IMG/VR virus record: IMGVR_UViG_3300027759_002554
Location: 1 to 38,178 of that record
Length of the DNA stretch: 38,178 bases
Strand: one strand, 5' to 3'
Origin: a virus
Shown here: positions 1-38,178 of the stretch, one piece after another
Layout of the letters: every line of letters starts with the position of its first letter
How positions within the stretch are numbered: the stretch's first letter is position 1
The notes under the pieces: model-generated
Told to the model about the DNA's origin: nothing
The model's input: the letters and a program-made list of their open reading frames with translations, nothing else
Databases searched by the model: none
Translations under genes and position numbers: made by a program

Positions 1-75
1 AAAATAGATTGCGGCCATAGACAAAATCACTGCATCGGAATCTTTACCGAGCGTTTCAACATCAAATATAAACAT
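1..75 (-). CDS. dexA: DexA-like 3'-5' exonuclease, N-terminal fragment
   Basis: Only the first 25 codons are in the window; the gene continues beyond base 1. The start reads MFIFDVETLGKDSDAVIL, with the Asp-x-Glu of exonuclease motif I (D5, E7) right at the N-terminus, as in the DnaQ-fold DexA exonucleases of T4-type phages, which degrade DNA from 3' ends. The ATG lies two bases past the stop of the upstream glycosyltransferase gene. A TTGACA-17-TACAAT promoter-like element about 70 bases upstream could give it its own early transcript. The fold call is good; DexA as opposed to another DnaQ-fold exonuclease is an inference from 25 residues. Confidence 0.7.
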   Translation of the reverse strand, partial: MFIFDVETLGKDSDAVILSMAAIYF

Positions 76-76
76 A

Positions 77-1081
77 CTATCTCATTTCAATTAGATTATC
101 CCTAAAAATAGTCCATGTGTTTTCCCATGACCATTTCATTGAATGAATTGTAACATCATTCCGATTTAATGTCAAACACTTTTCAACCGATTCGGAAAGA
201 TTACCAGATAGATATCCAGTCTTTCCGATATCTACCACATCCAAAGGACCAGCAACAGGATATGCAGCCACCGGTGTGCCACAAGCCATCGCTTCAACCA
301 TTACCAATCCAAATGTTTCCCACCGACTTGGAAATACAAATACATCTGCATTTGCATACCATATAGCCAAATCACGGCCTGTTTTGAATCCAGTAAAGAT
401 TACATCTGGATATTTCTTTTCATATTCCGCTTTCATTGGTCCATCACCGACCATGACCTTCCGTGCATTTGGATAATCCAAATTAAAAAAATCTTCTAGG
501 TTCTTTTCTTTACTCACACGGGATACACACACCAATAAAGGCTTATCGTCTTCATACATCTTTGGATAACTTGAATGAAATATCTCTCTATCAACACCAC
601 GGGTCCATGGTATAATATTTGATTGAAATCCATGGTCAAGTAAATCATTGACCATTGTGTCGGTTGTTGTCAATACTTTACCCGAATGCTTATGAAACCA
701 ACGGACATAAGCCCATGTGATAAACTCAGGCACACCAGTAAGTTTCTTTATGCCCTCAGGAAATTTAGTGTGATAAGCAGTATTATACCGATAGCCACGT
801 TTGTCAAGATATTGTCTAGCACACAAACCAAGAGGACCCTCTGTGGCAATATGGATATAAGTCGGACATATCTCCTTAATCTTCTTGCCCAGTGCCCTCG
901 GATAGGCAATCTTGACCTCGTTGTAGCCAGGGCAATTAACATAGCGGAAGTCCCCGGGATTGAGATAAACAAAGTTATAACCATCCAGAATCGCATGTGC
1001 CTCAATATTCTTGTATGTTGTAACGACACCATTGATTTGGTCATCTAGGTTGTCGGTGATGATGAGGATAGTTTTTGACAT
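77..1081 (-). CDS. GT4-family (GT-B fold) glycosyltransferase
   Basis: This 334-aa protein transfers a sugar from a nucleotide sugar to an unknown acceptor. The C-terminal half carries the GT4 signature: SRVSKEKN at about 187-194, VGDGP at 211-215, and the E-x7-E motif with E255 and E263 in ETFGLVMVEAMACGTP. The N-terminus has the usual Rossmann start and a D-x(n)-GVVTT loop. It resembles bacterial mannosyl- or sulfoquinovosyl-type transferases more than the T4 DNA glucosyltransferases, so a surface polysaccharide or lipid acceptor is more likely than DNA (inference). It sits between an LpxH-like gene and dexA, away from the main sugar cassette at 22-30 kb. Its start overlaps the end of a 63-aa gene. 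Confidence 0.88.
   Translation of the reverse strand: MSKTILIITDNLDDQINGVVTTYKNIEAHAILDGYNFVYLNPGDFRYVNCPGYNEVKIAYPRALGKKIKEICPTYIHIATEGPLGLCARQYLDKRGYRYNTAYHTKFPEGIKKLTGVPEFITWAYVRWFHKHSGKVLTTTDTMVNDLLDHGFQSNIIPWTRGVDREIFHSSYPKMYEDDKPLLVCVSRVSKEKNLEDFFNLDYPNARKVMVGDGPMKAEYEKKYPDVIFTGFKTGRDLAIWYANADVFVFPSRWETFGLVMVEAMACGTPVAAYPVAGPLDVVDIGKTGYLSGNLSESVEKCLTLNRNDVTIHSMKWSWENTWTIFRDNLIEMR
147..175 (-). promoter_or_regulatory. Putative sigma-70-type promoter for the dexA-like gene
   Basis: -35 TTGACA at 170-175 and -10 TACAAT at 147-152, 17-base spacer, one mismatch. It lies inside the glycosyltransferase gene near its end and points to the exonuclease gene. A single one-mismatch site could be chance. 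Confidence 0.4.
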
Positions 1082-1236
1082 TGCCCTGTTACCTTAAAAC
1101 TTTTAAACTTCAATTCATATTTCATTGTAGCCAAAACCTTTTCACAGGTTTGCTTATCATCAAATAGCATTTCTATGCGCCCAGGCTGGTCGCTTGGATT
1201 ATTCGTGTGGATCGCTAACAGTATCAGTAACCACAT
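1045..1236 (-). CDS. Small exported or membrane protein, 63 aa, overlapping both neighbours
   Basis: I do not recognise the family. The start is supported by AAGGAG seven bases before the ATG, better than for most genes here. The first ten residues (MWLLILLAIH) are hydrophobic like a short signal or anchor, and two cysteines (C31, C53) could pair. It overlaps the end of the LpxH-like gene by 38 bases and the beginning of the glycosyltransferase by 37, and it fills the space between them, which suggests translational coupling. The Ser-rich C-terminus lies in the overlap. The strong ribosome site argues that it is a real gene and not a chance frame. Confidence 0.65.
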   Translation of the reverse strand: MWLLILLAIHTNNPSDQPGRIEMLFDDKQTCEKVLATMKYELKFKSFKVTGQCQKLSSSSPTT

Positions 1237-1990
1237 CGTCTTTCTCCTTGGTCCATGTAATTATTTCCCAACGACCATTATGATGTTCAACTAATGCTGT
1301 ACATGATTCAACCCAATCACCATCATTCATGTATGTAACGCCATCTATTTCTTTTATCTCTGCATGATGGATATGCCCACAGATAACACCATCAAAGCCA
1401 CGTTTCTTACAGTATGCGGCTAAGTTCTTTTCAAACTGGAATATAAAATCTACCGCTTTCTTTACTCTTCCTTTGAGATACTGGCTAAGACTAAAGTACC
1501 TAAAACCAAAGCGGTGCAATAACCAATTAAGTTTACTATTGAGTGATAGAACCACATCATATGCTTTATCTCCTAAAAATGCTAACCATGGTGCAAGTCT
1601 TGTAATACCATCAAATAAATCTCCGTGCGTAACAAGATAGTGTTTGCCATCTGCACCGATGTGTTCCATTTGATTGTGTATTTCTATTAGACCGAAACTG
1701 AAATTGTATGGTATCATTGGTCTAAGGAATTCATCGTGATTGCCTGCTATGTACAGTACCCGAGTTCCTCTTTTTGCATGACCCAACACTCTACGTACCA
1801 CGTTAGTGTGTGATTGCTTCCAACGCCATTTGTTTTGTTGTATTCTCCATGCATCTATTATATCACCGATTAGATATAATGTATCGCATGAATTATTCTT
1901 GAGAAAATTATTTAACTTCTCGGCCTGACATTCGTTTGTCCCGAGATGCACATCGGATATGAATATTGAACGATATGTTTTGTTGCTCAT
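1199..1990 (-). CDS. LpxH-like metallophosphoesterase (UDP-2,3-diacylglucosamine pyrophosphatase family)
   Basis: This calcineurin-like phosphoesterase has all metal-binding motifs in order: SDVHLG (D13, H15), GDIID (D43), GNHDE (N84, H85), THGD (H122) and GHIHHAE (H206, H208). The length (263 aa) and the broad LpxH-like layout fit enzymes that cut UDP-2,3-diacylglucosamine to lipid X, an early lipid A step on the inner face of the cytoplasmic membrane. Phage use would be to alter or support lipid A/LPS synthesis during infection (inference). No clear Shine-Dalgarno precedes the ATG. An unrelated substrate is possible, because the calcineurin-like fold is shared by many phosphodiesterases. 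Confidence 0.82.
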   Translation of the reverse strand: MSNKTYRSIFISDVHLGTNECQAEKLNNFLKNNSCDTLYLIGDIIDAWRIQQNKWRWKQSHTNVVRRVLGHAKRGTRVLYIAGNHDEFLRPMIPYNFSFGLIEIHNQMEHIGADGKHYLVTHGDLFDGITRLAPWLAFLGDKAYDVVLSLNSKLNWLLHRFGFRYFSLSQYLKGRVKKAVDFIFQFEKNLAAYCKKRGFDGVICGHIHHAEIKEIDGVTYMNDGDWVESCTALVEHHNGRWEIITWTKEKDDVVTDTVSDPHE

Positions 1991-2034
1991 TCATTATGTA
2001 GATTACTGGATGGTTGAAATAAAATTGACACAAA

Positions 2035-2277
2035 TCAAATAATCTGTTCGGTCCGTTTCTTGTGCCCTATACCAACATCAAGTCCGAATAATGTAAAGCC
2101 TCGGTAGTTGTCTTCAGATTCAGCCTTTATCATTCTATTTGCCAATTCAAACTTAATATACTTTACTTCTTCACTCTCATAATATTTACCATCATTGCCT
2201 GGGTATGATTTCCATTTGATACTATATGCGATTACTAACTCATATTTGTTTAGTATTAACCGTTTAGTATATTGCAT
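2035..2277 (-). CDS. Hypothetical protein, 80 aa
   Basis: I do not recognise this protein. It is soluble-looking, rich in Lys, Tyr and Glu, with alternating strand-like stretches (LVIAYSIKWKSYPG) and a Gly-rich end (GFTLFGLDVGIGHKK). Its ATG follows directly after the TGA of the fibre-tip-like gene upstream, so it is probably read by re-initiation. Its place at the end of the tail-fibre block could mean a tail-related role, but nothing in the sequence shows that. Confidence 0.6.
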   Translation of the reverse strand: MQYTKRLILNKYELVIAYSIKWKSYPGNDGKYYESEEVKYIKFELANRMIKAESEDNYRGFTLFGLDVGIGHKKRTEQII

Positions 2278-2712
2278 TCAATCCATTCTAAGTTCATACC
2301 AAGATTGTAGCGCATGATTAGGACCTACTGAATAATAAACGCCATTCGGAACAATTGTACAAAGCATGTAAGTTCCACCACCACCACCAAAATATGGATT
2401 ATATGCCAGACCGAAGCCAATATAAACTGTCAAAAAATTGCTGGTAGATGCCACAAGAGTTATAGCTACTGCTATTGGATATCCTGATGTGTTTTGATAA
2501 ATGGTTCCGATTGCCCGTGACGGTGCTGTCCATTTGTTTGTCATTCCGGGAACGAGATGATATCCACCAACAAATTGGCGGCGAAGTGTGGGAGATTTAC
2601 CTCCTGGAATATTGTCTGGCCACAGCATCTGTGGTGTGTTGTTCACCGCATCTCCAGTAAATGGCGGCGTGGTTAAAGGCGATCTACCTACTGGTGTTAT
2701 AGTTATTGCCAT
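2278..2712 (-). CDS. Tail-fibre-tip-like protein, paralogue 3 of a tandem triplet
   Basis: This 144-aa protein shares a pattern with the two genes upstream: a Trp-x-x-(P/T)-S-R-A segment, then an (N/Q)-(T/N)-(S/T)-G-x-P-(I/L)-(A/M)-V strand, a Gly-rich loop, and a C-terminal block of the form IVPxGxxY followed by W(Y/F)ELR. Here these read TAPSRAIG, NTSGYPIAVAI, FGGGGGTYMLC, IVPNGVYYS and SWYELRMD. It has an extra N-terminal 25 residues rich in Pro and Thr. Small beta-rich units of this type occur at the ends of tail fibres and act in receptor contact (inference). A tail-fibre chaperone gene lies upstream and a T4-type late promoter precedes that gene. Confidence 0.62.
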   Translation of the reverse strand: MAITITPVGRSPLTTPPFTGDAVNNTPQMLWPDNIPGGKSPTLRRQFVGGYHLVPGMTNKWTAPSRAIGTIYQNTSGYPIAVAITLVASTSNFLTVYIGFGLAYNPYFGGGGGTYMLCTIVPNGVYYSVGPNHALQSWYELRMD

Positions 2713-2724
2713 ATTATTTTTCCA

Positions 2725-3081
2725 TTAAACTCTTAGTTCAAACCAGAGAGAAAGTGGCCAAGAGGGACTGTTAATTCCATATGTTGAACCTGTAGGAACA
2801 ATGCAATGTACACTAGAGTTGCCACCACCGGAACCATTGAATGATGTAGTAGAAATATTAACACCATCTATTTGAAATACACAAGCATTTGATGCTATAC
2901 CTGCCATTATAACAAAAACCGCAAGAGGTCGACCGGTGGAATTTGTATATGATACATCTATTGACCGACTTGACGTTACATTTTGCCAGTAAGTACCAAA
3001 GCCGAGGGCAAAGTTACTAGCCGCTTTTTCTTGTATACCGATGGGAAAATTTATCCCAGTACTAGTAAAAGTTATTGGCAT
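2725..3081 (-). CDS. Tail-fibre-tip-like protein, paralogue 2 of a tandem triplet
   Basis: At 118 aa, this is the middle copy. Diagnostic blocks are YWQNVTSSRSIDVSYTNSTG, RPLAVFVIM, a Gly/Ser loop (FNGSGGGNSS), CIVPTGSTYG and LWFELRV at the very end. The order and spacing match the 126-aa copy upstream closely and the 144-aa copy downstream more loosely. No signal or membrane segment is seen. The repeated WQN-T-SxRxxxxxYTNSTG block suggests a conserved core with variable loops, as expected of a receptor-binding tip. A role in attachment is inferred from this pattern and from the neighbouring chaperone. Confidence 0.62.
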   Translation of the reverse strand: MPITFTSTGINFPIGIQEKAASNFALGFGTYWQNVTSSRSIDVSYTNSTGRPLAVFVIMAGIASNACVFQIDGVNISTTSFNGSGGGNSSVHCIVPTGSTYGINSPSWPLSLWFELRV

Positions 3082-3082
3082 T

Positions 3083-3463
3083 TTAAATGGTATATCCTAT
3101 GCTAAGTTCCCACCAACCAGCAAAAGGCCAAAATGTATATGGCAGGCTATATGTAGCTCCAACCGGAACAATAATACAAAAGCCCGGTGCGCCAACTGCA
3201 TCGCCATTATATCCAAGTCCAAAATCGTTGCTAACACCGAAGGAATCAATTCTCATCACTAAAGCATTGGATGCACTAAAGTTATTATATACCATAACCA
3301 TTATCGGTGAGCCTGTGCTGTTCGTATATGTTGTTGCCAAAGCCCGTTCTGATGTTTTATTTTGCCAGGATGATTCAACACCTAACGCATATAAATCCGT
3401 AGATTTATATTGTACGCTACCATCGTTAAATGTTACGAAATCCGCCCCTAATGTCGTTGCCAT
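3083..3463 (-). CDS. Tail-fibre-tip-like protein, paralogue 1 of a tandem triplet
   Basis: At 126 aa, this is the first copy in transcription order. Blocks are SSWQNKTSERALATTYTNST, GSPIMVMVY, a Gly-containing loop near residues 85-95, CIIVPVGATYSLP and GWWELSIGYTI. A GAGG sequence lies about nine bases before the ATG. It ends one base before the start of the second copy, and the A-rich junction allows coupled translation. Its N-terminal 25 residues (TFNDGSVQYKSTD) look like the start of a fibre shaft-to-tip connector. Function as a receptor-binding or fibre-tip protein is inferred. Confidence 0.62.
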   Translation of the reverse strand: MATTLGADFVTFNDGSVQYKSTDLYALGVESSWQNKTSERALATTYTNSTGSPIMVMVYNNFSASNALVMRIDSFGVSNDFGLGYNGDAVGAPGFCIIVPVGATYSLPYTFWPFAGWWELSIGYTI

Positions 3464-3486
3464 TTATTTACAGCCTCAATTAAAAA

Positions 3487-3837
3487 TTATTTCCATTCCA
3501 CAACCGGTTTTGTTGGCCACACTGGATCCACGGTTGGATTAATAAAAATTTTACGAACAGCCTCCCTATATGCAAGAAATTCGGTCCGAGAAGAATCGGT
3601 TAATTGCATTGAAACATCGGGCAACTGTGTGTAATCTGTTTTCATAATTAATCCAAGTGCTTCATTCTTAACTCTGAAAAGAAGAACCTCTTCCGATGGA
3701 GGAGGAGGCCAGTTACCCGTCATGTCTTCCCAATTTTCTTCTTGGGCCTTTTGAATGTATGGCAATGCATTTTCCTCTTCTTGGTCGTAAGCATGTACAT
3801 TACCAGTAGATGGATTTTTGAAATATAAATAAGACAT
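3487..3837 (-). CDS. Tail-fibre assembly chaperone-like protein
   Basis: This 116-aa protein ends in a pattern typical of phage tail assembly chaperones of the Phage_tail_APC type: a helix, MKTDYTQLPDVSM, then FLAYREAVRKIFINP and a Pro/Trp tail (VWPTKPVVEWK). Such proteins help fold or trimerise tail fibres and are usually encoded next to them, as here, where three fibre-tip-like genes follow. The N-terminus (MSYLYFKNPSTGNVHAYD) is a small beta unit often fused to these chaperones. AAAGGA lies six bases before the ATG. A TATAAATA late promoter sits about 75 bases upstream. Confidence 0.7.
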   Translation of the reverse strand: MSYLYFKNPSTGNVHAYDQEEENALPYIQKAQEENWEDMTGNWPPPPSEEVLLFRVKNEALGLIMKTDYTQLPDVSMQLTDSSRTEFLAYREAVRKIFINPTVDPVWPTKPVVEWK

Positions 3838-3861
3838 TTTTATCCTTTATGATATAAATTT

Positions 3862-4128
3862 TTAGAATTCTCTATGGTCTTGATGAACCGTTGCATCTTT
3901 TTCTATGACTATATTTATATAGTCCACCGCACCATCTTCCGAATCGCAATATCGGATAATCGTCTGGCCAGTATATTTTGAGGTAAAAATTAGAAGAATG
4001 CCGCTGTCTTTATAGATGGAGAATTTAATAACCCAGCCGTTGCGAACAACTGGGTTAAAGCAATTGAGATTACTCTTTATTTCCTGCAGGCGCAAGGTCT
4101 GAGAATTCTTCAACGATTTTTCTTGCAT
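3862..4128 (-). CDS. Hypothetical protein, up to 88 aa
   Basis: I do not recognise it. The C-terminal two thirds look like a small alpha/beta protein (GWVIKFSIYKDSGILLIFTS, then an acidic-basic tail ending VHQDHREF). The ATG at 4128 overlaps the end of the upstream gene by 59 bases and has no ribosome-binding site. A TTG at codon 12 is an alternative start. A perfect TATAAATA late promoter for the downstream tail genes lies inside this reading frame near its 3' end. Confidence that the frame is coding is moderate; the start is uncertain. Confidence 0.5.
   Translation of the reverse strand: MQEKSLKNSQTLRLQEIKSNLNCFNPVVRNGWVIKFSIYKDSGILLIFTSKYTGQTIIRYCDSEDGAVDYINIVIEKDATVHQDHREF
3912..3919 (-). 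promoter_or_regulatory. T4-type late promoter (TATAAATA) for the tail-fibre block
   Basis: An exact TATAAATA on the minus strand, 75 bases before the chaperone gene start. It would drive the chaperone and the three fibre-tip-like genes. It lies in the 3' part of a small hypothetical gene. Confidence 0.55.
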
Positions 4129-4297
4129 TTTTGCTAAGTTCCGATCCCATAAATGTTAGCCCATACGTATATGTAGCATAATCGGAACCTATAAATTTGT
4201 TGAATGCTTTGACGCCAGCATTGAATGCTTGTTCGTTTGCATCAATCATTGCGATTGTGAATTCTTTTGATTTGGTTTGAATTTGTGTGATATCCAT
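4070..4297 (-). CDS. Small helical protein, 75 aa
   Basis: It is predicted to be mostly helical (FTIAMIDANEQAFNAGVKAF, then a KNARKIVEEFSDL helix). The helix composition faintly recalls phasin-type granule-associated proteins, but the similarity is too weak for a functional claim. AAGGAAACAAA precedes the ATG with good spacing. The stop overlaps the possible start of the next gene. Confidence 0.6.
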   Translation of the reverse strand: MDITQIQTKSKEFTIAMIDANEQAFNAGVKAFNKFIGSDYATYTYGLTFMGSELSKNARKIVEEFSDLAPAGNKE

Positions 4298-4306
4298 TTT
4301 GTTTCC

Positions 4307-4387
4307 TTATTGATAAGCGATTGGTGAATTAAATTCCTTAATAAGCAATTTTAATTCGTGGTAAAGTTCTTGTATATGATTTTTCAT
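4307..4387 (-). CDS. Very small protein, 26 aa
   Basis: This is a short frame in the gap between two accepted genes. It begins MKNHIQELYHELKLLIKE and ends PIAYQ, giving a single amphipathic helix with a Leu/Ile face. AGGAG lies ten bases before the ATG. The stop TAA is nine bases from the start of the next gene, and its last bases form part of that gene's ribosome site region. T4-type phages carry many such tiny genes; the function is unknown. Confidence 0.45.
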   Translation of the reverse strand: MKNHIQELYHELKLLIKEFNSPIAYQ

Positions 4388-4467
4388 TTGATATGCACTC
4401 CTTTTGGCTGTGTCATACAAATATATATGCAACAACTAAGTGTTTTCACTAGTATTCCGTGTCTAAT

Positions 4468-4680
4468 TTATAGCTTGGGCTCGTTTGTTTTATCAACTGG
4501 CTTTGGCACTGCGGATGCATCAATGAATCTATACTGTGGTATGATCCATTCAATGGGTTTCCAAAACTTGTGGTAGATATTATTCATTAACAATACAAAG
4601 ACGCCAATTATACAAACACCAAGCCCAATAAAAATTGAGCCGCCCAAAAAATACAGTGCTACATCTATATCCATTACCAT
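4468..4680 (-). CDS. Small membrane protein, 70 aa, one long transmembrane segment
   Basis: Residues 6-32 (VALYFLGGSIFIGLGVCIIG and onward) form one long hydrophobic membrane segment. The rest is a short soluble tail ending VDKTNEPKL. Its ATG overlaps the TAA of the 38-aa gene upstream in the sequence ATGGTAATG, so the two are probably translated together. The second membrane-associated partner upstream makes a two-gene membrane unit. A lysis-related or superinfection role is possible but not shown. Confidence 0.62.
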   Translation of the reverse strand: MVMDIDVALYFLGGSIFIGLGVCIIGVFVLLMNNIYHKFWKPIEWIIPQYRFIDASAVPKPVDKTNEPKL

Positions 4681-4790
4681 TTTTCCTTTGCTTTTTTCGC
4701 TTCACTTACAATTTTCTTAATTACTTCCCAAGTTGGCTGTGCTAACCAACCGACAAATGCACCGTATATGAACCATTCAAGTTGAACCAT
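4674..4790 (-). CDS. Very small protein, 38 aa, membrane-associated
   Basis: The start is MVQLEWFIYGAFVGWLAQP, a hydrophobic aromatic segment, followed by a Lys-rich amphipathic helix (VIKKIVSEAKKAKEK) and a final Trp. AAGGA lies seven bases before the ATG, a clear ribosome site. It overlaps the upstream gene by 14 bases and the start of the 70-aa membrane protein by 7, so all three are likely coupled. Function unknown. Confidence 0.6.
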   Translation of the reverse strand: MVQLEWFIYGAFVGWLAQPTWEVIKKIVSEAKKAKEKW

Positions 4791-5121
4791 AATGTGTCCT
4801 TAATATTCTCACTTGGTCATCGGAAGTTACATAACACCTTGCATGTAATTTGAATGAATCGGTGTTTAAATCCCGAATTTTGGTAAACTCTATCAGTTTA
4901 TTTTCCATCATAAACTTAACTAATGCTGTTGCCATTCTTGCTTTAATAGCATCTTTAAAATCATCATCGGTTAAAAATCTATCAGTATCAACAAAGGTTA
5001 TATCTAATGATGTGCCTACTAATTTACCACCAATAGGATAGTCTTTTGTATTGAATGTAAATTCTTCATCAGCCCAATTAAATTGTGCTGGATTATTTGC
5101 AATCATGTTTGCTATCGCCAT
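4777..5121 (-). CDS. Hypothetical protein, 114 aa
   Basis: I do not recognise the family. I place the start at the ATG sharing its A with the TAA of the upstream gene (TAATG), because AAGGG lies six bases before it; an upstream in-frame ATG eight codons earlier lacks this. The protein is soluble alpha/beta: MAIANMIANNPAQFNW, a strand pair (GGKLVGTSLDITFVD), then helices (FKDAIKARMATALVKFMME) and a C-terminal strand (LHARCYVTSDDQVRIL). Confidence 0.65.
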   Translation of the reverse strand: MAIANMIANNPAQFNWADEEFTFNTKDYPIGGKLVGTSLDITFVDTDRFLTDDDFKDAIKARMATALVKFMMENKLIEFTKIRDLNTDSFKLHARCYVTSDDQVRILRTHYGST

Positions 5122-5303
5122 TAGATACCCTTGAGTTGTTCCCACTCGGTGCTGTCATTGATTACATCACGGCGCCACAATGTACCATCGTTGCATAATG
5201 CAGTCACAATAATTCTACCAGAATTTGTTGTTGCGGTTGTGATTTGTGTAATCTTGCGCTTTGGTCCAGATTCTTGTTTCAATTCAGTTTTTTCGTCAGC
5301 CAT
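5121..5303 (-). CDS. Hypothetical protein, 60 aa
   Basis: A charged N-terminus (ADEKTELKQESGPKRK) is followed by a compact beta pattern (ITTATTNSGRIIVTALCNDG, then TLWRRDV). The 'VTALCNDGTLWR' stretch looks like one blade of a repeat fold such as a propeller or RCC1-type repeat, but only one unit is present. AAGGA lies in a good position before the ATG. It overlaps its neighbours by eight bases on one side and one base on the other. Function unknown. Confidence 0.6.
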   Translation of the reverse strand: MADEKTELKQESGPKRKITQITTATTNSGRIIVTALCNDGTLWRRDVINDSTEWEQLKGI

Positions 5304-5529
5304 TATTTTCTTCCTTTATGTCAAATGCTCTAATAATATCATACACACCATCTGCACTTTTGTCTATGCAAATATCTTTTGAGAAACCTCTATATTCAAA
5401 CATATGTGGCTTATCGGTATCACCAAACACATCAATCATAATCTCAGGCTCACCCATGTGATGTTTGTATTCATCATCATAGGTGCAATAGAGGTCCTCA
5501 AGTTTTTTAATCAAGTCAATTATACGCAT
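5296..5529 (-). CDS. Hypothetical protein, 77 aa, predicted leaderless mRNA
   Basis: This is an acidic small protein: an N-terminal helix (MRIIDLIKKLEDLY) then a region with EPEIMIDVFGD and a C-terminal IRAFDIKEENNG. The helix-then-strand start is common in small early phage genes that I know only as hypothetical. The key point is the start. A consensus sigma-70 promoter ends six bases before the ATG, so the transcript would begin at or next to the AUG. There is no ribosome-binding site between them. Confidence 0.65.
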   Translation of the reverse strand: MRIIDLIKKLEDLYCTYDDEYKHHMGEPEIMIDVFGDTDKPHMFEYRGFSKDICIDKSADGVYDIIRAFDIKEENNG

Positions 5530-5534
5530 AATAC

Positions 5535-5563
5535 ATTATATAACAATACAATCATTCTGTCAA
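5535..5563 (-). promoter_or_regulatory. Consensus sigma-70 promoter with predicted leaderless start
   Basis: -35 TTGACA at 5558-5563, -10 TATAAT at 5535-5540, spacer 17, no mismatch. The ATG of the 77-aa gene begins six bases after the -10, so the expected transcription start is at the AUG. It stands in the only intergenic gap of this area (5530-5568). Confidence 0.85.
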
Positions 5564-5568
5564 GGTAA

Positions 5569-6561
5569 TTATGCAGCCTTGCCCCAAACATCATCCCATG
5601 TACCAGATAGTGCGCCCTTTGAGTAATCAGTGGATCTATTCTCAAAGAAATTGGTATGCGTTGGCGCATTAATCATTTCTTCCACCCAAGGCAATGGATT
5701 ACGTTTGACTTTCATTATTCCCTTAAGACCCAAACTAATAAGCCTACGATCAGCAATGTAGCGAATATATTGTTTAACGTCATCAGCAGTAAGGCGATCC
5801 ATAGGACCCATACTGAATGCCAAATCAATAAACTTGTCTTCCAACTGAACCATCTTCTCAGCAATTGAGTAAATTTTTCCTTTAAGTTCATCGTTCCATA
5901 TTTCCTTGTTTTCTTCAATGTATGTGCGGAACAATTTAATCATTGATTCGGCATGCATTGTTTCATCAACGATAGACCAAGTTACAATCTGACCCATGCC
6001 CTTCATTTTGCCGGTTCTAGGGAAGTTAAGTAACATGATAAAGGAACTGAATAATTGCATCCCTTCGGTGAAAGCACTGAATACTGCAATATGAGTAGCA
6101 ACAGAACTACTTGAATTATTTTGTAGAGATATATCCAGAACGTAATCATGTTTGTCCTTCATTTCTTGGTAGTCTAAAAATTGGTTGTATGTTGTCTCTG
6201 GTAGTCCTAGAGTTTCAATCAGGTGACTGTATGCGGCTACGTGCAATGCTTCTCTTGCGGCAAAGCCCATCAACATCATACGCACTTCAGGCTGTGGAAA
6301 ATGTGGTAGATAATTCTTAACATAACCACCAGCTACGTCAATATCACCTTGTGTGAAGAATCGGAAGATGTGTGTGAGAAATTGTTTTTCTTCATTGGTT
6401 AGTTTCTTCTTCCAATCTTTCACATCTTCAAGCATCGGCACCTCGGTGTGCAACCAATGTGATTGTTCATGCTTTAGCCATGATTCATAGGCCCATGGAT
6501 AATTGAACGGTTTGAAATGATTTCGTTCATCCGTTAGTCTTGTTTTACTTTTCTTAATCAT
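5569..6561 (-). CDS. nrdB: Class Ia ribonucleotide reductase, small (radical) subunit
   Basis: NrdB holds the di-iron/tyrosyl radical that NrdA needs to reduce ribonucleotides. With the start used here (330 aa) the iron ligands and radical Tyr are visible: E104-x-x-H107-x3-Y111 in REALHVAAYSHL, a Glu in FTEGMQLFSSF, and E-x-x-H in DETMHAE. Spacing E-x2-H-x3-Y matches E. coli E115/H118/Y122, so this is a Tyr-radical enzyme. The C-terminal tail (SGTWDDVWGKAA) is the usual flexible NrdA-docking peptide. I chose the ATG that overlaps the TGA of the thioredoxin gene; an ATG four codons earlier is possible. nrdA lies 2 kb upstream in the same direction. Confidence 0.96.
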   Translation of the reverse strand: MIKKSKTRLTDERNHFKPFNYPWAYESWLKHEQSHWLHTEVPMLEDVKDWKKKLTNEEKQFLTHIFRFFTQGDIDVAGGYVKNYLPHFPQPEVRMMLMGFAAREALHVAAYSHLIETLGLPETTYNQFLDYQEMKDKHDYVLDISLQNNSSSSVATHIAVFSAFTEGMQLFSSFIMLLNFPRTGKMKGMGQIVTWSIVDETMHAESMIKLFRTYIEENKEIWNDELKGKIYSIAEKMVQLEDKFIDLAFSMGPMDRLTADDVKQYIRYIADRRLISLGLKGIMKVKRNPLPWVEEMINAPTHTNFFENRSTDYSKGALSGTWDDVWGKAA

Positions 6562-6803
6562 GCTGTGGCCCATTCTCTAATTTCATGCGGTGCTTTTAGT
6601 CCAACAATTTTGCTTAGTACTTGATTGTCTTCCATAAGCACAAGTGTTGGCACCGAGCGAATGCCATATTCTATCGCAATCTCAGGGTCTTTGTCAATAT
6701 CAATTACATCAATAGGCATATTTAAATCCATTGTTTCCAATTGTTTTGATAGTGTCTTGCATGGCTGGCACCATTCAGCGGTGAATCTAATAATCTTTTT
6801 CAT
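6558..6803 (-). CDS. Thioredoxin-like protein
   Basis: This 81-aa protein has the redox motif WCQPC at about residues 11-15, the cis-Pro segment RSVPTLVLM, and the usual beta-alpha-beta order, though it is shorter than the 105 aa of bacterial thioredoxin. Given its place directly before nrdB, it most likely re-reduces the CxxC tail of the phage NrdA (inference). The chosen ATG (MKKIIRFTAEWC) follows two bases after the end of the nuclease gene; upstream in-frame codons have no thioredoxin character. Its stop overlaps the nrdB start. Confidence 0.92.
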   Translation of the reverse strand: MKKIIRFTAEWCQPCKTLSKQLETMDLNMPIDVIDIDKDPEIAIEYGIRSVPTLVLMEDNQVLSKIVGLKAPHEIREWATA

Positions 6804-6804
6804 A

Positions 6805-7245
6805 TCAATTGCACCAACTTTGTTTGGCTTCGCCGTAGTACTCACGGGCATAACCATTGAATATCAACATCTGACGCAAACTCTTACCGTCAAGAATAAT
6901 ATCACCCAACACACGCCCACCATATTTGTCCCAGTCCATTAGAATGACCTGACGTTTTGTTGATGCGCTTATTTGTGCTTTAGTAAATGCGGTAGCAGCC
7001 TGTCCTCTTTGATCCTCGCTTGGGCATTGGGCTCTAAATCCTTTCTCTGGTGTATCAACACCGAATACACGGATGGATAGTTCCTGCTTCAACGGTGCTG
7101 GCAGAAATGGTGCTTGAAATGCTACAGTATCACCATCAATAACTCTGGTGATAACTGCATCATAAATGACACCTTCTTTTTGTTTGCCTTGTGCAAATGC
7201 TACGATTGATAGCATTGCTATTACGCTTATAATTATTTTTTTCAT
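6805..7245 (-). CDS. Exported staphylococcal-nuclease-like (thermonuclease) protein
   Basis: A typical signal peptide (MKKIIISVIAMLSIVAFAQG, cleavage likely after AFA) precedes an SNase domain. The domain shows DGDTV (metal Asp region), RVFGVDTPE (catalytic Arg equivalent to R35 and metal Asp), AFTKAQI and DKYGGRVLGDI (second catalytic Arg, R87 equivalent). The Glu43 equivalent cannot be fixed by eye; E71/D72 in the SEDQRG loop are candidates. Length (146 aa) is normal. The protein should act in the periplasm or outside, on DNA or RNA. Its place between nucleotide-metabolism genes suggests a link to nucleotide scavenging or exclusion of other DNA; this is inference. Confidence 0.88.
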   Translation of the reverse strand: MKKIIISVIAMLSIVAFAQGKQKEGVIYDAVITRVIDGDTVAFQAPFLPAPLKQELSIRVFGVDTPEKGFRAQCPSEDQRGQAATAFTKAQISASTKRQVILMDWDKYGGRVLGDIILDGKSLRQMLIFNGYAREYYGEAKQSWCN

Positions 7246-7889
7246 TTCTTTTCTTTCTTTTCTATTTTTTCATACATTATTGTATTTGTATCACCTAATG
7301 CCCATTTTGAATCTGTTTCAACTGACCATTTTTTTGTCGCAACTTTAAAGTCTGGCATCTTTAATTCTGTTGGATTACTGCTTGGTTCTAATATAATTAA
7401 ACGATTGTTTGGCTGAGAAGCAAACTGCCCATTATCACACATAATGAAATTATAAGACTTGTGGTCTTCGATATCCTCAGAAAACCCTGTATCAAGTATG
7501 TTAAAATCAGGATGAGCAGAATCAACTGTAAACATATAAACACCATATTGCCAATCTCCATTCTTTAACTTAAACTTACACTTCATTGATTGTAATTGTG
7601 CTTTCTTTATAACAGTTATATCATATGAAAGACAATCCCACAACTGCAAATAGTCTAGTGGTAATTCATTCTCAATTGGTTTCCAACAAAATGCATGTAA
7701 TGGTAATTTATCATACAAAGCGCCATAGTTATTCAAGTATGCTTCAATGCGAAATGCTTGACCTCTCAAAGATTTAATACTTACCCACCAACAAGGCTCA
7801 AGTTCTCCATGACCTTTTTCAAAATCATAAAGAAACTCTTTCCGAACAAAACATTTTATTGGTGGAAGATTAGCAACAATATGCGACAT
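7242..7889 (-). CDS. Conserved-looking hypothetical protein, 215 aa
   Basis: I do not recognise a named domain. The protein is soluble, rich in Trp and Tyr, and strand-dominated (ELEPCWWVSIKSLRGQAFRI, LHAFCWKP, WQYGVYMFTVDSAHPDF, YNFIMCDNGQFASQPNNRLI). The early part, from LPPIKCFVRKEFLYDF, appears to bind something through aromatic side chains, but no catalytic signature is visible. It overlaps the nuclease start by four bases and sits three bases after the GATase-like gene, so it belongs to the nucleotide-metabolism transcript. The C-terminus is highly charged (YEKIEKKEKK). Confidence 0.7.
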   Translation of the reverse strand: MSHIVANLPPIKCFVRKEFLYDFEKGHGELEPCWWVSIKSLRGQAFRIEAYLNNYGALYDKLPLHAFCWKPIENELPLDYLQLWDCLSYDITVIKKAQLQSMKCKFKLKNGDWQYGVYMFTVDSAHPDFNILDTGFSEDIEDHKSYNFIMCDNGQFASQPNNRLIILEPSSNPTELKMPDFKVATKKWSVETDSKWALGDTNTIMYEKIEKKEKK

Positions 7890-7892
7890 TCT

Positions 7893-8531
7893 TTATTTCT
7901 CTATTAATTCGTTTACAAACTCTAGTAGCTGTGTGTGGTGCCTACCATTATGATACTTACCTTTCATCCAACTATAACTTTCATACCAATGCAATTGGCT
8001 TTCGGGATGACAACCAATAAGACCAATTCGTCCTTTTATAATAGCCATCGGATCATCATTCATATACTTTGCTACGATATCGTACTGACCTGGTCCGAAT
8101 GCACAGCCATCATAGAAGAACATGTTGTCATCTACACCATTCCATATGATAGGCATATTCTTTGCATGTGGTCGCCTTGTATCTGTGTTCGGTCTTTTTA
8201 TATATTGCTCAACTTCCACATCACCTAGGATATTGAGATAGTGTTTACCTGCCCAGTATGCGCCCATACAAATACCAAGATAATGCCCGCCATTCTGCAC
8301 AAACTCCACAACTCTCTTTGAATTGTGTTTGAATAATGAATCATATGAATCAGAATCACCAAAGCCACCTGGTACTGCAATCATTTGCACATCATCAAAG
8401 AAATCATCTTCTAGTTCATTCTTTGAAAATATTTTAAAATTATATTGCGAACCTAAAGCCTTGATGATTCCATTTCCACTTTGCACTGAACATTTTGGAT
8501 CACATATAAACAATGCTATAGTGGATTTCAT
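7893..8531 (-). CDS. Class I glutamine-amidotransferase-like protein (biotin-ligase N-terminal type)
   Basis: The 212-aa protein has the class I GATase fold signature: VPGGFGDSDSY at 53-63, the nucleophile elbow GICMGAYWAG with C88, and GCHPESQ with H175 and E177, giving a Cys-His-Glu triad. This arrangement, with a GGF...D patch and a tyrosine-rich end, matches the BPL_N group (stand-alone relatives of the N-terminal domain of eukaryotic biotin-protein ligase) more than CTP or GMP synthetase GATases. The substrate is unknown. It abuts nrdA without a gap, which suggests a task in the same early programme. It could also be a peptidase-like or DJ-1/PfpI-related enzyme. Confidence 0.8.
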   Translation of the reverse strand: MKSTIALFICDPKCSVQSGNGIIKALGSQYNFKIFSKNELEDDFFDDVQMIAVPGGFGDSDSYDSLFKHNSKRVVEFVQNGGHYLGICMGAYWAGKHYLNILGDVEVEQYIKRPNTDTRRPHAKNMPIIWNGVDDNMFFYDGCAFGPGQYDIVAKYMNDDPMAIIKGRIGLIGCHPESQLHWYESYSWMKGKYHNGRHHTQLLEFVNELIEK

Positions 8532-10337
8532 TCAACCCTCACATGCTAAACATTCATTACCTTGTGCAATTTGCGTCATGTCAAGTTCTTTGATTACATC
8601 ACGTTCAATTCGTTTTGATACCTTATCAGCCTTAGCCAATTTCTCACTACGGCAATAGTACAATGTCTTGAGACCTTTTTTCCATGCTAGAAAGTGGCAA
8701 GCATGAAGATACTTAACATTCACATCTGGTCTAAAGAATAGATTCAATGATTGTGCTTGGTCAATGTAACGCTGTCTATCCGCGGCATGTTCAATGACCC
8801 AACGCTGGTCAATCTCCATTGAAGTCTTGAACACCTCTTTTGTATTTTCATCCATCCATGTTAGATGTTGAACGGAGCCATCGTTTGCAATAATTGATGA
8901 CCAAATGTCATTATAATCATTTGTTGATATTGTTTCACCATCACCTGCCAGGTGTTTTTGAATAACTTCATCCAACCACTTATTCTTTGTCAATGATGAA
9001 CCACTCAAGGTGTCTTGTCTATAAGCATTAGCACGATACGGCTCAATAGAAGGGCTGGTATTACCCATAATAATAGAAGAAGAAGCATTGGGAGCAATAG
9101 CCATAACGTGAGCAAACCTACGACCAGTGCCATCGCAATCAGGAGGACTGCCTCGTTCACTACCCAATTGAATGTTCGCTTCATCAAGTTTCTCCTTAAT
9201 ATGTTTGAACATTTGATTGTTCATAACTTTAGCCATGACACCTTCAAACGCAATACCACTTTTCTGTAGGAATGCATGAAAGCCTAAGGCACCAATGCCA
9301 ATAGAACGCTCACGCCTAGCAGAATACTTAGCCCTGGAAATGGTATCAGGCGCATTAGCAATAAAATACTCCAAAACATTATCAAGCATTTCAGCAATGT
9401 CCTTAAGGAATAAGGTATCATTTTTCCATTCATCATAGTACTCCAAATTAACCGATGATAAGCAACATACAGCGGTGCGGTCTTTATCTGTCGGTAGAAT
9501 AATCTCACTACACAAATTACTTTGTCTAATTGTTAATCCTAAATCTTTCTGAAATTGTGGCATAGCACGATTGCTTGTATCAATGAAATGTAGGTATGGC
9601 TCACCAGTTAGCATTCGTGCTTCAAGAATTCTTTGCCACAATTCTCTTGCTGGTATTGTATCACGCACAACACCACTGTGTGGATCTTTTAGTTCCCATG
9701 TATCATCAGCATGTGGATCAAGCATAGACTGTTCAATCAATCGCATGAAGTCATCGGTGATGTTGATGCCTTGATGCAGATTTAAGCAACGCATATTCTG
9801 GTCACCTGTTGGCTTTCTCATTTCAAGAAATATAAGAATATCGGGATGAGAGATATCCAAGTAAGTAGCATAACTGCCGCGCCGAGTCCGCCCTTGGCGG
9901 TAGGCGAGCGATGATGCGTCATAAGTGCGTAGATGAGGCATAATGCCAGTAGATTTATCATCAGCAGAACGAATACCAAGACCAATTCCAATACCTCCAC
10001 CTAACATTGACAACCAATTTACTTCCGAGAGACAATCAACCAAACCTTCTGCGCTATCATGGAGATAGGGGAGAAAACATGATATAGGAAGGCCACGCTT
10101 AGAACGCCCAAAGCTGAGAATAGGAGTAGAATAAGACAACCAATGTCTAGAAGAATAGTCATAAAGTCTTTGGGCGTGTTCGTTGTCTGATCCAAAAGCC
10201 CTAGAAACAAAAGCAAATCTTTCTTGTGGTGAGACTTCTTCATCTTTCATGTAACTTTCTTTTAATCGTTTTATGCCAAGTTCATCAAACAATTTATCCC
10301 GAGAATAGTCTACTTCAATACCGTGAACGATATCCAT
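8532..10337 (-). CDS. nrdA: Class Ia ribonucleotide reductase, large (catalytic) subunit
   Basis: NrdA reduces ribonucleoside diphosphates with NrdB. Catalytic features are visible: C87 in GLPISCFLP, the N274-x-C276-x-E278 triad in SNLCSEIILP, a Cys pair C291/C292 for the partner thiol, the radical-transfer tyrosines Y560-Y561 in LYYCRSEK, and a C-terminal ECLACEG with the CxxC that exchanges with thioredoxin. At 601 aa it is much shorter than E. coli NrdA (761 aa). The catalytic core starts near residue 35, so the N-terminal ATP-cone regulatory domain is absent. It should therefore lack dATP feedback inhibition at that site (inference). GGAG precedes the ATG. Confidence 0.96.
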   Translation of the reverse strand: MDIVHGIEVDYSRDKLFDELGIKRLKESYMKDEEVSPQERFAFVSRAFGSDNEHAQRLYDYSSRHWLSYSTPILSFGRSKRGLPISCFLPYLHDSAEGLVDCLSEVNWLSMLGGGIGIGLGIRSADDKSTGIMPHLRTYDASSLAYRQGRTRRGSYATYLDISHPDILIFLEMRKPTGDQNMRCLNLHQGINITDDFMRLIEQSMLDPHADDTWELKDPHSGVVRDTIPARELWQRILEARMLTGEPYLHFIDTSNRAMPQFQKDLGLTIRQSNLCSEIILPTDKDRTAVCCLSSVNLEYYDEWKNDTLFLKDIAEMLDNVLEYFIANAPDTISRAKYSARRERSIGIGALGFHAFLQKSGIAFEGVMAKVMNNQMFKHIKEKLDEANIQLGSERGSPPDCDGTGRRFAHVMAIAPNASSSIIMGNTSPSIEPYRANAYRQDTLSGSSLTKNKWLDEVIQKHLAGDGETISTNDYNDIWSSIIANDGSVQHLTWMDENTKEVFKTSMEIDQRWVIEHAADRQRYIDQAQSLNLFFRPDVNVKYLHACHFLAWKKGLKTLYYCRSEKLAKADKVSKRIERDVIKELDMTQIAQGNECLACEG

Positions 10338-10354
10338 TTATTGCTCCAATTTTC

Positions 10355-11023
10355 TTATTTTGTTATTAACTGATTCGCCAGAGGAAATACTTCGGCGATT
10401 ACTATTCCGCATTGCACGGCAATGTCTCTATGTTCTTTCTGTGTGCCATTTTCAGCCCTGAGTTCTATATAGTGAATCCAAGAACGCAGGGTACCATTCA
10501 TATAAAGCCTCGAAACAGTATTGCCTTCTGGCAGTACCGCTCTTGCTTGTTCTTTTGCTATACCATTATCAATAGCCCATGTGTATGCTTCTTTAGCCGC
10601 ATTGATAACTCTAAGTTGTTGCTGTTGCCAAAATGCTTGTAACTGCAAATCGTCTGTTGTTATACTATTCTGGCGATTCTTTGTATCTTGCAATCTAGCC
10701 TCACGCAACACAAAATCTAAATCTTTTGTTGGGTCTGCATATCTCTGACTAAACTCTTGGAATGAGAATGACCGATGCCGTAACATCTGTCTTGCGATAT
10801 CCCTAGTCGTTTCAATCTCTAAACAAACAGAGACCATCTCTAGTGGGCTCCAATGTTTGTTGTTGATTAGATATTTAATTAACTTATCTGACGTACCAGT
10901 ATTGAATTGATTTGCAGGATTGGATACACGGGCACAAAATGCAATTAACTCTTGCATATCATAAAGGCCTTCGCTTGCAATCTCACGGGATGGTTTGCTA
11001 TGACTTACTAACTTAACTTTCAT
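10355..11023 (-). CDS. thyX: Flavin-dependent thymidylate synthase
   Basis: ThyX makes dTMP from dUMP using FAD, NADPH and methylene-tetrahydrofolate. The diagnostic RHRxxSxxxxSxR motif is intact as RHRSFSFQEFSQR (R82-R94), and the C-terminal half has LPEGNTVSRLYMNGTLRSW with the usual substrate-binding Arg and Asn residues. I start at MKVKLVSHSK, whose ATG lies one base past the primase TAA and behind GGAAGAAAG; a longer in-frame start would run into the primase gene. The length of 222 aa is normal. With NrdA/B and thioredoxin it forms a phage dNTP-supply unit. Confidence 0.96.
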   Translation of the reverse strand: MKVKLVSHSKPSREIASEGLYDMQELIAFCARVSNPANQFNTGTSDKLIKYLINNKHWSPLEMVSVCLEIETTRDIARQMLRHRSFSFQEFSQRYADPTKDLDFVLREARLQDTKNRQNSITTDDLQLQAFWQQQQLRVINAAKEAYTWAIDNGIAKEQARAVLPEGNTVSRLYMNGTLRSWIHYIELRAENGTQKEHRDIAVQCGIVIAEVFPLANQLITK

Positions 11024-11024
11024 C

Positions 11025-12050
11025 TTATACTTTCTTCCAAAAAACAAATCTTGCTTGTGCTTCTATATTCTTAAATGTGTTATTACTTATAATCGCCTCA
11101 ATTTCATCAAGTGATATGCCATTCATCACCATCTCATTGATATCTTTGCCTACGATGTTATCGGGCCAAATTACGACATTGTGACCTAAGTTGATAGCAT
11201 CTTTCATTAACTTCACAATTTCTTTATTGCGTGGTTCATTATCAAAAATTAATATTTTTTCTTCTGCTGAAATATTTTTTGCTGTTACTGATAAACTAGA
11301 ATCACCAGATGCAAGGCAGTTGCTCAAAAACAACGAATCAATCGGACCCTCAACAATCTTAACTGGCTTAGTAAAGTCTACTCTATCTAGTCCATAGATT
11401 AGTTTGTTTGGGCTGTCGTTTGTCTTGATGGTGACATACCGCAATTTGTATTCTGCATTAGCCAATGCACGACCAGATACACCACTCATAGAATTCCATT
11501 CATCGTAGAATGGTATCACAAGTCTTGCATCTGATACGATATCTTTGCCATGCTTGGGATATACTTCATCACAAAACTTTTTGTAGTTTGCTGTGAAATA
11601 TAACTTCTCAAACATTGCTGTTGGTATCTTGCGGCGTGTCAGATAAATTTTACAAAAATGCGTATCGGGTAGTTTATCACATCTTTCTGCATTTTCATAG
11701 ACGGCACTATCTAATACACCAAAGCGCGGAGCTGGTATATCAAATAGCTTTGCTCTGTTATTGTTCATGCCAATCTCACCAGATTTATATCGCTCAAGGA
11801 CATATTCCTTGTATAAATTGGAGTCTACTTGTTTGATAAGATTGCCGATTGTTGTTCCAGTACCACAGTTGTGGCATTTATAGAACAACTCATTACCTTT
11901 GCGGTAAATGTACCCTCGCATTCTTGCTTTGTGTTTTTGTGAATCGCCACACAAAGGGCACCGACAGTTGAAAAGATAATCAGATTTGCGCTGAAACTTT
12001 TCAAACCGCGGTAAGATTAATAATGTAAATTTTAAGTCTGTAGAAAGCAT
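11025..12050 (-). CDS. 61: DNA primase, T4 gp61 type
   Basis: It makes RNA primers for lagging-strand synthesis with the gp41 helicase. The zinc-binding region reads RCPLCGDSQ (C31, C34) and YKCHNCG (C59, C62), the CHC2-type layout of gp61. A TOPRIM-type segment follows at about 233-248 (VKIVEGPIDSLFLSN) and LIFDNEPRN near 268 may supply the metal aspartate. The length of 341 aa matches T4 gp61 (342 aa). The ATG stands only five bases after the -10 box of a consensus promoter and lacks a ribosome site, so a leaderless message is predicted from that promoter. A second promoter inside the preceding gene would give a leadered one. Confidence 0.93.
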   Translation of the reverse strand: MLSTDLKFTLLILPRFEKFQRKSDYLFNCRCPLCGDSQKHKARMRGYIYRKGNELFYKCHNCGTGTTIGNLIKQVDSNLYKEYVLERYKSGEIGMNNNRAKLFDIPAPRFGVLDSAVYENAERCDKLPDTHFCKIYLTRRKIPTAMFEKLYFTANYKKFCDEVYPKHGKDIVSDARLVIPFYDEWNSMSGVSGRALANAEYKLRYVTIKTNDSPNKLIYGLDRVDFTKPVKIVEGPIDSLFLSNCLASGDSSLSVTAKNISAEEKILIFDNEPRNKEIVKLMKDAINLGHNVVIWPDNIVGKDINEMVMNGISLDEIEAIISNNTFKNIEAQARFVFWKKV

Positions 12051-12055
12051 GGTTC

Positions 12056-12084
12056 ATTATATAACAACTCCGCACAAATGTCAA
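12056..12084 (-). promoter_or_regulatory. Consensus sigma-70 promoter of the primase gene, predicted leaderless
   Basis: -35 TTGACA at 12079-12084, -10 TATAAT at 12056-12061, spacer 17, no mismatch. Five bases separate the -10 from the primase ATG, the same geometry as at 5535. The two promoters also share the sequence GTTATATAATG around the -10. Confidence 0.85.
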
Positions 12085-12386
12085 GTAATAAACGCAATAA
12101 TTTTCTCAAAATGCCCGGAAAGAATGCCAGCAAATGCAACACCACCAGCTACCATCCAAATCATTTTTTGACGGATTTGTTCCAAGTTACCAATTTTCTT
12201 GGCTAACTCAGCATGTTGTTCGCATGATGCATTATACATCTCATTTAGCTTATCTGTCAAGCTATCTCTGGTCTTATCAAGGCAATCATGCATATCCCTA
12301 ACATCAACTTTCAAGTCATCCAGTTTCTCACTAAGGTTTTCTACCTTAGTTTCAACTATGCCAATTCTTTCTACAGTGGTTGCCAT
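12081..12386 (-). CDS. Coiled-coil protein with a C-terminal membrane anchor, 101 aa
   Basis: Residues 5-70 form a long coiled coil (VERIGIVETKVENLSEKLDD and on), and residues 73-92 (KMIWMVAGGVAFAGILSG) form one membrane segment, giving a C-tail-anchored layout. This matches the haemolysin XhlA-type accessory proteins of lysis regions in general design, though I cannot show homology. It is the last gene of the lysis region. It contains a perfect TTGACA-18-TATAAT promoter-like element for the primase gene downstream. The ATG directly follows the TAA of the gene upstream. Confidence 0.68.
   Translation of the reverse strand: MATTVERIGIVETKVENLSEKLDDLKVDVRDMHDCLDKTRDSLTDKLNEMYNASCEQHAELAKKIGNLEQIRQKMIWMVAGGVAFAGILSGHFEKIIAFIT
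12231..12260 (-). promoter_or_regulatory. Second promoter upstream of the primase gene, inside the coiled-coil gene
   Basis: -35 TTGACA at 12255-12260 and -10 TATAAT at 12231-12236, spacer 18. It would give a transcript with a leader of about 170 bases for the primase. Exact hexamers make it credible, although it is within coding sequence. Confidence 0.6.
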
Positions 12387-12593
12387 TTATTTTTTCACAG
12401 GAACTTCTGTGCCCTCTAGTTTCTTATGCACTTTCATTTCCTTACAATTCTGCTTCACATTGCCCTTGGCATCTTTAACAGGTTTGCCTTCTTTGTCTTT
12501 AACATCAACACACACTTTTGTTTTTTCAGCCTCAGCATAAACTGCTGTTGACATGCCGAACAATAAAGCGATGGATAATACTACTGATTTCAT
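12387..12593 (-). CDS. Small exported protein, 68 aa
   Basis: A clear signal peptide (MKSVVLSIALLFGMSTAVYA, cleavage after VYA) is followed by a 48-residue Lys-rich mature part with two cysteines (KVCVDVKDKEGKPV, KQNCKEMKV) likely to form a disulfide in the periplasm. No named family is recognised. It sits inside the lysis region between a holin-like gene and the coiled-coil gene, so a periplasmic accessory of lysis, or an inhibitor in the periplasm, is conceivable. Confidence 0.7.
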   Translation of the reverse strand: MKSVVLSIALLFGMSTAVYAEAEKTKVCVDVKDKEGKPVKDAKGNVKQNCKEMKVHKKLEGTEVPVKK

Positions 12594-12595
12594 TT

Positions 12596-12811
12596 TTATT
12601 CCTTTTTAGTAAATTTTTCCGATGCCGTAAAACCTAAACCTGCAAGCACAATATACATCATTGAATCAAATATTTTTGGATCAACTTTATATCCACATAC
12701 ATCTGCAATGAAACCGCCAGCACATACTAGAAACGCTAATATTGTGACAACTCTTTTACTAGAAACGGTACTATTGGTACCGTCTGATAACATACTTAGT
12801 ATAAAGTTCAT
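12596..12811 (-). CDS. Holin-like small membrane protein, 71 aa
   Basis: Two hydrophobic segments are visible, at about 20-40 (RVVTILAFLVCAGGFIADVC) and 50-63 (MMYIVLAGLGFTAS), with a charged C-terminus (EKFTKKE). Size and layout fit class II holins, which open the inner membrane to the endolysin. It lies two genes downstream of the GH19 endolysin. The adjacent 160-aa protein with two membrane segments is the other holin candidate; sequence alone cannot decide between them. Confidence 0.62.
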   Translation of the reverse strand: MNFILSMLSDGTNSTVSSKRVVTILAFLVCAGGFIADVCGYKVDPKIFDSMMYIVLAGLGFTASEKFTKKE

Positions 12812-13294
12812 TTATAGTTCTGGTTGTGGGGCTGGTGCTGGGGCTGGTTTGCCTCCGAAGCCTGTGATAACTTGGGGTTGAGATACGCTTCCAAAGCTAT
12901 TTCCGCTGCCCATTGATTGTGTTCCAAACGAGTTCGTGACTGTTGGAGAAACGCTAGGTGCTGGAGAGAAGGAAGGTGCGCTGGTTGTTGTTTCATTTTT
13001 TTGTATTGGTGTTGGTGGTTTATCCCATCCTTTGTTAGCCGCTTGTAAGGCTGCTTTTTGAGCCTCCTTATCGTTACCTGCCAACATGATACCAGATAGA
13101 GTACCAGTCAAGAATGTAGCGATAGGTATAATCAACTCAAAGAATTTCTGGTCAATAGGACTAATAGCATTCAATGGTTGTGTAACAAAAATGATTGAGT
13201 ATAGAACAACGAATACAATGCCTGTTAGTGTTAGGGCTAAGCAAATTCCAATAAAGAATTTCAATCTAGCCATCAACTGGTCTTCGGTATACAT
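12812..13294 (-). CDS. Two-helix membrane protein with Pro/Ser-rich tail, 160 aa (holin candidate or accessory)
   Basis: The protein begins MYTEDQLMARLKFF, has two membrane segments at about 12-37 and 57-74 (FFIGICLALTLTGIVFVVLY; LIIPIATFLTGTLSGIML), then a soluble tail of about 85 residues rich in Pro, Ser, Thr and Gln. I use the ATG four bases past the stop of the upstream gene, with GGAAAA before it; a longer frame of 190 aa would overlap that gene by 86 bases. The repetitive tail (PAPAPAPQPEL at the end) is low complexity. It could be a holin, or a membrane protein acting with the spanins. Confidence 0.7.
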   Translation of the reverse strand: MYTEDQLMARLKFFIGICLALTLTGIVFVVLYSIIFVTQPLNAISPIDQKFFELIIPIATFLTGTLSGIMLAGNDKEAQKAALQAANKGWDKPPTPIQKNETTTSAPSFSPAPSVSPTVTNSFGTQSMGSGNSFGSVSQPQVITGFGGKPAPAPAPQPEL

Positions 13295-13298
13295 TTGA

Positions 13299-13598
13299 TT
13301 ATTTTCCACAATTTGCTCCTTGTGTTGTTGGTGTTTGGCAAGCTGGCGTTGAAACCACTGGCGCAGTTGTTTGAGTTTGTCCATCTTTTGGCGGTCCTAT
13401 TCTAGGGTCACGTTGACCTTTAAAAATATGTTCAGGACATGTTCTTGTCACATCACATCTTGGTAATTTACAAATATCTTTTTCCCAGTTATCTGGGTCT
13501 TGGCATGGATAACGAAATCTATCACCACCGCAAAATGCTAATGCAAGTGGTAATACAAGTAATCCAACTGCCATATAGAATAGTTTTTTATCGTTCAT
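13299..13598 (-). CDS. Cys-rich exported protein, 99 aa
   Basis: The N-terminus (MNDKKLFYMAVGLLVLPLALAFCGG) is a signal peptide or anchor; Cys23 lies where a lipoprotein Cys would be, but the preceding Phe is a poor fit for a lipobox. The mature part contains many cysteines (C23, C32, C43, C48, C54, C86, C97 by my count), including CDVTRTCPEHIF, suggesting several disulfides in the periplasm. The C-terminal third is Pro/Thr-rich. No family is recognised. It lies between the endolysin and the two-helix membrane protein. Confidence 0.7.
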   Translation of the reverse strand: MNDKKLFYMAVGLLVLPLALAFCGGDRFRYPCQDPDNWEKDICKLPRCDVTRTCPEHIFKGQRDPRIGPPKDGQTQTTAPVVSTPACQTPTTQGANCGK

Positions 13599-13599
13599 A

Positions 13600-14223
13600 T
13601 CAAACTCCTAAGACATGAAGTGCATGTTCATAGTGCTTGATACGGTCTTCAAGTCCAATGGTACCACCGTTGATTCGTTTTGTCAATGTAACGATATCAC
13701 CTTTGTCGGCCCATTGGTTTAGATTGTTTGTTTCCCAGAACCAGCAAGCAGACTGTGCGGCGCCTTCAAATGTAGCCATATACTCTGCGGCTTCTTCTAC
13801 AGAAATTTGTAGTGAGCCAGCAAAGAATGTATAGTTATCTTTGCCAGTCAATTGAATTAGACCACGACCACGGTATCTGTATCCATCACCAGAAGATTCA
13901 TCGCCATTGCCCATGCGTGATGCATAGATGCGGTTCGCAATTGCTTCTTGTTTGTTTGGCTTAGATGCATACTGTATTGCAATTTCATCATTAGGAAAAT
14001 ACTTAGCAAACAACTTGCGTAGAGTTGGTGGCTTGTAGTTTAGATTCTCTTGTAATGCTGTGAAGCCACCGGATTCATGTGAGCATTGTGCAACAAATGC
14101 GGCAATACGTTGTGGTGTATTGATTTCATACTCTGGCAACAATTGTTCCAGTGCATGATGCCACTGGTCAATGTATGGATTCTTTGGAAGTAATTGTTTT
14201 AGTTGTTCTTTAGATAATTGCAT
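13600..14223 (-). CDS. Endolysin, GH19 chitinase-like lysozyme
   Basis: This 207-aa enzyme cuts the glycan strand of peptidoglycan at lysis. GH19 features are present: the catalytic Glu in AQCSHESGGF (E50), a second acidic region in MGNGDESSGDGYRYRGRGLIQLTG (about 105-128), and the C-terminal block VTLTKRINGGTIGLEDR. There is no signal peptide, so access to the wall needs a holin. The stop codon of the upstream spanin gene shares a base with its ATG. A GH19 domain alone, with no separate wall-binding domain, is usual for phages of Gram-negative hosts. Confidence 0.93.
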   Translation of the reverse strand: MQLSKEQLKQLLPKNPYIDQWHHALEQLLPEYEINTPQRIAAFVAQCSHESGGFTALQENLNYKPPTLRKLFAKYFPNDEIAIQYASKPNKQEAIANRIYASRMGNGDESSGDGYRYRGRGLIQLTGKDNYTFFAGSLQISVEEAAEYMATFEGAAQSACWFWETNNLNQWADKGDIVTLTKRINGGTIGLEDRIKHYEHALHVLGV

Positions 14224-14531
14224 TATTTTATACTTTCATAAATGTTTTTCTGTATGTTATACCATTCAATAAAGGCATCATGTTTCACAGCACATTCATA
14301 ATAATATGTATAATTTGCCGTAATTGTCTTACTTATGTCACTTAATTTTACTTCATTACCTAATTTTTCCAATTGAGGACATTTGGCTAGTAACTGTTCT
14401 GGCGCACTTGGAAATTTAGCAGTAACAGGAACTGTAGTTGAACATCCCGAAAGCATTGCAAAGAAAAAGATTGCTGTTATTATAACAAACAGTATAGTGC
14501 TAATCTTTTGTTGTTTCTCAATGTCTTTCAT
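14223..14531 (-). CDS. o-spanin (Rz1-like outer-membrane lipoprotein)
   Basis: The N-terminal segment STILFVIITAIFFFAMLSGC ends in a lipobox (LSGC, C30), so the protein should be lipidated and sent to the outer membrane. The mature part is about 72 residues with CPQLEKLG and a Tyr-rich ANYTYYYECAVKHDAFIEWY block. Together with the adjacent inner-membrane coiled-coil protein it forms a two-component spanin that joins inner and outer membranes at lysis. The genes are separate and not nested as in lambda; their overlap is only four bases (ATGA). The lipobox and the pairing support the call. Confidence 0.83.
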   Translation of the reverse strand: MKDIEKQQKISTILFVIITAIFFFAMLSGCSTTVPVTAKFPSAPEQLLAKCPQLEKLGNEVKLSDISKTITANYTYYYECAVKHDAFIEWYNIQKNIYESIK

Positions 14532-14974
14532 TTTGGTGCCTCAGCCGCTCTGTTGTGCGCTTCAATAAATTCTTTTGGTATCTCGCATTGACCGCCAGGA
14601 AGAAACTTAGTATCATACTTAACGATTTCTTTATCTATATATTTAACAATGTCTTCACCACGGGTTTTGATGTATTCAGTCTTCTTTACAACTTTTTCAA
14701 CTATCTTCACATTCTCCTGTGCTGATTCTACCGCAGCCGCTTCTACTTTAGCTTCCATCTCTTTTACTCTAGCTTGCCATGCTTCTTCATTTGATATTGC
14801 ACCAGCCATATAAGTTCCAAGCGCAATCAGGACAACAGAAACCGCTTGTATTGGTGTCCGATACACATATACAAGCGGAATGAATTTCATTATGAATGTT
14901 GCTACTAGTCCTAATAGACCTGCAAAAAATATTGCATAGAATATCCAATTAGGTAACCATTGCAAAATCCACAT
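14528..14974 (-). CDS. i-spanin-like (Rz-type) inner-membrane coiled-coil protein
   Basis: Two hydrophobic segments (about 9-34 and 42-60) anchor a long charged helix at 63-118 (EEAWQARVKEMEAKVEAAAV onward), which is a strong coiled-coil candidate. The end carries GGQCEIPKEFIEAHNRAAE. This is the layout of an i-spanin, with the coiled coil spanning the periplasm to meet the lipoprotein encoded next. A difference from classical Rz is that there are two membrane segments, not one. Its stop overlaps the o-spanin start by four bases. Confidence 0.77.
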   Translation of the reverse strand: MWILQWLPNWIFYAIFFAGLLGLVATFIMKFIPLVYVYRTPIQAVSVVLIALGTYMAGAISNEEAWQARVKEMEAKVEAAAVESAQENVKIVEKVVKKTEYIKTRGEDIVKYIDKEIVKYDTKFLPGGQCEIPKEFIEAHNRAAEAPK

Positions 14975-15312
14975 TATCTGTTACCTTTTCCGTACCTTAG
15001 ATACACCATAGCACCAGTTTGTTCATCTTCAAGAATGATTGCTTCATGCCAATTCTTGTTAGCATACTCACTAACTTCTTTAGCGATATCTGGATCGCCA
15101 AGATAAGATTCAAAACGAACACCTTTGCGCTTTAGCATCTTAGCCATCACAAAAGATTTTGTTGGTACTGTGAAGACGGTAGAACCAGCAAACTTCTTGC
15201 GTTTCTTTACACCTGGTTCCGCCTGATTTGGTAAATTTGGATTAGGCACACCAATGCCTGCTACAGCACCACCGCCTACAGAATTAGTTGGAGCATCTTC
15301 TTTTATAGTCAT
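14974..15312 (-). CDS. Hypothetical protein with 'TNSVGGGAVAGIGV' motif, 112 aa
   Basis: The N-terminus is Gly-rich: MTIKEDAPTNSVGGGAVAGI, then a Pro/Asn linker. In other T4-type phages I know a similar motif near the N-terminus of proteins annotated only as hypothetical. The first residues contain an IKE|D site of the (L/I/V)xE type recognised by T4-like prohead proteases. The remainder is a compact alpha/beta domain (FAGSTVFTVPTKSFVMAKML; GAMVYLRYGKGN). It could be a small internal or structural protein. It sits at the border of the head-cargo-like block and the lysis genes. Confidence 0.62.
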   Translation of the reverse strand: MTIKEDAPTNSVGGGAVAGIGVPNPNLPNQAEPGVKKRKKFAGSTVFTVPTKSFVMAKMLKRKGVRFESYLGDPDIAKEVSEYANKNWHEAIILEDEQTGAMVYLRYGKGNR

Positions 15313-15701
15313 TTTATTTCTCTTAAGACCTCTGCTATCTTCATGTCAACTGGTATTTCGGAAGATATGATATCTTGGCCCTTAATACCGTGAACAACTG
15401 TTGGCATATAATTTAAAAATATCAAATAAGTTTTCAATGCTGAATAATCATCTTTGCTCATTTTATAAAATAGCATTCTTGTTGCTACTTCTACACCAAA
15501 AACATTATACACTACGACTAAATGGTTTATTACAAGTCTTTCTCGTAAATCATCCATCTTACGATATCGGCGAAACAATCGTTTAAGATAGTTGAATCGC
15601 TTCATATCTTCCTTGAATTCACTCATAATACAGTTTGGTTTATCGTAAGCCTTGACTGCATACAGCAGAAAATTCTCACTTGTCAAATCATCAAAGGACA
15701 T
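15309..15701 (-). CDS. Conserved T4-type helical protein, 130 aa
   Basis: The protein is almost entirely helical and basic: EDMKRFNYLKRLFRRYRK, RERLVINHLVVVYNVFGVEV, then RMLFYKMSKDDYSALKTYLI and FLNYMPTVV. From memory, the EF-EDMKRFNYLKRLxxRY and NHxxVxxNVFG pattern recurs in T4-type phages of aquatic bacteria, always as an unknown near the structural genes. No catalytic residues are apparent. It overlaps the next gene by four bases. Structural or assembly function is an inference from context. Confidence 0.72.
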   Translation of the reverse strand: MSFDDLTSENFLLYAVKAYDKPNCIMSEFKEDMKRFNYLKRLFRRYRKMDDLRERLVINHLVVVYNVFGVEVATRMLFYKMSKDDYSALKTYLIFLNYMPTVVHGIKGQDIISSEIPVDMKIAEVLREIK

Positions 15702-15703
15702 TA

Positions 15704-16132
15704 TTAATCTTCTTCGTCTTCTCCCTCAATACCAGAAGCCAATAATTCTTCTATGCCTGCTTCATCATTAATCTCAGCATAGAAATCATAATAACCTTCA
15801 TCGTTGAGGCTGTATAGGATATACAACAATCCCGATCCTAATGATGCATCACCAAATTGAGTTACATCTATAACAATTTCATCACCATCTGGATCCATAC
15901 CATACATTGGTGGCATGTCTAGACCAAATCTATGCAATACCTTACGTACTTTCTGGAATCCAGATTCTGGCGATAAAAAGATATCATTCAGTTCTATAGT
16001 AAAAACTGAGTTTATCTTAGCAACTAGCACAGGATTATTCACCGATAATGATTGCTTATCGTTGGGCTCATGTGCCATGATAGCTTGACCGGGTTGGATT
16101 TCCTCGGTCAAGTATGCCTTAAAGTTAATCAT
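15704..16132 (-). CDS. Acidic protein with capsid-targeting-like N-terminus, 142 aa
   Basis: The start MINFKAYLTEE fits the pattern M-x(1-2)-(F/Y)-x-x-(F/Y)-L-x-E that I also see in three other proteins of this window. It resembles the capsid-targeting peptide of T4 internal head proteins, which the prohead protease removes after an LxE site (here LTE|E). The rest is acidic, with PESGFQKVRKVLHRFG, PDGDEIVIDVTQ and a very acidic tail (EGEDEED). It shares a base with the gene on its other side. If the targeting reading is right, the mature protein starts at residue 11 and lies inside the capsid. Confidence 0.68.
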   Translation of the reverse strand: MINFKAYLTEEIQPGQAIMAHEPNDKQSLSVNNPVLVAKINSVFTIELNDIFLSPESGFQKVRKVLHRFGLDMPPMYGMDPDGDEIVIDVTQFGDASLGSGLLYILYSLNDEGYYDFYAEINDEAGIEELLASGIEGEDEED

Positions 16133-16749
16133 TAACTATTTGGGAATATGGTGTTATCGGCCGCGGTATCAGCAACAAATACTGCGGAAGCAATACCTGT
16201 AGCGTTAACGTTACCTAAACTACCCATAGCAACTAGAGTTTCGGTTTGACTACGACCAGCACGACCACCTAGTGTAAATGTGAATACTGCATTACTAGTG
16301 CCAAGGCCATTAGCAAGAACACCAACTGGAGGAATCAAATAATTTCCGCCGTCATTAATAGTGAATGATGTATTTTGAATCCTATTATTAGCATCAACAG
16401 TAACCAAAACGTTAGCTTGATTTGCACCAACACCACCGCCAGTGAAAGTCAGGTAACCACTTGAGGCATTAGCCGCGCCAGTATTAGCAGTAATGCTAAT
16501 GATTGGTCCTGTACCGCGACTAACAAGAACCCAACCAGCATGTTGCGGATGTGTATTTGAGGTCATTGATACTGTTTGTTCAGTAGTATCAACACCAAAA
16601 ATGCCAGTAGTTTCACGCAATCCAGTACTAAAAGCGCCGATTTGTGTATTACCAAACATTTGTGATCCAGTAATAGCGGTATTTGCGCCAGCAACTCCTG
16701 CAAATTTTGGTGCGCCGTTTGCGGCGTCTGAGTTAGTCCATAGTGACAT
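16132..16749 (-). CDS. Beta-rich Gly/Ala/Thr/Asn protein, probable structural protein, 205 aa
   Basis: The composition (Gly, Ala, Asn, Thr; few Lys) and repeated strand-loop pattern (YLTFTGGGVGANQANVLVTV; NGGNYLIPPVG-like segments) mark it as a virion protein. A decoration, neck or fibre protein are all possible. The N-terminus MSLWTNSDAANGAPKFAG recalls small conserved T4-type proteins annotated as structural. AAGGAG lies before the ATG, and a CATAAATA late-promoter element is 26 bases upstream, so it heads its own late transcript. No enzymatic motif is seen. Confidence 0.68.
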   Translation of the reverse strand: MSLWTNSDAANGAPKFAGVAGANTAITGSQMFGNTQIGAFSTGLRETTGIFGVDTTEQTVSMTSNTHPQHAGWVLVSRGTGPIISITANTGAANASSGYLTFTGGGVGANQANVLVTVDANNRIQNTSFTINDGGNYLIPPVGVLANGLGTSNAVFTFTLGGRAGRSQTETLVAMGSLGNVNATGIASAVFVADTAADNTIFPNS

Positions 16750-16774
16750 TTAAGTCTCCTTATTGTTATTGTTA

Positions 16775-16782
16775 TATTTATG
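16775..16782 (-). promoter_or_regulatory. Late-promoter-like element (CATAAATA)
   Basis: It lies 26 bases before the ATG of the 205-aa structural-type gene, in the gap after the 615-aa gene. It differs from TATAAATA only in the first base, a position that varies in T4-type late promoters of other phages. Confidence 0.55.
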
Positions 16783-16784
16783 AA

Positions 16785-18632
16785 TTAATCTTGCTTCATT
16801 ATCTGTGAAGACAACTCTGGTTCTGCTTCAAAAGTATCTTTTTTAGCTTTTTCTTTAGCTTTAGATTTCGCATTTGTTGCTAAATCTTTAACCATACCAG
16901 CAGTTCTTGATAGTGACCGTTTCGCTGGTGTATCAATTCTGTCTAGTGGATCATTTACATCCGCAGCCTCTTTGATACCAGCTTGTCTACGAGCCGCTTT
17001 TTTAGCGATATCTTTTGTTCTGGACATGGGTGTATGTACTGCACCAGATTTGTCTTTAACTTTACCTATAGCTTTTTTTGTTGGTTCATCAAATGGCAAC
17101 TTTGGTTCTTTATTGATTACATTATCTTCTACAATAACTTCTTCATTCTTAGGAGAAACTAAAGTGTGGTTCTTTGTTGGTTGTTTAGCTGAACCAGAAG
17201 AAAATTTACCAGCCATGGCTGCTTCACCATTACGCTCAGACCTTTCGCGGTCTTCCCTAGCTTTCTTTAATGCCATCTGCATTCTGATTGCTGGTGATAG
17301 TGCTTCATCCATACGACCATTTGATGCAAGTCTTGCTTTACGTCTTGCGGCTGCAAAACCAGCACCCATTGGCAATTTCTTTTGAGAATCATCTTTGCCA
17401 TATTTCTTTTTCAGGTACTTATCAACCTTACGTGCATATTCATCTTTTACTTCTTCTTTCATTTCTTCTTTGATATGACCATACTTTTTCTTGTACCAGT
17501 CAGCCATACCATGTGTCTTGCGATAGTGGCGCACAGTAGCAGAATCATTTGCTTGGTCACGATACTTATTTTCAGCAGTAGTATTGTGCGACTTCATAGC
17601 TTCGGCTGCTTTGTGTGCATCCTTAGCAATGTGTACCAACTCGGCATCAGTCTTTTTATGATACTCATGTCCTTCAAGTGGATGACGCTGTGATTGGCGA
17701 CCTTCTTCTAAAGCCTTATGCATAGGTTTTTTACCTGCTTTTTTCATAGCAATTGCAATGGCTGCTTGTTGTGCAGGACTACTTGCTTCATCAATATCTT
17801 CTTTTTTGAGGGCTTGCGTTTTCTTTAATATTTCTTCTGATGGTGCGCCTTCACTACCTGGCTTACGCATACGTTCGCCGCTACCATTTTTAATACGTTC
17901 ACGTTTAGCACGAATATTTGCCCACAAGCCTTTTTCTTCTACAACAACTTCTTCATCGACTTCACTCATCATGTAGTTTGAAACTGTTGAAATGTAATCT
18001 TCCGCAAGAGTAATCTTAGATTGTACCCACTCAGGTAGATTATCATTGTCTTCTAACATATCATGCACTCTTTGAGCATTATTGATGATACTTTGTAGTT
18101 GACCACGTGCCATATCGCCTTCATAGTCGTATTCAGACTTCTCTTTGGCTTCCGAAACAGTTTTCCAACCACCGCCTTTTGACTTATACCACTTTGATGC
18201 CCAGCCATTAGCATACGCGGAAGGATAAACATCAAACTTAGATTTTGCTTGCGCTATAGCCCTTGACCACAATTCTGGATTAGTAGGCTTGTTTTTTTCG
18301 TCTAGTTGTTCCATATCTTCATTTACCTTATTTGTAACATTAATGGGAGCACCTTGTCTTTCAGGATTAGGATCTTCTTTTCTTTTTCTTCTGACAGCCG
18401 ATGCTTTTTCTTTTTTACTTAAAGAATTTCTCAATTCTCTTGACATACATTTTGGTTTAGGTTCACCAGGTTCTCTTGCACAATCGCCAACAACTTCACC
18501 CTTACTGTTAACTCTTTTCCAATCGCCTTCAGGATGATTTGGGTTAAACCAATTACGCAAATCTTCTTGCATAGCCTGCGGTTCACCCACGGCATATCGG
18601 ATGCTTTTGAAAACATCTGATACTTTTTTCAT
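16785..18632 (-). CDS. Lys-rich modular protein, putative head-internal polyprotein, 615 aa
   Basis: The protein is a chain of short modules, very rich in Lys, Arg, Glu and Ala, with almost no hydrophobic core. Modules: 24-99 (NWF, KPKCMSRELRNSLSKKE, VRRKRKEDPNPERQ), 115-158 (NPELWSRAIAQAK... PSAYANGWASKWYKSKGGGW, a DUF5872-like unit), 197-224 (LPEWVQSKITLAEDYISTV), 237-265 (KRERIKNGSGERMRKPGSEG), 284-303 (SPAQQAAIAIAMKKAGKKP), 311-390, 392-440, 444-490 and 556-600. Between them are (L/I/V/M)xE sites: LDE112, VSE161, VEE233, IDE282, LEE310, MDE443, IVE502 and IKE555, mostly followed by A, G, K or D. This suggests cutting by the prohead protease into small basic peptides. It overlaps its upstream neighbour by four bases. 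Confidence 0.72.
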   Translation of the reverse strand: MKKVSDVFKSIRYAVGEPQAMQEDLRNWFNPNHPEGDWKRVNSKGEVVGDCAREPGEPKPKCMSRELRNSLSKKEKASAVRRKRKEDPNPERQGAPINVTNKVNEDMEQLDEKNKPTNPELWSRAIAQAKSKFDVYPSAYANGWASKWYKSKGGGWKTVSEAKEKSEYDYEGDMARGQLQSIINNAQRVHDMLEDNDNLPEWVQSKITLAEDYISTVSNYMMSEVDEEVVVEEKGLWANIRAKRERIKNGSGERMRKPGSEGAPSEEILKKTQALKKEDIDEASSPAQQAAIAIAMKKAGKKPMHKALEEGRQSQRHPLEGHEYHKKTDAELVHIAKDAHKAAEAMKSHNTTAENKYRDQANDSATVRHYRKTHGMADWYKKKYGHIKEEMKEEVKDEYARKVDKYLKKKYGKDDSQKKLPMGAGFAAARRKARLASNGRMDEALSPAIRMQMALKKAREDRERSERNGEAAMAGKFSSGSAKQPTKNHTLVSPKNEEVIVEDNVINKEPKLPFDEPTKKAIGKVKDKSGAVHTPMSRTKDIAKKAARRQAGIKEAADVNDPLDRIDTPAKRSLSRTAGMVKDLATNAKSKAKEKAKKDTFEAEPELSSQIMKQD

Positions 18633-19573
18633 TCTTTAACACCACCAGCTTTAAGCATAGCAATACGGTCACGGAATCCAGCAATACCTGGCTTAATGTC
18701 TTTTGCGGCCTTCTTCAATTCGGGCGATGCATTAGGAATGTGTTTCATTGTAGTTTTTGCTTGATGACTTGATTCATCAACACTAGACATTTTAACACCG
18801 TTGATAGCGTTGATATCTTGTTCTTCTCTGGTTAATTTATTAACTGCTCTTTTGATACCAGCATTTCTTCTTTTTTGACCAAGTTCAACTTTATCATACA
18901 TACTAACTCTTTCAGGTTTGTCACCGTCATTGGCGTAGTCTATATAACCATGGTCATATGCCGTTTTTGATTTATCGTCAGCGGCTTTCTTGATATATGA
19001 ACCTAAAGTAGTTTTAGACAACTCATCAATTTGTTCAATATCTTCTCTGGTTAATTTATTAACTGCTCTTTTGATACCAGCATTTCTCTGTTTTTGGTCA
19101 ACTTCAGTTTTATTTTCTATAGGTGTGTCCTTGGGTGGGTAAGTTGTTCGTCCACCTCTGGAGTCCCACCAGCCGTTACCATATGCCCTATCTGCTTTAT
19201 CATTAGTGGCTTTCTTGATATATGACCCTAAAGTAGTTTTAGATAATTCTTCAATTTTCTCAATATCTTCTTTTACTTCTTTTTTATCTTCTGGTTCATC
19301 TTTTTGTTTTGAACCGCCGTAACGTGAGCCTTGTTTCATACCAGCGCCACCATTTGGTTGTGGACCAGCACGTTTCTTAACGTCATCAAGCATATCTTGC
19401 CAACCTTCTTTTACAGGTTTAGCGCCAGAACGCAAAGCGGCTAAATCAGCAGAATCAATCTCTGATTTTTTTCCTGCAATTTTAGCAATGCTTTTTTGTT
19501 TTGCTGATAGTTCTTCGGCCATAACTTTCTTTACGGCTTCAGCAACTGATTGTGTAATTTTATCGGTGTACAT
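18629..19573 (-). CDS. Lys-rich modular protein with tandem duplication, putative head-internal polyprotein, 314 aa
   Basis: It starts MYTDKITQSVAEAVKKVMAE and has the same charged, low-hydrophobic character as its 615-aa neighbour. Residues 103-177 and 178-250 are a tandem duplication: each copy begins DIE(K/Q)I(E/D)ELSKTTLGSY, has IKKA, then a variable Gly/Tyr part, and ends QxRNAGIKRAVNKLTRE. Each copy is headed by an IxE site (IEE109, IDE184), and VKE56, VKE102 and VDE267 occur elsewhere. The C-terminal 60 residues are a separate helical unit (ASPELKKAAKDIKPGIAGFR). The layout fits a precursor cut into repeated peptides. Role as internal head protein is inferred. Confidence 0.72.
   Translation of the reverse strand: MYTDKITQSVAEAVKKVMAEELSAKQKSIAKIAGKKSEIDSADLAALRSGAKPVKEGWQDMLDDVKKRAGPQPNGGAGMKQGSRYGGSKQKDEPEDKKEVKEDIEKIEELSKTTLGSYIKKATNDKADRAYGNGWWDSRGGRTTYPPKDTPIENKTEVDQKQRNAGIKRAVNKLTREDIEQIDELSKTTLGSYIKKAADDKSKTAYDHGYIDYANDGDKPERVSMYDKVELGQKRRNAGIKRAVNKLTREEQDINAINGVKMSSVDESSHQAKTTMKHIPNASPELKKAAKDIKPGIAGFRDRIAMLKAGGVKE
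18824..19267 (-). repeat. Tandem duplication of about 225 bases inside the 314-aa gene
   Basis: Unit 1 spans about 19043-19267 and unit 2 about 18824-19042. The 3' ends of the units (as read on the minus strand) share roughly 40 identical bases covering the AGIKRAVNKLTRE codons, and the 5' ends share most bases over the ELSKTTLGSYIKKA codons. The middles have diverged. Near-identical ends with a variable centre suggest a fairly recent duplication or ongoing exchange between units. Confidence 0.85.
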
Positions 19574-19597
19574 AGTTTCTCCTAGTTTTTGTTATTT

Positions 19598-19891
19598 TTA
19601 GCAATTCCATTTTCTTAGTGCGAGTGCTTTGCGTGTGGGTTCACCATTTGGCTTTTTCATTGGTCCATCAACACCGCCCATTCTTGCACAAAATGATTTA
19701 CGGCGTTTGTATGATTTTGATCCTGGCTTTAGTTTACTTGGTTCAGTGGTAACAGCCATAGATAATTTAGAACCAGGATTGGCTGCACGATAAGATGCAA
19801 TACCTTTTCTGTTTAGACCACCCTCTGGATTTTGTCCTTCTTTGCGTGTCCATGCAGGAGATTCAAATAAAAATTCTTTGTAAGTTTTCAT
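19598..19891 (-). CDS. Basic protein with capsid-targeting-like N-terminus, 97 aa
   Basis: The first residues, MKTYKEFLFES, are very close to the capsid-targeting peptide of T4 internal protein III as I remember it (MKTYQEFIAE), with an LFE|S site for prohead protease. The mature part is strongly basic: WTRKEGQNPEGGLNRKGIAS, KPGSKSYKRRKSFCARMGG and PTRKALALRKWNC. This Cys-Arg-Met-Gly plus ALRKWxC pattern occurs in small phage proteins of unknown function (DUF6321-like by memory). A basic protein packed with DNA is consistent. Its ATG directly follows the TAA of the 719-aa gene. Confidence 0.75.
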   Translation of the reverse strand: MKTYKEFLFESPAWTRKEGQNPEGGLNRKGIASYRAANPGSKLSMAVTTEPSKLKPGSKSYKRRKSFCARMGGVDGPMKKPNGEPTRKALALRKWNC

Positions 19892-22051
19892 TTATACTTT
19901 CCTCTTCAATGGAGTTGCTTTGCCATTCTTACCAATGACTTCACCCATGTCACGGCCGATAGATTCACCTCCAGCGGCCATTGACATTCCGGATTCTATA
20001 CCTTGGTCTATTTCGTTGATTTTTTTCTTCCACTGCTCTTTGATTTTGGAGTAGTAGATTTTACCGGTAATACGACTTTCTCTTCCGGTTGGATCGTAGG
20101 CGCTTCCGTCACCAATGTGGGCGCTGGAGTCTCCACAATGCTCGGTAATGGTAACGGTTCCACTGCCTGGGGCGCAGGTGATGGTGCCTGATATTTCTGA
20201 ATGTCCAATGGATGTTTCTCTTCCACTGGTGGTGTTTGTTTCTTGAAGAAACTCTTGATTAGTTTTAACATCTGTACTCTCCTTTAATTTAACCATGTAA
20301 CCTTTTTCAACTCTCACAACTTCACCGTTTTGGCGATGTGCTTCTTTAGCCGCGTTGTTTCTTATAGCAAACAATCTTGGTCTACTGTCTTTACCAACAT
20401 ATGTATGACCGTCAGAATGCTTAACTTTTTGTTTGAATGGGCTGATTTCTTCCAACAATTCAAATTCATCGTCTATAGATTCATTAACTTTTTTCTTTGG
20501 AACACTTCCGCTGGCTCCACTGGCTGTAACCTTATTTGCCATCTTAGCCATTCTTTCTTGATCCGCATGAGTAGGATCTTGTACAAGTTTATCATGCACA
20601 GAATGATGTGTCACCTTACCATTCTTACCATACCGTCCAAAGCCAAAATATTGCAAACCTAATTTATGTGCTTGTTCAGCGGCATTAGATTCTGCTGGGC
20701 CCATTTGTTCAGCACCTTTCTTAGGCACAGGCAAGGTATCTTTCTTAGATAATTCACCTGCAATCCATGTAGATGCTTGTTTATTTTTAGGAGGTCTTTT
20801 AACAAAGTCTTGTATGCCTTTATATAATTGTAGCAACTCATCTTTCTTTGCTTTCACCACATCTGGAGAGGCACTACGCAAATCTTCGGAGTTATCAAAC
20901 TCCATATAATTTTTACCAAACAACTTAGCCATTTCTGGTCTTGCATTGTTTACTGCATCCCATTTTTCTTTACGAATGTTTTCTGGCACAGTACGACCAC
21001 CACGCTGACCACGTTCAATGTTACGCTTTGATGAAATTTCATCTTTGGTGTTAACTGCAATCATTGAAGTTTCGTAACCAAGTTCTTCTAATTCTTTTTT
21101 GATTTTAGCATACTTCTTTGGATCATCGCCAGTGCCATTGATGATTAGTCCATTACGACCAAGCAATGCTAAACGTTGGCGCAATTCGGTCAAATCTTTT
21201 GCTTTACCGCGAATAATATCCCGAGCCTCTTTTTCAGATGCTGGCATTGTCTTGTCTAGATTTCTTTTATCCATCAAGAATTCTAGTGCCTTATCTGAAT
21301 TGATTTCTGTTAGTCCATGACCAGCAAGTGTGTTATCCAACACATAGTCTTTACCTGAACCTGGTCCGCCAGATAAAAATACTGCTTTGAAGATTGCTTT
21401 GTCGTGGACGCCTTCGGTCAATAACTGCTCAAAGAAATAGTTTATATCTTCCTTGAGATTCATACCTTTACGCACATCATGGTACAATTCTTTTGCATGT
21501 TCTGGTGCTACATGCTTAGGAATACCTTTTTTGAATTCTTTGAAATTACCTGTTTCAGCGTGACCACGCATCTTGGATGCAGACATACCAGAAACACCTT
21601 CAGCATCAGGATCACGTTCACCTGCTGAATGGACAGTTATGTGTTTGAAGTTATATAATGCGCCTTTATGTTTACCATTATACTGCGCTAATTTAGTTTT
21701 ATATTCATCAACGCGGTCAGAACCTGCAATCATATGCAAGTGTGTAGCCCCGGCTTTATGTAACTTAGCCGCGTGTTGTAGAAATGTTGGATGTTCTTTG
21801 TCTGAGGTGCTCAGATTTGTATCTGGAAAGAATCTTTTTGCGTGTTTGAGTTTATCTTGTGCAGATAAAGGATTCTTCTTGGCATCTTGTGAGTGAGAGA
21901 TTACAACATGGTGTGTTCCACCAACTTCTTTTGCAACCTCTTTTACTTTGTCAACAAGTTTGGCGTGGCCAACTGTTGGTGGATTCATACGTCCAAAGGC
22001 TAGAACGGCATGCTTTTCTTTTTGTTCTTCTAGGAACCGCTTAAAATCCAT
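19892..22051 (-). CDS. Polyprotein: HxGH-type nucleotidyltransferase + P-loop kinase (zeta-like) + small modules, 719 aa, with capsid-targeting-like N-terminus
   Basis: Domains in order: MDFKRFLEEQ (targeting-like, LEE9|Q); nucleotidyltransferase at about 14-195 with GRMNPPTVGH (T26-x-G28-H29) and a GMSASKMR motif near 155-162, as in NMN/cytidylyltransferases; then LTE213|G; a P-loop kinase at about 220-400 with LSGGPGSGKD (G228-K234) and a later RNIERGQRGGRTVPE stretch resembling zeta-toxin-type kinases; a module with LQYFGFGRYGKNGKVTHHS (465-483); VNE524|S, LEE535|I; a small beta unit (HTYVGKDSRPRLFAIRNNAA); LKE591, LQE604 and a C-terminal Gly/Thr-rich stretch. The order nucleotidyltransferase then kinase recalls NadR. 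It heads a late transcript (CATAAATA 39 bases upstream). Substrates are not known. Confidence 0.8.
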   Translation of the reverse strand: MDFKRFLEEQKEKHAVLAFGRMNPPTVGHAKLVDKVKEVAKEVGGTHHVVISHSQDAKKNPLSAQDKLKHAKRFFPDTNLSTSDKEHPTFLQHAAKLHKAGATHLHMIAGSDRVDEYKTKLAQYNGKHKGALYNFKHITVHSAGERDPDAEGVSGMSASKMRGHAETGNFKEFKKGIPKHVAPEHAKELYHDVRKGMNLKEDINYFFEQLLTEGVHDKAIFKAVFLSGGPGSGKDYVLDNTLAGHGLTEINSDKALEFLMDKRNLDKTMPASEKEARDIIRGKAKDLTELRQRLALLGRNGLIINGTGDDPKKYAKIKKELEELGYETSMIAVNTKDEISSKRNIERGQRGGRTVPENIRKEKWDAVNNARPEMAKLFGKNYMEFDNSEDLRSASPDVVKAKKDELLQLYKGIQDFVKRPPKNKQASTWIAGELSKKDTLPVPKKGAEQMGPAESNAAEQAHKLGLQYFGFGRYGKNGKVTHHSVHDKLVQDPTHADQERMAKMANKVTASGASGSVPKKKVNESIDDEFELLEEISPFKQKVKHSDGHTYVGKDSRPRLFAIRNNAAKEAHRQNGEVVRVEKGYMVKLKESTDVKTNQEFLQETNTTSGRETSIGHSEISGTITCAPGSGTVTITEHCGDSSAHIGDGSAYDPTGRESRITGKIYYSKIKEQWKKKINEIDQGIESGMSMAAGGESIGRDMGEVIGKNGKATPLKRKV
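20008..20271 (-). CDS. Overprinted small protein, 87 aa, nested in another frame of the 719-aa gene
   Basis: AAGGAG lies seven bases before the ATG, one of the best ribosome sites in the window, although the site is inside another gene. The protein has a basic amphipathic start (MLKLIKSFFKKQ), a Pro/Glu/Val-rich middle (PSPAPQAVEPLPLPS, IQPEEKVVLPV) and a Lys/Ser-rich end (KSKSSGRKKSTK), a make-up common in real small phage proteins. The host frame over the same bases (residues 594-680) is a low-complexity Gly/Ser/Thr stretch, which suggests that one of the two frames arose later. Function unknown. Confidence 0.6.
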   Translation of the reverse strand: MLKLIKSFFKKQTPPVEEKHPLDIQKYQAPSPAPQAVEPLPLPSIVETPAPTLVTEAPTIQPEEKVVLPVKSTTPKSKSSGRKKSTK

Positions 22052-22089
22052 ATTTTTCCCCGCCTCTACAGCAAGTTAAGTTTGTAATC

Positions 22090-22097
22090 TATTTATG
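22090..22097 (-). promoter_or_regulatory. Late-promoter-like element (CATAAATA) before the 719-aa gene
   Basis: It overlaps the stop codon of the GDPD-like gene and lies 39 bases before the ATG of the 719-aa polyprotein gene. It marks the border between the sugar cassette and the head-cargo-like block. Confidence 0.55.
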
Positions 22098-22545
22098 TAT
22101 TTAGCAGTTTTACGTAGTCAGACATTACTCCAAATGTGATTCTGTGCTTGATATCATCTAATGCATACACTCTTTCGGGCACTCCAAGTATGAATGTTTG
22201 ACCAACAGATTCTTTTCCTGGATATCCAACGGTGTATCCCCATGTAGTTAGAACATAATCCTCATCGGTGTGCCAAAAAGCATGTAAATGTCCTCTCAAT
22301 GTAGTATCGAGTGCTTCACGATTCTTACAATGATTGAGAATAAACGGCTTTCTTTCAAATAACCAGTCAAAAGTTACATTATGAAATTTATCATCATGCC
22401 CAAGTTTTAGTTGCCCATCAATATTCCATAAGTCAACTTCAACCATATATCCTTCATCAATAGCTTCTTGGAGATATGCTGGATCATTTTCATGTTCGGC
22501 CATACGACCTTCTAAGTTTCCTCTGTGTGCAATATACATTGTCAT
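22093..22545 (-). CDS. Small glycerophosphodiester phosphodiesterase-like protein, 150 aa
   Basis: The N-terminus matches the GDPD active site: IAHRGN (H7-R8-G9), a HEND near 17-20, and VEVDLW (E36, D38) followed by LGHDD. GDPD enzymes hydrolyse glycerophosphodiesters with a metal at the Glu-Asp-Glu site. This protein is far shorter than usual (about 230-250 aa), so the C-terminal half of the barrel is missing or reduced. It could act on a lipid-linked or glycerol-phosphate glycan made by the sugar cassette upstream, or be a degenerate domain. Its start overlaps the nucleotidyltransferase-RpiB gene by four bases. Confidence 0.72.
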   Translation of the reverse strand: MTMYIAHRGNLEGRMAEHENDPAYLQEAIDEGYMVEVDLWNIDGQLKLGHDDKFHNVTFDWLFERKPFILNHCKNREALDTTLRGHLHAFWHTDEDYVLTTWGYTVGYPGKESVGQTFILGVPERVYALDDIKHRITFGVMSDYVKLLNT

Positions 22546-23696
22546 TTTAATACCTTATTCAATCTAGTGAAATGTCTGCCGCCATCAAACGAGGTAGTAC
22601 ACCAAATTTGAATCATCTTACGCATCATTTCTTTGTCAACATATTTAGATGGAACTGCAAAATGATTAGCACAATTGTGTCTTACTGCCATCTCAGCAGT
22701 AAATTCATCAAAGCAAAGTGCGGATATCAATCCTGCTTTATTAGCCGAAATGTTTACACCTTGACCAGAACGACAGAATGAAACGCCAAAGTCGCAATCA
22801 TTGTTGTTTATCAACTGCGCTGATTGACTAACATAATCATAATAGTCACATGGCTTATTTACATATGTACCACAATCAATGTATGGTATTAAATATTCTT
22901 CTAGTAAGTCAATGAATTGTTCCTTCAATTCATATCCAGAATGGTCACAAGCAACAGCAATTGGCTTATCACCAAAGTTAGGCAATACTCTATCACAGAA
23001 AAATTCAAATGTTGCTGGTGTGCCAAGAATGTGCATCTTCTCTGTATCACATGCAGTAACTTTCAATCTATCACGGATCATGTAGTTGTAAATTGGTGCA
23101 ATATAATACTCACCCTTGATTAACAATTCTTGGTCAATCGCTTCCCATGCGTATTGCAGGAACATTTTACCAGTCTTGAAATAATATAGTCCAACGTTAG
23201 CGTGTTCACTAATAACTTCTTTCTCAACCACACGGGATACAATACCGCCTTCACCAATCTCAGCATAGCTGTGGTCAGGACTATTTGCTTGGAATGTTAA
23301 TAGAAAGCCATCGGTATCACTTGAGATACAATCTGGCTTGAACTGAGGAAGAAAATATACATCAGGAGTATAAATGTAAAGAGGTAATTCATTGTCTATA
23401 TACCTTTCTGCGAGTGTGCAAGTTTCTAGTGCGCCTTGTGTTACATGGTCAACTGTCACGATGGAGATATCATCACCAAACTTTTGCTTCAAAATCTTAT
23501 CAATGCTAAAATTGTAAATATGATCCAATCTAACAATAAAAATCAAGTTACAATCAGATGTGTCAATAGATTCTAATGACCAATCAATAACATGTTTGCC
23601 TTTAGCCAAAATCAAAGGCTTTGGCATCAAGTAACCAGCATCAATAAATCGTTGTGCTTTACCAGCAATCGGCAAAACTAAATTATATTTTTTCAT
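22542..23696 (-). CDS. Bifunctional sugar nucleotidyltransferase / RpiB-type sugar-phosphate isomerase fusion
   Basis: Residues 1 to about 235 are a GT-A-fold sugar-1-phosphate nucleotidyltransferase: LPIAGKAQRF, PKPLI (K27 region), DHVTQGALET, YTPDVY and KGEYYIAPIYN. Residues about 240-384 are a complete RpiB/LacAB isomerase: ACDHSGYELK, the catalytic Cys in GVSFCRSGQGVNISANKAG, VRHNCANHFAVP with the base His, and the phosphate-binding end FDGGRHFTRLN. RpiB enzymes interconvert aldose- and ketose-phosphates. One polypeptide would thus cover the first and last steps of making an activated sugar. It lies directly after the PfkB kinase and HAD phosphatase genes. The sugar and the nucleotide cannot be read from the sequence. 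Confidence 0.86.
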   Translation of the reverse strand: MKKYNLVLPIAGKAQRFIDAGYLMPKPLILAKGKHVIDWSLESIDTSDCNLIFIVRLDHIYNFSIDKILKQKFGDDISIVTVDHVTQGALETCTLAERYIDNELPLYIYTPDVYFLPQFKPDCISSDTDGFLLTFQANSPDHSYAEIGEGGIVSRVVEKEVISEHANVGLYYFKTGKMFLQYAWEAIDQELLIKGEYYIAPIYNYMIRDRLKVTACDTEKMHILGTPATFEFFCDRVLPNFGDKPIAVACDHSGYELKEQFIDLLEEYLIPYIDCGTYVNKPCDYYDYVSQSAQLINNNDCDFGVSFCRSGQGVNISANKAGLISALCFDEFTAEMAVRHNCANHFAVPSKYVDKEMMRKMIQIWCTTSFDGGRHFTRLNKVLK

Positions 23697-24354
23697 TATA
23701 TTTCCTAATCAAATCAGCAGTGGTAATGTGTGCAAATTCTATAGCACCATGCAATGACCACTTCTTATGTATAGCGTATAAAAAGCATGATGCAAACATA
23801 TCACCAGCGCCTAGAACGTTTGCTTCTTCTACCATATGAGTTCTGTGCATCAAGTATGGCTGTACAAGATTGCCACTAAAAATAACACTTCCTTTTGGTG
23901 AATGAGAAATTACCAATCCAACAGAATAATCTTTCAGTTTTTGAACATCATGTTCATCATCAGATACGAAAAGATAGTCCACATATTGAAGTAGGTTATA
24001 GTCTAACTCTCTACCTTTACATAAGTCGGCACTAACAATACCTCTTAAATTTGGCAGAAAAGATGTATCTTCCAATTCATTTAAATAAAGCACATGTGAA
24101 ATTCTTGATGGCTTTATTTTTGTCTGTAGATAAGTTTCGTTTAAGTTTGCTTTGGATGTTCTTGTAGATGTTTTTCTATCAATAGTAATCTCAGCAGTAC
24201 CAACGACAGTAGGCATCAAACCAACTTGTAGATTTTTATCCAATTCATTGAATGTTCTCCAGCAGTTATACAAACCACCAAGAGACATAGTTTCTTTGTC
24301 GCCATCAATAATAGTATCATTGGTCAAATGACCATATAAAGTAATATCAAACAT
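23683..24354 (-). CDS. PfkB-family sugar kinase
   Basis: This 223-aa protein has the PfkB end motif NVLGAGDMFASCFLYA, with the catalytic Asp in GAGD, and an early GGLYNCWRTF resembling the GG..N motif near the N-terminus. It is shorter than most PfkB enzymes (about 300 aa), losing part of the lid region. In the heptose pathway a PfkB domain (in HldE) phosphorylates C1 of a sugar 7-phosphate; the same role is likely here given the HAD phosphatase and nucleotidyltransferase on either side. The overlap with both neighbours (1 and 14 bases) marks an operon. Confidence 0.82.
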   Translation of the reverse strand: MFDITLYGHLTNDTIIDGDKETMSLGGLYNCWRTFNELDKNLQVGLMPTVVGTAEITIDRKTSTRTSKANLNETYLQTKIKPSRISHVLYLNELEDTSFLPNLRGIVSADLCKGRELDYNLLQYVDYLFVSDDEHDVQKLKDYSVGLVISHSPKGSVIFSGNLVQPYLMHRTHMVEEANVLGAGDMFASCFLYAIHKKWSLHGAIEFAHITTADLIRKYNEKI

Positions 24355-24890
24355 TAAAATTTCTCACGTAAATCTAATTCATAAACTTTATCTAAGTGGT
24401 CAGCAAAGTTGCCTGTGCTGATTAGTCCCTTAGCTTCCAGATAATCATACATCTTTGCTATCAAATTTTCGCCACCATTTCCATCCAAAACTCTAGCATT
24501 TTGTCTAACAATATTTGGCGAATCAATTGGACAAAATGCAACACCAACGAGTTGCATTAGATGCACATCAAAGATATCATCACCAATAAAGACTATCTCA
24601 TGTGGATGAACTTTATAATCTTCACATATCTTCGTTAGATAGTCCGACTTGTCTCTGTGTTCACCACTAAATCGATTAACGATTACATCAATCTTTCTGT
24701 TCTCACCAATTGCAACATTGAATGGATCACCAGTTAGAAATATAACTTCAAGACCTAGCGCACGAAAGCGTTTGATTGCAGTCCAGTCTTTATCACAGAA
24801 TGTTTTGTAGCGAACTGTTCCTTCCCTATCGTAGTATTTACGACCATCGGTCATTACACCATCAACATCAAGAATTATTAGTTTCAACAT
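24354..24890 (-). CDS. KdsC-like HAD phosphatase
   Basis: The 178-aa protein carries HAD motif I as LDVDGVMTDG (nucleophile D8, acid D10), motif II FLTGDP, and motif IV IGDDIFDV, with the short cap-less layout of KdsC/C1 phosphatases. KdsC removes phosphate from KDO 8-phosphate; GmhB does the similar job in heptose synthesis. With the kinase downstream it would remove the terminal phosphate of a sugar bisphosphate (inference). It overlaps the upstream gene by 23 bases and shares one base with the kinase start. Confidence 0.84.
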   Translation of the reverse strand: MLKLIILDVDGVMTDGRKYYDREGTVRYKTFCDKDWTAIKRFRALGLEVIFLTGDPFNVAIGENRKIDVIVNRFSGEHRDKSDYLTKICEDYKVHPHEIVFIGDDIFDVHLMQLVGVAFCPIDSPNIVRQNARVLDGNGGENLIAKMYDYLEAKGLISTGNFADHLDKVYELDLREKF

Positions 24891-25611
24891 TTAACTTAAA
24901 CTTTCTCAAAGTATCTTGTCTATCAACAAAATTAGATTGGCGACCATAATGCTGTTTAAGTATTGATGGATACTTATTGAACAGATAGTCATTCATTTCA
25001 TCCATAGCTTTTTGTTTGTCATAATAGCTATCACGGAATGGTTGATGAATCATGCCAGAATGAACGACATGGGCTGGGCATTGGAACAAATCATAGAATG
25101 TCTTATCAATGCCCCATGCAATATCTAAGTCCCAATGACCAATAAACTCCATTAAGAACCTGAATTTTTCTTCGGTGAAGAAGCAAGAACCCATCTCAAT
25201 AAAGTTTGTTTCTGAAAAATGACAAGATGGATCATTGAATAGTGGCTGATAAATCAAACTAGAATCATGTGGCATAGATAGTTGCCAGTATTGAAACTTG
25301 AATGTTTGTGCATACATAAGACCAATATTGAAGTCTTTGTAACCGGTAATCAAGTCATCATCAACACAACCAATGTAGTTGTATTTACCAATAGGAATAT
25401 CTTTTGCGACTGCTTGCATGATTTGCCATTTATGACCTTTGTGGCGTATCATGTGGTCATAAGAACCTGGCTCAGGATTGAAGTCATTGTAAACTACTAA
25501 TAGTGTTTCGTAGTCACGGTCATTGTTTGTCCAACGCCAATGATCTTCCTCTTTCCAACGAGGATCGTGTGGCATTTCCATACCAACTGGACATATAATT
25601 AAATTAGCCAT
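24868..25611 (-). CDS. Glycosyltransferase-like protein, DUF707 type, 247 aa
   Basis: Features recall the DUF707 group of putative glycosyltransferases: KGHKWQIMQAV, a VDDDL acidic motif near residues 85-89 that may bind metal and nucleotide sugar, IYQPLFNDP, FIEMGSCFFTEEKFRFL and DIAWGIDKTF. No signal peptide is seen. It would act in the cytoplasm on a lipid- or protein-linked acceptor. Identity of donor and acceptor is unknown. It overlaps both neighbours and stands in the sugar cassette, which supports the call. Confidence 0.66.
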   Translation of the reverse strand: MANLIICPVGMEMPHDPRWKEEDHWRWTNNDRDYETLLVVYNDFNPEPGSYDHMIRHKGHKWQIMQAVAKDIPIGKYNYIGCVDDDLITGYKDFNIGLMYAQTFKFQYWQLSMPHDSSLIYQPLFNDPSCHFSETNFIEMGSCFFTEEKFRFLMEFIGHWDLDIAWGIDKTFYDLFQCPAHVVHSGMIHQPFRDSYYDKQKAMDEMNDYLFNKYPSILKQHYGRQSNFVDRQDTLRKFKLNVETNNS

Positions 25612-26296
25612 ATTTTGCTCTCACTTCAGGATGTTTGCAAGGATGTTCTGGCACATCTTTGCGACATAGTGTATAAAATGTATTGACATTACTTATCTGA
25701 CATTCCTTAGAGATAAAATGCATTTCTTCAATTGGCATCTTCTTGTCTAAGAAATTAATTAAGCCATGCGTATCTGGATAGAATCTGCCTCTTGGCCATC
25801 CATAAGTCTCACGCATCGCATCTTTAACAAATTCGCTATACTTATGATTCCAAATGTAGAAGCAATCACACGCAAATCTATGTGTTCTCCACCATTCTGG
25901 ATCTTCTGGAAATAGAAAGTTGAATTTGTTGAAGTCAATATCTTCATCGGCTATAACTTTACTAAAATGAATATCAAATCTAGTAAATATAATAACATCC
26001 AAATCTTCACCGATGAATGCGTCATGCAGTTTTGATTTGGATGTAAATGCATCAGAGGTTGCAAAGTCTGAGTAAACAACTTTCTTTGGCTTTACAGCAT
26101 CTAAAAAGTTATTCTCAGATTCTTGTGATGAAAATGGATAGGTCGATGCGTAAAGAATTGCTTCGTGACCTTTATCAATAAATGGCTGAATAAGCATTTC
26201 TTGTATGCCCTTCCAGCAATGAGTGAAGTCACGACTATATCCAGTTCTTGGATCGGTACCTTCAGTTATACCGTAGAAACCAAATCCAATCTTCAT
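25604..26296 (-). CDS. Putative glycosyltransferase-like protein, 230 aa
   Basis: I recognise no named domain with certainty. The start (MKIGFGFYGITEGTDPRTGY) and the segment VIIFTRFDIHFSK, with an Arg-x-Asp after a hydrophobic strand, recall GT-A-fold enzymes of polysaccharide clusters. The middle has PEDPEWWRTHRFACDCFYIW. Its ATG overlaps the TGA of the methyltransferase gene, and it overlaps the DUF707-like gene by eight bases. A sugar-transfer role is inferred mostly from neighbours. Confidence 0.58.
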   Translation of the reverse strand: MKIGFGFYGITEGTDPRTGYSRDFTHCWKGIQEMLIQPFIDKGHEAILYASTYPFSSQESENNFLDAVKPKKVVYSDFATSDAFTSKSKLHDAFIGEDLDVIIFTRFDIHFSKVIADEDIDFNKFNFLFPEDPEWWRTHRFACDCFYIWNHKYSEFVKDAMRETYGWPRGRFYPDTHGLINFLDKKMPIEEMHFISKECQISNVNTFYTLCRKDVPEHPCKHPEVRAKYG

Positions 26297-27552
26297 ACAG
26301 GATGGTAATCTACTACGGAGTAAAGTGTGCCCTCAATTTTGAATTGAGGAAAATGCTTTACAAAGATATCTTTTCCATCTGGGCGCATAGTCTTTATCTT
26401 CTTAACGATTTCATCGTAAAAGTTCCACGCAAGTGGAATAAAAACAAGTCCAGCTTTAAAATATTCTAGATGCTGTGATGAATAGATTGGTACATTAACA
26501 CCAGGTGCATATAGACCTTGCTTCAATGGATTATCATCAATGATAAAGTCTGGTCCAATGCCAGCAAAATTCATCAGAGTGTTTCCTTTTGCTGGTGCAC
26601 CATAGCCAACAACAGTTTTTCCTTCTGATTTCATTTTCTTAATAAAGTCTGCAAACTGCTTTACATTGTGAAGACAATCAGCTTCGTACTTGTCATAAGT
26701 TTCTGGCGAATACAAACCTCTGTTTGTTTCATGTGAAATAAGATTCTCAATTGTACGCGGTGCTTTTGCAAATTTTGAAATGATAAAGATATAACTCATG
26801 CCATGAACAGGAGATTTAACAACATCAATCAAATTCAATCCAGCACGTTTACATAGTGCATCAATAGATTTCACATTGTAGAAAGAAAGATGTTCGTGGT
26901 AAATTGTATCAAACTCACCATTCAAAATCATGTCACATTGGGAGGTCGTAGCAAAGAGCAAACTGTCTTTGTGCATGACGTTCCTAATGTTTTGTAATAA
27001 TTCAAGCTGGTTGAAGTTGTGTGCGAATGCGTTTTGGCAGGTGATGATATCAAACTTTTCGTAGCTAAATTCTTTACCTGTGAAGTATCCGCAGACAACT
27101 TTGTGTCTTTCGGAAGAAGTAGGAAACAAATTTTCTGCTGGGTCAACTCCATATGTTTGCGCTCCTCTGTCTTGAAATGAATTTAATTGACTTCCATCAT
27201 TACAACCAATATCTAGTACATTAATTGGCTTAGTTCCATACTTTTCTGCGGCAAATTCAGCAAACCAATCAAAGTAATCCAATTGAGTTTTAGCAGTACC
27301 AGAAACATACGCATAATCTTTATACATCAAATCTGGATCAACTCTCACACTCAACTGAACATGAAAGCATTCCTTACAACGATTGATAGCAAGTGGAAAG
27401 TATGATTCGGTATCATAAGGATCTTTCTTGTATGAGTTTGCAAGTGGTTGTTTAGCCAAATCTAATACTGGTACCAAATCTGTACAGCCACAGGCAATAC
27501 ATTCTTCAATCATTTCATATTCTGGATTCATCATAGTATATTCCGAATTCAT
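26293..27552 (-). CDS. Sugar C-methyltransferase (three-domain, SAM-dependent)
   Basis: The layout is that of NDP-sugar C-methyltransferases such as TylC3/NovU relatives: a zinc-binding N-terminus (CIACGC, then CKECF), a SAM-binding Rossmann domain with VLDIGCNDGSQL, a CQNAFAHNFN segment and DTIYHEHLSFYN, which holds the His/Glu motif typical of this family, and a C-terminal Rossmann-like domain with VGYGAPAKGNTL. These enzymes methylate a ketosugar carbon, usually after a 4,6-dehydratase, and one is encoded right upstream. I use the ATG that overlaps the TGA of that gene; upstream codons in frame are in the overlap. Confidence 0.88.
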   Translation of the reverse strand: MNSEYTMMNPEYEMIEECIACGCTDLVPVLDLAKQPLANSYKKDPYDTESYFPLAINRCKECFHVQLSVRVDPDLMYKDYAYVSGTAKTQLDYFDWFAEFAAEKYGTKPINVLDIGCNDGSQLNSFQDRGAQTYGVDPAENLFPTSSERHKVVCGYFTGKEFSYEKFDIITCQNAFAHNFNQLELLQNIRNVMHKDSLLFATTSQCDMILNGEFDTIYHEHLSFYNVKSIDALCKRAGLNLIDVVKSPVHGMSYIFIISKFAKAPRTIENLISHETNRGLYSPETYDKYEADCLHNVKQFADFIKKMKSEGKTVVGYGAPAKGNTLMNFAGIGPDFIIDDNPLKQGLYAPGVNVPIYSSQHLEYFKAGLVFIPLAWNFYDEIVKKIKTMRPDGKDIFVKHFPQFKIEGTLYSVVDYHPV

Positions 27553-28583
27553 AGTTCTAACCACCGTGTGTTCTGTAAGTACCAATCACTTACTTGTTTA
27601 ATTCTTTCGCTGAATGCAATCTTTGGTTCCCAACCAAGATTACGCATCAAAGTACCGTCTAGTGCATAACGCAAGTCGTGACCAGGCCGAGAGTTATGAA
27701 AATCAAGCATTTCATAAATCAACTCTTTGTCTTGTGCTTGTGCTACAAGTTTGGCGAGAGTTAGATTATCAACTTCTTCTTTACCAACAATGTTAAACTT
27801 AGCGCATTTAGCATCACCATAATCTGTTGGGCATGCAGGTTTCGTTGTAATCAAAAACATCAATGCTTCGGCTACATCTGCGGCATGAATGTAAAATCTA
27901 CTTCCAGCTTCAGTGCGGGCTGCATTTGAGTGGATGAAAATCTTTTCACCTTTGCGAACACGGTCAATACATAATGGGATAAACTTCTCTGGTGTTTGAC
28001 GCTCACCAAATACATTCATTGTATGTGTAATCATCATGGGCATCTTGTATGTGTTCTCATATGCAACACAGAATTCTTCTGCGGCTGCTTTAGATGCTGA
28101 GTATGGGTTAGTTGAATTGTATCTTGCACGTTCAGTATATGCAACACCAGAAGGTGCTGAACCAAAGATTTCATCTGTGCTGAAATACAAGAATGTTTCC
28201 AAGTTGTCAAGTCTTCGTGCATACTCTAACAAGTGTGCAGTGCCAATAGTATTATCTTGAATGAATTCCATTGGATGCGTGATAGACCTATCAACATGCG
28301 ATGATGCCGCTAGATGGAGAATGGTATCAATCTTGCCTAGCTTGTTGATGAAGTTATTTACAAGAGGATTAATCTCCGCTTTCAAGTCATGGAATACAAC
28401 ATTAACTCTCTTACGAGTTTGTGTATCGTATTTTTCCAAGACTTCATGTAGACGATTTAGATTACCAGAATAATCTAGTCTGTCTAAAGTTGTAATATTC
28501 CAATCTGTCTTTTGAATAAACAAATCAATAACGTGGTGAGCAATAAAGCCACATCCACCGGTAATCAAAACATTTTTACTCAT
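27549..28583 (-). CDS. NDP-sugar 4,6-dehydratase (RmlB-like SDR)
   Basis: This extended SDR enzyme has the NAD loop ITGGCGFIAHH, ASSHVDRS, the catalytic STDEIFG (Thr-Asp-Glu, which marks 4,6-dehydratases as opposed to epimerases), YSASKAAAE with the Tyr-x3-Lys pair, and RPGHDLRYA near the C-terminus, as in RmlB. It would turn an NDP-hexose into the 4-keto-6-deoxy form, the usual substrate for C-methylation. Length (344 aa) is standard. I start at MSKNVLIT because AGGAG lies nine bases before it; a longer frame would run further into the upstream gene. Confidence 0.9.
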   Translation of the reverse strand: MSKNVLITGGCGFIAHHVIDLFIQKTDWNITTLDRLDYSGNLNRLHEVLEKYDTQTRKRVNVVFHDLKAEINPLVNNFINKLGKIDTILHLAASSHVDRSITHPMEFIQDNTIGTAHLLEYARRLDNLETFLYFSTDEIFGSAPSGVAYTERARYNSTNPYSASKAAAEEFCVAYENTYKMPMMITHTMNVFGERQTPEKFIPLCIDRVRKGEKIFIHSNAARTEAGSRFYIHAADVAEALMFLITTKPACPTDYGDAKCAKFNIVGKEEVDNLTLAKLVAQAQDKELIYEMLDFHNSRPGHDLRYALDGTLMRNLGWEPKIAFSERIKQVSDWYLQNTRWLEL

Positions 28584-29262
28584 TAATAATTGCTCCTGTT
28601 GGTGCGATAACACCTTCTAGTCCTATAGGTTTAACTGTTGTCCACTTGTATTTGTTTAGATTCTTGTAATAAGAATGCTCAACATCAATATTATATTTCA
28701 TCATATCGTTAAGTATATTATACAATTCTTTTCTAAAAATGTCAAGCAAATTGTAGTCCATATGCCATAATCTTAACTCAAATATTCTATCTACTCCAGC
28801 ATGTTCTTGATGTTGTTTGGACATCCATGAATCAACTGTCGGTAGAAAGACAAAAGAATCTTTAAAGTCTTCTTGGTCCACGGTGAAGTTATCGTTTAGA
28901 CAATAACGACCAGAAACTTTGTAAATTCTCTTGCTTTCTAATTTTTCAGTATAAAACTTTTCAAGCATCATAATGAAGCCAACAGTTTCAGCCAAACTTC
29001 TTTGACCTTGTTCAGATAGTCTTTGTATTTGGTCATTCCAACCAGTCCACAAAAACTTAACACCCAAATCATGCATGCCTTGAAGATAGCTTGCTTCTGG
29101 AATCTTATACGATGTATCAAACATGTATTTTACATTATTTGGGCACATCTTGTCAATAGACTTGACTGTGTTTACCGTCTGCTGATATCTTTCCTCATTT
29201 GGGAAAACAGATAATTGCTTTACGTTTAAGGCCGAAGAAATGAAAAAGATACCATCAACCAT
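28576..29262 (-). CDS. Hypothetical protein of the sugar cassette, 228 aa
   Basis: I do not recognise the family. It is a soluble alpha/beta protein starting MVDGIFFISSALNVK, with IYKVSGRYCLND and SFVFLPTVDSWMSKQHQ in the middle. The YKVSGRY segment appears in some polysaccharide-cluster proteins of unknown function that are thought to be GT-A-like. I chose the ATG over an upstream TTG four codons earlier. It overlaps its neighbours by eight bases each side. A perfect TTGACA-17-TATAAT element lies within its coding sequence and could start a transcript for the downstream genes. Confidence 0.66.
   Translation of the reverse strand: MVDGIFFISSALNVKQLSVFPNEERYQQTVNTVKSIDKMCPNNVKYMFDTSYKIPEASYLQGMHDLGVKFLWTGWNDQIQRLSEQGQRSLAETVGFIMMLEKFYTEKLESKRIYKVSGRYCLNDNFTVDQEDFKDSFVFLPTVDSWMSKQHQEHAGVDRIFELRLWHMDYNLLDIFRKELYNILNDMMKYNIDVEHSYYKNLNKYKWTTVKPIGLEGVIAPTGAIINE
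28717..28745 (-). promoter_or_regulatory. Intragenic consensus sigma-70 promoter in the sugar cassette
   Basis: -35 TTGACA at 28740-28745, -10 TATAAT at 28717-28722, spacer 17, no mismatch, inside the 228-aa gene. The expected start is near 28710, about 130 bases before the dehydratase gene, so it could raise expression of the dehydratase, methyltransferase and following genes early in infection. Confidence 0.6.
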
Positions 29263-30091
29263 ATGTCTTCTCAATTACTTTGCGCCATTCTGGTACTCTA
29301 TCATACTGGTGAACAATAGTGAATTCGTGCCCATGACTTGTCCATACTTTGCCATCTTCAAAGATTGGTGTCTTCTCTAATAGATGTGGCTTGAATTGTT
29401 CAATCTTACTTGGATCGCCAGTCGTACCAAGTTGACAAGCCCAACCATCTTCCGATTTCATGTAGAGTGATGTATCTGTGTATGGATGCTGTGAAATCAT
29501 AAAGTTGAATGTAGATTGGTCACAGATTGGAATTGGGCGATTGATAGCCGCCGTGAAGATGTTGATACACAAATCACGCATAGCTGAACCAGTACCAGCT
29601 AGAACACCAACGTTGTAGATTTCATTGTCTTTGAATTTGTCATAGATGTATTTACCATAAGTCTCAAGCAAGTTTTGGTTTCCCCATGCTTCATCTTTAT
29701 ACAGAATACTTTCGGAAGCAAACATTAGATTCTTGTCGCCAATGTTTTCTTCAATAAACTTAATTGGATTTTTCTGAAAGATAACATCTTTAACGTCAGT
29801 GGTAATAACATACCGATAATCATTTCGGCATAGATGTTCATAAATGTGAATGAATCTCTCAACATGAACTGGTATTCCTTCATGCTTATACACAAGATTG
29901 CCTTGTGCATCTTGTTCAAATCCTATGATTTGAAAACCTGCGTTGGCTACTTTTATTGTAGTCTCGCGGTCACAATTCATAAGGACTAGAACCTTGTCAC
30001 CATCAAAGCCACTCTGATTGATTGAGTTAACCCAATACTTTAAAGTGTCCCAAGTATATCCGGTACTTGCACCGATAATCAAATCTTTCAT
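29255..30091 (-). CDS. Glycosyltransferase-like protein, 278 aa
   Basis: The first gene of the sugar cassette in transcription order. It starts with a strand and loop (MKDLIIGASTGYTWDTLKYW), has YRYVITTDVKDVIFQKNP, a hydrophobic strand followed by Asp-x-x-Asp as in GT-A enzymes that bind Mn and a nucleotide sugar, then IYNVGVLAGTGSAMRDL, ICDQSTFNFM and a late SHGHEFTIVHQYDR. This resembles proteins annotated as glycosyltransferase-like in polysaccharide clusters. AAGGAG precedes the ATG. Donor and acceptor unknown. Confidence 0.68.
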   Translation of the reverse strand: MKDLIIGASTGYTWDTLKYWVNSINQSGFDGDKVLVLMNCDRETTIKVANAGFQIIGFEQDAQGNLVYKHEGIPVHVERFIHIYEHLCRNDYRYVITTDVKDVIFQKNPIKFIEENIGDKNLMFASESILYKDEAWGNQNLLETYGKYIYDKFKDNEIYNVGVLAGTGSAMRDLCINIFTAAINRPIPICDQSTFNFMISQHPYTDTSLYMKSEDGWACQLGTTGDPSKIEQFKPHLLEKTPIFEDGKVWTSHGHEFTIVHQYDRVPEWRKVIEKTYG

Positions 30092-30120
30092 AATAAACTC
30101 CTTAATAATATATATCTGTC

Positions 30121-30432
30121 TTACTGACCTGGTGTGTCTTTCTTGTATTTCTTTGCCAAGATAGAAGTGCCATCATTACCTGCGCCAGATGGTGGTAAAA
30201 TGTCAGCATCAGGTACTTTTTTTTCTTCTTGTACACTTTTATGTAGTTGTACTCCAGTAACCTTCTGCACAAGTTCCCAAACTTCTTTTGTTTTCTTTTG
30301 GGCAAGGTATTCATCAAACTTTTTCTTTTGCTCTGGAGTTGCTTTTTGTTTGAACTTAATTAACTCCATGATGCCAATGTTACCAGCATAAGATGCTTCA
30401 TTTATTTTCGCTTGTTCTTTGAAATTGTTCAT
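30121..30432 (-). CDS. Small late protein with IxE site, 103 aa
   Basis: The N-terminus MNNFKEQAKINEASYAG has Phe at position 4 and an INE|A site, so it too could be a prohead-protease-trimmed targeting segment. The next part, NIGIMELIKFKQKATPEQKK, is a pattern I know from small T4-type proteins of unknown role. The C-terminal third is Pro/Gly/Lys-rich. I use the ATG sharing its A with the TAA of the 411-aa gene (TAATG), with GGAG six bases before. It is the last gene of the late transcript from TATAAATA at 32422. Confidence 0.66.
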   Translation of the reverse strand: MNNFKEQAKINEASYAGNIGIMELIKFKQKATPEQKKKFDEYLAQKKTKEVWELVQKVTGVQLHKSVQEEKKVPDADILPPSGAGNDGTSILAKKYKKDTPGQ

Positions 30433-31667
30433 TACTTGCTCCAATTTTTTGCGGCATTAAAGTTAGCGTGTGCAAACTCTAGTCTATCAATCAACTTAAC
30501 TGCATTGCCTTTTAATTTATCTACAGCTACAAAGCCTTCTGGATTTGTAATCTTAAAACCATCATCTGTGCGTAAGAAAGTATTGGTAACTTGTTTCATA
30601 CCTTGCAACTTCTTCACAATCATGTTCTTTGAATCTACAAGCATGTTCATTAAGTCAAATATATTTTTCAATTCGCTTGCATTGTTGCGATAGAACCGCA
30701 TAATCTCATTCTTCTCCGCTTGGCGTTTCAGTTTTGTTTCTTCTTTTTTAGCATCAAGAATTTCTTTGTTAAGTTTAGCTTCAACCCACTTAATCAATTC
30801 TTGTGTATGTTTGTATGTATCTTTGATTGCTTGACCTTCACGCACTTTGGTATTGTTGAAAGTCTTAATTTGAACAAGAAGATTCTCAGATGCAGAAATT
30901 CTATTCAATGTCATTGAGTTTAGTTTCTGAAATATCGTACCAGCTTGAGATAACAAGTATGTAACATCTTTAGTTTCTTGTTCGGTAAACGATGCAGTAC
31001 CAGATGCATCAACAAAGTATGCATCACGGAACCAAACATCTTTGGTTGTCTTCAAGTGATTGATATCAATGTTAAAGGATGCTTTCATATCATTAAAAGT
31101 TTTACCCGTGTATGAAGTATGAAATACAATACCCATTTGAGCAGATAGCATACTTCTTGCTAATGCGCTGGTACTTGGCACAGCATATACGATTGTGTTT
31201 GGTTGGAATGTGACATATGATTCACCTTCAATACTTTGCTTCTTCAAATCACCTTTAGCAAACATCATATCGCCTTGAAGAACGCCAGTGATTCCTAGTT
31301 TTGGTAAATAACGCAATGCTACTTTTAGTTTAGCATTCAATCCTTCTGATGGATGATTGTTGTCAATATCAGCATCTGTGTAATTCAGTTTTGGATTTAC
31401 GTTGAAGACGCCTTTAGTGCCAACAAAGAATTTGCCATTGTCTGGATTGATACCAGCAAACACAGCTGGTGCACCATCCCATTTTGTAGTTATGTTTACT
31501 TTTGATTCTGCGTGACCAGCAAGCATATCACGCAAGGAACGAAGGAATGCAATCGCATCTCTTGCGCCAGCAACACCACGATTTAATACTTCATCCTCAA
31601 TGTGTTCAAGATGAAGATTGGCGCCTTCTTTCTTTACGCCTTCTGTTAGGAATTCTGTGAATTTCAT
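30432..31667 (-). CDS. Putative nucleotidyltransferase/ligase-like protein with capsid-targeting-like N-terminus, 411 aa
   Basis: The start MKFTEFLTEG has an LTE|G site as in T4-type capsid-targeted proteins. Inside is TTKWDGAPAVFAG, a K62-x-D64-G65 match to motif I of covalent nucleotidyltransferases (DNA and RNA ligases, capping enzymes), where the Lys is adenylylated. Possible partners are GVLQGDMMF (128-136; compare motif III, GEL-type), NPEGFVAV (376-383; motif IV, EGxV) and K384-x-K386 or K391 (motif V). The KxK lies closer to EGFV than in known ligases, so this is not proven. From memory, relatives are annotated as DUF6267. It overlaps the 245-aa gene by four bases and is expressed late. 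Confidence 0.7.
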   Translation of the reverse strand: MKFTEFLTEGVKKEGANLHLEHIEDEVLNRGVAGARDAIAFLRSLRDMLAGHAESKVNITTKWDGAPAVFAGINPDNGKFFVGTKGVFNVNPKLNYTDADIDNNHPSEGLNAKLKVALRYLPKLGITGVLQGDMMFAKGDLKKQSIEGESYVTFQPNTIVYAVPSTSALARSMLSAQMGIVFHTSYTGKTFNDMKASFNIDINHLKTTKDVWFRDAYFVDASGTASFTEQETKDVTYLLSQAGTIFQKLNSMTLNRISASENLLVQIKTFNNTKVREGQAIKDTYKHTQELIKWVEAKLNKEILDAKKEETKLKRQAEKNEIMRFYRNNASELKNIFDLMNMLVDSKNMIVKKLQGMKQVTNTFLRTDDGFKITNPEGFVAVDKLKGNAVKLIDRLEFAHANFNAAKNWSK

Positions 31668-32401
31668 AGTGTTACTATTACGCCAGTGGAAGGAACTTTA
31701 TCAGTTACAACAATACGACCAGCACTATCGCCTCTTGATGGTGATTTACCATATATTTTTGGCGTACCATCGGCATCTTTAGCATCAGGATCAAATCTCT
31801 GGTCTTCCCGTCTTGCTCTTAATCTAAAATATAAATCATGCGTTTTAGCATATTCATCAGCCATTGTTAATGCACCATTCAATTTCAAAATATTCTTTTT
31901 TTCATCATATGTTCCAGAAACATCCATGGGACCAATATACATAAAATCAATTGGTCCACCCATTGCTTTGTTACCTATAACAATCTTTAATTTATCCTTT
32001 GATGATATTTTGCCAAATACATCAGGAACTTTATCGCCAGGCTTCAACTTCTTTTTTGTAGTTAAGTCCTTAAAAGCGGCTTGCATAAATTTTTTAGCAA
32101 TACCAGGCACTGCAAGTTCTAGACCTTTAAGTCCACCTCCAGCTAGAGATGGAGCAGACTCACCTTTTAGGGAACAATTCGCTGTGACCTCTTTACCTTT
32201 TCTAGTAAGAAATATTACCACATCAGTATATGGTTCAGATCCACCAGCTTGTCTGCCAGTATATTTTTCTGCCCCGACTACTCCAGCTAATACAGTTTTG
32301 CCGGCGACAACAGTTATTGGATTTTTCTTATTTTTCTTAAAAGCATCGTTAATTTTTTTAACAACACCTGATTCTTGTCGTTCTGCGGATGCGCCTGCCA
32401 T
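31664..32401 (-). CDS. Hypothetical late protein, 245 aa
   Basis: No domain recognised. After a charged N-terminus (SGVVKKINDAFKKNKKNP) there is TVVAGKTVLAGVVGAEKY, TDVVIFLTRKG, ANCSLKGESAPSLAGGG and a basic helical stretch (IAKKFMQAAFKDLTTKKK). The spacing of Glu, Asp and a Ser-x-Lys could be read as a PD-(D/E)xK nuclease-like core, but the match is weak and I do not claim it. A perfect TATAAATA promoter lies 21 bases before the ATG, with AGGAG close to it, so this gene opens the late block; the ligase-like protein follows. Confidence 0.68.
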   Translation of the reverse strand: MAGASAERQESGVVKKINDAFKKNKKNPITVVAGKTVLAGVVGAEKYTGRQAGGSEPYTDVVIFLTRKGKEVTANCSLKGESAPSLAGGGLKGLELAVPGIAKKFMQAAFKDLTTKKKLKPGDKVPDVFGKISSKDKLKIVIGNKAMGGPIDFMYIGPMDVSGTYDEKKNILKLNGALTMADEYAKTHDLYFRLRARREDQRFDPDAKDADGTPKIYGKSPSRGDSAGRIVVTDKVPSTGVIVTL

Positions 32402-32421
32402 TTGTACTCCTGTTTATAGAG

Positions 32422-32429
32422 TATTTATA
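32422..32429 (-). promoter_or_regulatory. T4-type late promoter (TATAAATA)
   Basis: An exact match, overlapping the last codons of the helicase gene and 21 bases before the ATG of the 245-aa gene. A leader of about 15 bases with AGGAG follows. It separates early replication genes from the late block with the ligase-like protein. Confidence 0.75.
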
Positions 32430-33825
32430 CACGCACACCTTCAAACTTGGAGTTGAACTTCCTCTCACGATTGCCAAAAGTATTCAGTGGCTTATCATCT
32501 GGAATCTGACCAGAATCAATTATAGTCTGCGCTGAATCTTCCACATCATACAGTTTCATTTTAGCCCTATCAACACCAATAACAAACTTCTTGTTTGCAC
32601 TTGGATCATTATAGCGATTCTTCAACTGTTTGACCATGATTTGATTCAATTGTTCCAGTTCTTCGGTATTGATTAGGGCAAACATAAAGTCAGCAGTCGC
32701 TGGCAAACCAAAAGATTCTGAGGTATCAGTCAAGTCAACATCGGAATTACTGAAACCAGACCTTGTTGTTTGTGTAGCTGAAACAACTGGCACATTAAAT
32801 TCTACAGCAAGACCACGCAATTCTTCTGCAATAGCTTTAACATAAGTGTATGAATTTACATTCGCACCTTGTTTCAACCTAGATGAAGAACAGATATTCA
32901 GATAGTCAATGAAGATAATCTTTGGGCGAAAACTCTTTTTCAATTGCAATTCATTCAACAAAGACCTGAAGTGCATAGAACTGGCACTTGCAGTTGGATA
33001 TTCTTTGATGATTAGTTTACCTTGTGTTTTGTTTTTTACACCTTGAAATCTTCTTTCATAATCTTCTTTGCTTATCAAATGCAAGTCATCAAGTTTGATG
33101 TTCAATAGGTTCGCATCAATACGTTCCGCAATCTTTTCCTCAGCCATCTCCATCGTAATGTAGAGTACATCATAGCCTTGTGATATACAGCCCGAAGCCA
33201 TGTGGCACATGAACAAACTTTTTCCCACGCCAGTTCCGGCAAGAGCGATATTAAGCGTCTTGTTAGGTAGACCACCTTTTGTAATTTTGTTAAAGAAATC
33301 CAAATCAAAGGGGACTCGTTCTTCTTTGCGATGGTAGAATTCAAATCGTTCTTCATAATCATTTATGTAATCATGACCAACATTTCTATCAAATGAAACC
33401 CCAAGAGCGTCAGAAAGAATCTTTGGGATTTCACCTTTTGCTTTGGTACCAAACTTATCATCCAGAATTGTAACTGATTCCATGATTGCATTATACAATG
33501 CTTTATCTTGGCAAAACTTTTCCGTGTGTTCAGTCAACCATTGAATGTCTGTTGGATCATCTTTGTTTGCTTTAATGTCATTGAGAATTTCAATAGAACC
33601 TCTAACCTGTTCTTCTGTGAGTTTCTTACTTTCGGTAAAGTTAATTACCAGTGCTTCATAAGTTGGCAGATTTTTGTACTTCTCTACAAACTCTTTTATT
33701 TCGCTGTAGATGGTTCGTTCATTGTTGTCCGAAAAATATTCTGTTTGAATGAATGGCAATACCTTACGAGCATATTCATCATTATATATCAGATTCTTCA
33801 GAATAGATTTTTCTAGTCGGTTCAA
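32425..33825 (-). CDS. 41: Replicative DNA helicase, T4 gp41 type
   Basis: This 466-aa DnaB-type hexameric helicase has Walker A at 197-203 (GTGVGKS), Walker B in KIIFIDYLNICSS, and a Gln/Thr-rich motif in VVSATQTTRSG (H3-type). Its N-terminal third is helical, as expected for primase binding. It would unwind the fork with gp61 primase. The start is a TTG preceded by GGAAAAAC; there is no in-frame ATG before residue 115, so the TTG start is likely real. It overlaps the upstream gene by 44 bases. The late promoter for the next gene overlaps its last codons. Confidence 0.93.
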   Translation of the reverse strand: MNRLEKSILKNLIYNDEYARKVLPFIQTEYFSDNNERTIYSEIKEFVEKYKNLPTYEALVINFTESKKLTEEQVRGSIEILNDIKANKDDPTDIQWLTEHTEKFCQDKALYNAIMESVTILDDKFGTKAKGEIPKILSDALGVSFDRNVGHDYINDYEERFEFYHRKEERVPFDLDFFNKITKGGLPNKTLNIALAGTGVGKSLFMCHMASGCISQGYDVLYITMEMAEEKIAERIDANLLNIKLDDLHLISKEDYERRFQGVKNKTQGKLIIKEYPTASASSMHFRSLLNELQLKKSFRPKIIFIDYLNICSSSRLKQGANVNSYTYVKAIAEELRGLAVEFNVPVVSATQTTRSGFSNSDVDLTDTSESFGLPATADFMFALINTEELEQLNQIMVKQLKNRYNDPSANKKFVIGVDRAKMKLYDVEDSAQTIIDSGQIPDDKPLNTFGNRERKFNSKFEGVRV

Positions 33826-34114
33826 TTTGTTTTTCCGTTAAAATTAATTCTGTTAGTATGTCACCTAACATTGTAACAAAAGTTGCATCTTCTGTCAATG
33901 CATCCTTGTCATATTTCATCAAATTAACCACATGGTAACCAAACTTAAGTTTAGCCATGTTAAGTTCCTCTGTTACAGATGCGTAGGTATAATAGTATAC
34001 AACACCAGCATAGTCACCCCGGAGGATTTCTATGCCAGTTAAATCTGTATCTTCAAAGTCGTGAAGTTTAAAATCTACAGACTCTTTAAACTTCTTCGGT
34101 TTCTTCCAAAACAT
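33782..34114 (-). CDS. Hypothetical protein in the gene 40 position, 110 aa
   Basis: In T4, gene 40 (head vertex initiation chaperone, 114 aa) lies between uvsX and 41, exactly where this gene lies, and the lengths agree. The sequence starts MFWKKPKKFKESVDF, followed by FKLHDFEDTDLTGIEIL and VVYYYTYASVTEELNMAKLKFG. I cannot show homology to gp40 by eye, so the position is the main argument. GGGG lies seven bases before the chosen ATG; the ATG one codon earlier is as likely. It overlaps uvsX by 29 bases and the helicase gene by 44. Confidence 0.65.
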   Translation of the reverse strand: MFWKKPKKFKESVDFKLHDFEDTDLTGIEILRGDYAGVVYYYTYASVTEELNMAKLKFGYHVVNLMKYDKDALTEDATFVTMLGDILTELILTEKQIEPTRKIYSEESDI

Positions 34115-35141
34115 CATTTTGCCCCATAATGTTTCCGTAAGAGATTTCATATTTCTTCCTCACAAAATCTTTGAAGTCTTCATTCGCTAAAATTTCACCC
34201 CAAAATTCTTCATTCATGGTATCAGCAAGGCGTTTCTTGTCGCTAGTTTCACCAGTTTCTTTATCAACTTTGCAGTACCATCCATTGGTTGGTTTAATAA
34301 CATGCCCAGATTCAAGAGCAATATCAATTAAACCAGACCACTTGTTAATACCGCCATCATAAGATACGCTAACAGGAATCTTAGACTTCTCTTTAACATA
34401 CCGTGATTTCTCAACGTTGATAATGAAATTGTAGCCAGTAATTTCTGTGCCATCTTTTTCTTGTTGGCGACCGATGATGAAAATATTATCAGCGGAGTAG
34501 TATGAACCAGTACCACCACCAACAATCGCTTTCGGGAACATTCCAATTTCCATGTATGTGTGATTAACAACAACCATTGGAATATCTTTTAGATTCAAGT
34601 GAGGTGTGACCATACGGAACAAACTCTTTACTTGTTTCGCACGGCTCATATCAGCAACAGATTTACCTTCAAGTGCATCATCAATTTCTTTCTTTGATGC
34701 AAGGTTACCAATAGAATCAATGATAATCATCACCCTATCGTTTCTCTCAATACCTTCCAACTGTTTCATTATGTCAAACTTGAGTTGTTCAATATCTGTA
34801 AGAGGAGTATGGAGCACCCGCTCTGTGTCAATACCAAAAGTATCAAAATAAGACTGCGGAGTACCAAACTCTGAATCGTAGAAGATAAGAACTGCTTCAT
34901 CGTATTTGTCCATGTAAGATTTAGCCATCAACAAACTAAATGCAGTCTTAAAGTGCTTTGATGGACCAGCCCACATTGTAAGACCAGGCGTCAAGCCGCC
35001 TTCTAATTTACCAGATAGCGCAACATTCACCATAGGAATGGATGTTGGTATCATATCTTTCTCAGTAAAGAATTTTGATTTAGATAGAATCGCACTATCT
35101 TTAATCGTAGAATTCTTTTTAATTTTGTCCAATAAACTCAT
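34086..35141 (-). CDS. uvsX: UvsX RecA-like recombinase
   Basis: This 351-aa protein forms filaments on single-stranded DNA and drives strand exchange and recombination-dependent replication. Walker A reads WAGPSKHFKT (about 57-66), the UvsX form GPSKxFK(S/T). Walker B is in RVMIIIDSIGNL. A helix and strand with PMVVVNHTYMEIG and the loop KAIVGGGTGSYYSADNIF correspond to the DNA-binding loops. Start ATG has AAAGGA at a good distance. It lies between gene 43 and the gene 40-position gene, as part of the T4-type replication order. Confidence 0.94.
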   Translation of the reverse strand: MSLLDKIKKNSTIKDSAILSKSKFFTEKDMIPTSIPMVNVALSGKLEGGLTPGLTMWAGPSKHFKTAFSLLMAKSYMDKYDEAVLIFYDSEFGTPQSYFDTFGIDTERVLHTPLTDIEQLKFDIMKQLEGIERNDRVMIIIDSIGNLASKKEIDDALEGKSVADMSRAKQVKSLFRMVTPHLNLKDIPMVVVNHTYMEIGMFPKAIVGGGTGSYYSADNIFIIGRQQEKDGTEITGYNFIINVEKSRYVKEKSKIPVSVSYDGGINKWSGLIDIALESGHVIKPTNGWYCKVDKETGETSDKKRLADTMNEEFWGEILANEDFKDFVRKKYEISYGNIMGQNDVLEETEEV

Positions 35142-35150
35142 AATTATCCT

Positions 35151-37685
35151 TTAGAAAAAATCTGCCAGTGAACTTGTTTTCTCAACTTGCCAATCAATAC
35201 AATCAAGAATAATTTTGATTGGGTCAAGAAACGCTTTCTCAAATTGTAACTCATAATCAATGTAATTGTCAAGTCCAAATTCAGTTGGTAGGCGTGTTGG
35301 ATACGATATTACCGTATCGTTGATTGGGTTAGGTTGAATCAGGTATGTAAACTTTAATTTCTCACCTTCTTGGACCTTAGGGTACTTGTTTGATAAGTTA
35401 TGCTTATTCAACAGGTAATTATACAGCAACGCACCCTTAACATGAATCGGTGTACCCTTAGTATATATTTGCGCTTTGTCTGTATATGTCTTCAAACCGT
35501 TCACCGAACGAGGAAAAGATATTTCTTCAATCGGCAATGTTCTAAATTCTTTGCGGAAGTTGGCAATGAATTCTTGCACATCGTCTTCGGTACCAGTTAC
35601 CATCAACTTGATAACTTCTTTCATCTTATCGCGGATGGAAGATGGAGTAGAAGATTTCACCATTTCAAGACCCATGACTTTCATCTGAGGCTCGGCATAC
35701 TGAACACCTTCGTTGTTATATACATTCAAAATGTACCGCTTCTTTGCTGTCCAGATACCTTTGTTAGACAACCCTTCACGTTTCATTTGCATTTTTTGGG
35801 AATATGCGTTGACATACGTAGCAAGTTCTTGATAAGAGTTATCAATGTATGGTTGAATCTTATCTTCACAGACACGGTCCATGAAGGAGATAAGTTGATT
35901 AACATCCGTTTTCTTTGAATACACTTTATCAACCAACTCACCAAGACGGAGATAAATTGAATCTGTGTCTGAGGCAATAACATAATCTACACCATTCGTT
36001 TTTAACAAGTCGTTCATATACTTATTAATCTTTTCTTCAATCCAACGAATTGAAAGTTGACCTGCCGAAGTAACACCAAGTGCTAGACGCAAATCATAAA
36101 ATCGGAAGTATTGTGAACCCATCGCACCATAAGCTGAATTCAATGAAACTTTTTTAGCAAGTTGCAGATTGTCATATCGTGCAATCTTCTTTTTCAATTC
36201 ATACTTCTTATTGGCATCTGTTTCTTTTTCATATTCCTGTTTAGCGGAAAGCATCAGCTTCTTAAACTTTTTGCGGTCTTCATACATTTCTTCCAACATC
36301 TTAGGCAAGAAACCTTGTTCGGTTGTTCGGAAGAATTGACCATTGGGTGTAATGGTAACACCTTGTAGTTTTGAAGTATCAACTTCTTTGCTCAACATCT
36401 TATCAACATTAACACCATCGGAAATAATCTGACGCATGTTGTCATCATAATCTTTGACCTCAATAATTGTTTCAGGCGAAATGTTATACTGCATCATCAA
36501 ATGTGGATACAAACTATTCAAGTCAAACGATGCAACGTAATCATGCACACCAATTTGTGGATCTTTTACATACGCACCCTCAAACGCACCATCTTTAACA
36601 CTTGTCTCATTAGGAGGCACAACGATGTTTCGTTCAAGCAAATAGTTATAGATGATAGCATCCCACATCCTAGTTTGTGTAAACACATCACCATAGTTAG
36701 ACTTGGTATCGTATGAAAGAGTCAAAGATAATTCAATCAGCTTTAACTTAGCTTCCAATTCAACAATCAATTCAACGTCAACAATGTTATACTCAATAAA
36801 CTTTTGATAGTTTAACTTATACAATTGGTGCAAGTTTTCAAATTCATCATAAGAAAGTTTTTTCTTGCCCAACTCAATGTTAGCTATGTTGTCCAGACGA
36901 TATGAATCTTGTGACTTACCACCAGGAGCAAACCACTTGTACAATTCAATGTAGTCTAGTGATGAAATGCCATAGATTTCATACGAGATTAATTCACGAC
37001 CTTTGATGTTGGTCTTACGTTCTTGCACGATTCCCCACGGTGAAAGATTCTTCATTTCATCTTCACCAAGAATCTTTACAAAGCGATTAACCAAATATGG
37101 AATATCAAAGAAGCGAGTGTTCCAACCAGTAATGATATCTGGTGTGTTGTATTTCCAATCTTCTAGGAATCTTTTGCAGAGATCATATTCATCTCTGCAC
37201 TTTATGTAAGTAACATCATCACGGGTGTTATTAAAACTACCGCAACCATATACTTTCATATCACCATCAAGCGTCTTTACTGCGATTGCTGTGATTGGCT
37301 CATTTACTTTGTATGGGTCAGGAAAGCCATTTTCTGAACCGACTTCAATATCAATGACTGCAATATTAATTTTGGCTTGGTCCCAATCAATTGCGCCTTT
37401 GAATTCATCAGCAATATAGGCATATTCATATCTTGTGTTACCATAAATCTTAAAGTTCTCAACATCTTCATATCGATTAATGAAGTCTCTACATTCACGA
37501 ATGGATCCAAGCATAATCTCATCCAGGTATTCACCATGGAGAGTTTTCCATTTCGTTTCTTTTTGGGAAGGCAAAAACATTGTAGGCGTGTAACCCACGC
37601 GGAGTTTTACACGCCTACCGTTCTCTACGCCTCTGTAAAGAATGTTGTTGCCAACACAAATTACATTAGTGTAAAAATTACTCAT
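35151..37685 (-). CDS. 43: DNA polymerase, family B, T4 gp43 type
   Basis: This 844-aa protein has a proofreading exonuclease with VIDIEVG (D112, E114), TGWNTRFFDIPYL (exo II), and later the exo III Tyr/Asp region. The polymerase core shows SFDLNSLYPHLM (motif A), KVSLNSAYGAMGS (motif B) and IASDTDSIYL (motif C). The last residues KTSSLADFF form a clamp-binding peptide for the gp45 sliding clamp. It is a little shorter than T4 gp43 (898 aa). The ATG shares its A with the TAA of the Sm-like gene (TAATG) and has no good ribosome site, so it is probably translated by coupling. A 12-bp perfect inverted repeat lies at codons 23-35. Confidence 0.97.
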   Translation of the reverse strand: MSNFYTNVICVGNNILYRGVENGRRVKLRVGYTPTMFLPSQKETKWKTLHGEYLDEIMLGSIRECRDFINRYEDVENFKIYGNTRYEYAYIADEFKGAIDWDQAKINIAVIDIEVGSENGFPDPYKVNEPITAIAVKTLDGDMKVYGCGSFNNTRDDVTYIKCRDEYDLCKRFLEDWKYNTPDIITGWNTRFFDIPYLVNRFVKILGEDEMKNLSPWGIVQERKTNIKGRELISYEIYGISSLDYIELYKWFAPGGKSQDSYRLDNIANIELGKKKLSYDEFENLHQLYKLNYQKFIEYNIVDVELIVELEAKLKLIELSLTLSYDTKSNYGDVFTQTRMWDAIIYNYLLERNIVVPPNETSVKDGAFEGAYVKDPQIGVHDYVASFDLNSLYPHLMMQYNISPETIIEVKDYDDNMRQIISDGVNVDKMLSKEVDTSKLQGVTITPNGQFFRTTEQGFLPKMLEEMYEDRKKFKKLMLSAKQEYEKETDANKKYELKKKIARYDNLQLAKKVSLNSAYGAMGSQYFRFYDLRLALGVTSAGQLSIRWIEEKINKYMNDLLKTNGVDYVIASDTDSIYLRLGELVDKVYSKKTDVNQLISFMDRVCEDKIQPYIDNSYQELATYVNAYSQKMQMKREGLSNKGIWTAKKRYILNVYNNEGVQYAEPQMKVMGLEMVKSSTPSSIRDKMKEVIKLMVTGTEDDVQEFIANFRKEFRTLPIEEISFPRSVNGLKTYTDKAQIYTKGTPIHVKGALLYNYLLNKHNLSNKYPKVQEGEKLKFTYLIQPNPINDTVISYPTRLPTEFGLDNYIDYELQFEKAFLDPIKIILDCIDWQVEKTSSLADFF
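35243..35272 (-). promoter_or_regulatory. Possible promoter for uvsX inside gene 43
   Basis: -35 TTGACA at 35267-35272 and -10 TACAAT at 35243-35248, spacer 18, one mismatch. It lies about 100 bases before uvsX. Weak evidence taken alone. Confidence 0.35.
37582..37618 (-). repeat. 12-bp perfect inverted repeat in the 5' coding part of gene 43
   Basis: The arms 37582-37593 and 37607-37618 are exactly complementary (GTAGGCGTGTAA on one strand, TTACACGCCTAC facing it) with a 13-base loop. In the gene 43 mRNA this would make a stable stem of 12 pairs at codons 23-35. T4 gp43 represses its own translation by binding a hairpin near its start; a similar role here is only a hypothesis, since this stem lies inside the coding region. 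Confidence 0.85.
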
Positions 37686-37981
37686 TAAAATTTAGGTATA
37701 GATGATGCGATTTGAATACCAGAACCAAAGACTTGATTGTATTGATTTGACAATTCAATCGCTGGTGTAGTTACAGTTAGAATATCCGAAGATACGAATT
37801 CAATTCCAGTAGAAAACTCTACGCAGTAATCTAAGAATGGAGAGAAGCCCATCATTGGACCATCTTTAGTTGGCTGTACAATAACCTGCACAGGTTTCTT
37901 TACGGTGTATACTCCACCGCTATACTCAACCTCACCAAGAATGGTTTGGTTTGTTTTGAAAGTAATAAGTTTCAAACTCAT
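37685..37981 (-). CDS. Sm/LSm-like small protein, 98 aa
   Basis: The strand pattern LITFKTNQTILGEVEYSGGV, then YTVKKPVQVIVQP and a loop ending in FSPFLDYC, is of the Sm-fold type: a first strand followed by a TxGEV-like Sm1 motif and later a strand pair. Sm-like proteins of phage origin are known (a structure of a putative cyanophage Sm-like protein has been published, as I recall). If correct, it could bind RNA as a ring and act in regulation. It sits directly upstream of gene 43, the place of regA in T4, which is also an RNA-binding regulator; sequence similarity to RegA is not seen. AAAGGA precedes the ATG. Confidence 0.6.
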   Translation of the reverse strand: MSLKLITFKTNQTILGEVEYSGGVYTVKKPVQVIVQPTKDGPMMGFSPFLDYCVEFSTGIEFVSSDILTVTTPAIELSNQYNQVFGSGIQIASSIPKF

Positions 37982-38172
37982 ACTTTGATCCTTTCCTCAG
38001 CAAAAAAAGTTTTCAATGTTACCCACTTTTTGGGGAACAACATTTCACGACCGCGGAAGTCGGCCATGTCTTGTGTTGGGTCATTAACTAGACCAATAAG
38101 TTCAACCATATTGTCAAACTCACGCAGAACCAGGTCATACTTGTATGCCTGGAGTTTGTTTTCAACTGCCAT
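37978..38172 (-). CDS. Hypothetical protein, 64 aa
   Basis: A small helical and basic protein: MAVENKLQAYKYDLVLREFD, then VELIGLVNDPTQDMADFRGR and FPKKWVTLKTFFAEERIKV. No family recognised. It overlaps the Sm-like gene start by four bases (ATGA), so it is part of the gene 43 transcript. Only five bases of its upstream region are in the window, so the start and its ribosome site cannot be judged fully. Confidence 0.6.
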   Translation of the reverse strand: MAVENKLQAYKYDLVLREFDNMVELIGLVNDPTQDMADFRGREMLFPKKWVTLKTFFAEERIKV

Positions 38173-38178
38173 ATGATA

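Follow-up and report, generated by a model that had tools for sequence, protein, structure and literature searches.

Host-type promoters set close to start codons suggest leaderless expression of a primase gene in T4-type phages

Leaderless messages, such as that of lambda cI, are usually regarded as rare in enterobacteria and their phages. The DNA analysed here, a 38,178-base IMG/VR virus record (the window), carries two perfect sigma-70-type promoters that each end five bases before an ATG, which raises the question of whether host-type promoters in a T4-type phage direct messages that begin at, or almost at, the start codon itself.

Two perfect promoters and their surroundings

The window encodes a T4-type replication set (a gp43-like DNA polymerase, UvsX, a DnaB-like replicative helicase and a gp61-like primase) and belongs to the T4-type phages by its polymerase, helicase, primase and UvsX. 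The nearest relatives of its primase among named phages are those of Pelagibacter phage Mosig and Methylophilales phage Melnitz (~41%). The T4 gp61-like DNA primase (341 aa; 11025..12050, minus strand) stands first in a cluster with thyX, nrdA and nrdB. Directly downstream lies the gene for the thymidylate synthase ThyX (10355..11047, minus strand), and further down that for NrdA, the large chain of ribonucleotide reductase (RNR; 8532..10337, minus strand), which has a GGAG Shine–Dalgarno (SD) sequence. The gene for the RNR small chain, NrdB (5569..6573, minus strand), is directly upstream of the second promoter, which precedes the gene for a 77-aa protein (5296..5529, minus strand) that returned no match in Pfam and PHROG searches. 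No tRNA or Rfam elements were found within the window.

Both promoters reported by the initial annotation proved to be exact and to be followed by an ATG, on the minus strand. At the primase (12056..12084), the −35 box TTGACA (12084–12079) is separated by the 17-nt spacer TTTGTGCGGAGTTGTTA from the −10 box TATAAT (12061–12056), which is followed by the 5-nt discriminator GAACC (12051..12055) and then by the ATG (predicted leaderless start at 12050). The promoter of the 77-aa gene (5535..5563) consists of TTGACA (5563–5558), the 17-nt spacer GAATGATTGTATTGTTA and TATAAT (5540–5535), with the 5-nt discriminator GTATT (5530..5534) leading to the ATG (predicted leaderless start at 5529). The two promoters nearly fill the intergenic gaps of 30 and 39 bp between co-directional genes, and a 101-aa ORF upstream (12081..12386, minus strand) terminates at the TGA within the −35 box of the primase promoter. 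An SD-like tetramer, present for 27 of the 56 listed ORFs of the window, is absent before both ATGs. Given a 5-nt discriminator, the usual +1 (the seventh base) would fall on the T of the AUG, and a start at the G (the eighth base after the −10 box) would yield a message without the AUG. At the primase, the ATG is preceded by C, and its A is the first purine at a usual start position.

Perfect TTGACA-N15..19-TATAAT sites occur four times in the window, compared with a mean of 0.08 after shuffling, which bears out the earlier statement that exact hexamers are improbable by chance; hexamers at the 16–18-nt spacing of the sigma-70 consensus are thus commoner than chance. Across 21 phages, promoters with ≤1 mismatch numbered 345, compared with 107 reversed-motif controls. 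The two other perfect sites of the window (12260–12231, N18; 28745–28717, N17; both minus strand) are intragenic, and within 80 nt of them no ATG begins an ORF of at least 50 codons. The site at 12231–12260 falls within a Leu-Thr-Asp coding stretch and may be coding-driven; comparable promoter-like sites are seen in G001, G002 and G004.

The sequence TTGTTATATAATG is common to both window promoters, and in one relative (L129) the promoter of the 77-aa gene reads TTGACATT...TTGTTATATAATGAAC, resembling the primase promoter; these likenesses hint at promoter copying or recombination. The shared GTTATATAATG, which had been counted as a further likeness, is weak when taken alone and was rejected as a special element, given that one of its three exact copies in the window is an unrelated plus-strand site at 21650.

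Two spacing classes in related phages

We measured the distance from the −10 box to the first ATG that opens an ORF of at least 50 codons for promoters with ≤1 mismatch in 21 related phages, the window included and T4 and Syn9 left out. The distances formed two classes, with 39 promoters at 5–9 nt and 59 at 25–34 nt, compared with 23 at 10–19 nt; the reversed-motif control gave 2 at 5–9 nt in the same 21 phages. T4 had no promoter at 5–9 nt from an ATG, and Syn9 had one. SD-like tetramers were largely lost from the close class, being found at 4 of its 39 starts compared with 53 of 82 in the 20–39-nt class (p = 7e-9). A −10 box at 5–9 nt above the start codon, as at both window sites, corresponds to a predicted 5′ UTR of ~0–3 nt.

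The bases next to the start codon are also biased. A pyrimidine precedes the AUG at 34 of 39 primase starts, compared with 47% of SD-led starts (p = 5e-7), and in primase promoters with the 8-nt distance the ATG is invariably preceded by CT or TT. Such pyrimidines are what a transcription start at the A of the AUG would predict.

Conservation at the primase

Among 57 primase homologues from IMG/VR (46–76% identical, apart from one near-copy), a promoter with its −10 box ending 5, 6 or 8 nt from the ATG was perfect in 8, had ≤1 mismatch in 24 and ≤2 mismatches in 37. The corresponding values for 11,638 further ATGs in these loci were 0.03%, 0.08% and 0.2%. Because the sequences in the conservation tests are related rather than independent events, the p-values are nominal. 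The five-base gap therefore holds at both window sites but is not general, and the identical geometry of the two sites, presented in the initial annotation as special, loses that standing beside relatives that use 5, 6 or 8 nt. Alignment of the promoters of 39 phages showed conservation of the hexamers and of a TG lying one base upstream of the −10 box, with the rest of the spacer near random; this extended −10 TG, kept in relatives, is out of register in the window.

A quick maximum-likelihood tree showed that the arrangement marks a 50-row primase clade (support, 99), with several losses inside. Outside the clade, the −10 box lies 10 nt from the primase ATG in Mosig and 11 nt in HTVC008M, and the cultured Melnitz has the arrangement at 7 nt. 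Cyanophages also fall outside the clade and have leadered primase promoters. Homologues begin at the same ATG as the window primase, in agreement with its annotated start; a later start codon was rejected, as conservation runs from this ATG and a protein begun at the next in-frame ATG would lack the first zinc-binding cysteines.

Neither promoter nor SD was found upstream of the primase in a set of homologues (L006, L025, L027, L045, L073 and L075–L084), and the primase start is therefore apparently usable without an SD in a longer message. Judged from these upstream regions, SD-less initiation at the primase may predate the close promoter or have no connection with it. In L006, L025, L027, L045, L073, L075, L078 and L084, mostly TATATTATG or a similar sequence stands right at the primase start codon.

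Other genes with close promoters

Twelve near-identical relatives (95–100%) retain the promoter of the 77-aa gene; it is absent from homologues at 65–82%, which lie in other gene neighbourhoods. Distant homologues (44–51%; L155–L176) mostly carry TGnTATAAT or a close variant 5–6 nt above the ATG, with TTGGCC a further 17 nt upstream, overlapping the end of the upstream gene. As far as these comparisons go, the promoter itself is kept only in the 95–100% relatives, and the geometry recurs in distant homologues in a different, extended −10 version, with continuous descent no more than a possibility. Family comparison also supports the annotated start of the gene.

A second family encodes a GIY-YIG-like protein of ~100 aa (L261–L340; query, L101:8284-8598; Pfam E = 3e-4, just under the cut-off). 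Of its 54 distinct upstream regions, 36 contain a close promoter (≤3 mismatches), which in nearly every case lies 6 nt from the first ATG. In L272, L273, L282, L289 and L291, the promoter is ~27 nt away and is accompanied by AAGGA, which suggests that this gene exists in both leaderless and SD-led forms; a third set of homologues lacks the promoter. Elsewhere, nine similar TTGACAATTACC...CCTGGTATAAT promoters stand in a row before small ORFs (G004:C1:17000-24100; L094), forming a repeated cassette of leadered early promoters.

Comparison with known systems

Transcription of lambda cI from PRM starts at the AUG and gives a classical leaderless mRNA. Our lambda cI control (TAGATT-TAACGT-ATG) places the −10 box 6 nt above the ATG and, like the window sites, combines a close −10 box with the absence of an SD; PRM, however, is an activated repressor promoter of a temperate phage, whereas the window has near-perfect promoters on a T4-type replication gene. 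cI is also named as leaderless in the literature (PMC9031893). Bacterial leaderless genes, as surveyed by Zheng et al. 2011, are marked by TANNNT ~12 bp above the start codon and, like the window sites, have no SD (PMC3160421); the first T of the −10 box is at −11 in the window sites. That survey covered bacterial and archaeal genomes, to which the window case adds a full −35 box, phages and a conserved orthologue.

Early promoters of Melnitz (PMC9004378) and of cyanophages resemble those of the window in their host-type −35 and −10 boxes and the lack of a MotA middle system, and have a primase–RNR promoter in common with it. The Melnitz paper counts early promoters and does not describe leaderless ones, the word appearing in it only within the title of a reference (PMC9004378). 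Unlike the window, Syn9, P-TIM68, S-CREM1 and AG-345-P14 have primase promoters ~18–30 nt from the start, and T4 gene 61, the orthologous primase, has no such promoter within 45 nt upstream.

T4 has MotA and RegB, whereas neither was found in the relatives searched, which included long contigs, Mosig, Melnitz and HTVC008M, with T4 as positive control; the MotA domain PF09114 occurred in T4 only, among 12 records of which some, including the window, are fragments. Explanations through a MotA middle promoter or through escape from RegB cleavage at GGAG are thus not favoured. A T4-type late promoter was also rejected, given that each site pairs TATAAT with TTGACA across 17 nt instead of having TATAAATA without a −35 box; TATAAATA is no commoner than chance in the window and does not occur at the two promoter sites.

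Proposed mechanism and alternatives

Conservation at the primase, the bimodal distances, SD loss in the close class and the initiator-like base strongly support the proposal, already made in the initial annotation, of host-type promoters with predicted leaderless (~0–2 nt) transcripts. In the model that we propose, the host sigma-70 housekeeping holoenzyme would use promoters packed into 30–39-bp gaps between co-directional genes, and RNA polymerase would begin the message with the A of the AUG, after a discriminator of 5 nt in the window and of 6 or 8 nt in relatives. The first gene of the resulting leaderless message (primase or 77-aa protein) would be translated through recognition of the 5′-terminal AUG, probably by 70S ribosomes, and genes further down, such as nrdA, from ordinary SD starts. 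We assign this model as a whole (sigma-70 start at the AUG, leaderless first gene and SD-led downstream genes) a probability of roughly 0.8, in which the exact start nucleotide and leaderless translation in the cell are predictions from sequence. The 5-nt discriminator, which would place the usual +1 at the T of the AUG, and the homologues with neither promoter nor SD weigh against it. Expression would probably be early, considering the promoter type and the custom of calling sigma-70 promoters in such phages early (PMC9004378). Candidate reasons for leaderlessness include compaction of the gaps, a low dose of primase beneath a strong promoter of nucleotide genes, and 70S initiation during infection.

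The alternative that survives best is that the promoters chiefly serve downstream genes (thyX, nrdA and others), with the first gene poorly translated on purpose or translated mainly through SD-less read-through, and with leaderlessness as a side effect of packing. Gaps almost filled by promoter are consistent with this, as are the thyX and nrdA genes that follow the primase here, the RNR genes that also follow it in Mosig, Melnitz, HTVC008M and cyanophages, and the promoterless homologues that likewise have no SD before the primase. However, the distance is fixed at 5, 6 or 8 nt with pyrimidines before the AUG, as if the start were chosen to keep the AUG, and the same pattern recurs in the unrelated GIY-YIG-like family; we consider this reading unlikely, although still a serious competitor. 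Less probable again is that RNA starts at neighbouring purines and that leaders of a few nucleotides dominate, in which case translation would be SD-less but not strictly leaderless. Distances of 8–11 nt in some homologues, including Mosig and HTVC008M, would fit such leaders, but the invariable CT or TT of the 8-nt class leaves the A of the AUG as the first purine close to +1. Random matches to the consensus in A+T-rich DNA with no promoter function, to which the two perfect sites inside genes and with no obvious target might point, are very improbable given the fourfold occurrence against 0.08 expected, a level of conservation at the primase well in excess of the null and hexamers kept against a near-random spacer.

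Implications

Leaderless expression as such is already known, and a limited search of the open-access literature returned nothing relevant on its occurrence in T4-type phages or cyanophages; relative to that literature, the new element is its putative conservation at a replication gene of T4-type phages. We suggest, with considerable doubt, that in T4-type phages infecting freshwater and marine heterotrophs the primase-led gene set could form a leaderless expression class, distinct from the SD-led class and serving 70S/5′-AUG translation at times when infection saturates or alters SD-led initiation. Start calling based on SD sequences can misplace such leaderless genes. The GIY-YIG-like family, with its leaderless and SD-led forms, would provide a natural test bed for the benefit of leaderless initiation, and the cultured phages Melnitz and Mosig make direct testing possible. 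On comparative grounds, a gene at the core of replication thus appears to have been leaderless over a large span of divergence within a group of T4-type phages.

Follow-up and report, generated by a model that had tools for sequence, protein, structure and literature searches.

Capsid-targeting-like peptides on enzymes and fused proteins of a T4 relative from environmental DNA

The analysed window (38,178 nucleotides, positions 1 to 38,178 of IMG/VR record IMGVR_UViG_3300027759_002554) belongs to a T4 relative known only from environmental DNA. On its minus strand it encodes four full-length proteins, of 142, 97 and 719 aa in one gene block and of 411 aa in a second block, which begin with the same kind of peptide (Table 1). 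In the capsid-targeting sequence (CTS) of T4 IPIII the first 10 residues are enough, and mutations assigned targeting to residues 4 and 7 and processing to residues 8 and 10 (PMC9026906). Within their first 10 residues all four peptides of the window have aromatics at positions 4 and 7 (or 3 and 6), and the processing positions (L/I at 8, E at 10) read LTE, LFE, LEE and LTE. The common start noticed in an earlier note on this DNA is therefore borne out at the positions mapped in T4, as is the likeness of the 97-aa protein to IPIII stated in that note: IPII and IPIII both begin MKTYQEFIAE/A. When every start codon of the window was scanned, these four were the only true gene starts with the motif, the remaining matches being internal start codons of known genes. 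The mature parts match NMNAT, kinase, DUF6267 and DUF6321; Pfam and PHROG searches gave no homology to the T4 IPI-IPIII families.

Table 1. Features of the two gene blocks, in window coordinates; a slash marks the predicted cut.
Feature	Position	Strand	Basis or remark
142-aa cargo candidate	15704..16132	-	N-terminus MINFKAYLTE/E; family unassigned
CTS MINFKAYLTE/E of 142-aa ORF	16103..16132	-	start-codon scan
205-aa block member	16132..16749	-	N-terminal resemblance to virion proteins only
615-aa mosaic without CTS	16785..18632	-	short modules common to other candidate cargo proteins
314-aa charged protein without CTS	18629..19573	-	two LSKTTLGSYIKKA modules, each directly after IxE
Internal site EDIEQIDE/LSKTTL of 314-aa protein	19022..19051	-	
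Internal site EDIEKIEE/LSKTTL of 314-aa protein	19247..19276	-	
97-aa DUF6321 candidate cargo protein	19598..19891	-	DUF6321 7.7e-21 (Pfam)
CTS MKTYKEFLFE/S of 97-aa ORF	19862..19891	-	
719-aa fused candidate cargo protein	19892..22051	-	CTS + NMNAT/cytidylyltransferase + P-loop (Zeta/AAA_33-like) kinase + tail segments
Internal site VKTNQEFLQE/TNTTSG	20240..20269	-	residues 595-604; disordered 591-667 in model
Internal site DDEFELLEE/ISPFK	20447..20476	-	residues 526-535; disordered 510-548 in model
P-loop kinase module	20747..21412	-	residues 214-435; Zeta toxin, adenylate kinases (Pfam, PDB sequences)
Internal CTS-like junction NYFFEQLLTE/GVHDK	21413..21442	-	residues 204-213; disordered 201-216 in model
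NMNAT/cytidylyltransferase module	21452..22024	-	about residues 10-200; Pfam, PHROG, virion MS homologues
CTS MDFKRFLEE/Q of 719-aa protein	22025..22051	-	homologue comparison, n=20
411-aa DUF6267 protein, second block	30432..31667	-	DUF6267 5.9e-114 (Pfam)
CTS MKFTEFLTE/G of 411-aa protein	31641..31667	-	30 homologues
Late-promoter-like exact TATAAATA	32422..32429	-	upstream of second block

As to the smaller members of the first block, close relatives of the 142-aa protein were found in three loci only, with no match to a family or function; small CTS genes occupy the corresponding place in loci L096, L097, L109, L110, L116, L118 and L119. The 97-aa DUF6321 protein is homologous to the C-terminal module of S-SCSM1 gp29 and S-CREM2 gp137, both detected in virions. 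The 615-aa mosaic contains phrog_727, 16028 and 27331 pieces, with IDE, LEE and LDE sites ahead of modules, and its residues 25-171 match the same virion protein gp29. The 205-aa protein gave no significant tblastn match; its start resembles those of the virion proteins S-SZBM1 gp136 and S-SCSM1 gp95 (MSLYGRTDS, MALWGNSDN). Several proteins of the block are charged and of low complexity. Our literature search found no paper naming DUF6321 or DUF6267.

The 719-aa protein has Pfam matches to CTP_transf_like (6e-5), Zeta_toxin (7e-11) and AAA_33 (1.5e-6) and PHROG matches to the cytidyltransferases phrog_3041 and phrog_395, and its AlphaFold model consists of folded domains with disordered linkers between them. 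Sequence comparison showed the catalytic motifs of both the NMNAT and the kinase to be conserved. In its CTS, F3 and E9 are invariant and [LI]xE is kept in all 20 homologues compared; in the CTS of the DUF6267 protein E9 is invariant and F3 is present in at least 90% of 30 homologues, the linker behind this peptide being variable and gapped, and the first 20 residues of the protein are disordered in the predicted model. In HTVC008M the kinase has a gene of its own (gp129), and standalone relatives of it begin with a CTS (MISFKQFLHE/G in L167, MKQFKQIIQE/G in L160).

Given a short motif and anchor families that had been selected for it, chance, or the common ancestry of one gene family, might be invoked for the N-terminal likeness. 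A count over 2.3 Mb of DNA from related phages speaks against this: 182 of 2431 distinct gene starts bear the strict motif, and a comparable rate was looked for but not found at internal methionines of 175 related loci, taken as the background (10 of 14,816), which makes the enrichment about 100-fold. Gene counts are not phylogenetically independent, and for this reason we give the family count beside them: the motif is spread over at least 22 unrelated families of mature parts. Considering so low a background, the four motif genes among about 55 genes of the window (P about 7e-8) are not due to chance. The strict motif is also specific genome-wide, both in the phages studied by mass spectrometry (MS) and in T4, where a control scan picked IPII, IPIII and one small unknown, gp61.1, alone; the start of T4 Alt (MELITELFDE/D) matches a relaxed motif. 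Chance or ancestry thus has a negligible probability in our estimation. The strict rule is not universal, since a genome scan of HTVC008M, a related phage that shares the cluster, gave no strict match, the N-termini of its cluster being looser (MYNDLLVED, MLSFTGYSNLSEA, MIPFILKEG).

Genes of the major capsid protein and the prohead protease were not found within the window contig. In relatives, the site equivalent to that at which T4 gp23 is cut reads LxE/A or LxE/T (S-CREM2, S-SZBM1 and eight IMG/VR relatives; e.g. LLTE/AP, ILTE/AAP, QIIAE/ASP) and LxE/I in HTVC008M. A capsid cut site of an unrelated type, which according to the earlier note would speak against head cargo, was therefore not what we observed in these relatives.

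Cyanophage virion proteomes repeatedly contained an NMNAT/cytidylyltransferase that was left unexplained, and this virion enzyme bears the strict motif in S-CREM2 (MKNFSSFLTE/A), S-SZBM1 (MRFRQFIIE/A), S-SCSM1 (MKSFLQFLKE/A) and S-SM1 (MKKFSAFLNE/A). Taking three genomes together, 5 of 8 strict-motif genes were detected in virions against a base rate of 127 of 719 (P = 0.006); three small strict-motif genes went undetected (S-SZBM1 gp191 and gp192, S-SCSM1 gp30). Two of the MS papers allow for contamination, and the enzymes might be abundant lysate proteins contaminating the virions, with the N-terminal peptide serving another role. We regard this as very improbable: S-CREM2 has only three strict-motif gene starts, all of enzymes, and precisely these three appear in its published virion MS (besides the cytidylyltransferase, a SAM hydrolase, MKDFDSFLEE/F, and an APH-like kinase, MKRFDAFLTE/E); the same NMNAT recurs across independent studies; and untagged DUF6267 homologues (S-CREM2 gp87, S-SZBM1 gp141, S-SCSM1 gp257) do not appear in these proteomes. 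For the proteins of the window, the published MS data back the homologues of NMNAT and DUF6321, not those of DUF6267, the kinase or the 142-aa protein. The same data list S-SCSM1 gp90 and gp92, cluster proteins without a clear tag, as virion proteins, which indicates that the tag is not the sole way in.

The mapped CTS positions, the enrichment, the T4 control and the over-representation of motif-bearing proteins, NMNAT-like enzymes foremost, in published cyanophage virion MS data support the suggestion of the earlier note that these genes encode head cargo, enzymes included, and we consider it likely that the block represents T4-type head cargo extended to enzymes, the prohead protease probably cutting the fused cargo. 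In the scheme that we infer, the N-terminal peptide of 9-10 residues would attach to the core of the prohead and bring the protein inside, a gp21-type protease would cut the tag at its terminal L/I-x-E and free the cargo before DNA packaging, and the cargo would leave the head with the DNA at infection. The tag is found in this lineage on enzymes (the NMNAT-like nucleotidyltransferase, the P-loop kinase, DUF6267) and on small basic proteins (DUF6321), and candidate cargo genes have been fused repeatedly with the tag or its LxE site retained at the junction. Alternatively, the tagged proteins could be components of the assembly core that help to build the head, without being delivered for a role in the host: they must bind the core, mutants in IPIII show head-assembly aberrations (PMC9026906), and charged, low-complexity proteins in the block would suit such a role. 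The conserved catalytic motifs of the NMNAT and the kinase, as well as the variation of the enzymes between phages while the tag stays, make this explanation unlikely.

The LxE sites of the cargo fusions fall at module junctions, a point overlooked in the earlier note. The internal LxE sites which it had mentioned are real, and their placing is more specific than it had stated: in the AlphaFold model of the 719-aa protein those at residues 201, 213, 534/535, 591, 604 and 637 fall in predicted disorder, and those at residues 249, 289 and 323 within the folded kinase. At the kinase junction [LI]xE stands at exactly the same place in 51 of 51 distinct kinases (15 with the site near the N-terminus, 36 fused; background 1.2%), a set which includes loci found by a scan pattern that itself contained LxEG, along with many LSEG, LNEG, LIEG and LHEG copies outside the reach of that pattern. 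LxE lies two residues ahead of AW in 27 of 30 distinct copies of DUF6321, mostly fused, and immediately ahead of the LSKxTLGSY module in all 10 distinct copies. Some junctions contain a whole internal CTS, as in SFKSFINE/RCWPGYK compared with standalone MKSFKTYITE/RCWPGYK, or in homologues of the site at residues 526-535 (e.g. EEFENFLSE/AVTVTITGDT). The peptide VKTNQEFLQE resembles the start of IPIII and is weakly conserved in homologues of the 719-aa protein. Not all module boundaries bear a site, as the 'LGLxYxGFG' module has no LxE within the 9 residues ahead of it.

That the tag also occurs between parts of fused proteins points to some cargo being made as one chain which is then cut inside the head. 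Since repeated fusions retain the tag or LxE at their junctions, the 719-aa protein is probably a polyprotein that the same protease divides into an NMNAT, a kinase and tail pieces. More generally, we lean slightly towards cargo polyproteins in T4-like phages of this group: enzyme modules and DNA-binding ones would be strung together with CTS or LxE between them, and the prohead protease, working in trans, would free each module within the head ahead of DNA packaging. It is quite possible, though short of probable, that only the N-terminal tag functions as a CTS and the fusions are packed and delivered uncut as whole multidomain proteins, LxEG being retained as the beginning of a folded module. 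T4 Alt is delivered nearly whole, and LxEG is invariant in the fused kinases and in the standalone ones alike, as expected of a structural residue; against this, several unrelated modules have the same LxE ahead of them, each at a fixed distance, internal junctions carry complete tags with their aromatics, and the junction sites lie in predicted disorder.

The peptides are like those of T4 IPI, IPII and IPIII in position, length, residues and LxE end and in being common to unrelated mature proteins, and relatives have a capsid-protein site of the T4 type as well; unlike the small basic T4 proteins, the cargo here would include enzymes and large fusions, with further copies of the tag at the module borders within these. 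T4 Alt, a packaged ADP-ribosyltransferase, is likewise an enzyme inside the head, but it has no sequence relation to these proteins and is one enzyme, whereas here there is a set, along with fusions. Polyvalent proteins are multidomain proteins for which delivery along with phage DNA and cleavage into units have been predicted, and zeta-toxin-like kinases are among their domains (Iyer et al. 2017, PMC5512222), which recalls the several domains of the 719-aa protein; in contrast to the embedded metallopeptidase proposed to cut them, a kind of domain frequent though not general among them, Pfam and PHROG searches found no peptidase domain in the block, and the sites fit a prohead protease in trans. 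In phage P1 an N-terminal signal sends DarB, a large anti-restriction protein, into the head (PMC9024508), with no known sequence relation of phage, signal or protein. The virion NMNATs of S-SM1, S-SZBM1, S-SCSM1 and S-CREM2 are homologous enzymes from clusters of similar make-up; the available parts of the papers on them give no packaging mechanism and do not mention the tag, and in the literature accessible to us cyanophages and capsid targeting are named together only in a T4 review. From sequence alone, the motif makes it possible to pick out proteins which T4-like phages package and probably inject, and this applies to a very abundant aquatic phage group whose cargo is almost all annotated 'hypothetical'. 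It also offers a mechanism for the recurring puzzle of the NMNAT-like enzyme in cyanophage virions. Under the polyprotein reading, the tag would act as a transferable address label by which any gene product could become injected cargo, and this would account for the presence of NMNAT, SAM lyase, kinase and Cas9-like proteins in cyanophage virions. Whether phage cargo undergoes polyprotein-like processing can be examined directly in isolates that already exist, by mass spectrometry.

As for late promoters, which the earlier note had placed ahead of both blocks as a sign of virion proteins, exact matches in the window number 3 (3.8 expected) and one-mismatch matches 66 (83 expected), i.e. not above chance, and we dropped them as support for virion cargo. 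The first block has only the one-mismatch CATAAATA at 22090-22097; the second has an exact TATAAATA 20 bases upstream of its first gene (start 32401). We do not claim that DUF6267 is an ATP/NAD-dependent ligase, since the comparisons are weak: the Foldseek matches, several ligases among them, reach at best a probability of 0.44 (E 0.46), and there was no profile match to T4 Rnl2 or gp30. Motifs of ligase type are nevertheless present, K62-W-D-G (motif I, KxDG) and E377-G-F-V (motif IV, EGxV) being conserved in 30 sequences.

The four peptides that the earlier note read as capsid-targeting tags (MINFKAYLTEE, MKTYKEFLFES, MDFKRFLEEQ and MKFTEFLTEG) are true gene starts, located where it had placed them. 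In T4 IPIII, ten N-terminal residues were mapped by mutation as sufficient for tagging, with residues 4 and 7 serving targeting and 8 and 10 governing cutting (PMC9026906). In all four window tags both targeting places are occupied by an aromatic residue and the two cutting places by L and E, MDFKRFLEEQ and MKFTEFLTEG being one residue shorter at the front; the model of the 411-aa protein shows residues 1-20 as disordered. The tag as such is known from T4, and a T4 review already proposes that it lets T4-like phages pack varied proteins (PMC9026906). New, as far as the literature surveyed shows, are its spread over enzymes of aquatic T4-like phages, its connection with virion enzymes that had lacked an explanation, and its persistence within fused cargo, which resembles polyvalent proteins (PMC5512222) but, in the window, lacks an embedded peptidase.

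In the comparison set (175 loci, 2.3 Mb, genes called) the strict motif stands after 182 of 2431 distinct ATG starts versus 10 of 14,816 internal Met; grouped by mature part, these 182 starts represent at least 22 families, including adenylate kinase, DnaJ and HAD-like proteins. Four large related contigs have 2-5 strict matches per 185-296 genes, mostly within the syntenic cargo cluster. Scanning whole T4 returned IPII, IPIII and gp61.1, and a relaxed motif added gp24 and Alt, which are head proteins that undergo processing. The 54-aa gp61.1 (MKTFKEFIKE/D; the slash marks the expected cut), the sole strict match besides IPII and IPIII, is a candidate unrecognised internal protein. Arrays of small paralogous tagged proteins (STSxxVF...IPIS) adjoin DUF6267 in three loci (L066, L073, L075), possibly a fast-evolving cargo set.

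The window, a 38,178-base IMG/VR virus contig that is probably a fragment, carries T4-like myovirus genes (DNA polymerase, UvsX, gp41 helicase, primase, ribonucleotide reductase), named by resemblance and synteny with HTVC008M; head genes are absent from it. With the 719-aa protein as query, the closest isolates are Pelagibacter phage HTVC008M, Stenotrophomonas phage DLP6, Methylophilales phage Melnitz and cyanophages. T4 gp23 reads FGSFLTE/AEIGG at its cut, and the equivalent place reads FLGE/IA in HTVC008M, LLTE/AP in S-CREM2, ILTE/AAP in S-SZBM1 and similarly LxE/A or T in eight IMG/VR relatives. Since these sites are of the LxE type, the unrelated capsid cut that the earlier note named as contrary evidence was not encountered among relatives, the window's own capsid protein being unseen.

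LxE sites also stand at module borders. The kinase is a separate gene in HTVC008M (MIPFILKE/GLYDPGIFKAFFL), stands alone with a textbook tag in L167 (MISFKQFLHE/GVNDPAIFKAVFL), and is fused downstream of NMNAT in the window (NYFFEQLLTE/GVHDKAIFKAVFL). [LI]xE lies exactly seven residues ahead of FKA in 51/51 distinct kinases (15 near N-termini, 36 deep within fusions) versus a 1.2% background. LxE lies exactly two residues ahead of AW in 27/30 DUF6321 modules, N-terminal or fused alike, and immediately ahead of LSKxTLGSY in 10/10. Complete internal tags also occur at module borders (LSFKQYLNE/VAAW, SFKSFINE/RCWPGYK, EFENFLSE/AVTVTITGDT). In the 719-aa model, low-confidence segments 201-216, 510-548 and 591-667 contain sites 201, 213, 534/535, 591, 604 and 637; sites 249, 289 and 323 lie within the folded kinase.

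Virion proteomes point the same way. Among the non-structural proteins that mass spectrometry identified in S-CREM2 virions are a SAM hydrolase, an APH/ChoK-like kinase, a cytidylyltransferase and a Cas9-like protein, the authors leaving sample contamination possible (PMC10665884). No gene start in that genome other than those of the first three carries the strict motif; the Cas9-like protein has LRFASFMAE/A sixteen residues in, and virion proteins gp13 and gp136 begin MKDLHSFLTE/Q and MQTFSMFFSE/D. The SAM lyase and Cas9-like protein are consistent with anti-restriction enzymes as injected cargo. The NMNAT-like protein, strictly tagged in each case, was also detected in virions of S-SZBM1 (PMC9146016), S-SCSM1 (PMC9602691) and S-SM1 (PMC3037559). 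In three genomes scanned whole, 5/8 strict genes were virion-detected versus a base rate of 127/719 (P = 0.006); untagged DUF6267 homologues of these phages were not detected in their virion proteomes. S-SCSM1 gp29 and S-CREM2 gp137, both virion proteins, end in a DUF6321 module, the kind that makes up the window's 97-aa protein. Small proteins resembling the capsid-protein N-arm just past the cut (GFTGAAAPEGPVAGYDPLM; APTNSVG) occur in the window, S-CREM2 (gp160, L188) and S-SCSM1 (gp97, L237), the latter two being virion proteins.

By analogy with T4, tagged proteins most likely bind the prohead core, become enclosed in the head and are released by the prohead protease, an enzyme that would likewise cut fused modules apart; the cargo would then travel with the DNA. 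The NMNAT and kinase motifs are conserved. DUF6267 has ligase-like motifs, for which a fold search gave no convincing match. Early NAD supply, nucleic-acid end repair and counter-defence are possible roles.

Tagged genes and neighbouring features
Feature	Locus	Position	Strand
142 aa, MINFKAYLTEE	window	15704-16132	minus
97 aa, DUF6321	window	19598-19891	minus
719 aa	window	19892-22051	minus
411 aa, DUF6267	window	30432-31667	minus
Capsid-N-arm-like protein	window	14974-15312	minus
Long IPI-type tag	window	30121-30444	minus
Sugar-nucleotide, glycosyltransferase-like, HAD-like run	window	22542-28613	minus
DnaJ-domain protein, strict tag	L164	8699-9697	minus
Adenylate kinase and HAD-like protein, strict tags	L160; L146	4464-5048; 2024-2776	
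gp61.1	T4 (L194, NC_000866)	18966-19130	minus
Tagged SAM lyase and Cas9-like protein, virion-detected	S-CREM2 (L186)	3837-5081 and 7704-10313	minus

The long IPI-type tag, MNNFKEQAKINE/ASYAG, is read from an in-frame ATG, and the run of sugar-nucleotide and related genes lies between both cargo blocks.
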